From a virus, in the IMG/VR virus record IMGVR_UViG_3300046656_000208, positions 1 through 36,397 of that record: 36,397 bases of DNA; one strand, written 5' to 3'. The notes under the pieces were generated by a model. That model was not told where the DNA came from, did not search any database, and saw only the letters and a list, made by a program, of their open reading frames with translations. How positions within the stretch are numbered: position 1 is the first letter of the stretch; each line of letters opens with the position of its first letter. Positions 1-36,397 of the stretch are shown here, piece after piece. The translations under genes were made by a program, and so were the position numbers.

Positions 1-716
1 GGTTTCTGAACTGCTTCCTGCCGGGGGAAAGCATTCCCGCCCCTGATGGCGAGTTTGCCCGCCGTCAGCTGAATGACCTGCTGAGCGAGTGGTCGCAGCA
101 GAACTCGGCCATCCCGGTCATCGGCCGGGAGCGGTTTCTGCTCGTGGCTGGACAGGGCGGCCCGATGAATCCCTACACCATCGGGATCGGTGGGGACTTC
201 AACACCGAGCGGCCCAGTAATCAGAACTCCCTCGTCAGCGCCAATCTGATTCTGACAGCCAGCAATCCCGAGGTGCGGGTGCCACTGGGGATTTACACCG
301 ATCAGGCCTACGACGCGAACCAGCTACCCGACCTGAGTAACAGCCAGCCGACGGGCCTCTACTACAACCCGACCTACCAGCATGATCTGGGCTCCATCTT
401 CCTGTGGCCGGTGCCCAATACCTCGGTGAACAACATCGAGTTGTTCCTGCAGAAGTCGATTGTCCAGTTTCCCGATCTGAGCACCGAGATGTTCGTGCCC
501 GAGGGCTATCCGAAGGCGCTGAAGTATGCACTGGCGGACCTGCTGCAGACGCCCTATGGGCGGACGCTGAGCCCTGCGGCGAACCGGATTCGGGTGGCCA
601 GTGTGGCGGCGATGCGGCGCAGCAATGACAAGCTGAGTGACCTCGGCAACGACGCCTACGTGTTCACGCAGGGACGGCGCACCACCTACAATATCCGGAC
701 GGGGAGCGGAGGCTAG
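1..716 (+). CDS. P22 gp4-like tail accessory factor (5' truncated)
   Basis: The frame is open from base 3, so the start lies before the window; 237 residues remain. The N-terminal part (RRQLNDLLSEWSQQ, then VIGRERFLLVAGQGG and YTIGIGGDFNTERP) matches the conserved pattern of the P22 gp4 / head-completion family: a helical segment with a Leu-Trp repeat, then a Pro/Gly stretch ending in a 'GxGGDFNTxRP' motif. In P22, gp4 binds the portal ring after DNA packaging and makes the platform for gp10. The next gene is gp10-like and overlaps it by 1 nt, which supports the call. A GTG at 144 is an internal codon, not the start, because conserved sequence continues upstream of it. Confidence 0.85.
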   Translation, partial: FLNCFLPGESIPAPDGEFARRQLNDLLSEWSQQNSAIPVIGRERFLLVAGQGGPMNPYTIGIGGDFNTERPSNQNSLVSANLILTASNPEVRVPLGIYTDQAYDANQLPDLSNSQPTGLYYNPTYQHDLGSIFLWPVPNTSVNNIELFLQKSIVQFPDLSTEMFVPEGYPKALKYALADLLQTPYGRTLSPAANRIRVASVAAMRRSNDKLSDLGNDAYVFTQGRRTTYNIRTGSGG

Positions 717-2203
717 TGCCTCCGTTTGAGGCCTTCAACGGCGGCTTCTATGAGACCCGGTCCTCCACGTTTTCCGTGGATACCGCCGTCAATGTCTACA
801 AAGAAACGCGGCAGGTCGAAGGCTCACCCAAGACCACCACGCTCTACGGCACGCCCGGTCTGAAGCTGTTCGCGTCCGTCTTTGGGGGTGGCTGCCGGGG
901 CATGTTCACACAGGACGGCCGCACGTGGGCGGTCATCGGGTCCGTACTCTATGAACTGAATACCCTGTTGACCACGTGGGTGGCGCTGGGGGATGTCGGG
1001 ACGGACGGGCAGCCGGTCTCCTTCAGCAGCAACGGCATCAGTAGCAACTCCGTCGGCACCGGGAGCGGCGGGAACCAACTGGGCGTGGTGAGCGCAGGCG
1101 GACTCTATGTCCTGCATCTGGTCACGGGCGTACTCACAGCGGTCGTGCTGCCCTTTACCGGCCCGGTCATGCTGGCCTTTCTGGATAGCTACACCCTCGC
1201 CAATGAGGCGAACTCGCAGGTGGTCTGGTTCAGCTATCAGGAGGATATGACCCAGTGGGACGGGATCGATAACTTCATCCGGTTCGGCACATCCGACACC
1301 ATTGTGGGGATTGCGGTGAGCCGGGATCGGATCTGGGCCTTTGGGAGTAAGACCACCACGCTGTTCTATGACAGTGGCGACACCGACACGCCGTTTCTGC
1401 CCTATCCCGGCAGCGCCACGCAGGTGGGACTCGTCTCCCCGTGGGCGCTGACACTCTACGCGGATACCTTCTTCTGGCTGGCGACCACGGAGCACGGGCT
1501 ACGGCGCATTGTGATGGCAACCGACCCGCTGGCGCAGCCGATTTCGATTCCGCCCATTGAGCAGCACATTGCGGACTGCCCCTCACTCGCGGATGTCTAC
1601 GCGATGGCCTACGAGCAGGAAGGCCACGTGTTCATCATCTTCGTCCTGCCCAGCAGCCCGGACCCGACCGATGCCTTTGTCTACGATGCGACCGAGAAGG
1701 CGTGGCACACCCGCGCAGGCTGGGACAGCATCACCGGGCAGTATGTCCGCTGGCGGGCGAAGGGGAGCACCACGACCAACGGGCTGGTGCTGGTGGGGGA
1801 CTACAGCAGCGGGGACACCTACACGCTGGACCTGAACACCTACACCGACAACGGGGCCATCATTCGGCGGGAGCGGACCGCGCCCTATCTCTCGGCTGAG
1901 GCCCAGTGGCTGTTTCTGGAGCAGGTGGAACTGGGGACGCAGCCGGGGATCGGGCTGGTGCTCGGGCAGGGCAGCGACCCGATGGCGACACTGGAGATCA
2001 GCCGGGACAGCGCCCATACGTTCGTCAATGCCGGGAACGCGCCGCTGGGACGCATTGGCGCGTATACCGACCGCGCCGTGTGGCGGCGGCTGGGCCGGGC
2101 ACGGGCCGACCGGCTGGTGATTCGGGTGACGCAGACCGACCCGGTGGCCTGTGTCTGGACCGGCGCGTGGCTGCGGACGACCAACGGGAGTGGGGAGTTG
2201 TGA
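716..2203 (+). CDS. P22 gp10-like packaged DNA stabilisation (tail hub) protein
   Basis: 495 residues, close to P22 gp10 (about 470). It starts at GTG overlapping the stop of the gp4-like gene by one base. The N-terminus (PFEAFNGGFYETRS, then VDTAVNVYKET and TLYGTPGLKLF) is the typical gp10 opening: 'G.Y..RS...' followed by the 'YGTPGL' motif. The rest is beta-rich with repeated Trp/Tyr segments, as expected for a propeller-like hub. In P22-like virions gp10 sits under gp4 and closes the portal channel, and binds tailspike and needle. Family call is by recognised motif and gene order; no alignment was run. Confidence 0.85.
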   Translation: MPPFEAFNGGFYETRSSTFSVDTAVNVYKETRQVEGSPKTTTLYGTPGLKLFASVFGGGCRGMFTQDGRTWAVIGSVLYELNTLLTTWVALGDVGTDGQPVSFSSNGISSNSVGTGSGGNQLGVVSAGGLYVLHLVTGVLTAVVLPFTGPVMLAFLDSYTLANEANSQVVWFSYQEDMTQWDGIDNFIRFGTSDTIVGIAVSRDRIWAFGSKTTTLFYDSGDTDTPFLPYPGSATQVGLVSPWALTLYADTFFWLATTEHGLRRIVMATDPLAQPISIPPIEQHIADCPSLADVYAMAYEQEGHVFIIFVLPSSPDPTDAFVYDATEKAWHTRAGWDSITGQYVRWRAKGSTTTNGLVLVGDYSSGDTYTLDLNTYTDNGAIIRRERTAPYLSAEAQWLFLEQVELGTQPGIGLVLGQGSDPMATLEISRDSAHTFVNAGNAPLGRIGAYTDRAVWRRLGRARADRLVIRVTQTDPVACVWTGAWLRTTNGSGEL

Positions 2204-2204
2204 C

Positions 2205-3470
2205 ATGCCCACCCTGATGGAGGACCCGACCCCGGCGTGGCTGAAGCCCGAGAATGCCTCGGTGCTGGACCCCGCATGGGTGAAGCTGCTGCGGGCCATC
2301 GCGAACGCCAACCCCCTCCCGAAGGCGCTACAGGACCGCCTGCCGAACCCCAACCCGGCCGCGATGGCGCTGCACCCGCAGGACCAGATTCTGGCCCTGA
2401 TGGGGGCCGACGTGCCCAGCGGCGGGCCGAGGATTGAAGGCTGGCACGCCTCTCCGCATGATTTCGACAAGTTTGATCTGTCGAAGGTCGGGACGGGGGA
2501 AGGGGCGCAGGCCTTCGGGCATGGGGCCTATATCGCCCAGCGGCACGGCACGGCCAAATACTACTGGGAGAACTTTGCAGGCCGTGGGGGCGATTTCAGT
2601 CTGTTCAACGTGGAAGGCGGCGGGAAAGTCCCCGCGTGGCTCAGGGACACGATCCAGACGGACCCGACCGTGGGCGCCCGCACCGTGGACAACCTGCTGG
2701 CGGAGTTTCAGGACCGGCTGCCCCGGCTGAAGGCGCTGGCGTTGCATTCGGAGGAGGCCCGGCAGAGTCACCAGACCAACCAGATCGAACCGCTGGAGGC
2801 GCTGATCGAGGGCCTGAAGAACGTGAAAGCCGGGAAGGCCATCAAGCCCCCGGCCCGCATGTATCAGGTCGCCATCCACGCCGATCCCGAACACCTACTG
2901 GACTGGGACAAGCCGCTGAGTCAGCAGAGCCCGCACGTCCAAGAGGCGCTGAAGCCCTTCGACCTGCACAAGACCGATGCGCCGGAGTGGCAGGCCAGTT
3001 ACGAGCGAGACATTCAGCAGAAGGCCAAGACCCCGGCCGATGCGGCCAAAGCTCTGACCATTGTGCGTGAGGCCATCAGCGGCGCCACCCCTCTGACGGA
3101 TGCATCGTGGCAACAGCTGCATGACCTCGTGCCGGGGGCGAATCATCATGCCATCGGGGAAATTGTGGAGGCCGCGAAGTTTGATCCCGTGGGGAAAGAC
3201 ATCTATCGCAAGCTGCACCCGGATGAGGATGTCAGTCCTGAGTTTGCGGCGAAGCTAGCGTCCAAGACGCTGGGGGACCGTGGGATTCCCGGCATTAAGT
3301 ATCTGGACCAGATATCCAGACGGCAGGGCGAGGGCAGCTACAACTACGTGGTCTTTGACGAGAACAAGCTGGAGATTCTGAAGAAGCTGGGGCTGCTGCT
3401 GCCCGCTATCGGCGCGGGGTCCCAGACTTACGGATCGATGTATGACCAGTCACAGGCGGTGGGCAAATAA
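2205..3470 (+). CDS. ADP-ribosyltransferase-like (ART-PolyVal type) virion-cluster protein, copy 1
   Basis: 421 residues; ATG at 2205 follows GGAG in 'gggagttg' and lies 1 nt after the previous stop. Residues 1-75 form a leader shared with the next two genes (PTPAWLKPENASVLD... NPNPAAM). Then comes a PARP/ART-like pattern: GWHASPHDFDKF with His81, GTGEGAQAFGHGAYIA with Tyr109, and near the C-terminus GIPGIKYLDQ and YNYVVFDENKLEIL (about 379-392). The central part carries YQVAIHADPEHLLDWDKP, common in phage proteins of the ART-PolyVal type. Such enzymes transfer ADP-ribose from NAD+ to host targets; activity here is inferred. Position after the gp10-like gene, where P22 has needle and ejection genes, suggests it may be carried in the virion and injected. 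Confidence 0.7.
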   Translation: MPTLMEDPTPAWLKPENASVLDPAWVKLLRAIANANPLPKALQDRLPNPNPAAMALHPQDQILALMGADVPSGGPRIEGWHASPHDFDKFDLSKVGTGEGAQAFGHGAYIAQRHGTAKYYWENFAGRGGDFSLFNVEGGGKVPAWLRDTIQTDPTVGARTVDNLLAEFQDRLPRLKALALHSEEARQSHQTNQIEPLEALIEGLKNVKAGKAIKPPARMYQVAIHADPEHLLDWDKPLSQQSPHVQEALKPFDLHKTDAPEWQASYERDIQQKAKTPADAAKALTIVREAISGATPLTDASWQQLHDLVPGANHHAIGEIVEAAKFDPVGKDIYRKLHPDEDVSPEFAAKLASKTLGDRGIPGIKYLDQISRRQGEGSYNYVVFDENKLEILKKLGLLLPAIGAGSQTYGSMYDQSQAVGK

Positions 3471-4720
3471 TGCCGACCGCGATGTACGATCCCACGCCGG
3501 ACTGGTTGAAGCCCGAGAACGCCTCGGTCCTCGATTCGCAGCTGGTCAAGCTGCTGCGCGCCATCGTGAACGCCAACCCGTGGCCGAAGCCCCTGCAGGG
3601 CGTCCTCCCGAACCCGAACCCCGCGGCGATGGCACTGGACCCGCAGTCGCAGGTCCTCGCCCTCATGGGTGCCGACGTGCCCAGCGGGGGACCACGGATT
3701 CAGGGCTACCACGGGTCCAAACATGACTTTGAGCGGTTCGATAGCAGCAAGATCGGGACGGGGCAGGGGGCTCAGAGCTACGGGCATGGGATGTACATCG
3801 CAGAACACCCCGGCACGGCGGAGTCCTATCGCGCCGACCAAGCGGGACATCCTGAAATAAAGAATTTGAAGCTGGGTACCTTACAGGTGGGCCAGCATAA
3901 CGGATTCGACTACAGCCCGAAGGGCAATTCCCTCTATGAGAATATCCGGTCCTCCCTCGCGGAGGATCTGCTGGTCGATCAACGGGCTATGGTCGGCACC
4001 CCGCCTGACCAAGTGCAAGCCCACGTCCTGAAGGTGTTAGACGATAAGATACGGGACTACGCCACGGAATGGCCGGAGGGGGTGCCCGCGGCCCAGCGGT
4101 TGCGGGCGGATCTGGCTCGTCGGAATGCCGTGTCCCTCACGTTTGGGGAGCGTCCCGGCCATAGCTATCAGGTCGCTATTCACGCCGATCCCACGCAGTT
4201 TCTGGACTGGGATAAGCCCGTCAGCGAACAACCCCATGTGCAGGCGGCGCTGGCTCCGCACATCGACGCCCTCCGCAAGAACCTCACCGTGGTGCAGAGT
4301 GCCCACAATAAAAACAACTGGCTGATCAAAATCGGGGATCAGACGGTGGGGGCCTCCAATACGGAAGCCCAAGCATGGAAGAATGCGGAGGCGATGCTGG
4401 GGGATATCACCGACCCTGAATTTACGGGCCGGGACGCCTATCAGTTATTGTCTCGGATTCATGCCAAGCCGGGGGCCTTTCCGGAAATTGGCATCCATCA
4501 GCCCGCCGTGGCCTCACAGAAGCTGCGAGAGGCGGGGATTCCCGGCAACAAGTATCTAGATCAGGACTCCCGTGCGGTGGGCGCAGGCACCTCCAACTAT
4601 GTGGTGTTCCCCGGCAATGAAGGCCTGATTGACATTCTCCGCAAGTTTGGCCTGCTGCTCCCCGCCGCAGGGGCGGCGAACTACGGTGGCCTCTTTCAGC
4701 AGTCGCAGGAGGCGAAGTAG
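3470..4720 (+). CDS. ADP-ribosyltransferase-like virion-cluster protein, copy 2
   Basis: 416 residues, starting in a TAATG overlap with copy 1. The first 75 residues are nearly the same as copy 3 (MPTAMYDPTP, WLKPENASVLDSQLVK). The catalytic-type motifs are YHGSKHDFERF (His81), GTGQGAQSYGHGMYIAE (Tyr109) and NYVVFPGNEGLIDILRKFG at the C-terminus. The middle (about residues 125-225 and 250-330) is unlike the other copies, so the target-recognition or packing region has diverged while leader and core stayed the same. Ends with a Leu/Ala-rich tail (GLLLPAAGAANYGG) also seen in copy 3. Function inferred from family only. Confidence 0.7.
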   Translation: MPTAMYDPTPDWLKPENASVLDSQLVKLLRAIVNANPWPKPLQGVLPNPNPAAMALDPQSQVLALMGADVPSGGPRIQGYHGSKHDFERFDSSKIGTGQGAQSYGHGMYIAEHPGTAESYRADQAGHPEIKNLKLGTLQVGQHNGFDYSPKGNSLYENIRSSLAEDLLVDQRAMVGTPPDQVQAHVLKVLDDKIRDYATEWPEGVPAAQRLRADLARRNAVSLTFGERPGHSYQVAIHADPTQFLDWDKPVSEQPHVQAALAPHIDALRKNLTVVQSAHNKNNWLIKIGDQTVGASNTEAQAWKNAEAMLGDITDPEFTGRDAYQLLSRIHAKPGAFPEIGIHQPAVASQKLREAGIPGNKYLDQDSRAVGAGTSNYVVFPGNEGLIDILRKFGLLLPAAGAANYGGLFQQSQEAK

Positions 4721-6001
4721 ATGCCGACCGCGATGTACGACCCCACGCCCGAGTGGCTGAAGCCGGAGAACGCCTCCGTGCTGGATTCGCAGCTGGTGAA
4801 GGTACTCAGGGCGATTGTCAATGCCAACCCGTGGCCGAAGCCGTTGCAGGGCGTGCTGCCCAATCCCAACCCCGCCGCGATGGTGGCGGACCCGCAGTCG
4901 CAAGTGCTGGCCGTGATGGGGGCCGATGTCCCGAGTGGCGGACCCATCAAAGCCTTCCACGCTTCCCCGTATGACTTTGAGAAATTTGACAGCAGCAAGA
5001 TCGGGACGGGGCAGGGGGCGGCGACCTTCGGACACGGGCACTATTCCGCGCAGATGGAACCCACCGCCGAGTCCTATCTGTCCCTCGCCACGCCCGAGGT
5101 AAAGGTGGGCGGCACGCCGCTACCGATGCCGAAGTGGTCGCAAACGATGTCGCCCGAGGCGCGATTGATCCGGCGTATTGGGGACCATCGGATGATCAAT
5201 CGCACGGCGCCGGAGGCGGAGATTCTCGCGCAGGTCAAAGACGATCTGACCCATCAAGCGAAGGCCCGCTGGCGGGGCGACAACGATCAGGTGGTGACCG
5301 AGGCGAAGGAGCAGCTGCGGCTACTGGCCGAGTGGGAGCAGCAGGGTATCGCCTCCCAGCACGGCCACATGTATGAAATTGCTATCAACGCCGACCCCGC
5401 GCACCTCCTCGACTGGGACAAGCCGCTAAGCGAGCAGAGCGAACATGTGCAAGCGGCGGTCAACAAGATCCGAAACCGGCAACGGTCTGAGTTTGGCCTG
5501 ACGTGGAAAGAGACGCCCATTCAGGCGCTGGACTTGGGCGACTATGCCACGGAACACTGGGGGCGGCAGTACCGATCTGAGGTGATTGATCCGAAAACGA
5601 AGAAAGCCATCGCCACCTTTCAGGGCGGGAGCCCTGAAGAAGTCACGGCCAAGATCGCCCAATGGCGGATGGCGCGCGAAGATGAATTTCTGGCCCAGAC
5701 GGGCAAAGAGTTTTATCACGCGCGGGCGGATGCGGCGGATATTAAAAGCCGGGGCTCGATGACCTATGTGGATCGCAAGAAGGCCGCCAGCACGCAGCTG
5801 CGAGAGGCGGGCGTGCCCGGCATTAAGTATCTGGATCAGGAGTCCCGGCAGGTGGGGCAGGGCACGTATAACTACGTCATCACCGACGATAAGCTGATCG
5901 ACATCCTGCGGAAATTCGGGATGCTGCTGCCTGCGGTGGGCGCGGCCAACTACGGCGCACTGGCGAAGCAGATCGTGCCACCCGGCGAGGAGGCGAAGTA
6001 A
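4721..6001 (+). CDS. ADP-ribosyltransferase-like virion-cluster protein, copy 3
   Basis: 426 residues; ATG immediately follows the TAG of copy 2, and its TAA overlaps the next ATG. The shared leader is at 1-75, then AFHASPYDFEKF (His80), GTGQGAATFGHGHYSAQ (Tyr108), a divergent charged middle, YEIAINADPAHLLDWDKPL, VPGIKYLDQESRQVG and YNYVITDDKLIDILRKFG. Here the motif after the Tyr lacks the usual hydrophobic 'YFA' (HYSA), so activity could differ from the other copies. Near identity to copy 2 at the DNA level over the first roughly 220 bp indicates a recent tandem duplication or gene conversion. Confidence 0.7.
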   Translation: MPTAMYDPTPEWLKPENASVLDSQLVKVLRAIVNANPWPKPLQGVLPNPNPAAMVADPQSQVLAVMGADVPSGGPIKAFHASPYDFEKFDSSKIGTGQGAATFGHGHYSAQMEPTAESYLSLATPEVKVGGTPLPMPKWSQTMSPEARLIRRIGDHRMINRTAPEAEILAQVKDDLTHQAKARWRGDNDQVVTEAKEQLRLLAEWEQQGIASQHGHMYEIAINADPAHLLDWDKPLSEQSEHVQAAVNKIRNRQRSEFGLTWKETPIQALDLGDYATEHWGRQYRSEVIDPKTKKAIATFQGGSPEEVTAKIAQWRMAREDEFLAQTGKEFYHARADAADIKSRGSMTYVDRKKAASTQLREAGVPGIKYLDQESRQVGQGTYNYVITDDKLIDILRKFGMLLPAVGAANYGALAKQIVPPGEEAK

Positions 6002-7437
6002 TGGCCGTCGTGGCCGGACTCCCGCTGCCGCCTTCCAACGTGCCGATGGTGGACCCGCGGACGGGCGACCTGAACCTGCAATGGAAGAATTACTATCTCG
6101 CGCTGCAGGGCTTTCTGGCCGCGATTCAGACGGCCCCCATTGACGCGAAGTACTGGACCTCGACCTTCAATGGCCAGCTGACCGATGAGACCAACCTCGG
6201 TCTCCTGCCCTCGGGCTACCTGAAGATCACGACGGCTGTGGCGACGGCCACGCCCAGCACCGTGACGACGATTCCGGCCAGCGATATCAGCCCGCCGCCA
6301 CCGCCCAATAACGCCACCTATTGGACCTCCACGGCTGAGCCTGCGCTCAGTGCTGAGACCAATCTGGGTGCCCAGCCGTCTGGCTATCTGAAGCAGACCA
6401 CCAGCGGAGGATTTGCGAATCCGTTCACGGTGCCCACGATTCCCGCGACGGACATCAGCCCGGTCCCGGCCCCCATAGATGCCTCCTACTGGACGGCCAC
6501 GGCAGAACCTGCCCTGAGTGCCGAGACGAATCTGGGTGCCCTCCCGACCGGCTATCTGAAGCAGACCACCGTGGCGGGCGTGGCCACGCCGAGCACCACG
6601 CCCACGATCCCGGCCTCTGATATTAGCCCGCCCTCATCCCCCAATAGTGCCAGCTATTGGACCTCCACCGACGAGCCGGGTCTGAGTAACGAGACGAATC
6701 TGGGAGCACTGGCAACGGGATATCTGAAGCAGACGACCGTGGCCGGGGTGGCGACCCCGAGCACCGTGACGACGATCCCGGCCGGTGATATCAGCCCGCC
6801 ACCCCCCACCAACGCGGCCACCTTTTGGACCTCCACGTCAGAACCGGGTCTCAGTAACGAGACCAATATGGGGGCGCTGACGACGGGCTGGCTCTGGCAG
6901 AACGTCGTGGGCGGCGTCTCCACACCCCAAGCGTTCCCCGGCTCGGCACTCACCGGGGTCAACGATGTCAACGTCACGATTACGCTGACGGGCCTCCCGT
7001 CGGAGGCGCTGCTGCAGGCCGTGACCGCGACGATGGGCTGGGCGGGCACACTCAGTACGGCCCGCGGCGGCACGGGGGCCAATAACAGCGGGCAGGTCTA
7101 CACACCGACGCTGTTGAATGAGATCAATGTGACCAGTTCGACGCCCTTTCAGTTTCATTTCTTCCGGGTCGGCAATGTGGTGATGGTCTCGGGCGTCATT
7201 GCGGTGACCCCGACGGCGGCCAATACCAACACCGAGCTGGGGATTGAACTGCCGATTCCCTCGGCGTTTACGGGATTCGATCAATGCACGGGCTCGGGCG
7301 CGGCGTCGATTGTCTTTGGCTATTCGGTGACGATCACGGCCAATGGCACCACGCACCGCGCCCAAATGGCGTGGAACCCCGGCGCCACCGTTGCCTCCAC
7401 GGGGATCACGCTGACCTTCATGTATCTGGTGGTCTGA
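6001..7437 (+). CDS. Repeat-containing tail needle or fibre protein
   Basis: 478 residues. The N-terminal 45 residues (PPSNVPMVDPRTGDLNLQW, then a helix KNYYLALQGFLAAIQ) look like the virion-anchoring segment of many phage tail fibres. Five copies of a 56-residue repeat follow (YWTST.EP.LS.ETNLG, GYLKQTT, TIPASDISPPPPP), first residues at 51, 107, 163, 219 and 275. Then comes the motif TARGGTGANNSG, a common fibre hinge, and a beta-rich C-terminal domain of about 110 residues. Its place after gp10 is that of the P22 tail needle (gp26), so it may plug the hub or extend as a fibre. Short anchor, repeated shaft and compact head fit such a rod. Confidence 0.65.
   Translation: MAVVAGLPLPPSNVPMVDPRTGDLNLQWKNYYLALQGFLAAIQTAPIDAKYWTSTFNGQLTDETNLGLLPSGYLKITTAVATATPSTVTTIPASDISPPPPPNNATYWTSTAEPALSAETNLGAQPSGYLKQTTSGGFANPFTVPTIPATDISPVPAPIDASYWTATAEPALSAETNLGALPTGYLKQTTVAGVATPSTTPTIPASDISPPSSPNSASYWTSTDEPGLSNETNLGALATGYLKQTTVAGVATPSTVTTIPAGDISPPPPTNAATFWTSTSEPGLSNETNMGALTTGWLWQNVVGGVSTPQAFPGSALTGVNDVNVTITLTGLPSEALLQAVTATMGWAGTLSTARGGTGANNSGQVYTPTLLNEINVTSSTPFQFHFFRVGNVVMVSGVIAVTPTAANTNTELGIELPIPSAFTGFDQCTGSGAASIVFGYSVTITANGTTHRAQMAWNPGATVASTGITLTFMYLVV
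6151..6990 (+). repeat. Five in-frame 168-bp tandem repeats in the tail needle/fibre gene
   Basis: The repeat unit is exactly 56 codons. It begins at the YW/FW dipeptide (6151, 6319, 6487, 6655, 6823). Units share the ETNLG, GYLKQTT and TIPA.DISP segments, with a Pro-rich linker; the fifth copy decays after GWLWQN. Constant period with drifted sequence suggests a repeated structural module whose copy number sets shaft length. Confidence 0.9.
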
Positions 7438-8321
7438 TGGCATACACCTACACCGTGCAGTATGACGCACTGGGCCGGGCCTACATGGACCAGCCGGGGC
7501 CACGGACCTATATCTCGCCAGTGGCGTTTGGGAAGGACGCCCCCACGGACACCACCAGCATCTTCCGTCATGCGCCGCGCTTTAATCCCAAGACGGGGGA
7601 CTGGGAAACGCCGATGGACTGGGGCAACATCGCCAACATCGGCGCGGCCACGGGCCTGACACTGGGCGCGGCCAATGCGGGCATGTTTGGCCACACCGCG
7701 GCGGGCTTCCTCGGAGGTGGACACGCGGCGGTGGGTCCGACCGCCTCGGCGCTGGATACGGTGGGCTATGGTACGGGCGCGGCCTACGGCGGCGCAGGGG
7801 CCGAACTCGGCTTCGGCGCGGGCAGTGGGGTGACGGGTGCGGCGTCTGGAGGAAGTCAGTACATTGCAGACGCGGTGAGGCGAACGGCGGAACAGGCGGC
7901 AGGGAAAGGCACAGGTATGGCGCTCACACCCCTGACAGAGTTATTGGCGAAGTACGGCTTTCAAGCGGGCACCCAACTCGGGGGTGCCCTCATTCAGAGC
8001 AAAGCCCAGATGGATGCTGCCCGTATTCAGCAGGAATACAACGATAAGGCCCTCGCGGCGGCGCTGGAGGAACAGGCCTATGAGCGCAAGCGGGCCGAGG
8101 AACAGACCGCCTACGACCGGCTACACGGTGAGGAGAACACGGCCTATACCCGGCAGCGGGCGGCGGAACTCCTCGGCTACAACAAAGAGCAGTTTGGGAA
8201 CTACCTGTCCAATCTCTCCCCCTATCGGCAGGCCGGGACCTCGGCGTTGTCCCGGCTGCAAGCGGCGCTGGCGGGCAGTCCGTGGCAACCCAATAACGGC
8301 GTCATGAGGAGTTTCGGCTAA
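7437..8321 (+). CDS. Putative ejection (internal virion) protein, Gly/Ala-rich with coiled coil
   Basis: 294 residues from the ATG that overlaps the previous stop (TGATG); an upstream extension of the frame runs inside the fibre gene and is ignored. After an ordinary N-terminus (MAYTYTVQYDALGRAYMDQP), residues about 65-140 are very rich in Gly, Ala and Thr, like membrane-active segments of P22 gp7/gp20-type ejection proteins. Residues about 185-270 form a charged helical region (QQEYNDKALAAALEEQAYER, RLHGEENTAYTRQR). Gene order after the needle matches the P22 ejection-protein block. Family assignment is by context and composition, not by a clear motif. Confidence 0.5.
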   Translation: MAYTYTVQYDALGRAYMDQPGPRTYISPVAFGKDAPTDTTSIFRHAPRFNPKTGDWETPMDWGNIANIGAATGLTLGAANAGMFGHTAAGFLGGGHAAVGPTASALDTVGYGTGAAYGGAGAELGFGAGSGVTGAASGGSQYIADAVRRTAEQAAGKGTGMALTPLTELLAKYGFQAGTQLGGALIQSKAQMDAARIQQEYNDKALAAALEEQAYERKRAEEQTAYDRLHGEENTAYTRQRAAELLGYNKEQFGNYLSNLSPYRQAGTSALSRLQAALAGSPWQPNNGVMRSFG

Positions 8322-9529
8322 TGGCCATTGTCAAAGACCCGACCACCGGCGTCTATTATTCGACGGACGAGCGTGACCCTCCGTTTGATCCGAGAACTGG
8401 TCAAGTGCTGGGGGCACCCAACACGCCGGAGTTTGACAACGGCGGGACGGGGCCGTATCCCAATATTCAGCCCTCAACCGGGACGACCGGGACGACCACG
8501 ACCACGCCACCGAAGGGCGAAGATTTTGGGGCGTTTGTCACGGGGCTTGAGAACCAATACAACGTCCCGCATACGCAAAATGATCGGGCGTCCGATCTCG
8601 CGCGGCTGCAGGAAATTGAGGCGGGCGTCGCGCGGTTCCGGGCGCTGCAAGCCGATCCCAATACCGATTGGGAGAAGGAATCCAAGATCGGCGGGATCGC
8701 GTTTCCCAGCGAGTTGGAAGCCCACAAGCGGGCGCTTGCCGCCCAGTACGAGCAGCGCGGGAAAAACACCGATGGCCCCGACGATGGCACGAGCAGCAGC
8801 GGGTACGTGCCGCCGAATACGAGTGGTGGTGGGGGTGGTGGCGGGGGTGGGGGTGGTACCACCTCGGGCAACTACGCGATGTCCTTTGGAGGACCGCCCG
8901 CGCCCTTCAGCGAAACCTACAACACATTGGCGCGGCCCGACTACTTACAGGGGGAATACAAAGCCCCGGTCCGTCCCGACTACTTGCAGGGTCCGTATAC
9001 CCCACCCGTCTGGACGGATAAGTTTGTCGCGCCGTCGGTGGCCGATCTGCAGGCCGATCCCGGCTATCAGGCCCGGATGGATGCGGCGCAGCGGGGGTTT
9101 GAACGCTCGGCCGCCGCGAAGGGCTCGGTCCTCTCAGGTGGGTTCGTCGCCCGCACGCTCCCCCGCGAGTTGCAGACACAGGCCTCCAATGAATACGCCA
9201 ACGTCTACAACCGCGCCTACGATACCTACGTCGGTCGGTACGGCGAGTTTAAGGATATGGCCAACAATCTGGGCAATGCCCGAACGGTGAATGAGAATGC
9301 CTATCAGGGCGATGTCACGAATGCCTACAACACCCGGAACGTCAACGAGAATGCCTACGGTACCGATGTCACCAACAACCTGAACCGCTATAACAAGCTG
9401 TATCAGGCCTATCAGGACCTCATCAGCAACACCCGGAACGCTGAGAATGACTGGTGGGGGCGGCAGACGGACATTGCGAAGTATGGGCTGGATGCCTCGA
9501 TTGCCGGGCGGCCCTCGCAGCTGGTGTAA
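8321..9529 (+). CDS. Putative DNA-transfer/ejection protein
   Basis: 402 residues with ATG overlapping the upstream TAA. A Thr/Pro-rich N-terminal half ends in a run of about 11 glycines (codons at about 8823-8860). The C-terminal half has the phage motif ADPGYQARMDAAQRGFERSA, AKGSVLSGGF and ASNEYANVYNRAYDTYVGRY, found in many podovirus internal virion or DNA-transfer proteins ('DPGY...ERSAAARGxLxSGG...NEYxNVYNRA'). Repeated NENAYxxDVTN segments (about residues 325-350) suggest a helical repeat. Likely role: part of the machinery that carries DNA across the envelope. The motif is recognised; the function is inferred. Confidence 0.6.
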   Translation: MAIVKDPTTGVYYSTDERDPPFDPRTGQVLGAPNTPEFDNGGTGPYPNIQPSTGTTGTTTTTPPKGEDFGAFVTGLENQYNVPHTQNDRASDLARLQEIEAGVARFRALQADPNTDWEKESKIGGIAFPSELEAHKRALAAQYEQRGKNTDGPDDGTSSSGYVPPNTSGGGGGGGGGGGTTSGNYAMSFGGPPAPFSETYNTLARPDYLQGEYKAPVRPDYLQGPYTPPVWTDKFVAPSVADLQADPGYQARMDAAQRGFERSAAAKGSVLSGGFVARTLPRELQTQASNEYANVYNRAYDTYVGRYGEFKDMANNLGNARTVNENAYQGDVTNAYNTRNVNENAYGTDVTNNLNRYNKLYQAYQDLISNTRNAENDWWGRQTDIAKYGLDASIAGRPSQLV

Positions 9530-9538
9530 GGACAGACG

Positions 9539-10963
9539 ATGGCCTTCAATATTGCGGACATCTTGATGCAGCAGGGACAGGCGGCCGCCGAGGCGCGCCG
9601 TCAACGGGGCTCGATGTGGGGTGGGCTGGTGCAGCAGGCGGGACAGATTCCCCTGCAGGTCGCGGCCGAGCGACAGGCGGCGCAGGCAGCGGCCCAGCAG
9701 GCGGAGATTCGGCAGCAGCAGCTGGAGGAGGGTCGTCGGGCGCAGAGTGCCGCGATTGACGCACAGGACAAGCAGCAGATTGCGGCACAGATTTACAGCA
9801 GCAGCTATGACCCGGCAACCGGGAAGCTGGACCCGATCAAAGTGCGGGACGCCGTGCGACGGTCTGGGCGGCCGGACATGCAGCCCTTCTTTGATGAAGT
9901 GATCCAGAAGCGGCTGGATGCCGACGTGGCGGCCCACCTCCAACAGCTGAACGTGGAGAAGCAGCAGCTGGAAGTCAACAATCTCAGGAACTCCAAGCCG
10001 CCGATCATTCAACGCACGCCGACCAACGAATTGTGGCAGGGCGACAGGCTGCTGAGTCCCGCCACGCCTGCCGAGAAGCCCGACACGCGGAGTCTGCAGC
10101 AGCGCCTGAATGATGCCGACGCACAGGGCGATACTGAGGAATACAACCGGCTGCTGAAAGTGATCAAAGCCGGAGCCGAATCAGCCCACGTCACGGTGAA
10201 TACGGGCTCGGCCGCCGCGCCCGCTGGCGACTGGAACGTGCAAGGGGAACAGTTCCTCGACTCAATCCCGATCCAGTGGCGCAGCACCGTCAAAAAGATC
10301 GCCCATTACGACGAAGATCCGACCAAAGTCGCCTCCATGCGCGGCGGGATGCGCGAGACGCTCATGCAGTGGGTGAATCAGGTCAACCCGTCCTATGACT
10401 CCACCCAGTATCCAACGCGGCAAGCCATGCGGCGGGCCTTCACGTCTGGGCCGCAGTCGCAGACGATCAATTCGCTTAATACCGCGATTGGGCACCTCGA
10501 TCAGTTTACGAACGTGATCGCGGCCTTAGACAATGGCATGTTCCGTCAGGGGAATCAGGCCTACAACTGGTTGCGTACGGAGTTTGGAGATTCCGCGCCG
10601 ACGAACTTCGACGGCATCCGGTCGATCCTGTCCGGAGAACTCGCCGCGGCCTTTAAGAAGTCTGGCGCGACGGATCAGGAAATTGCCCACGTACAAGAGG
10701 CCATCCTGAGCAAAAACAGCGCGAAGCAACTCAACGATTACGTGAAAACCATCGCCATGCCAGCGCTGGGGTCTAAGGTCATCAGCTTTGATCAGCAATA
10801 CCGGCAGGTGATGGGCCAAGAGGACCCCTTCAAAATCCTCCTTCCAGAATCCGAAACGATTTTGAAGAAATACGGGATTGACCCGTCACACCCGCAAATG
10901 GGGACTGGCGGTGGCACGCCTGCCACCCTGACACCCGGTCTGCGCTGGCTGGAGACACGCTGA
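9539..10963 (+). CDS. Putative internal virion protein with long coiled coil
   Basis: 474 residues; ATG at 9539 follows 'aagga' 5 nt upstream. Residues about 10-85 and 115-155 are Gln/Ala/Glu-rich heptad-like helices (QQAEIRQQQLEEGRR, HLQQLNVEKQQLEVNNLR). Residues about 310-420 form a separate helical domain (SLNTAIGHLDQFTNVIAALD, SILSGELAAAFKKSGATDQE), resembling a segment seen in other phage internal structural proteins. The gene lies in the ejection block between the DNA-transfer protein and the Ala/Pro-rich protein. A P22 gp20/gp16 counterpart is possible, but no specific motif proves it. Confidence 0.5.
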   Translation: MAFNIADILMQQGQAAAEARRQRGSMWGGLVQQAGQIPLQVAAERQAAQAAAQQAEIRQQQLEEGRRAQSAAIDAQDKQQIAAQIYSSSYDPATGKLDPIKVRDAVRRSGRPDMQPFFDEVIQKRLDADVAAHLQQLNVEKQQLEVNNLRNSKPPIIQRTPTNELWQGDRLLSPATPAEKPDTRSLQQRLNDADAQGDTEEYNRLLKVIKAGAESAHVTVNTGSAAAPAGDWNVQGEQFLDSIPIQWRSTVKKIAHYDEDPTKVASMRGGMRETLMQWVNQVNPSYDSTQYPTRQAMRRAFTSGPQSQTINSLNTAIGHLDQFTNVIAALDNGMFRQGNQAYNWLRTEFGDSAPTNFDGIRSILSGELAAAFKKSGATDQEIAHVQEAILSKNSAKQLNDYVKTIAMPALGSKVISFDQQYRQVMGQEDPFKILLPESETILKKYGIDPSHPQMGTGGGTPATLTPGLRWLETR

Positions 10964-12072
10964 TGCCTGATCCCGTTCGACCCGCACTGGGCGAGGAGGA
11001 CTATCGACAGCTGACGGGCATGTTGCTGTCTGAGGATGCGGGGCAGCGGTCACGGGCTGCGGCATTAGCCCAGAAGATGACCCCGGTCGAGCAGCAGCAG
11101 TTTTTTGACGTGCAGCAGAAGATGCATGCAGGGAGTGATCTGCAGGTGGGACGACCAGACGCCTCGCTGCTGGGCATGCCGCCAGAACTGGTGGCACTGG
11201 GCGGGTTGGGCGTCATGCGGGGCGTTGCTGGAGCGACAGGACTAACGGGAAAGGCCGTCTCGGCAGCCAAAAGTGCAGCGACCTCACTGGGACCCATTGC
11301 CAAGTATGAGGTCGTGAAGTCAGCCCTGAAACATATCGGGCTGTCCGACAGTGCGGCGACGGCCATCGCCACCGGTATCGTGGCGACCACGGGTGGTGGG
11401 GGTGGAAAGACGGCGGCTCCTGCGACCGTGGCCCAGACGGCTGAAGCGGCGGCGGTGCCTGCGGCTGAAGCGGCGGCGGTGGAAGCCCCTGTCGTCGCTG
11501 CACGGGCCGCGCCTCCCCCCGTGGGTGTCACCCCTACCCCGTCACCGATAGCGGCTCCACGAGTGCCTCCCGTCGGTCCTGTCGCACCTCCCGTTGCGCC
11601 TGTGACGGCGCCCGTGCTCCCTCAGAATCCGCTGTCGCCCGTCACCCCGCCCGTGGCAGCAGGTCCTCGCATCGTCATGAGTCCGCAGCGAATCCAGAAT
11701 GAACTGGGCCTCGCCGCCATACGCGCCAATCTGAAGCTGACCGAGCCTCAGTTTGCCGCGGCCGAGACGCTGGTGCGAGCGGGCAAGACCCCGGTGGAGG
11801 CCGTCACCACGGTGGCAAGTGGTCCCGCTGCTGCTGCTGTTGAAGCCCCGACAGTCGTGACGGCCGCGGGTGAGTCTGCTGGGAAGCTGAAGCTGAACCG
11901 AGATGAACTGAACGAGTATGTCAGGATGACCAAGAGTGGCATCTCACCCGCTGATGCCGTGATGGCGATTGCCAAGCAGCGGCAGCTGCAGCAGGCACTG
12001 GGCACGCCCACGACCAGCGATGTCGTGCGGCGTGTCGTGGAGCGCAACGTAACAGGACGGTGGAAACCATGA
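10963..12072 (+). CDS. Ala/Pro-rich putative virion protein
   Basis: 369 residues, starting in a TGATG overlap. The N-terminus (EEDYRQLTGMLLSEDAGQRS and MTPVEQQQFFDVQQKM) is helical. Residues about 75-135 are hydrophobic and Ala/Gly-rich. A long Ala/Pro/Val linker (about 140-235) follows, and then two similar short helical motifs: LTEPQFAAAETLVRAGKTPVEAV and LNEYVRMTKSGISPADAVMAI in consecutive copies (about 265-285 and 310-335). These look like small repeated binding modules. It may be the last member of the ejection-protein group. Not recognised as a named family. Confidence 0.45.
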   Translation: MPDPVRPALGEEDYRQLTGMLLSEDAGQRSRAAALAQKMTPVEQQQFFDVQQKMHAGSDLQVGRPDASLLGMPPELVALGGLGVMRGVAGATGLTGKAVSAAKSAATSLGPIAKYEVVKSALKHIGLSDSAATAIATGIVATTGGGGGKTAAPATVAQTAEAAAVPAAEAAAVEAPVVAARAAPPPVGVTPTPSPIAAPRVPPVGPVAPPVAPVTAPVLPQNPLSPVTPPVAAGPRIVMSPQRIQNELGLAAIRANLKLTEPQFAAAETLVRAGKTPVEAVTTVASGPAAAAVEAPTVVTAAGESAGKLKLNRDELNEYVRMTKSGISPADAVMAIAKQRQLQQALGTPTTSDVVRRVVERNVTGRWKP

Positions 12073-13304
12073 GCGGCGTCCTCGCCCCGATAGAACGCTG
12101 GACCGTATTCTTTGACGGCAAGCCCGCCGCGGGCGCGAAGCTGTATACCTATCTGAGCGGCACCACGACGCCCAGCCCGGTCTACAACAACGCCGACCTC
12201 GCCCCGGCCCACGCCCATACCAATCCGGTCATTGCGGATAGTACGGGCACCTTCCCGGTGCTGTATATCGACAATGGCCTGAACTATCGCTTCCTCGTGA
12301 CCACGGCGGACGGCGAGATTATCTTCCCGGCACAGGACGACATCAATGGAGTAACGGGCATGGTCAGTGTGATTTCGATCCTCGGGAACTATACCGTCAC
12401 GCCGAACGATGGCGGGGAAGTCCTCATTCTCGCGGATGCCACGGCGGGCAACTTGAGTGTCGCCCTCTACTCGGCCATTGGCTATACGGGCCGCAAGATT
12501 CGCGTGATCAAAACGGATGCGACCAATCACGTGGTGGTCATCAACCCGTTTGGCGGGCAGCTGATCAACGGGGCCATTGGCTGGAATATTCAAGCCCAGT
12601 ACGACGGGCTGTCCTTCGTCAGTAACGGCATGAACTGGGTGCGATTCTCCATCGCCTCTGGGCTGCAGGAGAGCATTCTGACGGGGACGAGCCTCACCCT
12701 GCTGCCCACGATGGGGGACAACGTCGTGGTGGAGGCCGCGGCATTTACGGCGAATCTGACCGTTACGCTGTATCCGATTTTGGGCAACTTGGGCAGAAGG
12801 GTCACGCTCAAGCGCGATGATACCAATCCGTATTCACTCGCCCTCGTGGCGGCGGCGGGGGAGTTGATCGATGACCAGCCCTATGTCGTGCTGCCCGCCT
12901 ATGCCGATTGGGTCACGGTGGTGGCCTCCCGGAACGGCTGGCTAGTGGAGTCCTCCAGCAAGCCGTATGACGTGACGAACATCAGCATCGGGATCGCCGG
13001 AAACACCATCACGCTGGACCTGTCCATCAATCGCGTGTTCACGTTCATCATGGATGCGGACATTACGACCACGGTCATTCAGAACGTCCTAGAATCCCAT
13101 CGCCGGACCTTCTTTGAAGTCCGGACCGTCGGGGATGGCACGCCCCGCACATGGGCGTTTTTTAGTGGCGCGGTGAAGTGGTCCAATGGGGTGGTCCCCA
13201 CCATCACCTCGGCCAGTGGCAAGCATGACTGGTATCGGTTTCTGAGCGTCGATCAGGGCGCCTTTTGGTACGGGCAAATCATCGGGCAGAACTTCACCTT
13301 ATGA
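12069..13304 (+). CDS. Tail fibre / receptor-binding protein
   Basis: 411 residues from ATG at 12069, overlapping the previous stop by 4 nt (ATGA). Residues 12-62 show the well-known fibre N-terminal pattern: VFFDGKPAAGAKLYTYLSG, TTTPSPVYNNADL, NPVIADSTGTFPVLYIDNG ('F...G.P..G.KLYTY..GT..P...Y....NPV..DS.G'). The remainder is beta-rich with repeated segments GGEVLILADATAGNLSVALY and MGDNVVVEAAAFTANLTVTL (two similar blocks of about 100 residues), as in trimeric fibres. Likely binds a cell-surface polysaccharide. No depolymerase active site is visible. Confidence 0.75.
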   Translation: MSGVLAPIERWTVFFDGKPAAGAKLYTYLSGTTTPSPVYNNADLAPAHAHTNPVIADSTGTFPVLYIDNGLNYRFLVTTADGEIIFPAQDDINGVTGMVSVISILGNYTVTPNDGGEVLILADATAGNLSVALYSAIGYTGRKIRVIKTDATNHVVVINPFGGQLINGAIGWNIQAQYDGLSFVSNGMNWVRFSIASGLQESILTGTSLTLLPTMGDNVVVEAAAFTANLTVTLYPILGNLGRRVTLKRDDTNPYSLALVAAAGELIDDQPYVVLPAYADWVTVVASRNGWLVESSSKPYDVTNISIGIAGNTITLDLSINRVFTFIMDADITTTVIQNVLESHRRTFFEVRTVGDGTPRTWAFFSGAVKWSNGVVPTITSASGKHDWYRFLSVDQGAFWYGQIIGQNFTL

Positions 13305-13621
13305 GCAACGCATTTACGACCGAGGGACGCATTACCCGCAACGCCGACACGGTCTCGCTGGCGGTGGCCGGGTATGCCAGTGCCGTGATTCAGGTGGCTG
13401 ATACCTTTGCCGGGACGGTAAGTTTTCAGCTGACCGTGGACGGGCAGAACTTCGTGCCGGTGCAGGGCACTCCCGTCGATGGCACGGCGGCGGCGACCAG
13501 CACGACCGCACCGGGCCTCTGGCGGGTGAATGTGGCCGGGGCGCTGGTGCTGCAGGTCGTGGGATCGAGCTGGAATACGGGTCCGGCGCGGATCACGCTG
13601 CGGGCCGTGCCCGCGCACTAA
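13301..13621 (+). CDS. Small beta-rich virion protein, paralogue A
   Basis: 106 residues; ATGA overlap with the fibre gene sets the start at 13301. Pattern: TEGRITRNADTVSLAV, VIQVADTFAGTVSFQ, VDGQNFVPVQGTP, STTAPGLWRVNVAG, GPARITLRA. This is a compact all-beta fold typical of small phage tail or decoration proteins ('VQV..TF.G...F..T.DG..F'). It is a clear paralogue of the next gene. Probably a fibre-associated or adhesin-like protein, judged from composition and position at the end of the virion operon. Confidence 0.6.
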   Translation: MSNAFTTEGRITRNADTVSLAVAGYASAVIQVADTFAGTVSFQLTVDGQNFVPVQGTPVDGTAAATSTTAPGLWRVNVAGALVLQVVGSSWNTGPARITLRAVPAH

Positions 13622-13630
13622 GAAGGACGC

Positions 13631-13954
13631 ATGAGCACTGCACTGACACAGGAGGGGCGGCTCACGCTCAGCGCCCAGACGGTGACGCTGGCGTGTACGG
13701 GCTACGCTGGGGCGATGGTGCAGGTGGCGGACACCTTCACGGGGTCGCTGAACTTTTATGGGACGGCCGATGGCCAGAACTTTGTCACCCTCGTCGGCAC
13801 GCCGAGTGGGGGCGGCGCGGCGGTGTTCTCGACCACCGCACCGGGCATCTGGCTGTTCAGCGTGGGCGGGCTGCTGGCGGTGCAGGTGAAAGCGACGGCG
13901 CTGGCGACCGGCGCGGCGCGGGTGACCCTGCGGGCGACGGAGGCCAGCGGCTGA
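13631..13954 (+). CDS. Small beta-rich virion protein, paralogue B
   Basis: 107 residues; ATG at 13631 follows 'aagaagga' 4 nt upstream. It aligns over its whole length with the preceding protein without large gaps: TQEGRLTLSAQTVTL, MVQVADTFTGSLNFY, ADGQNFVTLVGTPS, STTAPGIWLFSVGG, GAARVTLRA. About half of the positions are the same by eye. It is the last plus-strand gene before the strand switch. See paralogue A for role. Confidence 0.6.
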   Translation: MSTALTQEGRLTLSAQTVTLACTGYAGAMVQVADTFTGSLNFYGTADGQNFVTLVGTPSGGGAAVFSTTAPGIWLFSVGGLLAVQVKATALATGAARVTLRATEASG

Positions 13955-14141
13955 GGGCGATGAGGTCGCGCACCCTCTCGGCGGCGGAGCGGATCACGGC
14001 GCTCGATGTGGAGGCGTGCGAGACGCCGGGCTATGACTGGCCTCACAGCACACCTAAGATGGCACGGATCGGGCGTTGTGGCGCAGAGGGGGGTCCGCTT
14101 GCCATGGGCTGGGCCGCCCGAGCGTGTCGGGTCCGTGCCCC
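13955..14141. other. Convergent junction between virion operon and minus-strand block
   Basis: The plus-strand virion operon and the minus-strand block meet here. A plus-strand frame opening at ATG 13960 runs into the minus-strand gene and has no recognisable protein character. I see no convincing hairpin with a T-tract on either strand, so termination here is unexplained. Confidence 0.5.
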
Positions 14142-14564
14142 TCAGTTCTCCTCCACGGGGTCCCACCACCGGTTATCCCATTCATAGCAGACCGTGGCGG
14201 CGCGGCCGGTGCGCTGCAGCGTGGAGACCGTGGCGTGCCGCTGGAGCCACGCACGGGTCAGCAGCAGGCGGCACAGGCCATCGGTGAAGCGGACGAGCAG
14301 GACGGCCTGCACGCCGCGCCGGTCTGCCTCCGTCAGCAGGTCGTCAATCTTGCGCTGGTCGATCTTGTAGGTGGCGTAGGTGCCCCGGGCGATGCGGCGC
14401 ACCTTCACCTCCACGACGGCCCGGACCGTCCCGGCCTGCGCGATGTCGGCATCCCACGGGCTGGCGACCGGCGCCAGCTGATAGGTGCCGCCCACCGCGT
14501 AGGCGTAGACGGTGAGGACCATTTCTTCCCCGCGCCGGTCCTCGTCCGTCTCCTCCCACGGCAT
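14142..14564 (-). CDS. PD-(D/E)XK-like (Holliday-junction-resolvase-like) nuclease
   Basis: 140 residues. SPWDADIAQAGTVRAVVEVK carries an Asp (38 or 40), then Glu52-Val-Lys54, the core of the PD-(D/E)XK fold. YATYKIDQRKIDDLLTEADR and GVQAVLLVRFTDGL follow, a pattern seen in phage proteins related to archaeal Hjc-type resolvases ('Y.tY.id.rK...L...a...g.pallvvrf.dg'). It would cut or bind branched DNA or chromosome ends. The start ATG (complement of 14562-14564) lies 4 nt after the stop of the small basic protein gene. Last gene of a three-gene minus-strand unit. Confidence 0.55.
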   Translation of the reverse strand: MPWEETDEDRRGEEMVLTVYAYAVGGTYQLAPVASPWDADIAQAGTVRAVVEVKVRRIARGTYATYKIDQRKIDDLLTEADRRGVQAVLLVRFTDGLCRLLLTRAWLQRHATVSTLQRTGRAATVCYEWDNRWWDPVEEN

Positions 14565-14568
14565 GGGG

Positions 14569-14724
14569 TCAGGCGGCGGACTCGCCCCGGGGCCGCTTCG
14601 GCACCAGCCCGTTGCGGCGGGCGGCGGCCTGCTTGGCCGGGCTGGTGGACTTGCCGCCCACCTTCCCGCCGCGGCGGCCCAGCGCGACGGCGTGGACGTT
14701 CTTCTTGCGGGGCGTCTCGGTCAT
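14569..14724 (-). CDS. Small basic 'GRRGGK' protein
   Basis: 51 residues, start in a 4-nt overlap with the upstream Cys-rich gene. The sequence is Lys/Arg/Gly-rich: VHAVALGRRGGKVGGKST, then SPAKQAAARRNG. This is a familiar short phage/plasmid protein type with a 'LG+KGGK...SPAK..AAR.NG' pattern, probably nucleic-acid binding. Function unknown. Confidence 0.6.
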   Translation of the reverse strand: MTETPRKKNVHAVALGRRGGKVGGKSTSPAKQAAARRNGLVPKRPRGESAA

Positions 14725-14945
14725 GCGAGGTCTCCCCGGAACAGGCCGCAGTAGGGCGCTGAGGTGCAGCCCGCTTCGCCGCAGGCCGGGCAGGTGGTGG
14801 GCTCGGGGTCCACCCCCTCGCCCTCCTCGTCCTCAGCGCGGCGCCGGTCGGCGGCCTCCTCGCAGGCCATCGAGCAGTAGGCGTCGGCATCGTAGCCGGT
14901 GGTGGGGTCCGAGGGCATCCAGCGTCCGCATTCCTGACAGGTCAT
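14721..14945 (-). CDS. Small Cys-rich, probable zinc-binding protein
   Basis: 74 residues, first gene of its minus-strand unit. Two Cys clusters flank an acidic linker: MTCQECGRW with CSMACEE, and TTCPACGEAGC. The first resembles the MYND/'CxxCG...CS..C' type found in small phage Zn fingers. 'gaggagac' about 9 nt before the ATG serves as ribosome binding site. The promoter element at 14968-14997 lies directly upstream. Confidence 0.6.
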   Translation of the reverse strand: MTCQECGRWMPSDPTTGYDADAYCSMACEEAADRRRAEDEEGEGVDPEPTTCPACGEAGCTSAPYCGLFRGDLA

Positions 14946-14967
14946 GTCTGTGTCTCCTCTACCAGTG

Positions 14968-14997
14968 ATCCTACACTAAGGCGGTTTGGCTTGTCAA
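14968..14997 (-). promoter_or_regulatory. Shared promoter-operator element, copy 1
   Basis: On the minus strand: -35 TTGACA (14992-14997), the dyad-like AAGCCAAACCGCCTT starting at its last base, and -10 TAGGAT (14968-14973) after an 18-bp spacer. Same element as at 16438, 18170, 23515, 25390 and 26400. Drives the three genes ending at 14142. Confidence 0.7.
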
Positions 14998-15035
14998 GCA
15001 GGGGAAGGACGGACAGCCCGCCCTCCCCCGGTGGG

Positions 15036-15416
15036 TCACTCGGGGAGCGGCGTCTCGCAGACCGGGCAGGCGTGCCCGCGCTGGTCCGCCCAGTCCACCC
15101 GCAGGGCCACGTTGAAGGTGCTGGGCCGGTTGACGCGGCACCAGTCCAGATAGGCGAGGCAGGCCACGAGTGCGGCCCCGGTATCTTGCCCGTCCAGAAA
15201 GGTGAGGATGGCCTCCGGCCGCACGTCGAGGTAGTGGTCGGCGGTGGCGGGCAGCACGCCTGCCTGTGTTAGCACGGCCTCCAGCCGCTTCGCGGCGCGG
15301 GCGAAGGCCTCGGTAGCGGTCTCCTCGTCGGTGTAGAGGCGGGCGGTCTCGGTGCCTTTGCCGATGCGGCGCATGGACGGAACGCGGTACTGTCGGCCGA
15401 GTATGGGCGGTGTCAT
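15036..15416 (-). CDS. Hypothetical protein with C-terminal CxxC
   Basis: 126 residues; AGGAG lies 8 nt before the ATG. Mostly helical (ETATEAFARAAKRLEAVLTQ), a middle with ALVACLAYLDWCRVNRP, and a C-terminal CPVCETPLPE. Not recognised. It is the last gene of the minus-strand unit that begins at 16388. About 90 bp separates it from the next unit's promoter region. Confidence 0.55.
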   Translation of the reverse strand: MTPPILGRQYRVPSMRRIGKGTETARLYTDEETATEAFARAAKRLEAVLTQAGVLPATADHYLDVRPEAILTFLDGQDTGAALVACLAYLDWCRVNRPSTFNVALRVDWADQRGHACPVCETPLPE

Positions 15417-15438
15417 GGTCTGGTCTCCTGCAACGGGG

Positions 15439-15633
15439 TTAGTCGCCTACGGGGATGCGGGCATCGGCCAGCGCCGCGGCTTCGCTGGCGAAGGGACCCA
15501 CGGGGTCCGTGTCGGGGCCGCAGCGCGGGTAGCGGGTCCACCACCACCAGCCCCCGTCACGCTCGAACGTTTCGATGTCGGGCAGGTCGTATTCCTGCTG
15601 GTCCCGGTCGGGTTCGCTGTAGTAGTGCGCCAT
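15439..15633 (-). CDS. Small hypothetical protein with Trp run
   Basis: 64 residues, starting MAHYYSEPDRDQQEY. The start is set by AGGAGA 8 nt upstream; longer in-frame starts have no such site. Contains four consecutive Trp (GGWWWWTRYPRCG) and an Ala-rich end (FASEAAALADARIPVGD). Not recognised. The C-terminal segment resembles the 'GPF.S...A..A' pattern of small phage proteins. Confidence 0.5.
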   Translation of the reverse strand: MAHYYSEPDRDQQEYDLPDIETFERDGGWWWWTRYPRCGPDTDPVGPFASEAAALADARIPVGD

Positions 15634-15685
15634 CGGTCGAGTCTCCTGAACAGGGGAGGGACCCTGCGGCCCCTCCCGGTGGGTG

Positions 15686-16120
15686 TTACCGTGCCGCCCG
15701 TCGGCGGGCACGGGCCTTCGCCTTCGCGGTGCGGGTCGCCAGCGCCTTCGCCCGCTGCTCGGGTGTGAAGGTGGGCAGGGTCCCTGCTGCCCTGCGCTCT
15801 GCCGCCAGCCTGCGACCGTGGCGGCGCCGGACCGTGGTGGTCAGGGCATCCCGCTGCCGGATGATGGCCGCGGTCACCTTCGGCGGCAGGACCATCTTGG
15901 TGGCCTGCTCGCCCTGCACGCAGGTGATGAACACGCTCTCGCCGTCCTCCCACTTCACCGTCTGCACCAGATAGGTGCTGACGTTGCCGTAGAAGTCCAT
16001 CGCCTGCACGACGGTGGGCTGGGTGTGGGCGCCGTTGGGGAGCCCGACCAGCCGGGACAGCGTTTGCTCGAACTGGGACGTGGGAAGGATCGTGCTCGTG
16101 GTAGACTGCGAATCGGTCAT
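15686..16120 (-). CDS. Hypothetical protein with very basic C-terminus
   Basis: 144 residues; GGAGAC about 8 nt upstream of ATG. The N-terminal 85 residues look like a small beta-rich domain (AMDFYGNVSTYLVQTVKW, VFITCVQGEQATKMVLP). The C-terminal 60 are Arg/Ala/Lys-rich (VRRRHGRRLAAERRA, ATRTAKAKARARRRAAR) and would bind nucleic acid without specificity. Not recognised. Confidence 0.55.
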   Translation of the reverse strand: MTDSQSTTSTILPTSQFEQTLSRLVGLPNGAHTQPTVVQAMDFYGNVSTYLVQTVKWEDGESVFITCVQGEQATKMVLPPKVTAAIIRQRDALTTTVRRRHGRRLAAERRAAGTLPTFTPEQRAKALATRTAKAKARARRRAAR

Positions 16121-16187
16121 TGGACTTGTCTCCGTGTAAGGCGGCCGGGGTCGCTTGTCACGATCCCGGCCGCGTGTGTGTCCGTCG

Positions 16188-16388
16188 TTAGCGCCCCGCC
16201 TTCAGCCAGTCGTATTCCTGCAGCCAGCGGTCCACGCTGAGGTTCTCGGCGTGGCAGACCGGGACGGAACTGGTAAACCAGTTCATCGCCTCGCCCTCCA
16301 CGAAGTAGTAGTACCCGCGCCCCTTCCGCAGCCGTTCCGCGTACCCGAGGGCCTTCAGTTCCCGATTGACTTCTGCGACGCGATTCAT
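16188..16388 (-). CDS. Small conserved phage protein
   Basis: 66 residues; start chosen at ATG 16388 because GGAGAC lies 6 nt upstream. Sequence: VNRELKALGYAERLRKGRGY, YYFVEGEAMNWFTSSV, SVDRWLQEYDWLK. It belongs to a short protein type common in tailed phages ('...G+GYYYF..G.A..W..SSVyv....l.....W'). Function unknown. First gene of a four-gene minus-strand unit behind the shared promoter at 16438-16467. Confidence 0.6.
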   Translation of the reverse strand: MNRVAEVNRELKALGYAERLRKGRGYYYFVEGEAMNWFTSSVPVCHAENLSVDRWLQEYDWLKAGR

Positions 16389-16437
16389 CGTCGGTCTCCG
16401 TGTGTGTCGGGCGGCCCCATCGCCACCCAACACACCC

Positions 16438-16467
16438 AGCTTAATCGAAGGCGGTTTCGCTTGTCAA
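16438..16467 (-). promoter_or_regulatory. Shared promoter-operator element, copy 2
   Basis: On the minus strand: TTGACA (16462-16467), AAGCGAAACCGCCTT, and -10 TAAGCT (16438-16443) at 18 bp, or TTAAGC at 17 bp. Predicted start near 16431, about 40 nt before the ATG of the gene at 16388. Confidence 0.7.
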
Positions 16468-16504
16468 CGTCCAAATGACCCGCCTCCAAAGATTTTTGAA
16501 AGGA

Positions 16505-16519
16505 AAGCGAAAGCGGCTT
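16505..16519. promoter_or_regulatory. Isolated operator-like copy
   Basis: The 15-mer AAGCGAAAGCGGCTT is identical to the operator core of the element at 25390. Here it lacks a properly spaced TTGACA and overlaps the stop codon of the minus-strand gene 16518-16847. It could be a repressor-only site or the remains of a duplicated promoter. Confidence 0.45.
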
Positions 16520-16847
16520 AGAACGGTCGGACGTGGCTCCCCGTCGGCGGCTGCGGCAGCGGCGGCGTCAGCCGGGCTCGCCAGCCCCCCTCGGGCGGAC
16601 CCTGCGGCCCCAGCAGGGCCTGTAAGGCGTTCCGCAGGACTTCGACGATCAGGGCGTTGGCGTCCCCGGTCGGGTCACTGGGAGGCGCTGGCGGGCTGGA
16701 GAGGGCCACCTGCGGCCCCGCCACCCGCGAGAGGCCGTAGCCGTGCCGCGAGGGCTCGTGGCCCTCGCAGCATTCCACCATCCCGAAGGTTTTGTGGTCG
16801 GTGCAGAGCACCGTCTGGTCCGCGCAGCCGAGGACGTAGCAGGCCAT
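16518..16847 (-). CDS. Hypothetical Cys-rich N-terminus, Pro-rich C-terminus
   Basis: 109 residues. Five Cys in the first 27 residues (MACYVLGCADQTVLCTDH, VECCEGH) suggest a small metal-binding module; the rest is a Pro/Leu-rich tail without visible fold. The ATG lies 3 nt after the stop of the DUF932 gene, so it is translated from the same message. Not recognised. Confidence 0.5.
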   Translation of the reverse strand: MACYVLGCADQTVLCTDHKTFGMVECCEGHEPSRHGYGLSRVAGPQVALSSPPAPPSDPTGDANALIVEVLRNALQALLGPQGPPEGGWRARLTPPLPQPPTGSHVRPF

Positions 16848-16850
16848 GCC

Positions 16851-17864
16851 CTACGCCGCCACCAGCTGCGTGGCCGCCTGCAGGGCCAGCCGCTTCACCG
16901 CGGCCGCCTGCCCGAACAATGCCGAGACGTTGCGCCGCTGCTGTGCCGCAGGCGTAGCGCCCGTGCCGGTGTAGACGTGATCGAAGTACTCCGTGACCGC
17001 GTTGTAGACGGCCCACGGATTCGGCACGCCGTCCGTCTCGGACATCGCCACCTCGGCTCCCACGCCGTGGAACACCAGATCGGCCACGACCGACCGCTGC
17101 TGCGCCACGAACGGGCTGACCTCGCCCTTCGGGCCGGACGGGAACACCGTTTCGATGTAGGCGATGACCTCCGTGGGGGTGAGGCGCTGGTGGGCCATCT
17201 GCGTGAAGGTCTGCCCGGTCTGCTCCATCGCCTGCAGGACCTGCGAGACGAGCGTGCGGGCCTGATCCAGCTGCTGGGGAATGGTGGTGCCGATGTGCGA
17301 GATGCCGAAGATGCGGCCCTTCACGGTGCCGCGGCCGAAGCTGCCGCCCAGTGCGGCGTCCAGCGTGTTCTGGCAGACCACCCGGATCGGGGTGGGCCGG
17401 AACTCGAAACAGGTGCTGCCGTCGTGCCCGGTGACGGCCAGCCCGTAGCCGTTGATGTCATCGCCCGCCACGGGGGTGAGGACCGTGGGGAGCCGGAACA
17501 GCATCCACGCCCGTTCGCCCTGCCCGAGGGCACCCGCCGCCGCCAGCGTCAGCCCGAAGTCCTCCACGGCCGACTGGAACAGACCGAAGGCCTCCGGGTA
17601 CTGGATCGGCTGATAGGCCTCTGAGACCACCGAGAGGACCCGGGCATCCGTGTCCCGGACGACGGCCCGCTTCATCGGGACGGGGGCGCCGTCCTGCAGA
17701 TACAGCTTCTCGGTGCGGACGGTCCAGTTGAGCGAGGCGGCGTCCAGCCCCGCGGCGATGCTGTGCAGGCCGTCGGGCAGCCGGGTCCCGAGCATGTGCC
17801 ACGGGGTGGCGCCCTGATAGGCCATTGCGATCTTGCCGTCGATGGTTGCGAGATTGTGTGCCAT
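16851..17864 (-). CDS. DUF932 phage/plasmid-like protein
   Basis: 337 residues, the usual length of the family (TIGR03299/DUF932). The N-terminus has the diagnostic MAYQGATPWHMLGTRLPDG ('MAY.G..PWH.LG..L'). Further typical parts are VSEAYQPIQYPEAFGLFQ, RVVCQNTLDAAL (family 'R.VC.NTL..A') and a helical C-terminus. Function is not known, though these proteins are widespread in phages and plasmids. ATG preceded by AGGAGA at 7 nt. Upstream of the ribosome site lies a (TG)11 run. Confidence 0.85.
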   Translation of the reverse strand: MAHNLATIDGKIAMAYQGATPWHMLGTRLPDGLHSIAAGLDAASLNWTVRTEKLYLQDGAPVPMKRAVVRDTDARVLSVVSEAYQPIQYPEAFGLFQSAVEDFGLTLAAAGALGQGERAWMLFRLPTVLTPVAGDDINGYGLAVTGHDGSTCFEFRPTPIRVVCQNTLDAALGGSFGRGTVKGRIFGISHIGTTIPQQLDQARTLVSQVLQAMEQTGQTFTQMAHQRLTPTEVIAYIETVFPSGPKGEVSPFVAQQRSVVADLVFHGVGAEVAMSETDGVPNPWAVYNAVTEYFDHVYTGTGATPAAQQRRNVSALFGQAAAVKRLALQAATQLVAA

Positions 17865-17876
17865 TGGTCTATCTCC

Positions 17877-17898
17877 TGTGTGTGTGTGTGTGTGTGTG
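17877..17898. repeat. (TG)11 dinucleotide repeat
   Basis: Eleven uninterrupted TG units (CA on the minus strand) lie in the 36-bp gap between the gene at 17901 and the DUF932 gene, ending against the DUF932 ribosome binding site. Length changes by slippage would alter the distance between genes without breaking a frame. Confidence 0.85.
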
Positions 17899-17900
17899 AA

Positions 17901-18122
17901 CTAGAAGCCCGCGATGATGGCGGCGCAGGGGGTGACGACAACGCGCAGGTTCGCAGCCCGGGCCAGCTGTTCGACGGCGGCGAGGACCTCCTGATGGGCA
18001 GAGTCCACGCGGACCGTGAGCGGCCAGACAGTGATGGCGGCCAGCGAGGCGAGGCGATAATTCGCCGTGATCTGCCGGGCGAACTGGGGGGCGGTCATGC
18101 GGCGGGTGGTGGTCGGGGTCAT
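17901..18122 (-). CDS. Small hypothetical protein
   Basis: 73 residues; AGGAG about 8 nt before ATG. One mixed alpha/beta stretch: MTAPQFARQITANYRLASLA, TVWPLTVRVDSAHQEVLAAV, ANLRVVVTPCAAIIAGF. Not recognised. First gene of the minus-strand unit that also holds DUF932, behind the shared promoter at 18170-18198. Confidence 0.5.
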   Translation of the reverse strand: MTPTTTRRMTAPQFARQITANYRLASLAAITVWPLTVRVDSAHQEVLAAVEQLARAANLRVVVTPCAAIIAGF

Positions 18123-18169
18123 GGTCTGTTCTCCTCGGTGTGTGACTGGCCTCAGCGCCAGTGACCCAA

Positions 18170-18198
18170 CATTAACCGAAGGCGGTTTCGGTTGTCAA
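18170..18198 (-). promoter_or_regulatory. Shared promoter-operator element, copy 3
   Basis: On the minus strand: TTGACA (18193-18198), ACCGAAACCGCCTTCGG as 17-bp spacer, -10 TTAATG (18170-18175). Faces away from the HTH gene at 18332, forming the divergent control region of the genome. Confidence 0.7.
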
Positions 18199-18273
18199 CA
18201 TCGAAATGACGAAGGACCCGAGATTTATTTTCACCGTCACGCATGAATCCTGTTGACACGGAGTTATGACGTA

Positions 18274-18286
18274 TGACAGGCTGTCA
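18274..18286. promoter_or_regulatory. Palindromic operator TGACAGGCTGTCA
   Basis: Perfect 6-bp arms around one base, 46 bp upstream of the HTH gene. A TTGACA at 18253-18258 lies just before it, but no good -10 is found at 16-18 bp. A related site lies at 18647-18659, before the second HTH gene. Confidence 0.5.
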
Positions 18287-18331
18287 CTCGGCTGGCATGA
18301 CGCGAGCCCACACACACAGGAGACAGCGACC

Positions 18332-18643
18332 ATGAACCTGACCATTCCCCAGACACAGGCCCGCCTCGGGGTGAGTAAGAACCGCGTGTATCGGCTGATT
18401 GCGGAGGGCCGACTGGTCCCAGCCGCGGAACGCAAGCCGGGCGCGCAGAAGTGGTTTCGGCGGTTCGATCTGAAGGCCGTGGACCAGCTGCGGCGCGAGA
18501 TGAAGGAGGACCCGCGGCTGCCGCTGGCCCGCCCCACGCCCGCGCCCAGCCCGGCCCCTCCGGCTCCGGCGATGCAGGGCCTCAGCACGCGGCTGGCGAG
18601 TATCGAGCGCAAGCTGGATACCCTGCTGCGGCTGTGGGAATAA
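18332..18643 (+). CDS. Excisionase/MerR-like winged-HTH regulator
   Basis: 103 residues; start at ATG 18332 with GGAGA 9 nt upstream (an earlier ATG at 18266 sits inside the control region). Residues 3-55 show the HTH_17 pattern: LTIPQTQARLGVSKNRVYRL, IAEGRLVPAAE, WFRRFDLKAVDQL. A Pro/Ala linker and a short C-terminal helix (LSTRLASIERKLDTLL), likely for oligomerisation, follow. No integrase is found in the window, so a regulatory rather than an excision role is as likely. Lies between the two TGACAG-type sites. Confidence 0.7.
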   Translation: MNLTIPQTQARLGVSKNRVYRLIAEGRLVPAAERKPGAQKWFRRFDLKAVDQLRREMKEDPRLPLARPTPAPSPAPPAPAMQGLSTRLASIERKLDTLLRLWE

Positions 18644-18645
18644 CG

Positions 18646-18675
18646 TTGACAGCCCGTCACAACAGGTCACACAAT
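18646..18675 (+). promoter_or_regulatory. Putative promoter with embedded TGACAG operator for the Cro-like gene
   Basis: TTGACA at 18646-18651 overlaps TGACAGCCCGTCA (18647-18659), a near-palindrome related to the site at 18274. A -10-like CACAAT lies at 18670-18675 with an 18-bp spacer. Predicted +1 falls about 2 nt before the ATG at 18684, so this message may be leaderless. Confidence 0.45.
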
Positions 18676-18683
18676 GAGCCCAT

Positions 18684-18896
18684 ATGACCGCCCCAAAAAC
18701 CTATCCGACGCTGCGAGCCTACGTGGACGCGCAGCCCCGCAGCGTGACGCAAAAGGACATCGCGGCGCGGCTGGGAATTTCCGCCGCGAGTCTGAGCTAT
18801 TACCTCAGCGGCAAGCGGTTCCCCAGCAGCGTGACCGCGTTTCGGATCTGCCAACGGTGCGGCGTGCCGCTGCACCGGCTGTTGAGGACCGCATGA
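18684..18896 (+). CDS. Cro/CI-type HTH regulator
   Basis: 70 residues. Helix-turn-helix at 22-44: TQKDIAARLGISAASLSYYL, followed by SGKRFPSSVTAFRICQRCG, the usual XRE layout ('G.s...S.yl.G.r.Ps...a..i...cgv'). Length is that of a Cro-like single-domain protein. There is no strong Shine-Dalgarno before ATG, in keeping with a very short or absent leader. Probable binder of the TGACAG-type or the shared AAGCG-type operator; which one cannot be told from sequence. Confidence 0.75.
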   Translation: MTAPKTYPTLRAYVDAQPRSVTQKDIAARLGISAASLSYYLSGKRFPSSVTAFRICQRCGVPLHRLLRTA

Positions 18897-19138
18897 AGGC
18901 GGGCACGATGGACGCGCTGGGCGACGGGCTGGTGCGGGTCTGGACCCGTGACGGGTGGGATTATCTGCGCTACTGTTTTCGCGCCGACCATCCGGCATGG
19001 ACCTCCCGCCCGAGCCCCGATCTGGAGTTTGTGAGTGCGTGCCCGCATTGCGTCGTGCGGCTCAGTGCCCAGTCGGGTATCGACCGCAGCGATGACTTGA
19101 AACGACTGGCGCAGGCGCAGGGCCTGACGCTGGCTTAA
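18893..19138 (+). CDS. Small hypothetical protein with CPHC
   Basis: 81 residues; ATGA overlap with the Cro-like gene. Contains VRVWTRDGWDYLRYCF and SACPHCVVRL; one CxxC only, plus an upstream Cys, so Zn binding is uncertain. Not recognised. First in the chain leading to the recombination genes. Confidence 0.5.
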   Translation: MKAGTMDALGDGLVRVWTRDGWDYLRYCFRADHPAWTSRPSPDLEFVSACPHCVVRLSAQSGIDRSDDLKRLAQAQGLTLA

Positions 19139-19155
19139 CCCGGAGACTTCCCCCC

Positions 19156-19752
19156 ATGACGACATCCGAGCAGATCAACGAACTGGCCGCGGCGCTGGCG
19201 AAGGCGCAGGCGGCGATGAAGAACGCGCCGCTGAACAAAGAGAATCCACACTTTCATTCTCGCTATGCGGACCTCGCGGGCATTCGGGATGCCGTCATCC
19301 CGGCGCTGAGTGCGCAGGGTCTTGCGGTGGTGCAGGTGCTCGATGTGAGCCGGGTCCTCACCCGGCTGATTCATGCCTCCGGGCAGTGGATTGAGAGTGC
19401 CTGTCCGCTGCCGCCCTCGGCCGATATGCAGAAGCTGGGATCGGCCATCACCTACGCCCGCCGCTACAGCCTCTCGGCGCTGTGCTGTATCGCGGCGGAC
19501 GATGACGATGATGCCAACGCGGCGGAGACGCTGACGCTGGCCGCGGACGTGGTGCCGACGCCGCCCGACTATGAGCAGTGGCTGCTCGATCTGGAGGCCG
19601 TGGCCGATGAGGGCACGGAGACGTTACGGAAGGTCTGGAAAACGTCCCAGCCCTATCTGCGGCAGCACCTCACGACCACCGACCCGGAGGCGTGGGAGGC
19701 GCTCAAGCAGCACGCGGCGGCGGTGACGGCGGAGAAGGGCAGGGACGCATGA
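19156..19752 (+). CDS. erf: Erf-family single-strand annealing protein
   Basis: 198 residues with a full ERF pattern: LAAALAKAQAAMKNAPLNK, NPHFHSRYADLAGIRDAV, LSAQGLAVVQVL, ASGQWIESACPLP, QKLGSAITYARRYSLSALC and the acidic IAADDDDDANAA. Such proteins form rings or filaments that pair complementary single strands, as P22 Erf does for genome circularisation and recombination. The C-terminal 70 residues are a divergent helical tail. It is followed by a YqaJ-type exonuclease, together a two-component recombinase. Confidence 0.95.
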   Translation: MTTSEQINELAAALAKAQAAMKNAPLNKENPHFHSRYADLAGIRDAVIPALSAQGLAVVQVLDVSRVLTRLIHASGQWIESACPLPPSADMQKLGSAITYARRYSLSALCCIAADDDDDANAAETLTLAADVVPTPPDYEQWLLDLEAVADEGTETLRKVWKTSQPYLRQHLTTTDPEAWEALKQHAAAVTAEKGRDA

Positions 19753-20015
19753 CGGCTGACGTCCGTGCGTTCGACGTGCCCTTCCTGTTTGGAGAGATTG
19801 ATGGCTTCGCCGTGCTGGGTCGCATTATTGACAACGGCGGGCGCATTCGGACGGACGTGATCAATGACTCGATGGCCGAGGCTGCCGAAGTCCACGCGCG
19901 GGCGATTCTCGCCCGGACGGACATTGATGCCCATGCGCGCGCCGTCATCACGCGGGTACAGCAGCGGCTGGTAAAGGTGATTGCCGCACGGCGACGTGTC
20001 CGGGGGTTGTCGTGA
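19749..20015 (+). CDS. Hypothetical protein in recombination operon
   Basis: 88 residues from ATG 19749 (ATGA overlap with erf). The sequence ADVRAFDVPFLFGEIDGFAV and the helical, His/Ala/Arg-rich AEVHARAILARTDIDAHARA are not recognised. The overlaps on both sides (4 nt each) place it firmly between annealase and exonuclease, so it may be an accessory of that pair. Confidence 0.5.
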   Translation: MTADVRAFDVPFLFGEIDGFAVLGRIIDNGGRIRTDVINDSMAEAAEVHARAILARTDIDAHARAVITRVQQRLVKVIAARRRVRGLS

Positions 20016-20692
20016 GCCACCCGTTTACGATCATCGACGCGCCGCAGCGGTCACCCGAGTGGCATCGGGCACGGCTGGGGCTACTGACAGGCTCCCGAGC
20101 GGGGGATGTGTTCGCCTTCAACAAGAACGGCGAGGAGTCCGCCGCACGGCGGGACTACCGGATGGAACTGGTCTGTGAGCGGATCACGGGCCAGCTGCCA
20201 GATGAGGGGTACGTCAGCGCGGCGCTGCAGCGGGGGATCGACTGCGAAGCACGGGCGGTGCGGGCGTATGAGGCGGCGACGGGGCAGCTGGTGCAGCGGA
20301 CGGGCTTTCTGCGGTCGCTGACGGATGACGCGGGCTGCTCGCTGGATGGGTCCATTGGAGACATGGAGGGCGTGATCGAAGTGAAGGCCCCGACCAGTGC
20401 CACCCACCTGCGGAACCTCCGGGCGGCGGGGGTGCGACATGAGTACTGGCCGCAGGTCACGCACGCCCTGTGGATCACGGGGGCGGCGTGGTGCGATTTC
20501 ATCAGCTTCGATGATCGGTTCCCACCGCCGTTGCATCTGCATATCGTGCGGTTCGCGCGGGCGGAGTCGTCCATTGCGGCCTATGCGACGAAGGCGCGGG
20601 CCTTTCTCGCGGAGGTGTCCCGCGATGTGGACGTGGTGCACACACTGGCCGGGATTGGCCCGGTCCTTCAGGAGATAGTGAGTCATGGCTGA
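20012..20692 (+). CDS. YqaJ/lambda-exonuclease-like recombination nuclease
   Basis: 226 residues, GTG start in a GTGA overlap. YqaJ motifs in order: SPEWHRARLGLLTGSRAGDV (12-33), RGIDCEARAVRAYEAATG (Glu79), then LDGSIGDMEGVIEVKAP with Asp112, Glu123 and Lys125, the PD-(D/E)XK catalytic set, and YWPQVTHALWITGAAWCDFI. These 5'-3' exonucleases resect duplex DNA to load an annealase; partner is the Erf gene two genes upstream. Family length is about 200-230. Confidence 0.9.
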   Translation: MSHPFTIIDAPQRSPEWHRARLGLLTGSRAGDVFAFNKNGEESAARRDYRMELVCERITGQLPDEGYVSAALQRGIDCEARAVRAYEAATGQLVQRTGFLRSLTDDAGCSLDGSIGDMEGVIEVKAPTSATHLRNLRAAGVRHEYWPQVTHALWITGAAWCDFISFDDRFPPPLHLHIVRFARAESSIAAYATKARAFLAEVSRDVDVVHTLAGIGPVLQEIVSHG

Positions 20693-20891
20693 GACGACAC
20701 GGAACGAGAACGAACGCGGCGCCCTGTGGGAAAAGACCAGCGGGCGCGGCACCTACATGACCGGCACGATTGACGGGCAGCCCTGCGTCGTGTTCAAAAA
20801 CGACCGGAAGAAGCCGGGGGACAAGACCCCGGATTGGCGCGTGATGAAACCGACGCCCAAGACGCCCAGCGGTGAGGAACCGCCCTTCTGA
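20685..20891 (+). CDS. Small protein resembling DUF736-type phage proteins
   Basis: 68 residues, overlapping the exonuclease gene by 8 nt. The sequence NERGALWEKTSGRGTYMTGT, IDGQPCVVFKND resembles short phage proteins with a 'GaLf......ytG.i.i.g..y' pattern, likely a small beta barrel. In a recombination operon a single-strand-binding role is imaginable but unproven. Confidence 0.45.
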   Translation: MAETTRNENERGALWEKTSGRGTYMTGTIDGQPCVVFKNDRKKPGDKTPDWRVMKPTPKTPSGEEPPF

Positions 20892-21310
20892 TGGCAGGGC
20901 CGGTGCCGGTGTTCCACGGCGTCGTGACCGCCGAGGGGAAGTTACTGCTGGAGGCCCGGGATCTGTTCCGGCATTATGTGCAGCGGCTGAAGAATCAGCC
21001 GGTGCAGCTGGTGCTGAAGCGGCAGGTGCGGCTGAAGTCCCGGTCGCAGCTGGGCTTTCTGTGGGGGGTGCTGTATCCGGTCATCGCGGAGGCGCTGGGC
21101 TACTGCGCGTATGAAGTGGACGCCCTGCACGATGCGATCATGCTGGAGGTGCGGGGCCTGCGGCCCGAGCCCAATCCCCTCAAGCTGCGGGTCTCGCTGT
21201 CGCAGATGTCGCATGAGGAAGTCAGCGACTACATCAGCGACGTGCGGTTCTGGGCGCTGGATCGGTATGGCATTGTGACGCCGGATGCCGCCAGCGTGGA
21301 GGCCGCGTGA
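20891..21310 (+). CDS. NinB-like recombination protein
   Basis: 139 residues. RLKSRSQLGFLWGVLYPVIA, GYCAYEVDALHDAIML and FWALDRYGIVTPDAAS match the phage pattern '+S..Qn.l.w....p.iae..G.t.de.H......f', used for NinB/Orf-type and related proteins, which act with Red-like recombinases by binding single-stranded DNA. Position directly behind Erf and exonuclease supports this. Start ATG overlaps the stop of the previous gene by 1 nt. Confidence 0.55.
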   Translation: MAGPVPVFHGVVTAEGKLLLEARDLFRHYVQRLKNQPVQLVLKRQVRLKSRSQLGFLWGVLYPVIAEALGYCAYEVDALHDAIMLEVRGLRPEPNPLKLRVSLSQMSHEEVSDYISDVRFWALDRYGIVTPDAASVEAA

Positions 21311-21387
21311 TGGGGGAACTGCTGCTGATCCTCGTGGTGCTGGCGGCGATGGCGCTGGGCGCGTGGCTGGAAGGGCTGAGCCGATGA
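21310..21387 (+). CDS. 25-residue single-pass membrane peptide
   Basis: MGELLLILVVLAAMALGAWL then EGLSR. ATG overlaps the previous stop (TGATG) and its own stop overlaps the next start (ATGA). It is almost entirely one membrane helix. Conserved overlap on both sides is the main support that it is translated. Function unknown. Confidence 0.5.
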   Translation: MGELLLILVVLAAMALGAWLEGLSR

Positions 21388-21614
21388 TCCTGAAAGACAA
21401 TGGCGGCTCCATGCCGACGATGCCCGTCGAGGACGCCGTGGACCCCGTGACGGAGTGGGTCATCCGCTGTGAACAGTGCGGGCACGCGATGCAGGCGCAC
21501 TATGCGGTGAATCTCACGGACGGCGTGGCGGTCGGGCGCTACTGGCTGATCTGTCCCACGGCGGTGTTCCGGGCGCCGGGGTATCGCGCGGATGGGACGC
21601 AGGGGCCGTCGTGA
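21384..21614 (+). CDS. Small CxxC protein
   Basis: 76 residues, ATGA overlap start. Contains VIRCEQCGHAMQAHYAV and YWLICPTAVFRAPG: two Cys, His residues and a distant third Cys, possibly a degenerate zinc ribbon. Not recognised. Confidence 0.5.
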   Translation: MILKDNGGSMPTMPVEDAVDPVTEWVIRCEQCGHAMQAHYAVNLTDGVAVGRYWLICPTAVFRAPGYRADGTQGPS

Positions 21615-21805
21615 TGAAGTGGCACCCCATGCGGGATGCGCCACGGGATCGGTTGATTCTTGTCTGGGCTCCGGGCGTCCACGGCCTCCCCGCCATGTAC
21701 GCGCTCTGCCGATGGCATCCTGACGCGGGCTGGTGCATAGACGAACTCCGCGAGCCGACGCATTGGATGCCGCTGCCACCGAGTCCTGACGAGGGGCGGA
21801 TCTGA
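21614..21805 (+). CDS. DUF551-like small phage protein
   Basis: 63 residues. MKWHPMRDAPRDRLILVWAP and HWMPLPPSPDEG match the DUF551 type ('W.pi..aP.dg..ilv......HWmPLP..p'). These short proteins are common in phage early regions; the function is not known. ATG touches the previous TGA; an in-frame GTG lies 3 nt upstream. Confidence 0.7.
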   Translation: MKWHPMRDAPRDRLILVWAPGVHGLPAMYALCRWHPDAGWCIDELREPTHWMPLPPSPDEGRI

Positions 21806-21918
21806 TGCCGTGGTTCTGGCGGCTGGTGAATGCGGTGCGGCGGTGGCGGGAGGATCGGCGGGTGCCCGAGGCCAGCACGGTGGCGCAATGGCGGGCGGTG
21901 TGGCGGAGGGACGCATGA
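21805..21918 (+). CDS. 37-residue Trp/Arg-rich mini-protein
   Basis: MPWFWRLVNAVRRWREDRRV then ASTVAQWRAVWRRD. Starts in a TGATG overlap and ends in an ATGA overlap. An amphipathic, basic helix that could lie on a membrane or nucleic acid. Not recognised; support is from the overlaps only. Confidence 0.4.
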   Translation: MPWFWRLVNAVRRWREDRRVPEASTVAQWRAVWRRDA

Positions 21919-22046
21919 CGACGGATGGGATCGTGGGGCTCGTGATCCTGTGTGGGGTTGTCGCGCTGCTGGTGTATTGTCCCATCTTCAAGCCGTGGTT
22001 TGGGTTCAGGCGCCCTCCGGGGCATACGGGGCACTGGTTTGAGTGA
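21915..22046 (+). CDS. 43-residue single-pass membrane protein
   Basis: One hydrophobic helix (GIVGLVILCGVVALLVYC, residues 5-22) then a basic, Pro/Gly-rich tail FRRPPGHTGHW. ATGA overlap start. Could sit in the inner membrane; a role in lysis is possible for any such protein here but nothing in the sequence proves it. Confidence 0.5.
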   Translation: MTTDGIVGLVILCGVVALLVYCPIFKPWFGFRRPPGHTGHWFE

Positions 22047-22179
22047 CCAGCGCCGGAGTACCCGCTGCGAGGCCTGTCAGACCGCCCCGTGGTGTTTTAT
22101 CCGCATCGGGGCCACGCGGCTGCGGTTCCTCTGCCTCGATTGCTGGCGCGTCTCCGCTGGCCGACGGCGGACCCGATGA
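22039..22179 (+). CDS. Small zinc-ribbon-like protein (TTG start)
   Basis: 46 residues from a TTG that overlaps the previous gene by 8 nt; no ATG or GTG is available in frame. CEACQTAPWCFIRI and FLCLDCWR give CxxC...CxxC spacing of a small zinc ribbon. The start is uncertain; the Cys pattern and 4-nt overlap with the next ATG support it. Confidence 0.45.
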   Translation: MSDQRRSTRCEACQTAPWCFIRIGATRLRFLCLDCWRVSAGRRRTR

Positions 22180-22289
22180 ACTGCGTCTATGACTGCAATC
22201 AGCGGACGGCGCTGCTGGTGCGCTGCGTGCGGTGTGCCCGCTGGTGGTGGATGACCGTGCCGCGGTTTGTCTGCGGGGCGTGCCGATGA
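22176..22289 (+). CDS. 37-residue Cys-rich mini-protein
   Basis: Sequence includes NCVYDCNQRT, VRCVRCARWWWM and FVCGACR: three C-x2/3-C pairs in 37 residues, likely Zn binding. ATGA overlaps on both ends; it directly precedes the methyltransferase. Confidence 0.5.
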   Translation: MNCVYDCNQRTALLVRCVRCARWWWMTVPRFVCGACR

Positions 22290-23518
22290 TCGAGTCCCTG
22301 CTCCTCGGGGATTGCCGCGCGGTGCTGCCCACGCTGCCGGAGGCCTCGCTGGAGGCCTGCGTGACCGACCCGCCGTACGAACTCGGCTTTATGGGGAAGG
22401 CGTGGGATTCCAGCGGCGTGGCGACGGACCCGGCGACGTGGCGGGCGGTGCATCGCGTGCTGAAGCCGGGGGCGTATCTGCTGGCGTGTGGCGGGACGCG
22501 CACCTATCACCGGATGGCGGTGGCGATCGAAGATGCGGGCTTTGAGATTCGCGATTGTCTCGCGTGGCTGTATGCCTCCGGCTTTCCGAAGTCGCTCAAT
22601 CTGGGCGAGGGGTTAGGGACGGCGCTGAAGCCCGCCTATGAGCCCATCATTATGGCGCGCAAGCGATTCACCGGAACGGTGGCGGCGAACGTCGCGGCGC
22701 ACGGCACAGGGGCGCTGAACATTGATGCCTGCCGGATTCGGATGTCGGCTGATGATGCGGAGACGATTCGCACGATGAGCGGCTGGGGGAAGGCTGGGAG
22801 CATGTACATCGGGCACGTCCTCGATGTGGATGGGTCGCTGAACCGCGTGACCGATGCCGCCGCGCATGATCTCGGCCGCTGGCCCGCCAACGTCACGCTG
22901 GACGACGGCGCGGCGCGCGTGCTCGATGAGCAAAGCGGTCTGAGCACGTCCTCTGCGACCCCAGCGGGGACGTGGCGTGCGGGAATGGGCTACCACGGCG
23001 GCGTGGGCCGCGTGCTGACGACCGACACTCCAGACGATACGGGCGGCGCCTCGCGTTTCTTCTTCACGGCGAAGCCGTCACGCGAGGAGCGGGATTGGGG
23101 CTGTGAGGCCTTCGAAGCCAAGACGGCGGCGGAACTGACGAACCGCGCACCGGGCAGCAAGGGGCTCCAGAATCCGCGTGCGGGCATTCGCGCCGGATCG
23201 ATGGACCGGGATGTGGCGGCGCGGGTCGCCCGCAATCACCACACCACGGTGAAGCCGGTGGCGCTGATGCGCTGGCTGGTGCGGCTCGTCACGCCCATCG
23301 GGGGCACGGTGCTCGACCCCTTTCTGGGCTCAGGGACGACGGGCATGGCCTGTCGAGCGGAGCAACGCGGGTACGTGGGCATCGAGCAGGACGCCGCCTA
23401 TCTCGCCCTCGCACAGGCGCGCATTGCGGCGGTGGCGCCGCTGTTTGCGGAGGTGCAGGCGGAGGCCCCGACGCCGGACGCCCAGCTGTCGCTGCTGGGG
23501 CTCTGCGAGGGGGCTTGA
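22286..23518 (+). CDS. DNA methyltransferase (N6-adenine/N4-cytosine, beta class)
   Basis: 410 residues from ATG 22286. Motif IV CVTDPPYELGFMGKAW is at 25-40; motif I LDPFLGSGTTGMACRAEQRG begins at about 343, then GYVGIEQDAAYL. Catalytic motif before SAM-binding motif is the beta-class order of the N6_N4_Mtase family. A 200-residue target-recognition part lies between (including GRWPANVTLDDGA and SRFFFTAKPS, typical for phage methylases, and HHTTVKPVALMRWLVRL before motif I). No restriction enzyme is next to it, so it is an orphan enzyme, likely protecting phage DNA. Confidence 0.9.
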   Translation: MIESLLLGDCRAVLPTLPEASLEACVTDPPYELGFMGKAWDSSGVATDPATWRAVHRVLKPGAYLLACGGTRTYHRMAVAIEDAGFEIRDCLAWLYASGFPKSLNLGEGLGTALKPAYEPIIMARKRFTGTVAANVAAHGTGALNIDACRIRMSADDAETIRTMSGWGKAGSMYIGHVLDVDGSLNRVTDAAAHDLGRWPANVTLDDGAARVLDEQSGLSTSSATPAGTWRAGMGYHGGVGRVLTTDTPDDTGGASRFFFTAKPSREERDWGCEAFEAKTAAELTNRAPGSKGLQNPRAGIRAGSMDRDVAARVARNHHTTVKPVALMRWLVRLVTPIGGTVLDPFLGSGTTGMACRAEQRGYVGIEQDAAYLALAQARIAAVAPLFAEVQAEAPTPDAQLSLLGLCEGA

Positions 23519-23544
23519 CAAGCGAATCCGCTATCGGTTATGCT
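23515..23544 (+). promoter_or_regulatory. Shared promoter-operator element, copy 4 (leaderless layout)
   Basis: TTGACA at 23515-23520, operator AAGCGAATCCGCTA, -10 TATGCT at 23539-23544 (18 bp; TTATGC at 17 bp). Six bases separate the -10 from ATG at 23551, so the predicted +1 is the A of ATG. The -35 overlaps the stop codon of the methyltransferase gene. Confidence 0.7.
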
Positions 23545-23550
23545 GTTCTC

Positions 23551-23763
23551 ATGACACAGACACCAGCAGACACCATGACCTACATTGTGATGTGCCGCGT
23601 CAGTGGCGGCGTGACCGGGACCCGTGAGGCCCCCCTCAAGCAGAACGGACAGACGCAGGTGTTTCAGACGTGGGAGGAGGCGACCGCGGAAGCGGCGAAG
23701 CTGAATCGTCCACGGCCGTACGCGACGGCTGACTTCCGCTACTGGGTCGAGCCGACCGCATGA
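23551..23763 (+). CDS. Small hypothetical protein, possibly leaderless
   Basis: 70 residues from ATG 23551; a second ATG at 23575 (MTYIVMCRVSGGVTGTR) also lacks a ribosome site. The core YIVMCRVSGGVTGTREAPLK and VFQTWEEATAEAAKL looks like a small alpha/beta domain found in phage proteins ('y.v....gG.tG.r.a..k......f.t..eA...A..l'). Start position coincides with the predicted transcript 5' end. Confidence 0.55.
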   Translation: MTQTPADTMTYIVMCRVSGGVTGTREAPLKQNGQTQVFQTWEEATAEAAKLNRPRPYATADFRYWVEPTA

Positions 23764-24071
23764 AACTCACCGATCCGGTCTCACTCGCCTCACCGGAGAT
23801 CTGGCGGGTGTTCTATGTGCTGGCGCTGGGCAGGGTCATCGCGGAGGCCGTGCAGGGTCTCCCGGGGAGTTGGATCGGTCTCGCAGCGGCCGTGGTGGTG
23901 CCCGCGATGCTCTGGTGTGTGGGTGGACCCGTAATAGCTGCGCTGAATCGCGCATGGGACTGGCTCTGGGACGTGACCGTGCGTCTGGGCTGGGTGGTGC
24001 TGGCGCTGAGCATTCCGCTGAGCCTGCTCTACCTGTTCATCCGGTTCGTCAAGTGGGCGTGGGTCGGCTGA
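23760..24071 (+). CDS. Membrane protein with two to three helices
   Basis: 103 residues, ATGA overlap. Hydrophobic stretches: WIGLAAAVVVPAMLWCVGG (about 37-56), and LGWVVLALSIPLSLLYLFI (about 76-95), with a possible first one near YVLALGRVIAEAV. Compact size and helix number would suit a holin, but no lysis genes are recognised near it. Last gene before the long intergenic stretch. Confidence 0.5.
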   Translation: MKLTDPVSLASPEIWRVFYVLALGRVIAEAVQGLPGSWIGLAAAVVVPAMLWCVGGPVIAALNRAWDWLWDVTVRLGWVVLALSIPLSLLYLFIRFVKWAWVG

Positions 24072-24114
24072 GTACGCTGTATTTTGTAGTTGATCTTTTC
24101 GGCGCAGGCGCCGT

Positions 24115-24237
24115 TAAATAAAAGCGGCCCGTCGAACCGATGCGGTTCCAACGGGCCTGACCGCGGGCGGTGGGGACACCGCGCACGGTGACCGCGATCT
24201 GTGTAGGCAGCACAGAAGGCGGCTGGAGTCGGTCTCC
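24115..24237 (-). ncRNA. Candidate small RNA (about 120 nt)
   Basis: Minus-strand -10-like TAGAAT (complement of 24244-24249) predicts a start near 24237, though the -35 is weak. The transcript would fold into GC-rich hairpins and end at the intrinsic terminator at 24116-24157. No open frame is needed to explain it. An antisense or regulatory RNA is possible; support is structural only. Confidence 0.35.
24116..24157 (-). terminator. Intrinsic terminator (minus strand)
   Basis: Outer stem GGCCCGT/ACGGGCC (24126-24132 with 24151-24157) and inner stem GAACCG/CGGTTC (24134-24139 with 24143-24148), loop ATG. On the minus strand it is followed by GCTTTTATTTAA. No minus-strand gene lies upstream of it, which is why a small RNA is proposed. 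Confidence 0.6.
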
Positions 24238-24556
24238 GGACCTATTCTATCCCACCTTTCAGCCTTCCACACAAATCCCGGTCGCGCTGTCGGGCTAGCG
24301 CGATACAAAGCAGAACCCGCGAGACAGGCGACACGCAGTTTGCGCCGCGCTGATAGCGCCGCTGGTGGGCCAGAACCCCAGCACCTAAATCCGGGGACGG
24401 GCTGACGGCATCTTCCCTCCCGGTCCCTCATCACGACGTTGGGTGACAGTGATGATGGTGAGATTTCCTACAGGCTCCGCATAGGGAGATGAGGGGAAAA
24501 AGATGCCGGTGGTACGTTCTTCTAGATCGCGTAAGTACACCGGAGGTGAATGGGCC

Positions 24557-24862
24557 ATGACCACGTTCGACGAGTTTTGGGCGGCGTACCCGCGCCGCGT
24601 GGCGAAGAAGGACGCGCTGAAGGCGTGGACGCAGCTGCGGCCCACCGCGGCGGTGCTGGCCCTGATGGCGGAGGCGCTGGCATGGCAGGTCGAGCAGGAG
24701 TCATGGACGAAGGACGGCGGCGCCTATGTGCCGTATCCGGCGACGTGGCTGCGGGGGGAACGGTGGACCGATGAACCGCTGGCGGCGGTCGTGCCGACCG
24801 TGCAGCGCACGCCTGCGGAAGTCCGCAATCTGGACATGCTGCGGCGCTGGGGGCGGCGATGA
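24557..24862 (+). CDS. Replication-protein-like 'FWxAYPRR' domain protein
   Basis: 101 residues from ATG 24557. TFDEFWAAYPRRVAKKDALK, AWTQLRP and YVPYPATWLRGERWTDEPL match a domain often found at the C-terminus of phage replication initiators or replisome organisers ('f..FW.aYPrK.gK..A..aW..l......fi.hp.tWLn...W.de'). Here it stands alone. An alternative start at 24503 has gagggg 6 nt upstream and adds 18 basic residues; GGAGG lies 10 nt before 24557. Probably DNA binding in replication. Confidence 0.6.
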   Translation: MTTFDEFWAAYPRRVAKKDALKAWTQLRPTAAVLALMAEALAWQVEQESWTKDGGAYVPYPATWLRGERWTDEPLAAVVPTVQRTPAEVRNLDMLRRWGRR

Positions 24863-25104
24863 CGTGGGGCCGGGTGACGCACATGGTCCTCTGCGGGCTG
24901 TGTCGGGAGTGGATGCGGAAAGGCGACCCCGTGCTGTTCGTCACGACGGCCCGCCTGCGGCGCTGCGCGGCCTGTGCGGCCAAAGACTACCAGCTGACGC
25001 CCCCTGACCCCCAGACGCCCATCACGGCCTCTCCGGCCCCCCTGACGTTCCGGACGCCTGCGGGCTGGGTGACGGAGCAGCGGCCGTTGTTTGAGAAGCC
25101 GTGA
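24859..25104 (+). CDS. Small zinc-ribbon-like protein
   Basis: 81 residues, ATGA overlap. VLCGLCREWMRKGDPVLF and RRCAACAAKD form a CxxC-x(n)-CxxC zinc ribbon, followed by a Pro/Thr-rich tail. Resembles small HNH-less zinc proteins of phages; function unknown. Confidence 0.55.
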   Translation: MTWGRVTHMVLCGLCREWMRKGDPVLFVTTARLRRCAACAAKDYQLTPPDPQTPITASPAPLTFRTPAGWVTEQRPLFEKP

Positions 25105-25385
25105 GGCGCCGTGCCCGCGTCGATGCGAACCACGCCGCGGTGGTGCAGGCGCTGCGGGCCTGCGGGTGGCTGGTCTGGGACACCTCGGGGCTGGGCGGGG
25201 GCTTCCCCGATGTCGTGGTGGCGCGGGCGGGGGTGCTGCGGCTGGTGGAAATCAAAGACGGGCGCCTGTCGCCCAGCCGCCGCACGCTGACCCCGGCCGA
25301 AGCGGCGTGTCATACGGCGATGGCTGCGGCGGGGGTGCCGGTGGTGGTGGTGGCGAGCGTGGCGGAGGCGGTGGCCCTGATCTAA
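25101..25385 (+). CDS. VRR-NUC-like nuclease
   Basis: 94 residues, GTG start in a GTGA overlap. RVDANHAAVVQALRACGW, GLGGGFPDVVVARAG (Asp37) and LRLVEIKDGRLSPSRRTLTP (Glu50, Lys52) make a complete small PD-(D/E)XK domain of the VRR-NUC/Holliday-resolvase-like type found next to phage replication genes. It is the second PD-(D/E)XK protein of this size after that at 14142, besides the YqaJ enzyme. Likely resolves branched DNA before packaging. Confidence 0.75.
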   Translation: MRRRARVDANHAAVVQALRACGWLVWDTSGLGGGFPDVVVARAGVLRLVEIKDGRLSPSRRTLTPAEAACHTAMAAAGVPVVVVASVAEAVALI

Positions 25386-25389
25386 CCAC

Positions 25390-25418
25390 TTGACAAGCGA
25401 AAGCGGCTTCGGTTACAG
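25390..25418 (+). promoter_or_regulatory. Shared promoter-operator element, copy 5
   Basis: TTGACA (25390-25395), operator core AAGCGAAAGCGGCTT, -10 TTACAG (25413-25418) at 17 bp. Unlike copies 4 and 6 it is followed by a leader of about 40 nt with a GGAG site before ATG 25466. Confidence 0.7.
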
Positions 25419-25465
25419 TGTCTGTGGTGGCGCGTGAGCCACCCACACATACCGGAGACCGGACC

Positions 25466-26377
25466 ATGACACAGACCCGCACCGACGCCCACCGCCCCAG
25501 CGTGATCGTCCCCGCCGACTACGCCCACGTCCTGTCGTATGACCTCCCCACGCAGATGCCCGGCGTCGGCGTGAACTGCGAGCGGGATCGGGCGGTCTGC
25601 CGTTTTGACGAGACGACCGGCCGGATCGTCCTCGTGAGCCCCGGCCGCCACGATGCCGACGGCCGCTGCTGCCTCACCGGCCTCTCCACCATCGCCCACG
25701 TCCGCTTTGCCGAGACGGGCGGCACCGGGCAGTGCTCGACCTGCGGCGCGCACTTCCTCTACGGCGATGTCTGGGTCCACGTCCCGACCGGCGAACACAT
25801 TCACCTCGGCCATCAGTGCGCCGACAAGTACGCGCTGCTGGTGGACCGGAGCGCCTATCAGCTGGCCCTCGGGCGCCGTCAGGCCGCCGCCGCGGCCCAG
25901 CTGACGCGGGTGGCGAACTGGGAGGCCCGGACGGCCTTTCTCGCGGCGCACCCCGGCCTCGCGGAGGACCTGCAGCAGGCCCACCCCATCCTGCGGGACC
26001 TCTCGGCCAAGCTGACGCAGTATCACAGCCTCAGCGACAAGCAGATCGCCTTCGCGGCCACGCTGGCCGCCGAGGTGCGGAACCCGGCCCCGGCCGAGCA
26101 GCATGTGGCGGCGCCCACCGGCACCGTCACGGTTCGCGGCACGGTGGTCAGCGTGAAGGTGCATGAGGGCGCCTACGGCACGTCGCTGAAGATGACCGTG
26201 AAGGTGCAGACCCCCGCGGGCAGCTGGCTGGCGTGGGGCACCGTCCCGACCTCGCTGGACGTGGCGAAGGGCGCGACGGTCCAGTTCGTGGCGACCCTGC
26301 AGGCGGGGAACGACCCGCACTTCGCCTTCTTCAAGCGGCCCCGGCAGGCCGTCGTTCTCGGGGAGGTGGCGGCCTAG
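25466..26377 (+). CDS. Zn-binding protein with C-terminal OB-like domain
   Basis: 303 residues; GGAG about 8 nt before ATG. A Cys4-type or treble-clef-like site is suggested by CSTCGAHFLYGDVW (Cys90, Cys93) and HIHLGHQCADKY (about 111-122). The middle is helical. Residues about 220-300 (GTVTVRGTVVSVKVHEGAYG, SLKMTVKVQTPAGSWLAWGT, HFAFFKRPR) look like an OB fold, as in a known but unnamed protein type of actinophages and related phages. Possibly a nucleic-acid-binding protein. Stop codon lies in the loop of the following terminator. Confidence 0.6.
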   Translation: MTQTRTDAHRPSVIVPADYAHVLSYDLPTQMPGVGVNCERDRAVCRFDETTGRIVLVSPGRHDADGRCCLTGLSTIAHVRFAETGGTGQCSTCGAHFLYGDVWVHVPTGEHIHLGHQCADKYALLVDRSAYQLALGRRQAAAAAQLTRVANWEARTAFLAAHPGLAEDLQQAHPILRDLSAKLTQYHSLSDKQIAFAATLAAEVRNPAPAEQHVAAPTGTVTVRGTVVSVKVHEGAYGTSLKMTVKVQTPAGSWLAWGTVPTSLDVAKGATVQFVATLQAGNDPHFAFFKRPRQAVVLGEVAA

Positions 26378-26396
26378 CCGCCGCCCCTCATTTTTC
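26365..26396 (+). terminator. Intrinsic terminator with stop codon in loop
   Basis: Nine-bp stem GGTGGCGGC/GCCGCCGCC (26365-26373 with 26377-26385), loop CTA, then cctcaTTTTTcc. The TAG of the upstream gene spans loop and stem. Separates that unit from the promoter at 26400. Confidence 0.75.
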
Positions 26397-26399
26397 CTG

Positions 26400-26428
26400 T
26401 TGACAAGCGAAACCGCTTCAGGTAAGCT
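26400..26428 (+). promoter_or_regulatory. Shared promoter-operator element, copy 6 (leaderless layout)
   Basis: TTGACA (26400-26405), perfect dyad AAGCG-AAAC-CGCTT, -10 TAAGCT (26423-26428) at 17 bp. Six bases lie between -10 and ATG 26435, as in copy 4. Confidence 0.75.
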
Positions 26429-26434
26429 TCTCTC

Positions 26435-26683
26435 ATGACACCGACACAGCGCGGCATCACGAACGCGAACGGCTTCCGGGCGATGGCCTCGTTGCGGAAG
26501 GCCGCACAGGACCCCCGCATTGAAGAAATCGAAGGCGGCGGTCTGGACGAGGGCCGCGTGTTCGTCCACGCGCTGCGCGGCTGGCGCTTCCGCGAGTCCG
26601 ACACGATCAGCTACTCGGTGGGCTCCGCACAGGACCTCCGCATGGCGCTGGGCTTTTTGGTCCGCGATGAGGAGGCCCGCTGA
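26435..26683 (+). CDS. Small hypothetical protein, possibly leaderless
   Basis: 82 residues, no ribosome binding site before ATG; predicted transcription starts on it. Contains NGFRAMASLRKAAQDPRIEE, GRVFVHALRGWRFRESDTIS and QDLRMALGFLV: a small alpha/beta protein. The initial ATGACAC.GACAC is shared with the gene at 23551. Not recognised. Confidence 0.55.
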   Translation: MTPTQRGITNANGFRAMASLRKAAQDPRIEEIEGGGLDEGRVFVHALRGWRFRESDTISYSVGSAQDLRMALGFLVRDEEAR

Positions 26684-26874
26684 TGACCCGCACCGTCATC
26701 ATCCGTCGGCGGGTCGTGCGGCACCGCTACCCGCACAGCGGGAACGTCGGCATGACGCAGACGGCCGTCTACGCCTACGACCTCTGGGCGCAGGACCGTC
26801 TGCTGATCCCGTCCATTTCCACGCTGCGTGAAGCCAAAGTCTGGGCCGCCCGTCTGGCACAGGAGTCCCGCTGA
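26683..26874 (+). CDS. Small basic hypothetical protein
   Basis: 63 residues in TGATG overlap. Starts MTRTVIIRRRVVRHRYP, ends STLREAKVWAARLAQESR. The opening MTRTV and the overall size resemble the next gene (MTRTVTITEQRP). Not recognised. Confidence 0.5.
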   Translation: MTRTVIIRRRVVRHRYPHSGNVGMTQTAVYAYDLWAQDRLLIPSISTLREAKVWAARLAQESR

Positions 26875-27110
26875 TGACTCGCACCGTCACCATCACCGAG
26901 CAGCGGCCCGCCGTGGACGGGTGGGCCGTCACCCACGCAGGCACGACCACCCACTACCCGACCGCGATGCAGGCCTACACCGCCATCCGCCGACAGGACC
27001 GCGCCGCGGTGACCGCTGGCGCCGACCGCGCCGTGACCGTCATCACATGGGTGCCGACCACCGAGGCCGGAACCGCCGTCGTCTATGCGCTCACCGGACA
27101 GTGGCGCTGA
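26874..27110 (+). CDS. Small hypothetical protein
   Basis: 78 residues in TGATG overlap. MTRTVTITEQRPAVDGWAV, TTHYPTAMQAYTAIRRQDRA. Pattern 'G.aV.......hYpt...Ay.air' suggests a DUF2188-like small alpha/beta fold, but the match is weak. Last gene before the late promoter. Confidence 0.5.
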   Translation: MTRTVTITEQRPAVDGWAVTHAGTTTHYPTAMQAYTAIRRQDRAAVTAGADRAVTVITWVPTTEAGTAVVYALTGQWR

Positions 27111-27123
27111 GCCGGTGTATACT
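27095..27123 (+). promoter_or_regulatory. Candidate late promoter upstream of terminase
   Basis: CGGACA (27095-27100), 17-bp spacer, TATACT (27118-27123). It lacks the AAGCG operator of the other promoters, fitting separate control of the packaging/morphogenesis operon. The -35 is only a fair match. Confidence 0.45.
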
Positions 27124-27161
27124 GCCGCGGATTGATTCGTGGTTGATTAGATCGATTCCGC

Positions 27162-27623
27162 ATGGCCCGGAAGCCTCTCCACCTCCAGAAGCGTAAAGGC
27201 GGACGCCGCCCCGGCGCCGGTCGCCCGAAGGGCTCCCGCGACCTCAAAACGGTCGTCACCCGCGAACTGCTCTTGCGCGATGCGCAGCTGACCGCCGCAT
27301 CCACCGTGGAGGCCATCCGCCGCGGCGCCCAGTACGACCCCCGCCGCCTGTTCGATAGCCACGGCCGCGTCAAGCCGATTTCCGAGTGGTCGGAAGCCGA
27401 TGCATGGGCCATCACCGGCCTCGATGTCGTGCGCCGCAACCTCGATGGCGGCGACGGCCACACCGACACCATCGTGAAGATCAAACTGGCCGACCGCGGG
27501 AAATACGTGGAACTCGCGGCCCGCCATCACGGCCTGCTCACCGACAAGATCGAACTGCAGGGCACCGACACGTTGATTCAAGCCCTCCTCGCCGGTCGTG
27601 CTCGTGCCGCCCAATCCGACTGA
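27162..27623 (+). CDS. terS: Terminase small subunit
   Basis: 153 residues. A basic AT-hook-like start KGGRRPGAGRPKGSRD, then DPRRLFDSHGRVKPISEW, WAITGLDVVRRNLDGGDG, IVKIKLADRGKYVELAARHH and GLLTDKIE: the pattern of Terminase_2-like small subunits ('D...lfd..G.lkpi...........i..ld.........ki+l.dk...l..l..h.gl'). It binds the packaging start site and feeds DNA to the large subunit. No clear Shine-Dalgarno precedes ATG. Confidence 0.85.
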   Translation: MARKPLHLQKRKGGRRPGAGRPKGSRDLKTVVTRELLLRDAQLTAASTVEAIRRGAQYDPRRLFDSHGRVKPISEWSEADAWAITGLDVVRRNLDGGDGHTDTIVKIKLADRGKYVELAARHHGLLTDKIELQGTDTLIQALLAGRARAAQSD

Positions 27624-27717
27624 GGACCGATGGCTGATCGTGCAGCTGGTCGCCCTGACGCTGTTTGCGGTCGCCTGCACCGCGGGGCTGATTGCGCTGT
27701 TCCTGCTCTGGGAGTAA
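27598..27717 (+). CDS. 39-residue single-pass membrane protein
   Basis: GTG start (27598; alternative GTG 27604) inside the end of terS. A charged start NPTEDRWLIVQ precedes one helix LVALTLFAVACTAGLIALFL. A competing frame from ATG 27630 has no protein character. One of two membrane proteins beside the terminase genes; a holin-like role is possible, not shown. Confidence 0.4.
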   Translation: MLVPPNPTEDRWLIVQLVALTLFAVACTAGLIALFLLWE

Positions 27718-27720
27718 GCC

Positions 27721-28041
27721 GTGCGCTTGAGTGACGCGATCAGAGCAGGCGCGATGCTCCGGCCGCAGGCCTTCGGCGCGTACCGGGACGACGGCGGCAG
27801 CTGTGCGCTGGGGGCGGCGTGGGAAGCGCTCTGTCTGGCCGAGGGTCGTCCGGTGGACCCCTGCCCGAATCTCCGGCCGTGGGCGGCGCCGCTGGAGGCG
27901 CTGATGCACGTCCCGTGTCCCGCCTGCGGGTATCGGCACTATGAGAATCAGATCACGCACCTCAACGACCGCCACCGCTGGACCCGGGAGGCGATTGCCG
28001 ACTGGGTGGCGACACAGGAGGCGACCGATGCGCCTGAGTGA
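27721..28041 (+). CDS. C2H2-like small phage protein, paralogue A
   Basis: 106 residues, GTG start 3 nt after the previous stop. MRLSDAIRAGAMLRPQAFG, SCALGAAWEAL, CPACGYRHYENQITHLNDRH (Cys-x2-Cys-x10-His-x4-His) and RWTREAIADWVAT. The type is known from several phages but has no named function. It is paralogous to the next gene and overlaps it by 14 nt. Confidence 0.65.
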   Translation: MRLSDAIRAGAMLRPQAFGAYRDDGGSCALGAAWEALCLAEGRPVDPCPNLRPWAAPLEALMHVPCPACGYRHYENQITHLNDRHRWTREAIADWVATQEATDAPE

Positions 28042-28429
28042 GGCGATGCGGCTGGGAGCCCTCCTGAGCCCGCAGGGCTTCGGGCCGACGGGGATGGTGG
28101 GAGAGGCTCGCTGTGCCCTCGGCGCGGCGCTGGAGGCCACGCAGGCGGCGCCACGGGGCCTCCGCGGCCTCTCCACGGCCGCCTATAGTCTCGTCAATCG
28201 CGGCTGGCCGTGGCTGTTTGTCCGCCGCGTCTCCTGTCCGGTGTGTGCCGACTGCCCCGGCTGGCCTCCGGCGATTGTGATCGGGCACCTGAATGATCAG
28301 CATCGGTGGACTCGGGCGGCGATTGCGGACTGGGTGGAGACGCTGGAGACACAGGCGGCGGTGGCACCGGCCCCGGTGGCCGGAGTCGGGACCGCAGGAA
28401 TACCGATAGGCACTGAGGTAACCGAATGA
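28028..28429 (+). CDS. C2H2-like small phage protein, paralogue B
   Basis: 133 residues; ATG 28028. MRLSEAMRLGALLSPQGFG, RCALGAALEAT, CPVCADCPGWPPAI, GHLNDQHRWTRAAIADWVET. It keeps the Cys pair and the HLND.H pair of paralogue A but has a longer spacer (13) and an extra Cys. A Pro/Ala/Val tail is added at the C-terminus. Confidence 0.65.
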   Translation: MRLSEAMRLGALLSPQGFGPTGMVGEARCALGAALEATQAAPRGLRGLSTAAYSLVNRGWPWLFVRRVSCPVCADCPGWPPAIVIGHLNDQHRWTRAAIADWVETLETQAAVAPAPVAGVGTAGIPIGTEVTE

Positions 28430-28614
28430 CACTCGCCACACTCGTGACCGTCGTGCTGGTGCTCGTGATTCTGGGCGTCGTGCTCTACCTGATCGAAACC
28501 TACATCCCGATGGACCCCCCGATCAAAGTCGTGATCCGGGTCGTGATCGTGATTGCCCTGTGTTTGTATTTGCTCAACCTGCTCGGGCTGTGGAGCGGAC
28601 TCGCGGTGCGCTGA
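28426..28614 (+). CDS. Thivi_2564-type small membrane protein
   Basis: 62 residues, ATGA overlap. Two helices: LVTVVLVLVILGVVLYLIE and VVIRVVIVIALCLYLLNLLG around YIPMDPPIKV. This 'yIPMd..ik.ii' centre is typical of a small bacterial and phage membrane protein type. Next to terL, it could be a holin or an envelope modifier. ATG of terL overlaps its stop. Confidence 0.65.
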   Translation: MTLATLVTVVLVLVILGVVLYLIETYIPMDPPIKVVIRVVIVIALCLYLLNLLGLWSGLAVR

Positions 28615-30122
28615 TGCCCGTGGCCCCGTCCGCCGCGGCCTACGAGACGCTGCTGCATGAGGCGGTGGCGGCGTACTACGCCAACCCGCTGGGGTTCGTG
28701 CACGCGATGTATCCGTGGCAGGAAGCCGGGACGGCGCTCGAACACGAGCCCGGGCCGGATGACTGGCAGCGGGACTTTCTGCGCTGGGTCGGGCAGGAAG
28801 TGAAAGCGCGGAAGTTTCAGGGCGTGGAGGCCGTGCCGGTGATTCGCGGCGCCGTCAGCAAAGGCCACGGGGTCGGCGGCAGTGCGCTGGCGGCGTGGCT
28901 GGTGGACTGGATTATGTCCACGCGGCCGCACTGTCAGGGCACCATCACGGCGAACACCATCACGCAGCTGCAGACCAAGACATGGGCGGCGGTGCAGCGG
29001 TGGACGCAGCTGTGCCGGACGGCGCACTGGTTTGAAATCAACGCCGACCGGATGTATCGGAAGGGCTTCCGGGCGTCGTGGTTCTGTGCGCCGCAGAGCA
29101 GCAAAGAGGAGAACTCCGAATCGTTCGCGGGACAGCACGCGAAGAACTCCACCAGCTTCTACCTGAATGACGAAGATGCGGGCGTCCCCGAAGTCATTCA
29201 CAAAGTGGAGGAGGGCGGGCTGACCGACGGGGAGCCGATGCAGTTCCTCTTTGGCAACTGCACGCGGTCCAACGGCAGCTTCTATCAGGCGTGCTTCGGG
29301 AGTCTGCGGCACCGCTATCACGTCGTGGTGGTGGACAGCCGCACGTCGCGCTTCACCAATAAGCAGCAGATTGCGGAGTGGGCGCAGGACTACGGCGAGG
29401 ACTCGGACTTCTTCCGGGTCCGGGTGTTGGGCTTGCCCCCCAATGCCTCCGACGCGCAGTTCATCGACCAGCAGCGGGTGAGTGCGGCGCAGACGCGCAG
29501 CGTGACGGTGCTGCCGGATGAACCCCTCATTGCGGGCTGTGATCTGGCGTGGGGGGGCTCGGATTTCAACGTGGTGCGGTTCCGGCGCGGCCGGGATGCC
29601 CGGAGCATTCCGCCGATTCGCATTCCCGGGGAACTGACGCGGGACCCCAGCGTGCTGACGAACCGGCTGGCGGATGTGCTGACGACCACCTATGCCGGGC
29701 ACCCGGTGCGGATGCTGTTCCTCGATTCGGCGGGCATTGCGGGCGCCATCGGGACGCGGCTGCGGGAACTCGGGCACCGGAACGTGCTGGAGGTGAACTT
29801 CGGGTCGGACAGTCCGAACCCCAAGCGGCGGTATATGCGGGACCATATGTGGAGCGAACTGAAGGATTGGCTGCTGACCGGCGCGATTGACACGGCGCCG
29901 CGGCTGGAGAGTGACCTGCTGGGGCCGGGGCTGCGGCCGGACCGGCAGCAACGGATCTGGCTCGAAAGCAAAGAGGACATGAAGAAGCGCGGCATTGACA
30001 GTCCCGATGATGCCGACGCGCTGGCGCTGACGTTCGCGCAGACGGTGAAGGCGATCAAACCCGCGATCAAACGTGGCATACTGCCGCCCGTGCACAGCGT
30101 GGAAATGTCGTGGGGAGTCTAG
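28614..30122 (+). CDS. terL: Terminase large subunit
   Basis: 502 residues from ATG 28614. Motifs: adenine-site PDDWQRDFLRWV (about 48-59); a changed Walker A, AVSKGHGVGGSALAAW, with Lys83 at its front and Gly89 where the usual Lys stands; Walker B FYLNDED with Asp186-Glu187; coupling motif FLFGNCTRSNGSFY (about 211-224); nuclease domain with Asp310 in AGCDLAWGGSDFN, FLDSAGIAGAIG and DDADALALTF. It packages DNA into proheads through the portal. The Walker A resembles lambda gpA, where the active Lys also comes at the front. Confidence 0.9.
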   Translation: MPVAPSAAAYETLLHEAVAAYYANPLGFVHAMYPWQEAGTALEHEPGPDDWQRDFLRWVGQEVKARKFQGVEAVPVIRGAVSKGHGVGGSALAAWLVDWIMSTRPHCQGTITANTITQLQTKTWAAVQRWTQLCRTAHWFEINADRMYRKGFRASWFCAPQSSKEENSESFAGQHAKNSTSFYLNDEDAGVPEVIHKVEEGGLTDGEPMQFLFGNCTRSNGSFYQACFGSLRHRYHVVVVDSRTSRFTNKQQIAEWAQDYGEDSDFFRVRVLGLPPNASDAQFIDQQRVSAAQTRSVTVLPDEPLIAGCDLAWGGSDFNVVRFRRGRDARSIPPIRIPGELTRDPSVLTNRLADVLTTTYAGHPVRMLFLDSAGIAGAIGTRLRELGHRNVLEVNFGSDSPNPKRRYMRDHMWSELKDWLLTGAIDTAPRLESDLLGPGLRPDRQQRIWLESKEDMKKRGIDSPDDADALALTFAQTVKAIKPAIKRGILPPVHSVEMSWGV

Positions 30123-30598
30123 AGACCCGTCGGCGTCTAGAGGCCCGTGGGCATCAGACGGGCGCGCAGACCGAGGACGCCATTGCGGCCCGGTATGCGA
30201 TCTGGCGGGCGTCGATTCCGTGGAGCAATGATCAGATTGCCTGTGCGCTGGAAGCGCGAGTGGCCGAGTCGCCACTGGGCGACTATCGGAGTCTGTTGAT
30301 TACGGTGGCGGCACAGGTGCGGGACGGGGAGCGGTTCAGCAAGAAGGTGCTGAACTGGGCGCTGCCGCTGCTCGTGACGACGTGCGGGATCTGCGGCAAG
30401 TCTGCGCTGTATCGGATGGGGACGATGGGCCGCTGCAGCCTGCACCGGGACGCGGCGACCGCGGGCGTGCGGTATCGGCAGCAAGTGCTGGATCAGCAGT
30501 CGGGCTACGTGGAGACGCTGCGCACCGATCAGGACCGGCAGGCGAAGGCGGCGGCGCGGCAGCAGAGTTTTCATCATCGGCGGCGGCAGAAGGCCTGA
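30110..30598 (+). CDS. Hypothetical protein with CxxC in late operon
   Basis: 162 residues from GTG 30110, overlapping terL by 13 nt; no ATG is in a better place. Basic, helical N-terminus (LETRRRLEARGHQTGAQTED), a middle IPWSNDQIACALEARVAES, a Zn-like TCGICGKSALYRMGTMGRCS with LHRDAA, and an Arg/Gln-rich end. Not recognised. Its first codons are written by a tandem 18-bp repeat. Confidence 0.5.
   Translation: MGSLETRRRLEARGHQTGAQTEDAIAARYAIWRASIPWSNDQIACALEARVAESPLGDYRSLLITVAAQVRDGERFSKKVLNWALPLLVTTCGICGKSALYRMGTMGRCSLHRDAATAGVRYRQQVLDQQSGYVETLRTDQDRQAKAAARQQSFHHRRRQKA
30117..30152 (+). repeat. Two tandem 18-bp units at the end of terL
   Basis: Units 30117-30134 and 30135-30152 start GTCTAGAG and differ at 2 of 18 bases. 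They span the terL stop codon. In frame 30110 they encode two SLETRR/RLEARG-like hexapeptides. Could be a slippage product or a binding site. Confidence 0.7.
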
Positions 30599-30825
30599 TG
30601 GCCCAGCTGCGCCGCTGTGCGACGTGCGCCTTCTGGGCGGTCGTGGACGGGACGGCGCTGGTGGGCGAGTGCCACCGGCTGCCGCCCCAGATTACCGAGG
30701 CGAACCGGGACGGCGACTGGCCGGGGACCGGGGCCACGGACTGGTGTGGGGAGTGGGCGCAGCGGGCGAAGCTGTATGAGGCGCCGCCGAGGAGGACCAA
30801 TGCCGTTGATCAAAAGCCCGAGTAA
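30598..30825 (+). CDS. Small Cys/Trp-rich phage protein
   Basis: 75 residues, TGATG overlap. RRCATCAFWAVVDGTALVGE, CHRLPPQITEA, and TDWCGEWAQRAK fit a common small phage protein ('C..C.fW.......g.C...P.........wp.t....WCGe...') with four conserved Cys and probable metal binding. Function unknown. Confidence 0.65.
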   Translation: MAQLRRCATCAFWAVVDGTALVGECHRLPPQITEANRDGDWPGTGATDWCGEWAQRAKLYEAPPRRTNAVDQKPE

Positions 30826-30973
30826 GGCCGCGGTCGGGAAGAACATTGCGCGAGAGGAAGCCGCGGGACGGCCGCGGAAGCAAGCCATCGCCATCGCGCT
30901 GGATGTGCAGCGGCGGGCGGGCGGTGGGAATGCGTACGCGAAACGCTACGACGCGGCGAAGGGAGGCCGGTGA
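30800..30973 (+). CDS. Small conserved basic protein
   Basis: 57 residues; ATG 30800 with GGAGG 5 nt upstream, overlapping the previous gene by 26 nt. MPLIKSPSKAAVGKNIAREE and RPRKQAIAIALDVQRRA match a widespread phage mini-protein ('mPlik..s..a...Ni..e...G.p.kQAvAIA......+a'). Often found near terminase/portal genes; function unknown. Confidence 0.65.
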   Translation: MPLIKSPSKAAVGKNIAREEAAGRPRKQAIAIALDVQRRAGGGNAYAKRYDAAKGGR

Positions 30974-31131
30974 TGACGGAGCCCGATCTGGATCTGCTGC
31001 CCGAGGATCAGGAGGCGGCGGACGCGATGAGCATCGAGGAGGAGGAGGCCGCGGATGCGGATGATGCCGAATCCGAGGAGCCGGATGCCGATGAAGGGGA
31101 CGATGTCACGGATGCGGACGCCACGTTGTGA
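30973..31131 (+). CDS. Extremely acidic mini-protein
   Basis: 52 residues in TGATG overlap: 24 Asp/Glu and no Lys, Arg or His. Includes DLDLLPEDQEAADAMS and EEEEAADADDAESEE. Could be disordered, a DNA mimic, or a packing/scaffold helper. Not recognised; overlaps on both sides support it as a gene. Confidence 0.5.
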   Translation: MTEPDLDLLPEDQEAADAMSIEEEEAADADDAESEEPDADEGDDVTDADATL

Positions 31132-31322
31132 GGATTGAGATTTGCCCCAACTGCCTGCGGTCGCTGGTGGTGCAGGAGACCGACCTGCGGCTGACGGTGG
31201 AGGCGGATACGCTCCCGCTGACGCCCGAGGAACTGGCGAAGCTGCGCAACGAACGCAAAGCCCTGCGGCTGGCCCGCGCGGCGCTGGAAATCAAGCCCCC
31301 TGATGGCGTCCCCGAGGCCTGA
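31128..31322 (+). CDS. Small CxxC hypothetical protein
   Basis: 64 residues, GTG start in a GTGA overlap. MRIEICPNCLRSLVVQETDL, then a helical, charged part LTPEELAKLRNERKALRLAR. One CxxC only. The last 24 bp belong to the first copy of a 39-bp direct repeat. Confidence 0.5.
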   Translation: MRIEICPNCLRSLVVQETDLRLTVEADTLPLTPEELAKLRNERKALRLARAALEIKPPDGVPEA

Positions 31323-31337
31323 GTTATGCGCCTGATG
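31299..31337 (+). repeat. 39-bp direct repeat, left copy
   Basis: Matches 31731-31769 at 34 of 39 bases. Covers the end of one gene and the start of the next (MRLM...). Distance between copies 432 bp. Confidence 0.8.
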
Positions 31338-31541
31338 AATGCGGTTCTACTCCCGATCATTCGCTGGGTCGATCTGGACACGTATCCCACACGGGTACAG
31401 ATCAAACGGCTCGGTGCTTCGAACACTGAGCCGCTTGATTCCCGGACGTACCGAGAGAACCCCGAAAGTGCCTTCAGTATAACCGATACCGGGCGGTCGC
31501 GTGGCGCAGTGAGGATGGTGGTGTATGACCCTCGATCATGA
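31326..31541 (+). CDS. Hypothetical protein in repeat-flanked cassette
   Basis: 71 residues, ATG 31326. MRLMNAVLLPIIRWVDLDTY, RVQIKRLGASNTEPLD, SAFSITDTGRSRGAVRM. Base composition is visibly less G+C-rich than its neighbours. The opening MRLM is shared with the gene at 31758 because both starts lie in the direct repeat. Not recognised. Confidence 0.45.
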   Translation: MRLMNAVLLPIIRWVDLDTYPTRVQIKRLGASNTEPLDSRTYRENPESAFSITDTGRSRGAVRMVVYDPRS

Positions 31542-31767
31542 TGAGGCGCGGTGGGCGTTGATCAGCGAGGCGCTTCGTACCGATCAACTGCCCTCCGATA
31601 CCGCTCGTCTCATCGCGATTGGCTCCATCGTGGCATCACGCGAGCCCCTGACGCAGCGCGAACGTGAGCACGCGCAGGCATTAGCCAGTCGTTTTGGCTG
31701 GGAGAAGGAGCGCGGCGTGGGATCACGTCACCTGATGGCATCCCCGAGCCCTGAGTCATGCGATTGA
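31525..31767 (+). CDS. Hypothetical protein in repeat-flanked cassette
   Basis: 80 residues; overlaps the previous gene by 17 nt. MTLDHDEARWALISEALRTD, SDTARLIAIGSIVASREPLT, QREREHAQALASRFGWEKE: an all-helical, charged protein. Not recognised. Its C-terminal part is encoded by the right repeat copy. Confidence 0.5.
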   Translation: MTLDHDEARWALISEALRTDQLPSDTARLIAIGSIVASREPLTQREREHAQALASRFGWEKERGVGSRHLMASPSPESCD

Positions 31768-31769
31768 TG
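31731..31769 (+). repeat. 39-bp direct repeat, right copy
   Basis: See left copy at 31299-31337. Includes the stop of the cassette's second gene and the ATG of the gene at 31758. Confidence 0.8.
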
Positions 31770-31973
31770 GTGCGCTTCTATTTTGACCCGGCGACGGGCG
31801 GCGTGGAACTGCGTCAGTTTTCTGAGACCTTTCGGAAAGCCGTGCCCGACGTGCAGGTGGAAGCCTTCACCAATCTCCGCTACATGCTTGAAGAGATTCA
31901 CGCCGAGTCGCTGCGGATGGCCGCGCTGAAACGACACCCGCAGTCTGTCTCTCCCGCCAAAGGGATCCACTGA
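31758..31973 (+). CDS. Hypothetical protein before the portal gene
   Basis: 71 residues, ATG 31758. MRLMVRFYFDPATGGVELRQ, FSETFRKAVPDVQVEAFTNL, YMLEEIHAESLRMAALK: a beta hairpin followed by helices. The portal ATG directly follows its stop. Not recognised. Confidence 0.5.
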   Translation: MRLMVRFYFDPATGGVELRQFSETFRKAVPDVQVEAFTNLRYMLEEIHAESLRMAALKRHPQSVSPAKGIH

Positions 31974-34547
31974 ATGCCGCGCTACGCGCTGGATGCCGAT
32001 GACTTCCTCAAGACCGCCCGCGAGCGGTTCAAGCTGGGCAACGAGGCCGAGCAGCCGCAGTCGCTGCGGGAGCAGGAGGACATCGGGTTTGAGGATGGGG
32101 ACCAGTGGCCCGTGGACGTGAAGCGGGCGCGGGCGGGGCAGCAGCCCGGCAGCGGGCAACCGGCCATCCCCGCCCGTCCCACGCTGGTCATCAACAAAGT
32201 GCGGCGCAGCGTCCAGCAGGTGCTGAATCAGGAGCGGGAGTCTGACATCGGGATTGAGATTGTGCCCGCCGATGATTTTGGCGACCTCGGCATCACGCCG
32301 GATGACACGGAAATCACGTTACGCGAAGGGCTGGTGCGGCGCATTCAGCGGGAGTCCCAAGCCGCGGATGCCCGGTCGTGGGCCTTCAAGCGGGCGGTGA
32401 TTGCGGGCCGCGGGTACTACCTCGTGATGACCCGGTATCTGCCGGGGCAGACGTGGGATCAGGAAATCTATATCCACCGGATCTACAACCAAGCCGGGGT
32501 CGTGCTGGACCCCAGCCACGAGCAGCCCGACGGGTCCGATGCTGACTGGGGCTTTATCGGGACGTGGGTGCCGTGGGACCGCATTGCCGCCGAGTATCCG
32601 ACGCTGGCGAACGGAAAGCCCTCGCCCTTCGGGCAGTATGGCGAGGATGACTTTATCAGCATGGCGGAGGAGTATCCCGACTGGTATCGGCAGTCCTATA
32701 CGCTGCAGGACCACGACGGCAAGACGAGCACCATCCAGCAGGTGGCCGTGCGGGTGACCGATTACTGGTACACCGACCGGACGCCGCGCAGTCTCGCGCT
32801 GCTGCCCGATGGCCGCAGTGTCTGGGCGGAGGACGTGCCCGAGGACGTGGAGGCCGTCAGCCGCCGCACCGTGGTGGAGAAGCAGATCAAGTGGTGCAAG
32901 ATCGTGGGCGGCACGGCGAAGGTGGACGAGACCGACTGGCTGGGGTCGGACATGCCCATCATCAAAGTGCTCGGGGAGGAGATTCTCCCCTACGACGAGC
33001 AGCGGCGGGCCGAGGGGATGGTGCGGCAGGCGCGGTCGTCCCAGATGGGCCTCAACTACATGGTCAGCAAGCAGGTGGAGATGGTGGGCCTGACGCCCAT
33101 TCCGCCGCTGATGGTGGACCCGGTGGCGATTGAGGGCTTTGAGACCGACTACGAACTGATGAACGTCCGCACCTTCGGGAGCCTGAAGTATCGGACCTAT
33201 GACGATGAGGGCCGGGAACTGCGGCCCCCGATGCGGCCTCCGGTGAGTGACCTGAATGCCGGGGTGGCGCAGAGCATCGGCTTGTTTGATCAGGCGGTGA
33301 AGGACACCACCAACGTGAGTGACCCGGCGCTGGGGCAGACCGATCCCAGCGTCAAGAGTGCCCGGCACGCGCAGTATCTGATTCAAGAGTCCCGGATGGG
33401 CACGTCGAACTACATGGACAACCTGATCCGGTCGATTCGCTATGAGGGGCAGATTCTGAACGGGCTGCTCTATCCCATCTATGGCGCGAAGCCGGGTCGG
33501 CTGGTGCGGGTGCTGACGGGCGAGGGCGAGGGCGAACTGATGCGGGTGGACAGCGCCCAGCCGCCGCAGGGGATGGGACCGCAGGGGATGCCGGGACCGG
33601 GACCGGGAGTATCGGGATTTCCGTCGGGATTATCGGGATTTCCGTCGGGATTATCGGGATTATCGGGACCGGGACCCGTCCCGGGACCGCCGCCGATGGG
33701 GATGCCGGGACCTGCGGGGCGGCCGGGACTGCCACCGGGACCGATGGGGATGCCACCGGGACCGCTGGGGCCGCCCCCGGTCTCTCCGCAGGTGCAGGCG
33801 GTGAAGCGGGCGAAGCTGACGAAGGACGCCCACTTCAACGTGCTGGTGAAGGTCAGCAAGTCGGTCACGAATCGGCGCGACCAGTTTGTGCGGATGTTTG
33901 GGGATATTCTCGGGGCCGACCCGATGCAGATGGCGGTCGGCGGCGATCTGTTCTACAAGAACATGGACATTCCCGAGGCCAAGCAGCTGGCGAAGCGGCA
34001 GCGGGTCATGCTCGCGCCGCCCGTGCAGAAGTTTTTGGAGGCCGAGGAGCAGGGGCAGAACTTCGATCCCGTCAGTGCGGCGAAGATTGCCCAGCTGGAG
34101 CAGCAGATTCAGCACGCCGAAGCGGCGATGCGGGAACTGCACACCGTGGCGGAAGGCAAAGTGCTGGAGCATCAAGCGACCGTGCAAACCGAGACCGTGC
34201 GGCAGCAGGGCGAAGGCGAGCGCAAGCAGATGGAAATGACCCGCGATCTGGAACTCCAGCGCATGAAGGATGCGACCGCCATCGCCGTGGCGAAGATCAA
34301 TCTGCTGGGCAAAGGCGTGCTGGCGGATAAGGCCTCCGAGGATGAGGCGATGGCCCTCGGACTGGAGCACGCCCACGAGCAGCAGCAGGCGATGTTGGAG
34401 CGGCAGCACGCCCTGAACCTCTCGCAGTCCCAGCAGGCCGCCGACCAACAGCTGGCGCAGACCCCCGCGCCCCCCGAAGCGGCAGAGACCACCGAACCCG
34501 TGGGCGAGGCGCCCGAACCCGTGGAATCCCCAACCCCCGCACCGTAA
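31974..34547 (+). CDS. P22-like portal protein with collagen-like insert
   Basis: 857 residues (P22 portal about 725). N-terminal EQEDIGFEDGDQWP, RPTLVINKVRRSVQQVLNQE, then FKRAVIAGRGYYLVMTRY, VVLDPSHEQPDGSDADWGF and the crown/stem part VSDPALGQTDPSVKSARHAQ are typical of P22-type portals. Residues about 529-602 are a Gly/Pro-rich insert. The C-terminal 240 residues are a long charged coiled coil (AKIAQLEQQIQHAEAAMREL, GEGERKQMEMTRDLELQ), comparable to the P22 portal barrel inside the capsid, with a Pro/Glu-rich end. A dodecameric ring forms the DNA channel. Confidence 0.85.
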   Translation: MPRYALDADDFLKTARERFKLGNEAEQPQSLREQEDIGFEDGDQWPVDVKRARAGQQPGSGQPAIPARPTLVINKVRRSVQQVLNQERESDIGIEIVPADDFGDLGITPDDTEITLREGLVRRIQRESQAADARSWAFKRAVIAGRGYYLVMTRYLPGQTWDQEIYIHRIYNQAGVVLDPSHEQPDGSDADWGFIGTWVPWDRIAAEYPTLANGKPSPFGQYGEDDFISMAEEYPDWYRQSYTLQDHDGKTSTIQQVAVRVTDYWYTDRTPRSLALLPDGRSVWAEDVPEDVEAVSRRTVVEKQIKWCKIVGGTAKVDETDWLGSDMPIIKVLGEEILPYDEQRRAEGMVRQARSSQMGLNYMVSKQVEMVGLTPIPPLMVDPVAIEGFETDYELMNVRTFGSLKYRTYDDEGRELRPPMRPPVSDLNAGVAQSIGLFDQAVKDTTNVSDPALGQTDPSVKSARHAQYLIQESRMGTSNYMDNLIRSIRYEGQILNGLLYPIYGAKPGRLVRVLTGEGEGELMRVDSAQPPQGMGPQGMPGPGPGVSGFPSGLSGFPSGLSGLSGPGPVPGPPPMGMPGPAGRPGLPPGPMGMPPGPLGPPPVSPQVQAVKRAKLTKDAHFNVLVKVSKSVTNRRDQFVRMFGDILGADPMQMAVGGDLFYKNMDIPEAKQLAKRQRVMLAPPVQKFLEAEEQGQNFDPVSAAKIAQLEQQIQHAEAAMRELHTVAEGKVLEHQATVQTETVRQQGEGERKQMEMTRDLELQRMKDATAIAVAKINLLGKGVLADKASEDEAMALGLEHAHEQQQAMLERQHALNLSQSQQAADQQLAQTPAPPEAAETTEPVGEAPEPVESPTPAP
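33611..33670 (+). repeat. 21-bp tandem repeat in the portal Gly/Pro-rich insert
   Basis: Two perfect 21-bp units (33611-33631, 33632-33652) encode SGFPSGL repeats and are followed by a partial unit. They sit in the middle of a wider stretch (33555-33780) of GPP/GMPG-like codons. Confidence 0.8.
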
Positions 34548-34567
34548 CCCGTAAAGGAGACTCCCTC

Positions 34568-35230
34568 ATGCGACGATGGCTTGTGCTACTTCCCCTCCTG
34601 CTGTTCGTGGTCAGTCCGGCCTCAGCCTCCACGATTCTGCAGTTCAATCAGACGACCTTCACCAATCCGTGGACCATCACGGCGGGTGGAGGCAGCACCA
34701 CGATTTCGGCCACCGATCTGGACGTGAACGTCGTGTTCGATCAGTCCTTCTGTCTCGTCCCCGGCTGCTTGGGGCTGACCAATGGCCTCTATAAGCTGAA
34801 CTTCTCCGCCACCAGCACGGGCGCGGCGGTGAACAGTGCGGGGGTCATCACGCAGGAGTTTGCGGGGATGGTCTCCTTCACCAGCCTGTCGTCCCTGAAC
34901 CTGCTGACCGTGAACTTTGGCGATGAGGTGGCAGGCAGCGCTGGCGGGTCCAGCCCGACCCTCAATGCCTCCGAGCCCCCGGACAGCTTCTCCGGCACGT
35001 CGGATGTGCTGAATCCCGCGCTGTTTGGGATTCCGCAGGGCTTCGCGCTGTCGTTCTCGGACTGGCTGGGTGGACTGGCGATCACGGGGGGCACGATTGC
35101 GTCGGCCACGGCGGACGCCACGGGCACCTTCAGCACGACCCCTCCGGTGCCTGAGCCTGCCAGCTTGCTGCTGATGGGCACGGGACTGGTCTGTGTGGCG
35201 ACGAGACTCCGCCGCCGCGTGAGGAGATAA
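34568..35230 (+). CDS. Secreted PEP-CTERM protein
   Basis: 220 residues; AAGGAG 9 nt before ATG. N-terminal signal peptide: Arg2-Arg3, core WLVLLPLLLFVVSP, cleavage after ASA. The mature part is Ser/Thr/Gly-rich and beta-like with two Cys (FCLVPGCLG). The C-terminus carries a full PEP-CTERM signal: VPEPASLLLMGTGLVCVA then an Arg cluster, the mark for exosortase in EPS-producing Gram-negative bacteria. It lies in the same orientation between portal and scaffold with gaps of 20 and 3 nt, so it belongs to the late operon. Likely acquired from the host. Confidence 0.85.
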   Translation: MRRWLVLLPLLLFVVSPASASTILQFNQTTFTNPWTITAGGGSTTISATDLDVNVVFDQSFCLVPGCLGLTNGLYKLNFSATSTGAAVNSAGVITQEFAGMVSFTSLSSLNLLTVNFGDEVAGSAGGSSPTLNASEPPDSFSGTSDVLNPALFGIPQGFALSFSDWLGGLAITGGTIASATADATGTFSTTPPVPEPASLLLMGTGLVCVATRLRRRVRR

Positions 35231-35233
35231 CCG

Positions 35234-35572
35234 ATGTATTCCAAGATGGCGATGATCACGTTCTTTGATGCCGGGGAAGCGCCGACGAATCCCATTGCGC
35301 TGCCACCGGTCTATCCCTCGCAGGGCTTGCCGGGCAGTCCGGCGTATCCCTCGCAGGGGTTGCCGGGCGGCGGGCATATCACCACGCTGCCGGTCTATCC
35401 GTTCGATCCCACGGTGCCGTCGAATGACCTGCCGGGCGGAGGACTGCCCTCGACGCAGCCGATTGTCCCCGGCCGGAAGTTTGTGGTGAAGTGGCTGGCG
35501 TGTCACGGGCTGATTCTGGTGCCGGACAACAGCCTGCCCACGACCCCGCCGCCCGTCGGCACCCCGGTCTAA
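35234..35572 (+). CDS. Pro-rich repeat protein
   Basis: 112 residues, ATG 35234 just after the PEP-CTERM gene. Repeated VYPSQGLPG / AYPSQGLPGGG / VPSNDLPGGG segments (about 25-75), then KFVVKWLACHGLILVPDN. Resembles a Pro-rich protein seen in podovirus structural regions ('PIalPP..P..PshPI'), with a small C-terminal domain. Role unknown; perhaps a virion-decorating or scaffold-associated protein. Confidence 0.55.
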   Translation: MYSKMAMITFFDAGEAPTNPIALPPVYPSQGLPGSPAYPSQGLPGGGHITTLPVYPFDPTVPSNDLPGGGLPSTQPIVPGRKFVVKWLACHGLILVPDNSLPTTPPPVGTPV

Positions 35573-35576
35573 GCCG

Positions 35577-35777
35577 ATGCCGGACCACCGGATGCTGACC
35601 GATGAGGGGAAGGCGCAGGCGGTGCGCCGATTTCTTGCCGGTCAGACTCCGGCCGAGGTCGGGCTGACGCTGAACGTGTCAGCCCGCACGATTGAGGAGG
35701 CGCTGCGGGAGGCCATTCGGGGTCTCTCGCAGCGGCTCGTGGAGACGGAAGGAGTAGCACGCGCACATGGACGCTGA
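35577..35777 (+). CDS. Small HTH-like protein
   Basis: 66 residues. LTDEGKAQAVRRFLAGQTPA, EVGLTLNVSARTIEEALREA look like a helix-turn-helix of the recombinase/sigma-like type ('v..l.aG.tp.evA..lnvs..tve.al+.'). It overlaps the scaffold candidate by 11 nt. May be a late regulator or a packaging helper. Confidence 0.5.
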   Translation: MPDHRMLTDEGKAQAVRRFLAGQTPAEVGLTLNVSARTIEEALREAIRGLSQRLVETEGVARAHGR

Positions 35778-36397
35778 ACAACCCGGTGGAGCCCCAGCCG
35801 CCGCCCCCGAGACTCCGGCGACCCCGGAGCCTGAACTGTCGGTCACCGACCACGCGCAGGCCTACAGCCCGACCCGGGCCGACGAAACGCCCGCCGAGGC
35901 CGAGGAGCGGCGCCATCACTCCGCCGAACAGCGGCGCGAGAAGGAGACGGGGAAGTTTGCGGACGGGAAGATTCGGCACCGGGCACAGAGTCAGCGGGCG
36001 ACCCCCGAGGACGCCCCGCGCATTCAGCAGCTGACCGGCCGCGCCAAAGCCGCCGAGGAACGGGCACAGGCCGCCGAGACCGAACTGCAGCGCCTCCGCA
36101 GCCAGCAGGCCCCGCCCGCGCAGATTGCCCGTGCCGAAGCGAAGGTGGAGCAGACACAGGCCGCCACCCAGCAGGCCGGTGGCTTCCGGGAGCCGGAACC
36201 CGCCGAGGACGATCCCGCCTTTGCCAACGACTACGCGAAGTATCTGCGGGCGGTGGCGAAGTGGGAAGGCCGGAAAGCCCAGTTTGAGTGGCGGGAGCAG
36301 GAAGCGCAGGTCCGGCAGCAGGCGCGGCAGATCGACGCCCAGCAGCGGGAACTGTCGGCATGGGGCGGGCGCATGACGGCGGCGGCCCAGAAGTATC
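35767..36397 (+). CDS. Probable scaffolding protein (3' truncated by window)
   Basis: ATG 35767; 210 residues to the window edge with no stop. Acidic, Ala/Pro/Glu-rich start (PETPATPEPELSVTDHAQAY), then basic and long heptad-like helices (RAKAAEERAQAAETELQRLR, QFEWREQEAQVRQQARQID) with a conserved-looking FANDYAKYLRAVAKWEGRKA. Composition, lack of Cys and position after the portal fit a P22 gp8-like scaffold, which would be followed by the coat gene. This frame would read on in phase into the window's first bases if joined, which is probably chance. Confidence 0.6.
   Translation, partial: MDAEQPGGAPAAAPETPATPEPELSVTDHAQAYSPTRADETPAEAEERRHHSAEQRREKETGKFADGKIRHRAQSQRATPEDAPRIQQLTGRAKAAEERAQAAETELQRLRSQQAPPAQIARAEAKVEQTQAATQQAGGFREPEPAEDDPAFANDYAKYLRAVAKWEGRKAQFEWREQEAQVRQQARQIDAQQRELSAWGGRMTAAAQKY

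What the first reader, a model, noticed from the sequence alone, without database searches (positions are those of the whole stretch)
2205..6001. Three tandem ADP-ribosyltransferase-like genes inside the virion/ejection cluster, sharing one leader
Seen: three consecutive genes with 1-nt or zero-nt junctions, each with the same about 75-residue leader, a conserved H...Y...(Y/N)Y-V pattern of PARP/ART-PolyVal type, and divergent middles. Known: T4 packs ART proteins (Alt) and injects them; ART-PolyVal domains occur in injected polyvalent proteins. Inferred: the leader is a virion-loading or ejection signal, and the three copies modify different host targets at once. Three copies in the P22 needle/ejection position is unusual.
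Basis: partly seen in the sequence, partly recalled or inferred. Interest (0 to 1): 0.87.

Follow-up and report, generated by a model that had tools for sequence, protein, structure and literature searches.

The report
Triple phage ADP-ribosyltransferase-fold genes, exchangeable inserts
A short-tailed phage carries three side-by-side copies of a gene for an ADP-ribosyltransferase-type enzyme, a kind that phages are thought to pack in the particle and inject; the copies share one start segment and one enzyme core but have two internal segments that are swapped as whole blocks between phages, which suggests a way to re-aim an injected weapon.

Summary
The three genes are real: c1 2205-3470, c2 3470-4720, c3 4721-6001, with junctions of 1 and 0 nt. 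They share a 75-residue leader (76-93% identical) and an H81...Y109...N380-Y-V ART core. The ART assignment holds by homology: 34 of 40 relatives match Pfam ART-PolyVal, AF2 models show the split-sheet core, and Foldseek gives phage PolyVal ARTs (E down to 1e-15), AcrIF11 (TMt 0.57) and tankyrase; the PDB matches alone are not significant. The family is common (at least 572 viral-contig matches), usually one gene beside the portal, so virion-linked ARTs are known. New here: (1) a three-copy array, with a one-copy version in a near-identical phage; (2) two variable slots inside the ART domain, mostly helical in the models, exchanged as whole cassettes and independently. Of 67 related pairs, 61 share only one insert, and the six sharing both are duplicate contigs. 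L006/window and L016/L081 are 94-98% identical DNA up to codons near LDWDKP, then unrelated. The tandem pair in L038 has 93-97% identical anchors around unrelated inserts. The leader, the most constrained part, was found only on ARTs. Best reading: virion-delivered ARTs whose inserts set the target. Packaging, catalysis and targets are untested; c2 lacks the motif-3 Asp.

The parts
2205..3470 (+). c1: leader + ART-fold protein, 421 aa, with insert cassettes 1 and 2
   Evidence: AF2 model; phrog_873 3e-6
3470..4720 (+). c2: leader + ART-fold protein, 416 aa; motif 3 reads NYVVFPGNE (Asp replaced)
   Evidence: (ART-PolyVal 5e-5), AF2
4721..6001 (+). c3: leader + ART-fold protein, 426 aa
   Evidence: (ART-PolyVal 0.011), phrog_873 2.6e-7
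2205..2429 (+). c1 leader, 75 aa, motif P-x-W-x-x-P-E-N-A-S-V-[LF]-D ... P-Q-x-Q
3470..3694 (+). c2 leader, 75 aa
   Evidence: dN/dS against the c3 leader about 0.03
4721..4945 (+). c3 leader, 75 aa
2430..2537 (+). c1 ART core A (strand with H81, then GHGxY109)
2538..2861 (+). c1 insert cassette 1, mainly helical in the model; 99% identical (aa) in L006
2862..2927 (+). c1 core B anchor YQVAIHADPxxLLDWDKPLSQQ; exchange breakpoint near 2919
2928..3281 (+). c1 insert cassette 2, helical; replaced by an unrelated one in L006
3282..3392 (+). c1 core C GIPGIKYLDQxSR...N380YVVFD
3803..4165 (+). c2 insert cassette 1; 64-73% identical cassettes in L004 and L011, 45-52% (core of the cassette) in L111 and the polyvalent protein of L112
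4232..4534 (+). c2 insert cassette 2
5051..5371 (+). c3 insert cassette 1 (37% identical to that of L022)
5438..5809 (+). c3 insert cassette 2 (39% identical to that of L011 over 62 aa)
716..2203 (+). upstream neighbour: head closure Hc3, P22 gp10-like (context)
   Evidence: phrog_578 4e-81; Pfam Phage_stabilise 1e-4
8321..9529 (+). downstream predicted DNA-ejection protein (context)
   Evidence: phrog_598 1e-4
31974..34547 (+). portal protein (context)
   Evidence: phrog_156 3e-67

Best explanation
The three genes encode single-domain ADP-ribosyltransferase-fold effectors made with the late virion genes, most likely carried in the particle by their common N-terminal leader and released into the cell with the DNA. 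Each has a constant H-Y-N(D) ART core, interrupted at two fixed places by large, mostly helical inserts. The inserts are the target-recognition parts and are exchanged as whole cassettes, independently of each other, through short conserved anchor sequences (core B ...LDWDKPLSxQ and core C GIPGIKYLD), so each copy modifies a different host molecule. Shown by sequence: genes, leader, core, cassette exchange, copy-number change, virion-gene context. Inferred: packaging and ejection, NAD+ transfer, insert = target specificity.
For: ART type: ART-PolyVal matched by 34/40 family members, best 5.9e-9; phrog_873 by 36/40; the family HMM finds the prototype polyvalent ART of Roseovarius Plymouth podovirus 1 at 9.9 bits against a maximum of 4.4 in 30 shuffles. 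Fold: AF2 pLDDT 76-77 with the core strands in the same order in c1 and c2; Foldseek BFVD 25 hits with E<1e-3, several named ART-PolyVal-like; PDB 6kyf = AcrIF11 TMt 0.57, top four for c2 all tankyrase-2. Context: Hc3 upstream; relatives beside portal, terminase, scaffold and head-tail adaptor. Cassettes: 61 of 67 pairs share one insert only; strong pairs z = 25-114 for one insert and -1 to 2.9 for the other; L016/L081 98.4% nt then an unrelated insert 2; L038 tandem pair with 93-97% anchors and unrelated inserts. The core tree groups c1, c2, c3 and L006 (96/86) while the insert 1 of c2 belongs with L004/L011. Leader: c2/c3 dN 0.04 at dS 1.31, found only on ARTs. Analogy: the helical region of AcrIF11 is its most variable part and is modelled at the target (PMC12421852).
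Against: No virion proteomics, no enzyme assay. Window proteins do not reach Pfam's gathering score themselves. PDB fold matches are not significant by E-value. The catalytic Glu position of PARPs appears to be Asn (N380, from recalled PARP sequence), and c2 has Pro in place of the neighbouring Asp, so activity, especially of c2, is not assured. No second type of virion protein carries the leader, so its role as a loading signal rests on conservation alone. Pairwise insert sharing depends on BLAST sensitivity for the weak pairs.
Confidence: 0.55

Rival explanations
1. Injected ARTs as above, but the insert cassettes vary to escape host inhibitors or immune sensors that bind the ART, not to change the target; all three copies hit the same target.
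For: Whole-cassette replacement and hypervariability would also follow from diversifying selection by a host recognition factor.
Against: Three divergent copies kept together in one genome suit different targets better than redundancy; in AcrIF11 the variable helical region is modelled at the target (PMC12421852).
Confidence: 0.15
2. Virion structural or plug proteins built on a degenerate ART fold, with little or no transferase activity.
For: N replaces the PARP-type Glu; c2 and some relatives have lost the adjacent Asp; the leader is more constrained than the core.
Against: H81, Y109 and N380 are invariant in 40/40 relatives, as expected for an NAD site; H-Y-D triads are described for active-type polyvalent ARTs (PMC5512222), and AcrIF11 with an H-F-H-D set is active (PMC12421852).
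Confidence: 0.15
3. ARTs made late and acting inside the producing cell (superinfection exclusion, remodelling late in infection, or protection of packaging components), not packaged.
For: Only position in the late cluster is known; PMC9503650 names protection of the packaging apparatus as an alternative.
Against: Homologous domains lie in polyvalent proteins thought to be packaged, including the N4-like vRNAP protein of Roseovarius Plymouth podovirus 1 (PMC5512222); a conserved ART-only leader fits a docking role.
Confidence: 0.12
4. Metagenome assembly artefact: collapsed or chimeric repeats.
For: Metagenomic contigs; one contig (L003) has a 24-nt in-frame deletion in c2.
Against: The array recurs in contigs L002 and L003 from other samples; copies differ at dS about 1 and cannot be collapsed; all frames open and tightly joined.
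Confidence: 0.03

Closest known systems
ART-PolyVal / N4-like (Tox-ART-HYD2) ARTs of polyvalent proteins (PF18760; Iyer et al. 2017, PMC5512222; PMC9503650)
   Same: Same core motif and fold; encoded with virion genes; predicted to be injected.
   Different: Here a stand-alone ART with a dedicated leader, in three adjacent genes, with two independently exchanged inserts inside the domain; the invariant third residue is Asn and the Asp is lost in c2.
Phage T4 Alt (with ModA and ModB)
   Same: Same proposed strategy: ART in the virion, injected, modifies host proteins; T4 too has three ARTs.
   Different: Alt family has an R-S-E triad; this family has H-Y; the T4 paralogues differ in timing, and only Alt is injected.
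AcrIF11 anti-CRISPR ART (PDB 6KYF)
   Same: Best solved fold match for c1 (TMt 0.57); variable helical region inserted in an ART core; Asp-based active site.
   Different: About 137 residues against 421; no leader; expressed in the cell; target Csy1/Cas8f; no sequence hit in the PDB search.
Single portal-adjacent ART of Sulfitobacter phage phiGT1 (gp5, QLB38217.1)
   Same: Homologous full-length ART in the head gene cluster (28% identity over 84% of c2).
   Different: One copy, between portal and scaffold, different leader and inserts; annotated as hypothetical.

Membership tests
ART-PolyVal (PF18760) | HMM score above the curated cutoff (31.2 bits) | tested here: not met
   c1 none, c2 24.5, c3 17 bits. 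Relatives: 34/40 match at E<=0.01, best 5.9e-9. Called ART-PolyVal-like by homology, not by own score.
ART-PolyVal / Tox-ART-HYD2 | His in strand 1 and Tyr in strand 2 | tested here: met
   H81 in E77-83, Y109 in E108-111; 40/40 invariant
ART-PolyVal / Tox-ART-HYD2 | Asp in strand 5 | tested here: inconclusive
   Asp follows NYVVF in c1 and in c3 (NYVIT-D); c2 has Pro-Gly-Asn-Glu; N380 in the strand is invariant, the Asp 33/40. Which residue is catalytic is unknown.
ART superfamily | Split beta-sheet ART fold | tested here: met
   Moderate models with core strands; BFVD PolyVal ART matches E<1e-3; PDB 6kyf TMt 0.57 and tankyrase top for c2, but E not significant
ART superfamily | NAD+-dependent ADP-ribosyl transfer | not testable with these tools
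   needs an enzyme assay
Polyvalent proteins | Several effector domains (2-15) in one polypeptide | tested here: not met
   Single ART domain plus leader in each gene. Relatives L008, L009, L051 and L112 are polyvalent-sized.
T4 Alt family | R-S-E active site | tested here: not met
   H-Y-N core invariant
Virion-injected effectors | Protein present in virion and delivered to the cell | not testable with these tools
   Only gene context: Hc3 and portal neighbours

The most novel reading that the evidence does not exclude
Phages keep a modular effector scaffold: a fixed virion leader and ART core with two sockets that accept interchangeable recognition cassettes from a shared pool (also used by giant polyvalent proteins), so that injected ARTs are re-aimed by recombination, and some phages widen the target set by tandem copies.
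Probability: 0.45. Interest if true: 0.8.

Novelty: new variant of a known kind. Interest (0 to 1): 0.62.

Why it matters
Injected ARTs are predicted in many phages but almost none has a known target or a known rule of targeting. Natural pairs such as L016/L081 and L006/c1, which share leader, core and insert 1 but differ in insert 2, make the question 'what sets the target of a phage ART' directly testable. The ART-only leader is a testable candidate for a virion-loading signal. The cassette pattern would add a recombination-driven way of changing effector specificity to phage-host arms races.

Tried and rejected
phmmer and profile search against PDB sequences: no hit. Megablast of the window against phage records: none. 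Plasmid collection: none. NCBIfam: no ART family. Leader profile scan of all viral contigs: alignment not conserved enough; replaced by a single-leader scan and a DNA pattern scan, which found the leader only on ARTs; the other PENASVLD matches were internal to unrelated proteins (most of them one methyltransferase-like protein). First regular-expression cut of inserts failed through a pattern error and was redone. Considered and rejected: recent DNA duplication (dS about 1), assembly artefact (recurs in other contigs), T4 Alt family (no R-S-E), leader as a general ejection signal (absent from the other ORFs of the same loci). L059 looks like one gene split by a frame break and L061 pairs two different ARTs, so neither is counted as a tandem array of this kind.

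Full report
Observation. Three adjacent + strand genes, c1 2205-3470, c2 3470-4720 and c3 4721-6001, are joined by 1-nt, 0-nt and 1-nt junctions. Read from the sequence, the ends of c2 and c3 carry an AGGAGG-type site ahead of the next start. The proteins (421, 416, 426 aa) align with invariant H81, Y109 and N380. The leader (1-75) is 81, 76 and 93% identical between copies. By a Nei-Gojobori count the c2/c3 leaders have dS 1.31 and dN 0.04, the core segments dN 0.2-0.4, the inserts dN about 1 or more. The leader is thus the most constrained part of an old duplication.

ART assignment. Pfam ART-PolyVal hits c2 at 5e-5 and c3 at 0.011, below its cutoff, and c1 not at all. A scan with the core alignment found at least 572 relatives in viral contigs, of which 80 loci were kept; 34 of 40 full-length members match ART-PolyVal and 36 of 40 match phrog_873. 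The family profile also finds the ART of the Roseovarius Plymouth podovirus 1 vRNAP protein, the prototype in PMC5512222, at 9.9 bits against a shuffled maximum of 4.4. AF2 models of c1 and c2 (pLDDT 76-77) put H81 and Y109 in the first two core strands and N380 in a late strand. Foldseek finds 25 viral models with E<1e-3, several annotated as ART-PolyVal. In the PDB the best meaningful match of c1 is 6kyf (TMt 0.57), which PMC12421852 identifies as AcrIF11, and the top four of c2 are tankyrase-2; these PDB E-values are not significant by themselves.

Context. The upstream gene is a head-closure Hc3 protein (phrog_578, 4e-81); a DNA-ejection family protein lies at 8321-9529; portal and terminase are at 31974-34547 and 28560-30122. 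In relatives the ART is usually a single gene of about 400 aa next to portal, terminase, scaffold or head-tail genes, for example phiGT1 gp5 between portal and scaffold. That many phage ARTs are encoded beside head genes and are probably packaged is already stated in PMC9503650. Multi-gene arrays are rare in the sample: the window lineage (three copies) and L038 (two).

Cassettes. The ART core is broken at two fixed places: insert 1 (68-128 aa) after GHGxYxA and insert 2 (45-132 aa) after LDWDKPLSxQ; both are mainly helical in the c1 model. All-against-all comparison gave 67 related pairs: 45 share insert 1 only, 16 insert 2 only, and 6 both, all six being 100% identical duplicate contigs. In seven strong pairs the shared insert scores z = 25-114 over shuffles, the other -1 to 2.9. 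At DNA level L016 and L081 are 98.4% identical over 7.6 kb up to the core B anchor, then have unrelated insert 2, then match again; L006 and the window behave the same, breaking at window 2919. The two tandem ARTs of L038 share only the four anchor stretches (93-97% identity over 50-121 nt), with unrelated inserts between. The insert 1 cassette of c2 recurs in L004, L011, L108, L111 and a 3416-aa polyvalent protein in L112, although the core tree places c1, c2, c3 and L006 together (96/86) and L004 and L011 elsewhere. L006, otherwise a close relative, has one ART gene at this locus, so copy number changes quickly.

Leader. The motif P-x-N-A-S-V-[FL]-D ... D-P-Q-x-Q occurs at the N-termini of ARTs in L022, L053, L059, L039, L004, L016 and L095 and was not found as an N-terminus of any other protein in the loci or in a whole-collection pattern scan. 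This fits an ART-specific docking or loading element and argues against a general ejection signal.

Mechanism. Shown: genes, conserved leader, ART-type core, modular exchange, virion-gene context. Inferred: particle loading through the leader, release with DNA, ADP-ribosyl transfer, and target choice by the inserts. The last step has an experimental parallel: in AcrIF11 the helical region is the most variable and is modelled at the target, while the Asp-containing loop is conserved and needed (PMC12421852). Doubts: third catalytic residue unclear (N380 invariant, D385 in 33 of 40, lost in c2), no assay, no proteomics.

Verdict. A real feature. The kind (virion-linked phage ART) is known; the leader-bearing array and two-slot cassette exchange are, as far as the literature held here shows, not described.

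Noticed in passing
window 6001-7437; L006 3276-4880; L002 6393-8165: The gene after the ART array encodes repeats of about 55 aa (YWTSTxEPxLSxETNLGALxTGYLKQTT...TIPxxDISPxP); its length varies (478, 534, 590 aa) between close relatives.
   Followed up: partly
L038 2-1210 and 1326-2555: Second, independent tandem ART pair; the insert 2 of the first copy contains a stray partial copy of the core C anchor (GSKYYDQM), possibly a scar of cassette exchange.
   Followed up: partly
L004 and L081 ART genes, between SR and NFVVFD: A possible third variable slot: a GNWFIKGSMTPYPT...A-rich insert just before motif 3, present in some members only.
   Followed up: no
window 3470-4720 (c2); L045, L049, L087: Motif 3 reads NYVVFPGNE (NYVMFPGTE in L087): a two-residue insertion replaces the usual Asp, in c2 and a few relatives.
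   Followed up: partly
C-termini of stand-alone ARTs (alignment A3): After the last ART strand many stand-alone members end in a Gly/Ala-rich hydrophobic tail (LRKYGxxGLLxGG...), which seems absent from ARTs inside polyvalent proteins; could be a virion or membrane contact.
   Followed up: no
L089 (Bdellovibrionaceae MAG contig): A stand-alone member of the same ART family in a bacterial MAG, possibly a prophage or phage contig.
   Followed up: no

Follow-up and report, generated by a model that had tools for sequence, protein, structure and literature searches.

Six copies of one strong promoter with a near-symmetrical spacer site in an uncultured bacterial virus

Results

On the 36.4-kb contig of an uncultured bacterial virus (the window, 36,397 nucleotides at full length), we found one strong promoter in six copies, each with a near-symmetrical site in its spacer (Table 1). 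The sequence, geometry and conservation of these sites, and their recurrence in one related phage, point to a regulon in which the spacers would act as operators and six units would stand under one putative repressor. We consider this reading fairly probable, and it is from the DNA that we infer binding, repression and timing.

Table 1. Promoter copies, dyads and genes in the window
Feature	Position	Strand	Description
P1	14968..14997	-	TTGACA-N18-TAGGAT; dyad half-sites 14973-14992, arm pairs 4/7
P1 unit, first gene	14721..14945	-	74 aa, without confident family
P2	16438..16467	-	TTGACA-N18-TAAGCT; dyad 16443-16462, arm pairs 6/7
P2 unit, first gene	16188..16388	-	66 aa, phrog_9154 (unknown function)
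Seventh dyad copy, without promoter	16505..16519	+	AAGCGAAAGCGGCTT, same as P5 core; 20-bp frame 16505-16524
P3	18169..18198	-	TTGACA-N18-TAATGT; perfect dyad AACCGAA-N6-TTCGGTT, 18174-18193
P3 unit, first gene	17901..18122	-	73 aa; then DUF932 gene 16851-17864
HTH_17 gene (excisionase-type)	18332..18643	+	Pfam match; first candidate regulator of the first-pass annotation
HTH_3 gene (Cro/CI-type)	18684..18896	+	70 aa, Pfam match; second candidate regulator of the first-pass annotation
P4	23515..23544	+	TTGACA-N18-TATGCT; dyad 23520-23539, arm pairs 5/7
P4 unit, first gene	23551..23763	+	small protein, unknown function
P5	25390..25419	+	TTGACA-N18-TACAGT; dyad 25395-25414, arm pairs 6/7
P5 unit, first gene	25466..26377	+	303 aa; PHROGs of unknown function
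Terminator-like stem	26365..26385	+	9 pairs, T-rich tail; between P5 unit and P6; consensus match only
P6	26400..26428	+	TTGACA-N17-TAAGCT; spacer short by one base; AAGCG-AAAC-CGCTT perfect
P6 unit, first gene	26435..26683	+	82 aa; terminase genes further downstream

A search of the whole window for TTGACA-N17/18-TAnnnT returned these six sites and no others, with 18 nt between the hexamers in P1-P5 and 17 nt in P6. All six copies had the sigma-70 layout (-35, 16-19 nt, -10). Allowing up to two mismatches, TTGACAAGCGAAACCGC occurred at six places in the window and at none in 200 order-1 simulations. The first-pass annotation had placed the six sites correctly, apart from one end each of P3 and P5, which lay one base short and were corrected with the -10 read as TAnnnT. 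It had also described TCGGTTA as often following TTGACA, which holds for three of the six (P3, P4, and P5). The motif search that it proposed retrieved the six promoter copies from the whole contig, together with a seventh dyad that it had missed, and was positive in the related phage G007.

A dyad does lie in the spacer, but the form first given for it, AAGCG-AAAC-CGCTT, is perfect at P6 only. The formula AASCGAA-N6-TTCGSTT fits better: it fills the spacer, is perfect at P3 and forms 32 of 42 possible pairs, a value reached by 0.48% of column permutations of the window sites (fraction 0.0048), which counts for an operator. Five of the six promoter sites have imperfect arms, and conservation is stronger in the left half and centre than in the right half, which counts against the operator reading. 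Given this bias, the bound site may be asymmetrical.

The seventh copy comprises 15 nt identical to the P5 core and has no -35 or -10, which again counts for an operator; 3.8e-5 exact copies of that 15-mer were expected by chance. It lies upstream of P2, and its centre is 62 bp, or about six helical turns, away from that of the P2 dyad. Its position between genes of the leftward operon would suit roadblock operators, like the stoperators of mycobacteriophages, but six of the seven copies are inside promoters and one is outside, and we regard this alternative as very improbable.

Among the six sites, mean pairwise identity was 0.85 over spacer bases 1-11 and 0.62 over bases 12-18 (P6 unshifted for its missing base), against a background of 0.276. 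The flanks were near this background (0.28 for the upstream 30 nt and 0.29 for the downstream 30 nt), and a conserved spacer between such flanks argues for an operator. P2 and P3 also have upstream sequence in common (identity 0.63).

A preferred strong promoter could instead have been copied around the genome with no regulator, its spacer kept for promoter strength. The -35 and -10 are the best-conserved columns of the six sites, the sequence shared upstream of P2 and P3 indicates that copying does occur, and some G007 copies with a poor -35 retain CGGTTAAnCT at the -10. However, copying does not account well for flanks at background, for dyad symmetry or for a copy without promoter, and a control phage contig (G006, 127,895 bp) spoke against it. 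There, TTGACA-N17/18-TAnnnT occurred at 59 places, and spacer bases 1-11 were 27% identical over the 59 (background 25%; 55% in the most alike six found). With the window-site matrix, only the known G006 site (26.6) exceeded the best of five simulations (23.0), and the next scored 22.2. Since the G006 spacers drift despite 59 promoters, a repeated strong promoter alone does not conserve its spacer. This control slightly raised our confidence in the spacer as operator and turned copying without a regulator from an unlikely explanation into a quite unlikely one.

The first-pass annotation had called the regulon phage-wide, which was too broad: no copy precedes the block at 18266-23518 (HTH genes, Erf, exonuclease, and methyltransferase), and the structural region of the window contains none. 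It had also called the regulon early, a putative timing; P6 lies upstream of the terminase genes. In P4 and P6 the ATG (23551 and 26435, respectively) is 6 nt past the -10, so both transcripts are probably leaderless. Between 13600 and 28600 we counted 13 terminator-like sites, against a mean of 4.6 in shuffles.

The regulator had been sought in the HTH genes at 18332 and 18684. This assignment was not supported, as neither has the element upstream. A further HTH protein is encoded at 35577. A TTGACA at 18646 precedes the HTH_3 gene with a spacer unrelated to the element. Lambdoid Cro/CI systems have operators at the promoters of their own HTH regulators; directly before the HTH_3 gene we found no copy. 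Autoregulated repressors usually have their own operator, and no recognised regulator gene of the window carries the element in this role, which counts against the operator reading. TGACAG-N-CTGTCA dyads before both HTH genes (18274, 18647) were discarded as chance-level, with two such sites in 30 of 100 shuffles.

A Cro-like shut-off, with the 70-aa HTH_3 (or the HTH_17) protein of the phage binding the operator, overlaps with the reading of the spacer as operator. Both proteins are DNA-binding by family, and the HTH_17 gene is divergent from P3 (134 bp separate its start from the P3 -35, and the P3 dyad is 139-158 bp from that start). The half-site spacing of 434-type operators is as in CGAA-N6-TTCG, which we counted in its favour. 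Against it stand the upstream regions without the element and the element-bearing G007, where neither HTH_3 nor HTH_17 had a match at E<=0.1. This absence weakens the choice of these genes to a limited extent, since the G007 contig may not be a whole genome and the search took in some of the remaining HTH families. We hold a Cro-like shut-off to be somewhat unlikely.

In G007, the six-site matrix scored four sites (34.9, 29.4, 26.8, and 22.1 bits) above the best of ten simulations (20.8); the contig was located through its first site only, and the other three were independently placed. Several of its promoters have the spacer-dyad design, and directly before the one at 37936 lies part of a further copy in inverted orientation. 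The dyad permutation value for G007 was 0.022, which depends on three rows picked by dyad-like patterns.

Searches of IMG/VR with the exact 17-mer core gave four stretches: L005, a near-identical copy of the window phage, and lone matches in L004, L006, and L007. L006 scored 25.8 bits, above one of the four G007 sites, and, like L004, had been preselected by the exact 17-mer. The outer dyad gave two lone viral matches, neither before a recognised repressor gene, a point against the operator reading. Promoter plus spacer gave six stretches (L005, G007, G006, L033, L034, and L035), the last three with one match each at up to three mismatches, and the right half plus start gave four, two of them from G007. 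The other two, in L054 and L055, were judged by eye to be coding coincidences. The matrix match in L008 (10274, 19.1 bits; best of ten simulations, 12.6) lies inside a 416-codon open frame resembling, by eye, a gene start in L011, and was also taken as coincidence.

Relatives by protein were found at two loci for HTH_3, four for the portal and nine for the terminase, and none for HTH_17. Apart from G007 and the near-identical contigs, the terminase relatives were six (G013-G018), and these showed no such promoter set, which counts against the operator reading; G014, G016, and G017 are only 4.5-13.4 kb long. Window positions 14000-27000 had no near-DNA match among 50,697 phage records. A temperate-phage immunity regulon would go with an integration gene; PF00589, the family searched, had no match in the window, G007 or G004, contigs that may be incomplete.

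On chromosomes, TTGACAASCGAA-N5..7-TTCGGTTA, a pattern derived from the phage sites, matched nine places in genome_contigs, each before a repressor-family gene (seven lexA, one tetR-family, and one lacI-family). These nine repressor-gene promoters with a dyad in the promoter support the predicted operator function. They also suggest that the phage could borrow from its host a regulator with a LexA- or LacI-like operator, a reading that overlaps with the operator reading. Phage GIL01, repressed by host LexA, is a precedent (PMC6182141). Further in favour, P3 and a lacI-family promoter from Thalassospira (L025) agree at 25 of 26 bases, and all 12 aligned sites of the window phage and G007 retain the CG at the dyad centre, three of these sites having been chosen by patterns holding CG.

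LacI-family operators require this central CG and have the palindrome AAnCGnTT. The full palindrome is absent from most window sites, where the symmetry is broken, and PF00356 (LacI-family gene) had no match at E<=0.1 in three records. A LacI identity has one lone near-match behind it and stays among the rival readings. A LexA identity, attractive from the seven lexA matches, was dropped: all seven have CGAAC-N4-GTTCG, whereas its inner C and G occur in none of the seven window copies nor in any other phage site. LexA_DNA_bind (PF01726) had no match in the window, G007 or G004. Of the nine genomes with chromosomal matches, eight were searched for the phage terminase and none had it, and 400 genomes from the phylum of the Chloroflexi match (L020) gave one, at 29% identity. 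The chromosomal likeness was, moreover, sought with a pattern built from the phage sites. A borrowed host regulator is unlikely in our judgement, marginally more so because of the CG selection.

Discussion

We propose that each copy is a sigma-70-type promoter and that an operator of about 20 bp, AASCGAA-N6-TTCGSTT, fills its 17-18 nt spacer; at the edges of the dyad stand the final A of the -35 and the initial bases of the -10. A dimeric repressor on this dyad would cover both hexamers and exclude RNA polymerase, and would thereby control the six units, three leftward and three rightward, as one. The copy at 16505 would be an auxiliary operator 62 bp upstream of P2. The common switch suggested at first pass is plausible, given promoters on both strands and an operator-like spacer dyad. 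Possible candidates for the putative repressor are the two HTH proteins, another phage protein and a host protein.

Several known systems resemble this arrangement. In Streptomyces phage phiC31, conserved inverted repeats lie at many early promoters and the repressor gene is identified; the likeness, drawn from this description, is in the repeats at promoters. The lexA promoters of Chloroflexi and other MAGs share with the phage a TTGACA, a spacer of AASCGAA..TTCGGTT and a TAnnnT-like -10, and differ in their SOS box, whose inner C and G no phage site has. In GIL01, several phage promoters contain dyad boxes, and host LexA, whose binding is measured, acts as the repressor (PMC6182141). A non-phage regulator is likewise one reading for the window phage, but its box is not of the CGAAC type and its binder is putative.

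In mycobacteriophage L5 and cluster A, the repressor site occurs in many genome copies, in promoters and between genes (PMC9283540); these operators and stoperators are 13-bp, asymmetric and present at more than 20 sites, with monomer binding predicted. The window phage has instead a 20-bp dyad in seven copies, six of them in promoters. Being promoters, its sites follow the direction of transcription, yet they are dyadic, unlike cluster A stoperators.

On a bolder reading, a promoter-operator cassette, with a built-in leaderless start in some copies, would be maintained in two related podovirus lineages for a regulator encoded outside the phage, and a host repressor with a LexA- or LacI-like operator would time the six units; we think this quite unlikely. 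For an uncultured phage lineage, the sites provide a precise regulatory map that can be tested, and DNA that can serve as bait in the search for the regulator. Should the host supply that regulator, this phage would join the few known to leave their switch in host hands.

Results

The window is one entire viral contig of 36,397 bp with 65.7% G+C. Its genes include those for a P22-type portal, a large terminase, Erf, a YqaJ exonuclease, and a DUF932 protein. The top portal match, among the best 15 of 68 phage records, presented 29.8% identity, and all 68 stayed below 60%.

We located in the window all six promoter sites proposed by the first-pass annotation (P1-P6, see table), and TTGACA-N17/18-TAnnnT occurred in these six places only. 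TTGACA itself was listed 17 times, the other 11 all being more than five mismatches away from the shared 17-mer. At two mismatches or fewer, TTGACAAGCGAAACCGC was found in 6 places, against none in 200 simulations. Identity between copies was 85% over spacer bases 1-11, but 28 and 29% over the 30 bases upstream and downstream (27.6% expected). The element is real and well above chance. The exception among the flanks was the upstream sequence of P2 and P3 (63% identity); thus, at least this pair derives from the copying of a longer segment.

Promoter copies and other features of the window
Feature	Position	Strand	Genes and content	Dyad pairs
P1	14968-14997	-	leftward; 74-aa gene behind it	4/7
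P2	16438-16467	-	leftward; 66-aa gene behind it	6/7
P3	18169-18198	-	leftward; 73-aa gene, then DUF932 gene	perfect
P4	23515-23544	+	rightward; located where the methyltransferase gene ends	5/7
P5	25390-25419	+	rightward; 303-aa gene behind it	6/7
P6	26400-26428	+	rightward; small genes, then terminase genes	4/7
Seventh dyad copy	16505-16519		no promoter hexamers; centre 62 bp from P2 dyad centre	
Block	18266-23518		two HTH genes, Erf, exonuclease, methyltransferase; no element copy in front	
Tandem genes	2151-6001	+	three related genes, ~420 aa each	
Repeat frame	6178-6901	+	one long open frame containing four repeats, spacing 168 bp	
PEP-CTERM protein	34568-35230	+	220 aa, after portal gene	
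HTH protein	35577-35777	+	66 aa, weak sigma-70 region 4 similarity	

The dyad in the spacer reads AASCGAA-N6-TTCGSTT, with 32 of 42 arm pairs formed over the six sites; 0.48% of column permutations equalled it, a figure that serves as a guide only since the rows are related. An overlapping dyad, AACCG-N4-CGGTT, adjoins the -10 and is weaker (3.3% of permutations). The P6 spacer has 17 nt, with one base missing, and a terminator-like stem lies immediately 5' of this promoter. At P4 and P6, an ATG stands six bases 3' of the -10, so their messages would begin at the start codon. All four instances of the motif ATGAC[ACT]CnGAC in the window coincide with gene starts, namely those behind P3, P4, P5, or P6.

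Many gene starts on both strands share GGAGAC 3-8 nt ahead of ATG (11 matches to GGAGAC-N3..8-ATG, e.g., 18319 (+), 25454 (+), and 16399 (-)), often with an A/C-rich stretch 5' of it. The DNA repeats of the tandem genes were 66-82% identical to their reference copies; one gene gave a weak ART-PolyVal match (E 5e-05, below cut-off), and a Pfam search of another gave no match. The 220-aa protein encoded downstream of the portal gene carries a PEP-CTERM sorting motif at its C-terminus (PF07589, E 8e-07). Such a motif is unusual for a phage and may point to a Gram-negative host that possesses exosortase.

As a control, we used G006, a 127,895-bp phage contig retrieved by pattern scan through one single site. 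It contains the same hexamers and spacing in 59 places, with 27% identity over spacer bases 1-11 (background 25%), and the most similar six found reached 55%. A phage can therefore repeat this promoter often without keeping the spacer, in contrast to the conserved spacer of the window. Most of these places in G006 (L058-L064) are on the minus strand (54/59), mainly within 33558-86791 (-), a region very rich in promoters.

The related phage G007 (40,310 bp) was reached through a pattern scan of viral contigs. Over aligned stretches, its proteins presented 55% (terminase), 46% (Erf), 51% (replication protein), and 23% (portal) identity to those of the window. A matrix built from the six window sites alone scored four G007 sites at 34.9, 29.4, 26.8, and 22.1 bits, against 20.8 for the best of 10 simulations; the highest-scoring site had retrieved G007, which leaves three independent ones. 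Of these, the lowest-scoring (39804) carries TTGACG and matches poorly in its left half. Sites 5131, 6490, and 35976, picked by right-half patterns, keep the right half and the -10 but not TTGACA. An ATG follows the -10 by six or seven bases in 6/7 G007 sites, and the promoter at 37936 has an inverted partial copy directly upstream. The central CG of the dyad was present in 12/12 sites of an alignment of six window and six G007 sites (39804 omitted), three of them chosen by patterns containing CG.

The G007 genes at 4427, 36221, and 37972, behind its three strongest promoters, all start with MANT, and the unit repeated there runs from the -35 through to the first codons. G007 (L036) also encodes, at 8014-8427, a 137-aa protein whose similarity to the alpha C-terminal domain of RNA polymerase is weak and below cut-off (E 8.5e-04).

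The matrix was also run on L008 and eleven other contigs. Of the eleven, nine had best scores of 9.8 to 17.5 bits, and L004 and L006, both preselected by the exact core, had 17.1 and 25.8; the best score in L008 was 19.1. The element set is thus known in two lineages only.

Discussion

The first-pass annotation placed the likely regulator among two HTH genes. Their families are real, HTH_17 (18332) and HTH_3 (18684), but their regulatory role found no backing: neither gene is preceded by the element, and neither family was matched in G007 at E<=0.1. LexA_DNA_bind, LacI, and PF00589 integrase matches were absent from the window, G007, and G004. These contigs may be partial and lack parts, since the near-identical contig L008 extends past the end of the window. 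The HTH protein at the window's right end is an additional candidate, with 40% identity to a frame in L011. In contig G001, the HTH_3 protein is 49% identical to that of the window. A divergent promoter pair at 18159-18245 of G001 shares its own spacer dyad, ATACGGC-TAT-GCCGTAT, and the small gene beside it looks XRE-like by eye but has no PF01381 match.

In genome_contigs, TTGACAASCGAA-N5..7-TTCGGTTA was found in nine places, and all nine are followed by a repressor-family gene (seven LexA_DNA_bind, one TetR_N, and one LacI); neither of the two matches in viral contigs lies ahead of such a gene. This 9/9 placement supports a putative repressor-in-spacer promoter design for the element. The lexA sites all contain CGAAC-N4-GTTCG, which is absent from every phage copy, and thus the look-alikes do not name the phage's regulator. 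We retain a regulator of LacI type as an alternative. In Thalassospira lucentensis (L025, a chromosomal match), the promoter of the lacI-family gene differs from P3 at 1 of 26 bases.

Among the matches listed in the literature on repeated phage promoters or operators, no title describes this element. Judged from sequence, the six copies are best explained as promoters that each contain a putative operator for one and the same repressor. Designs of this kind have precedents in lexA promoters, GIL01 (PMC6182141), and cluster A mycobacteriophages (PMC9283540).
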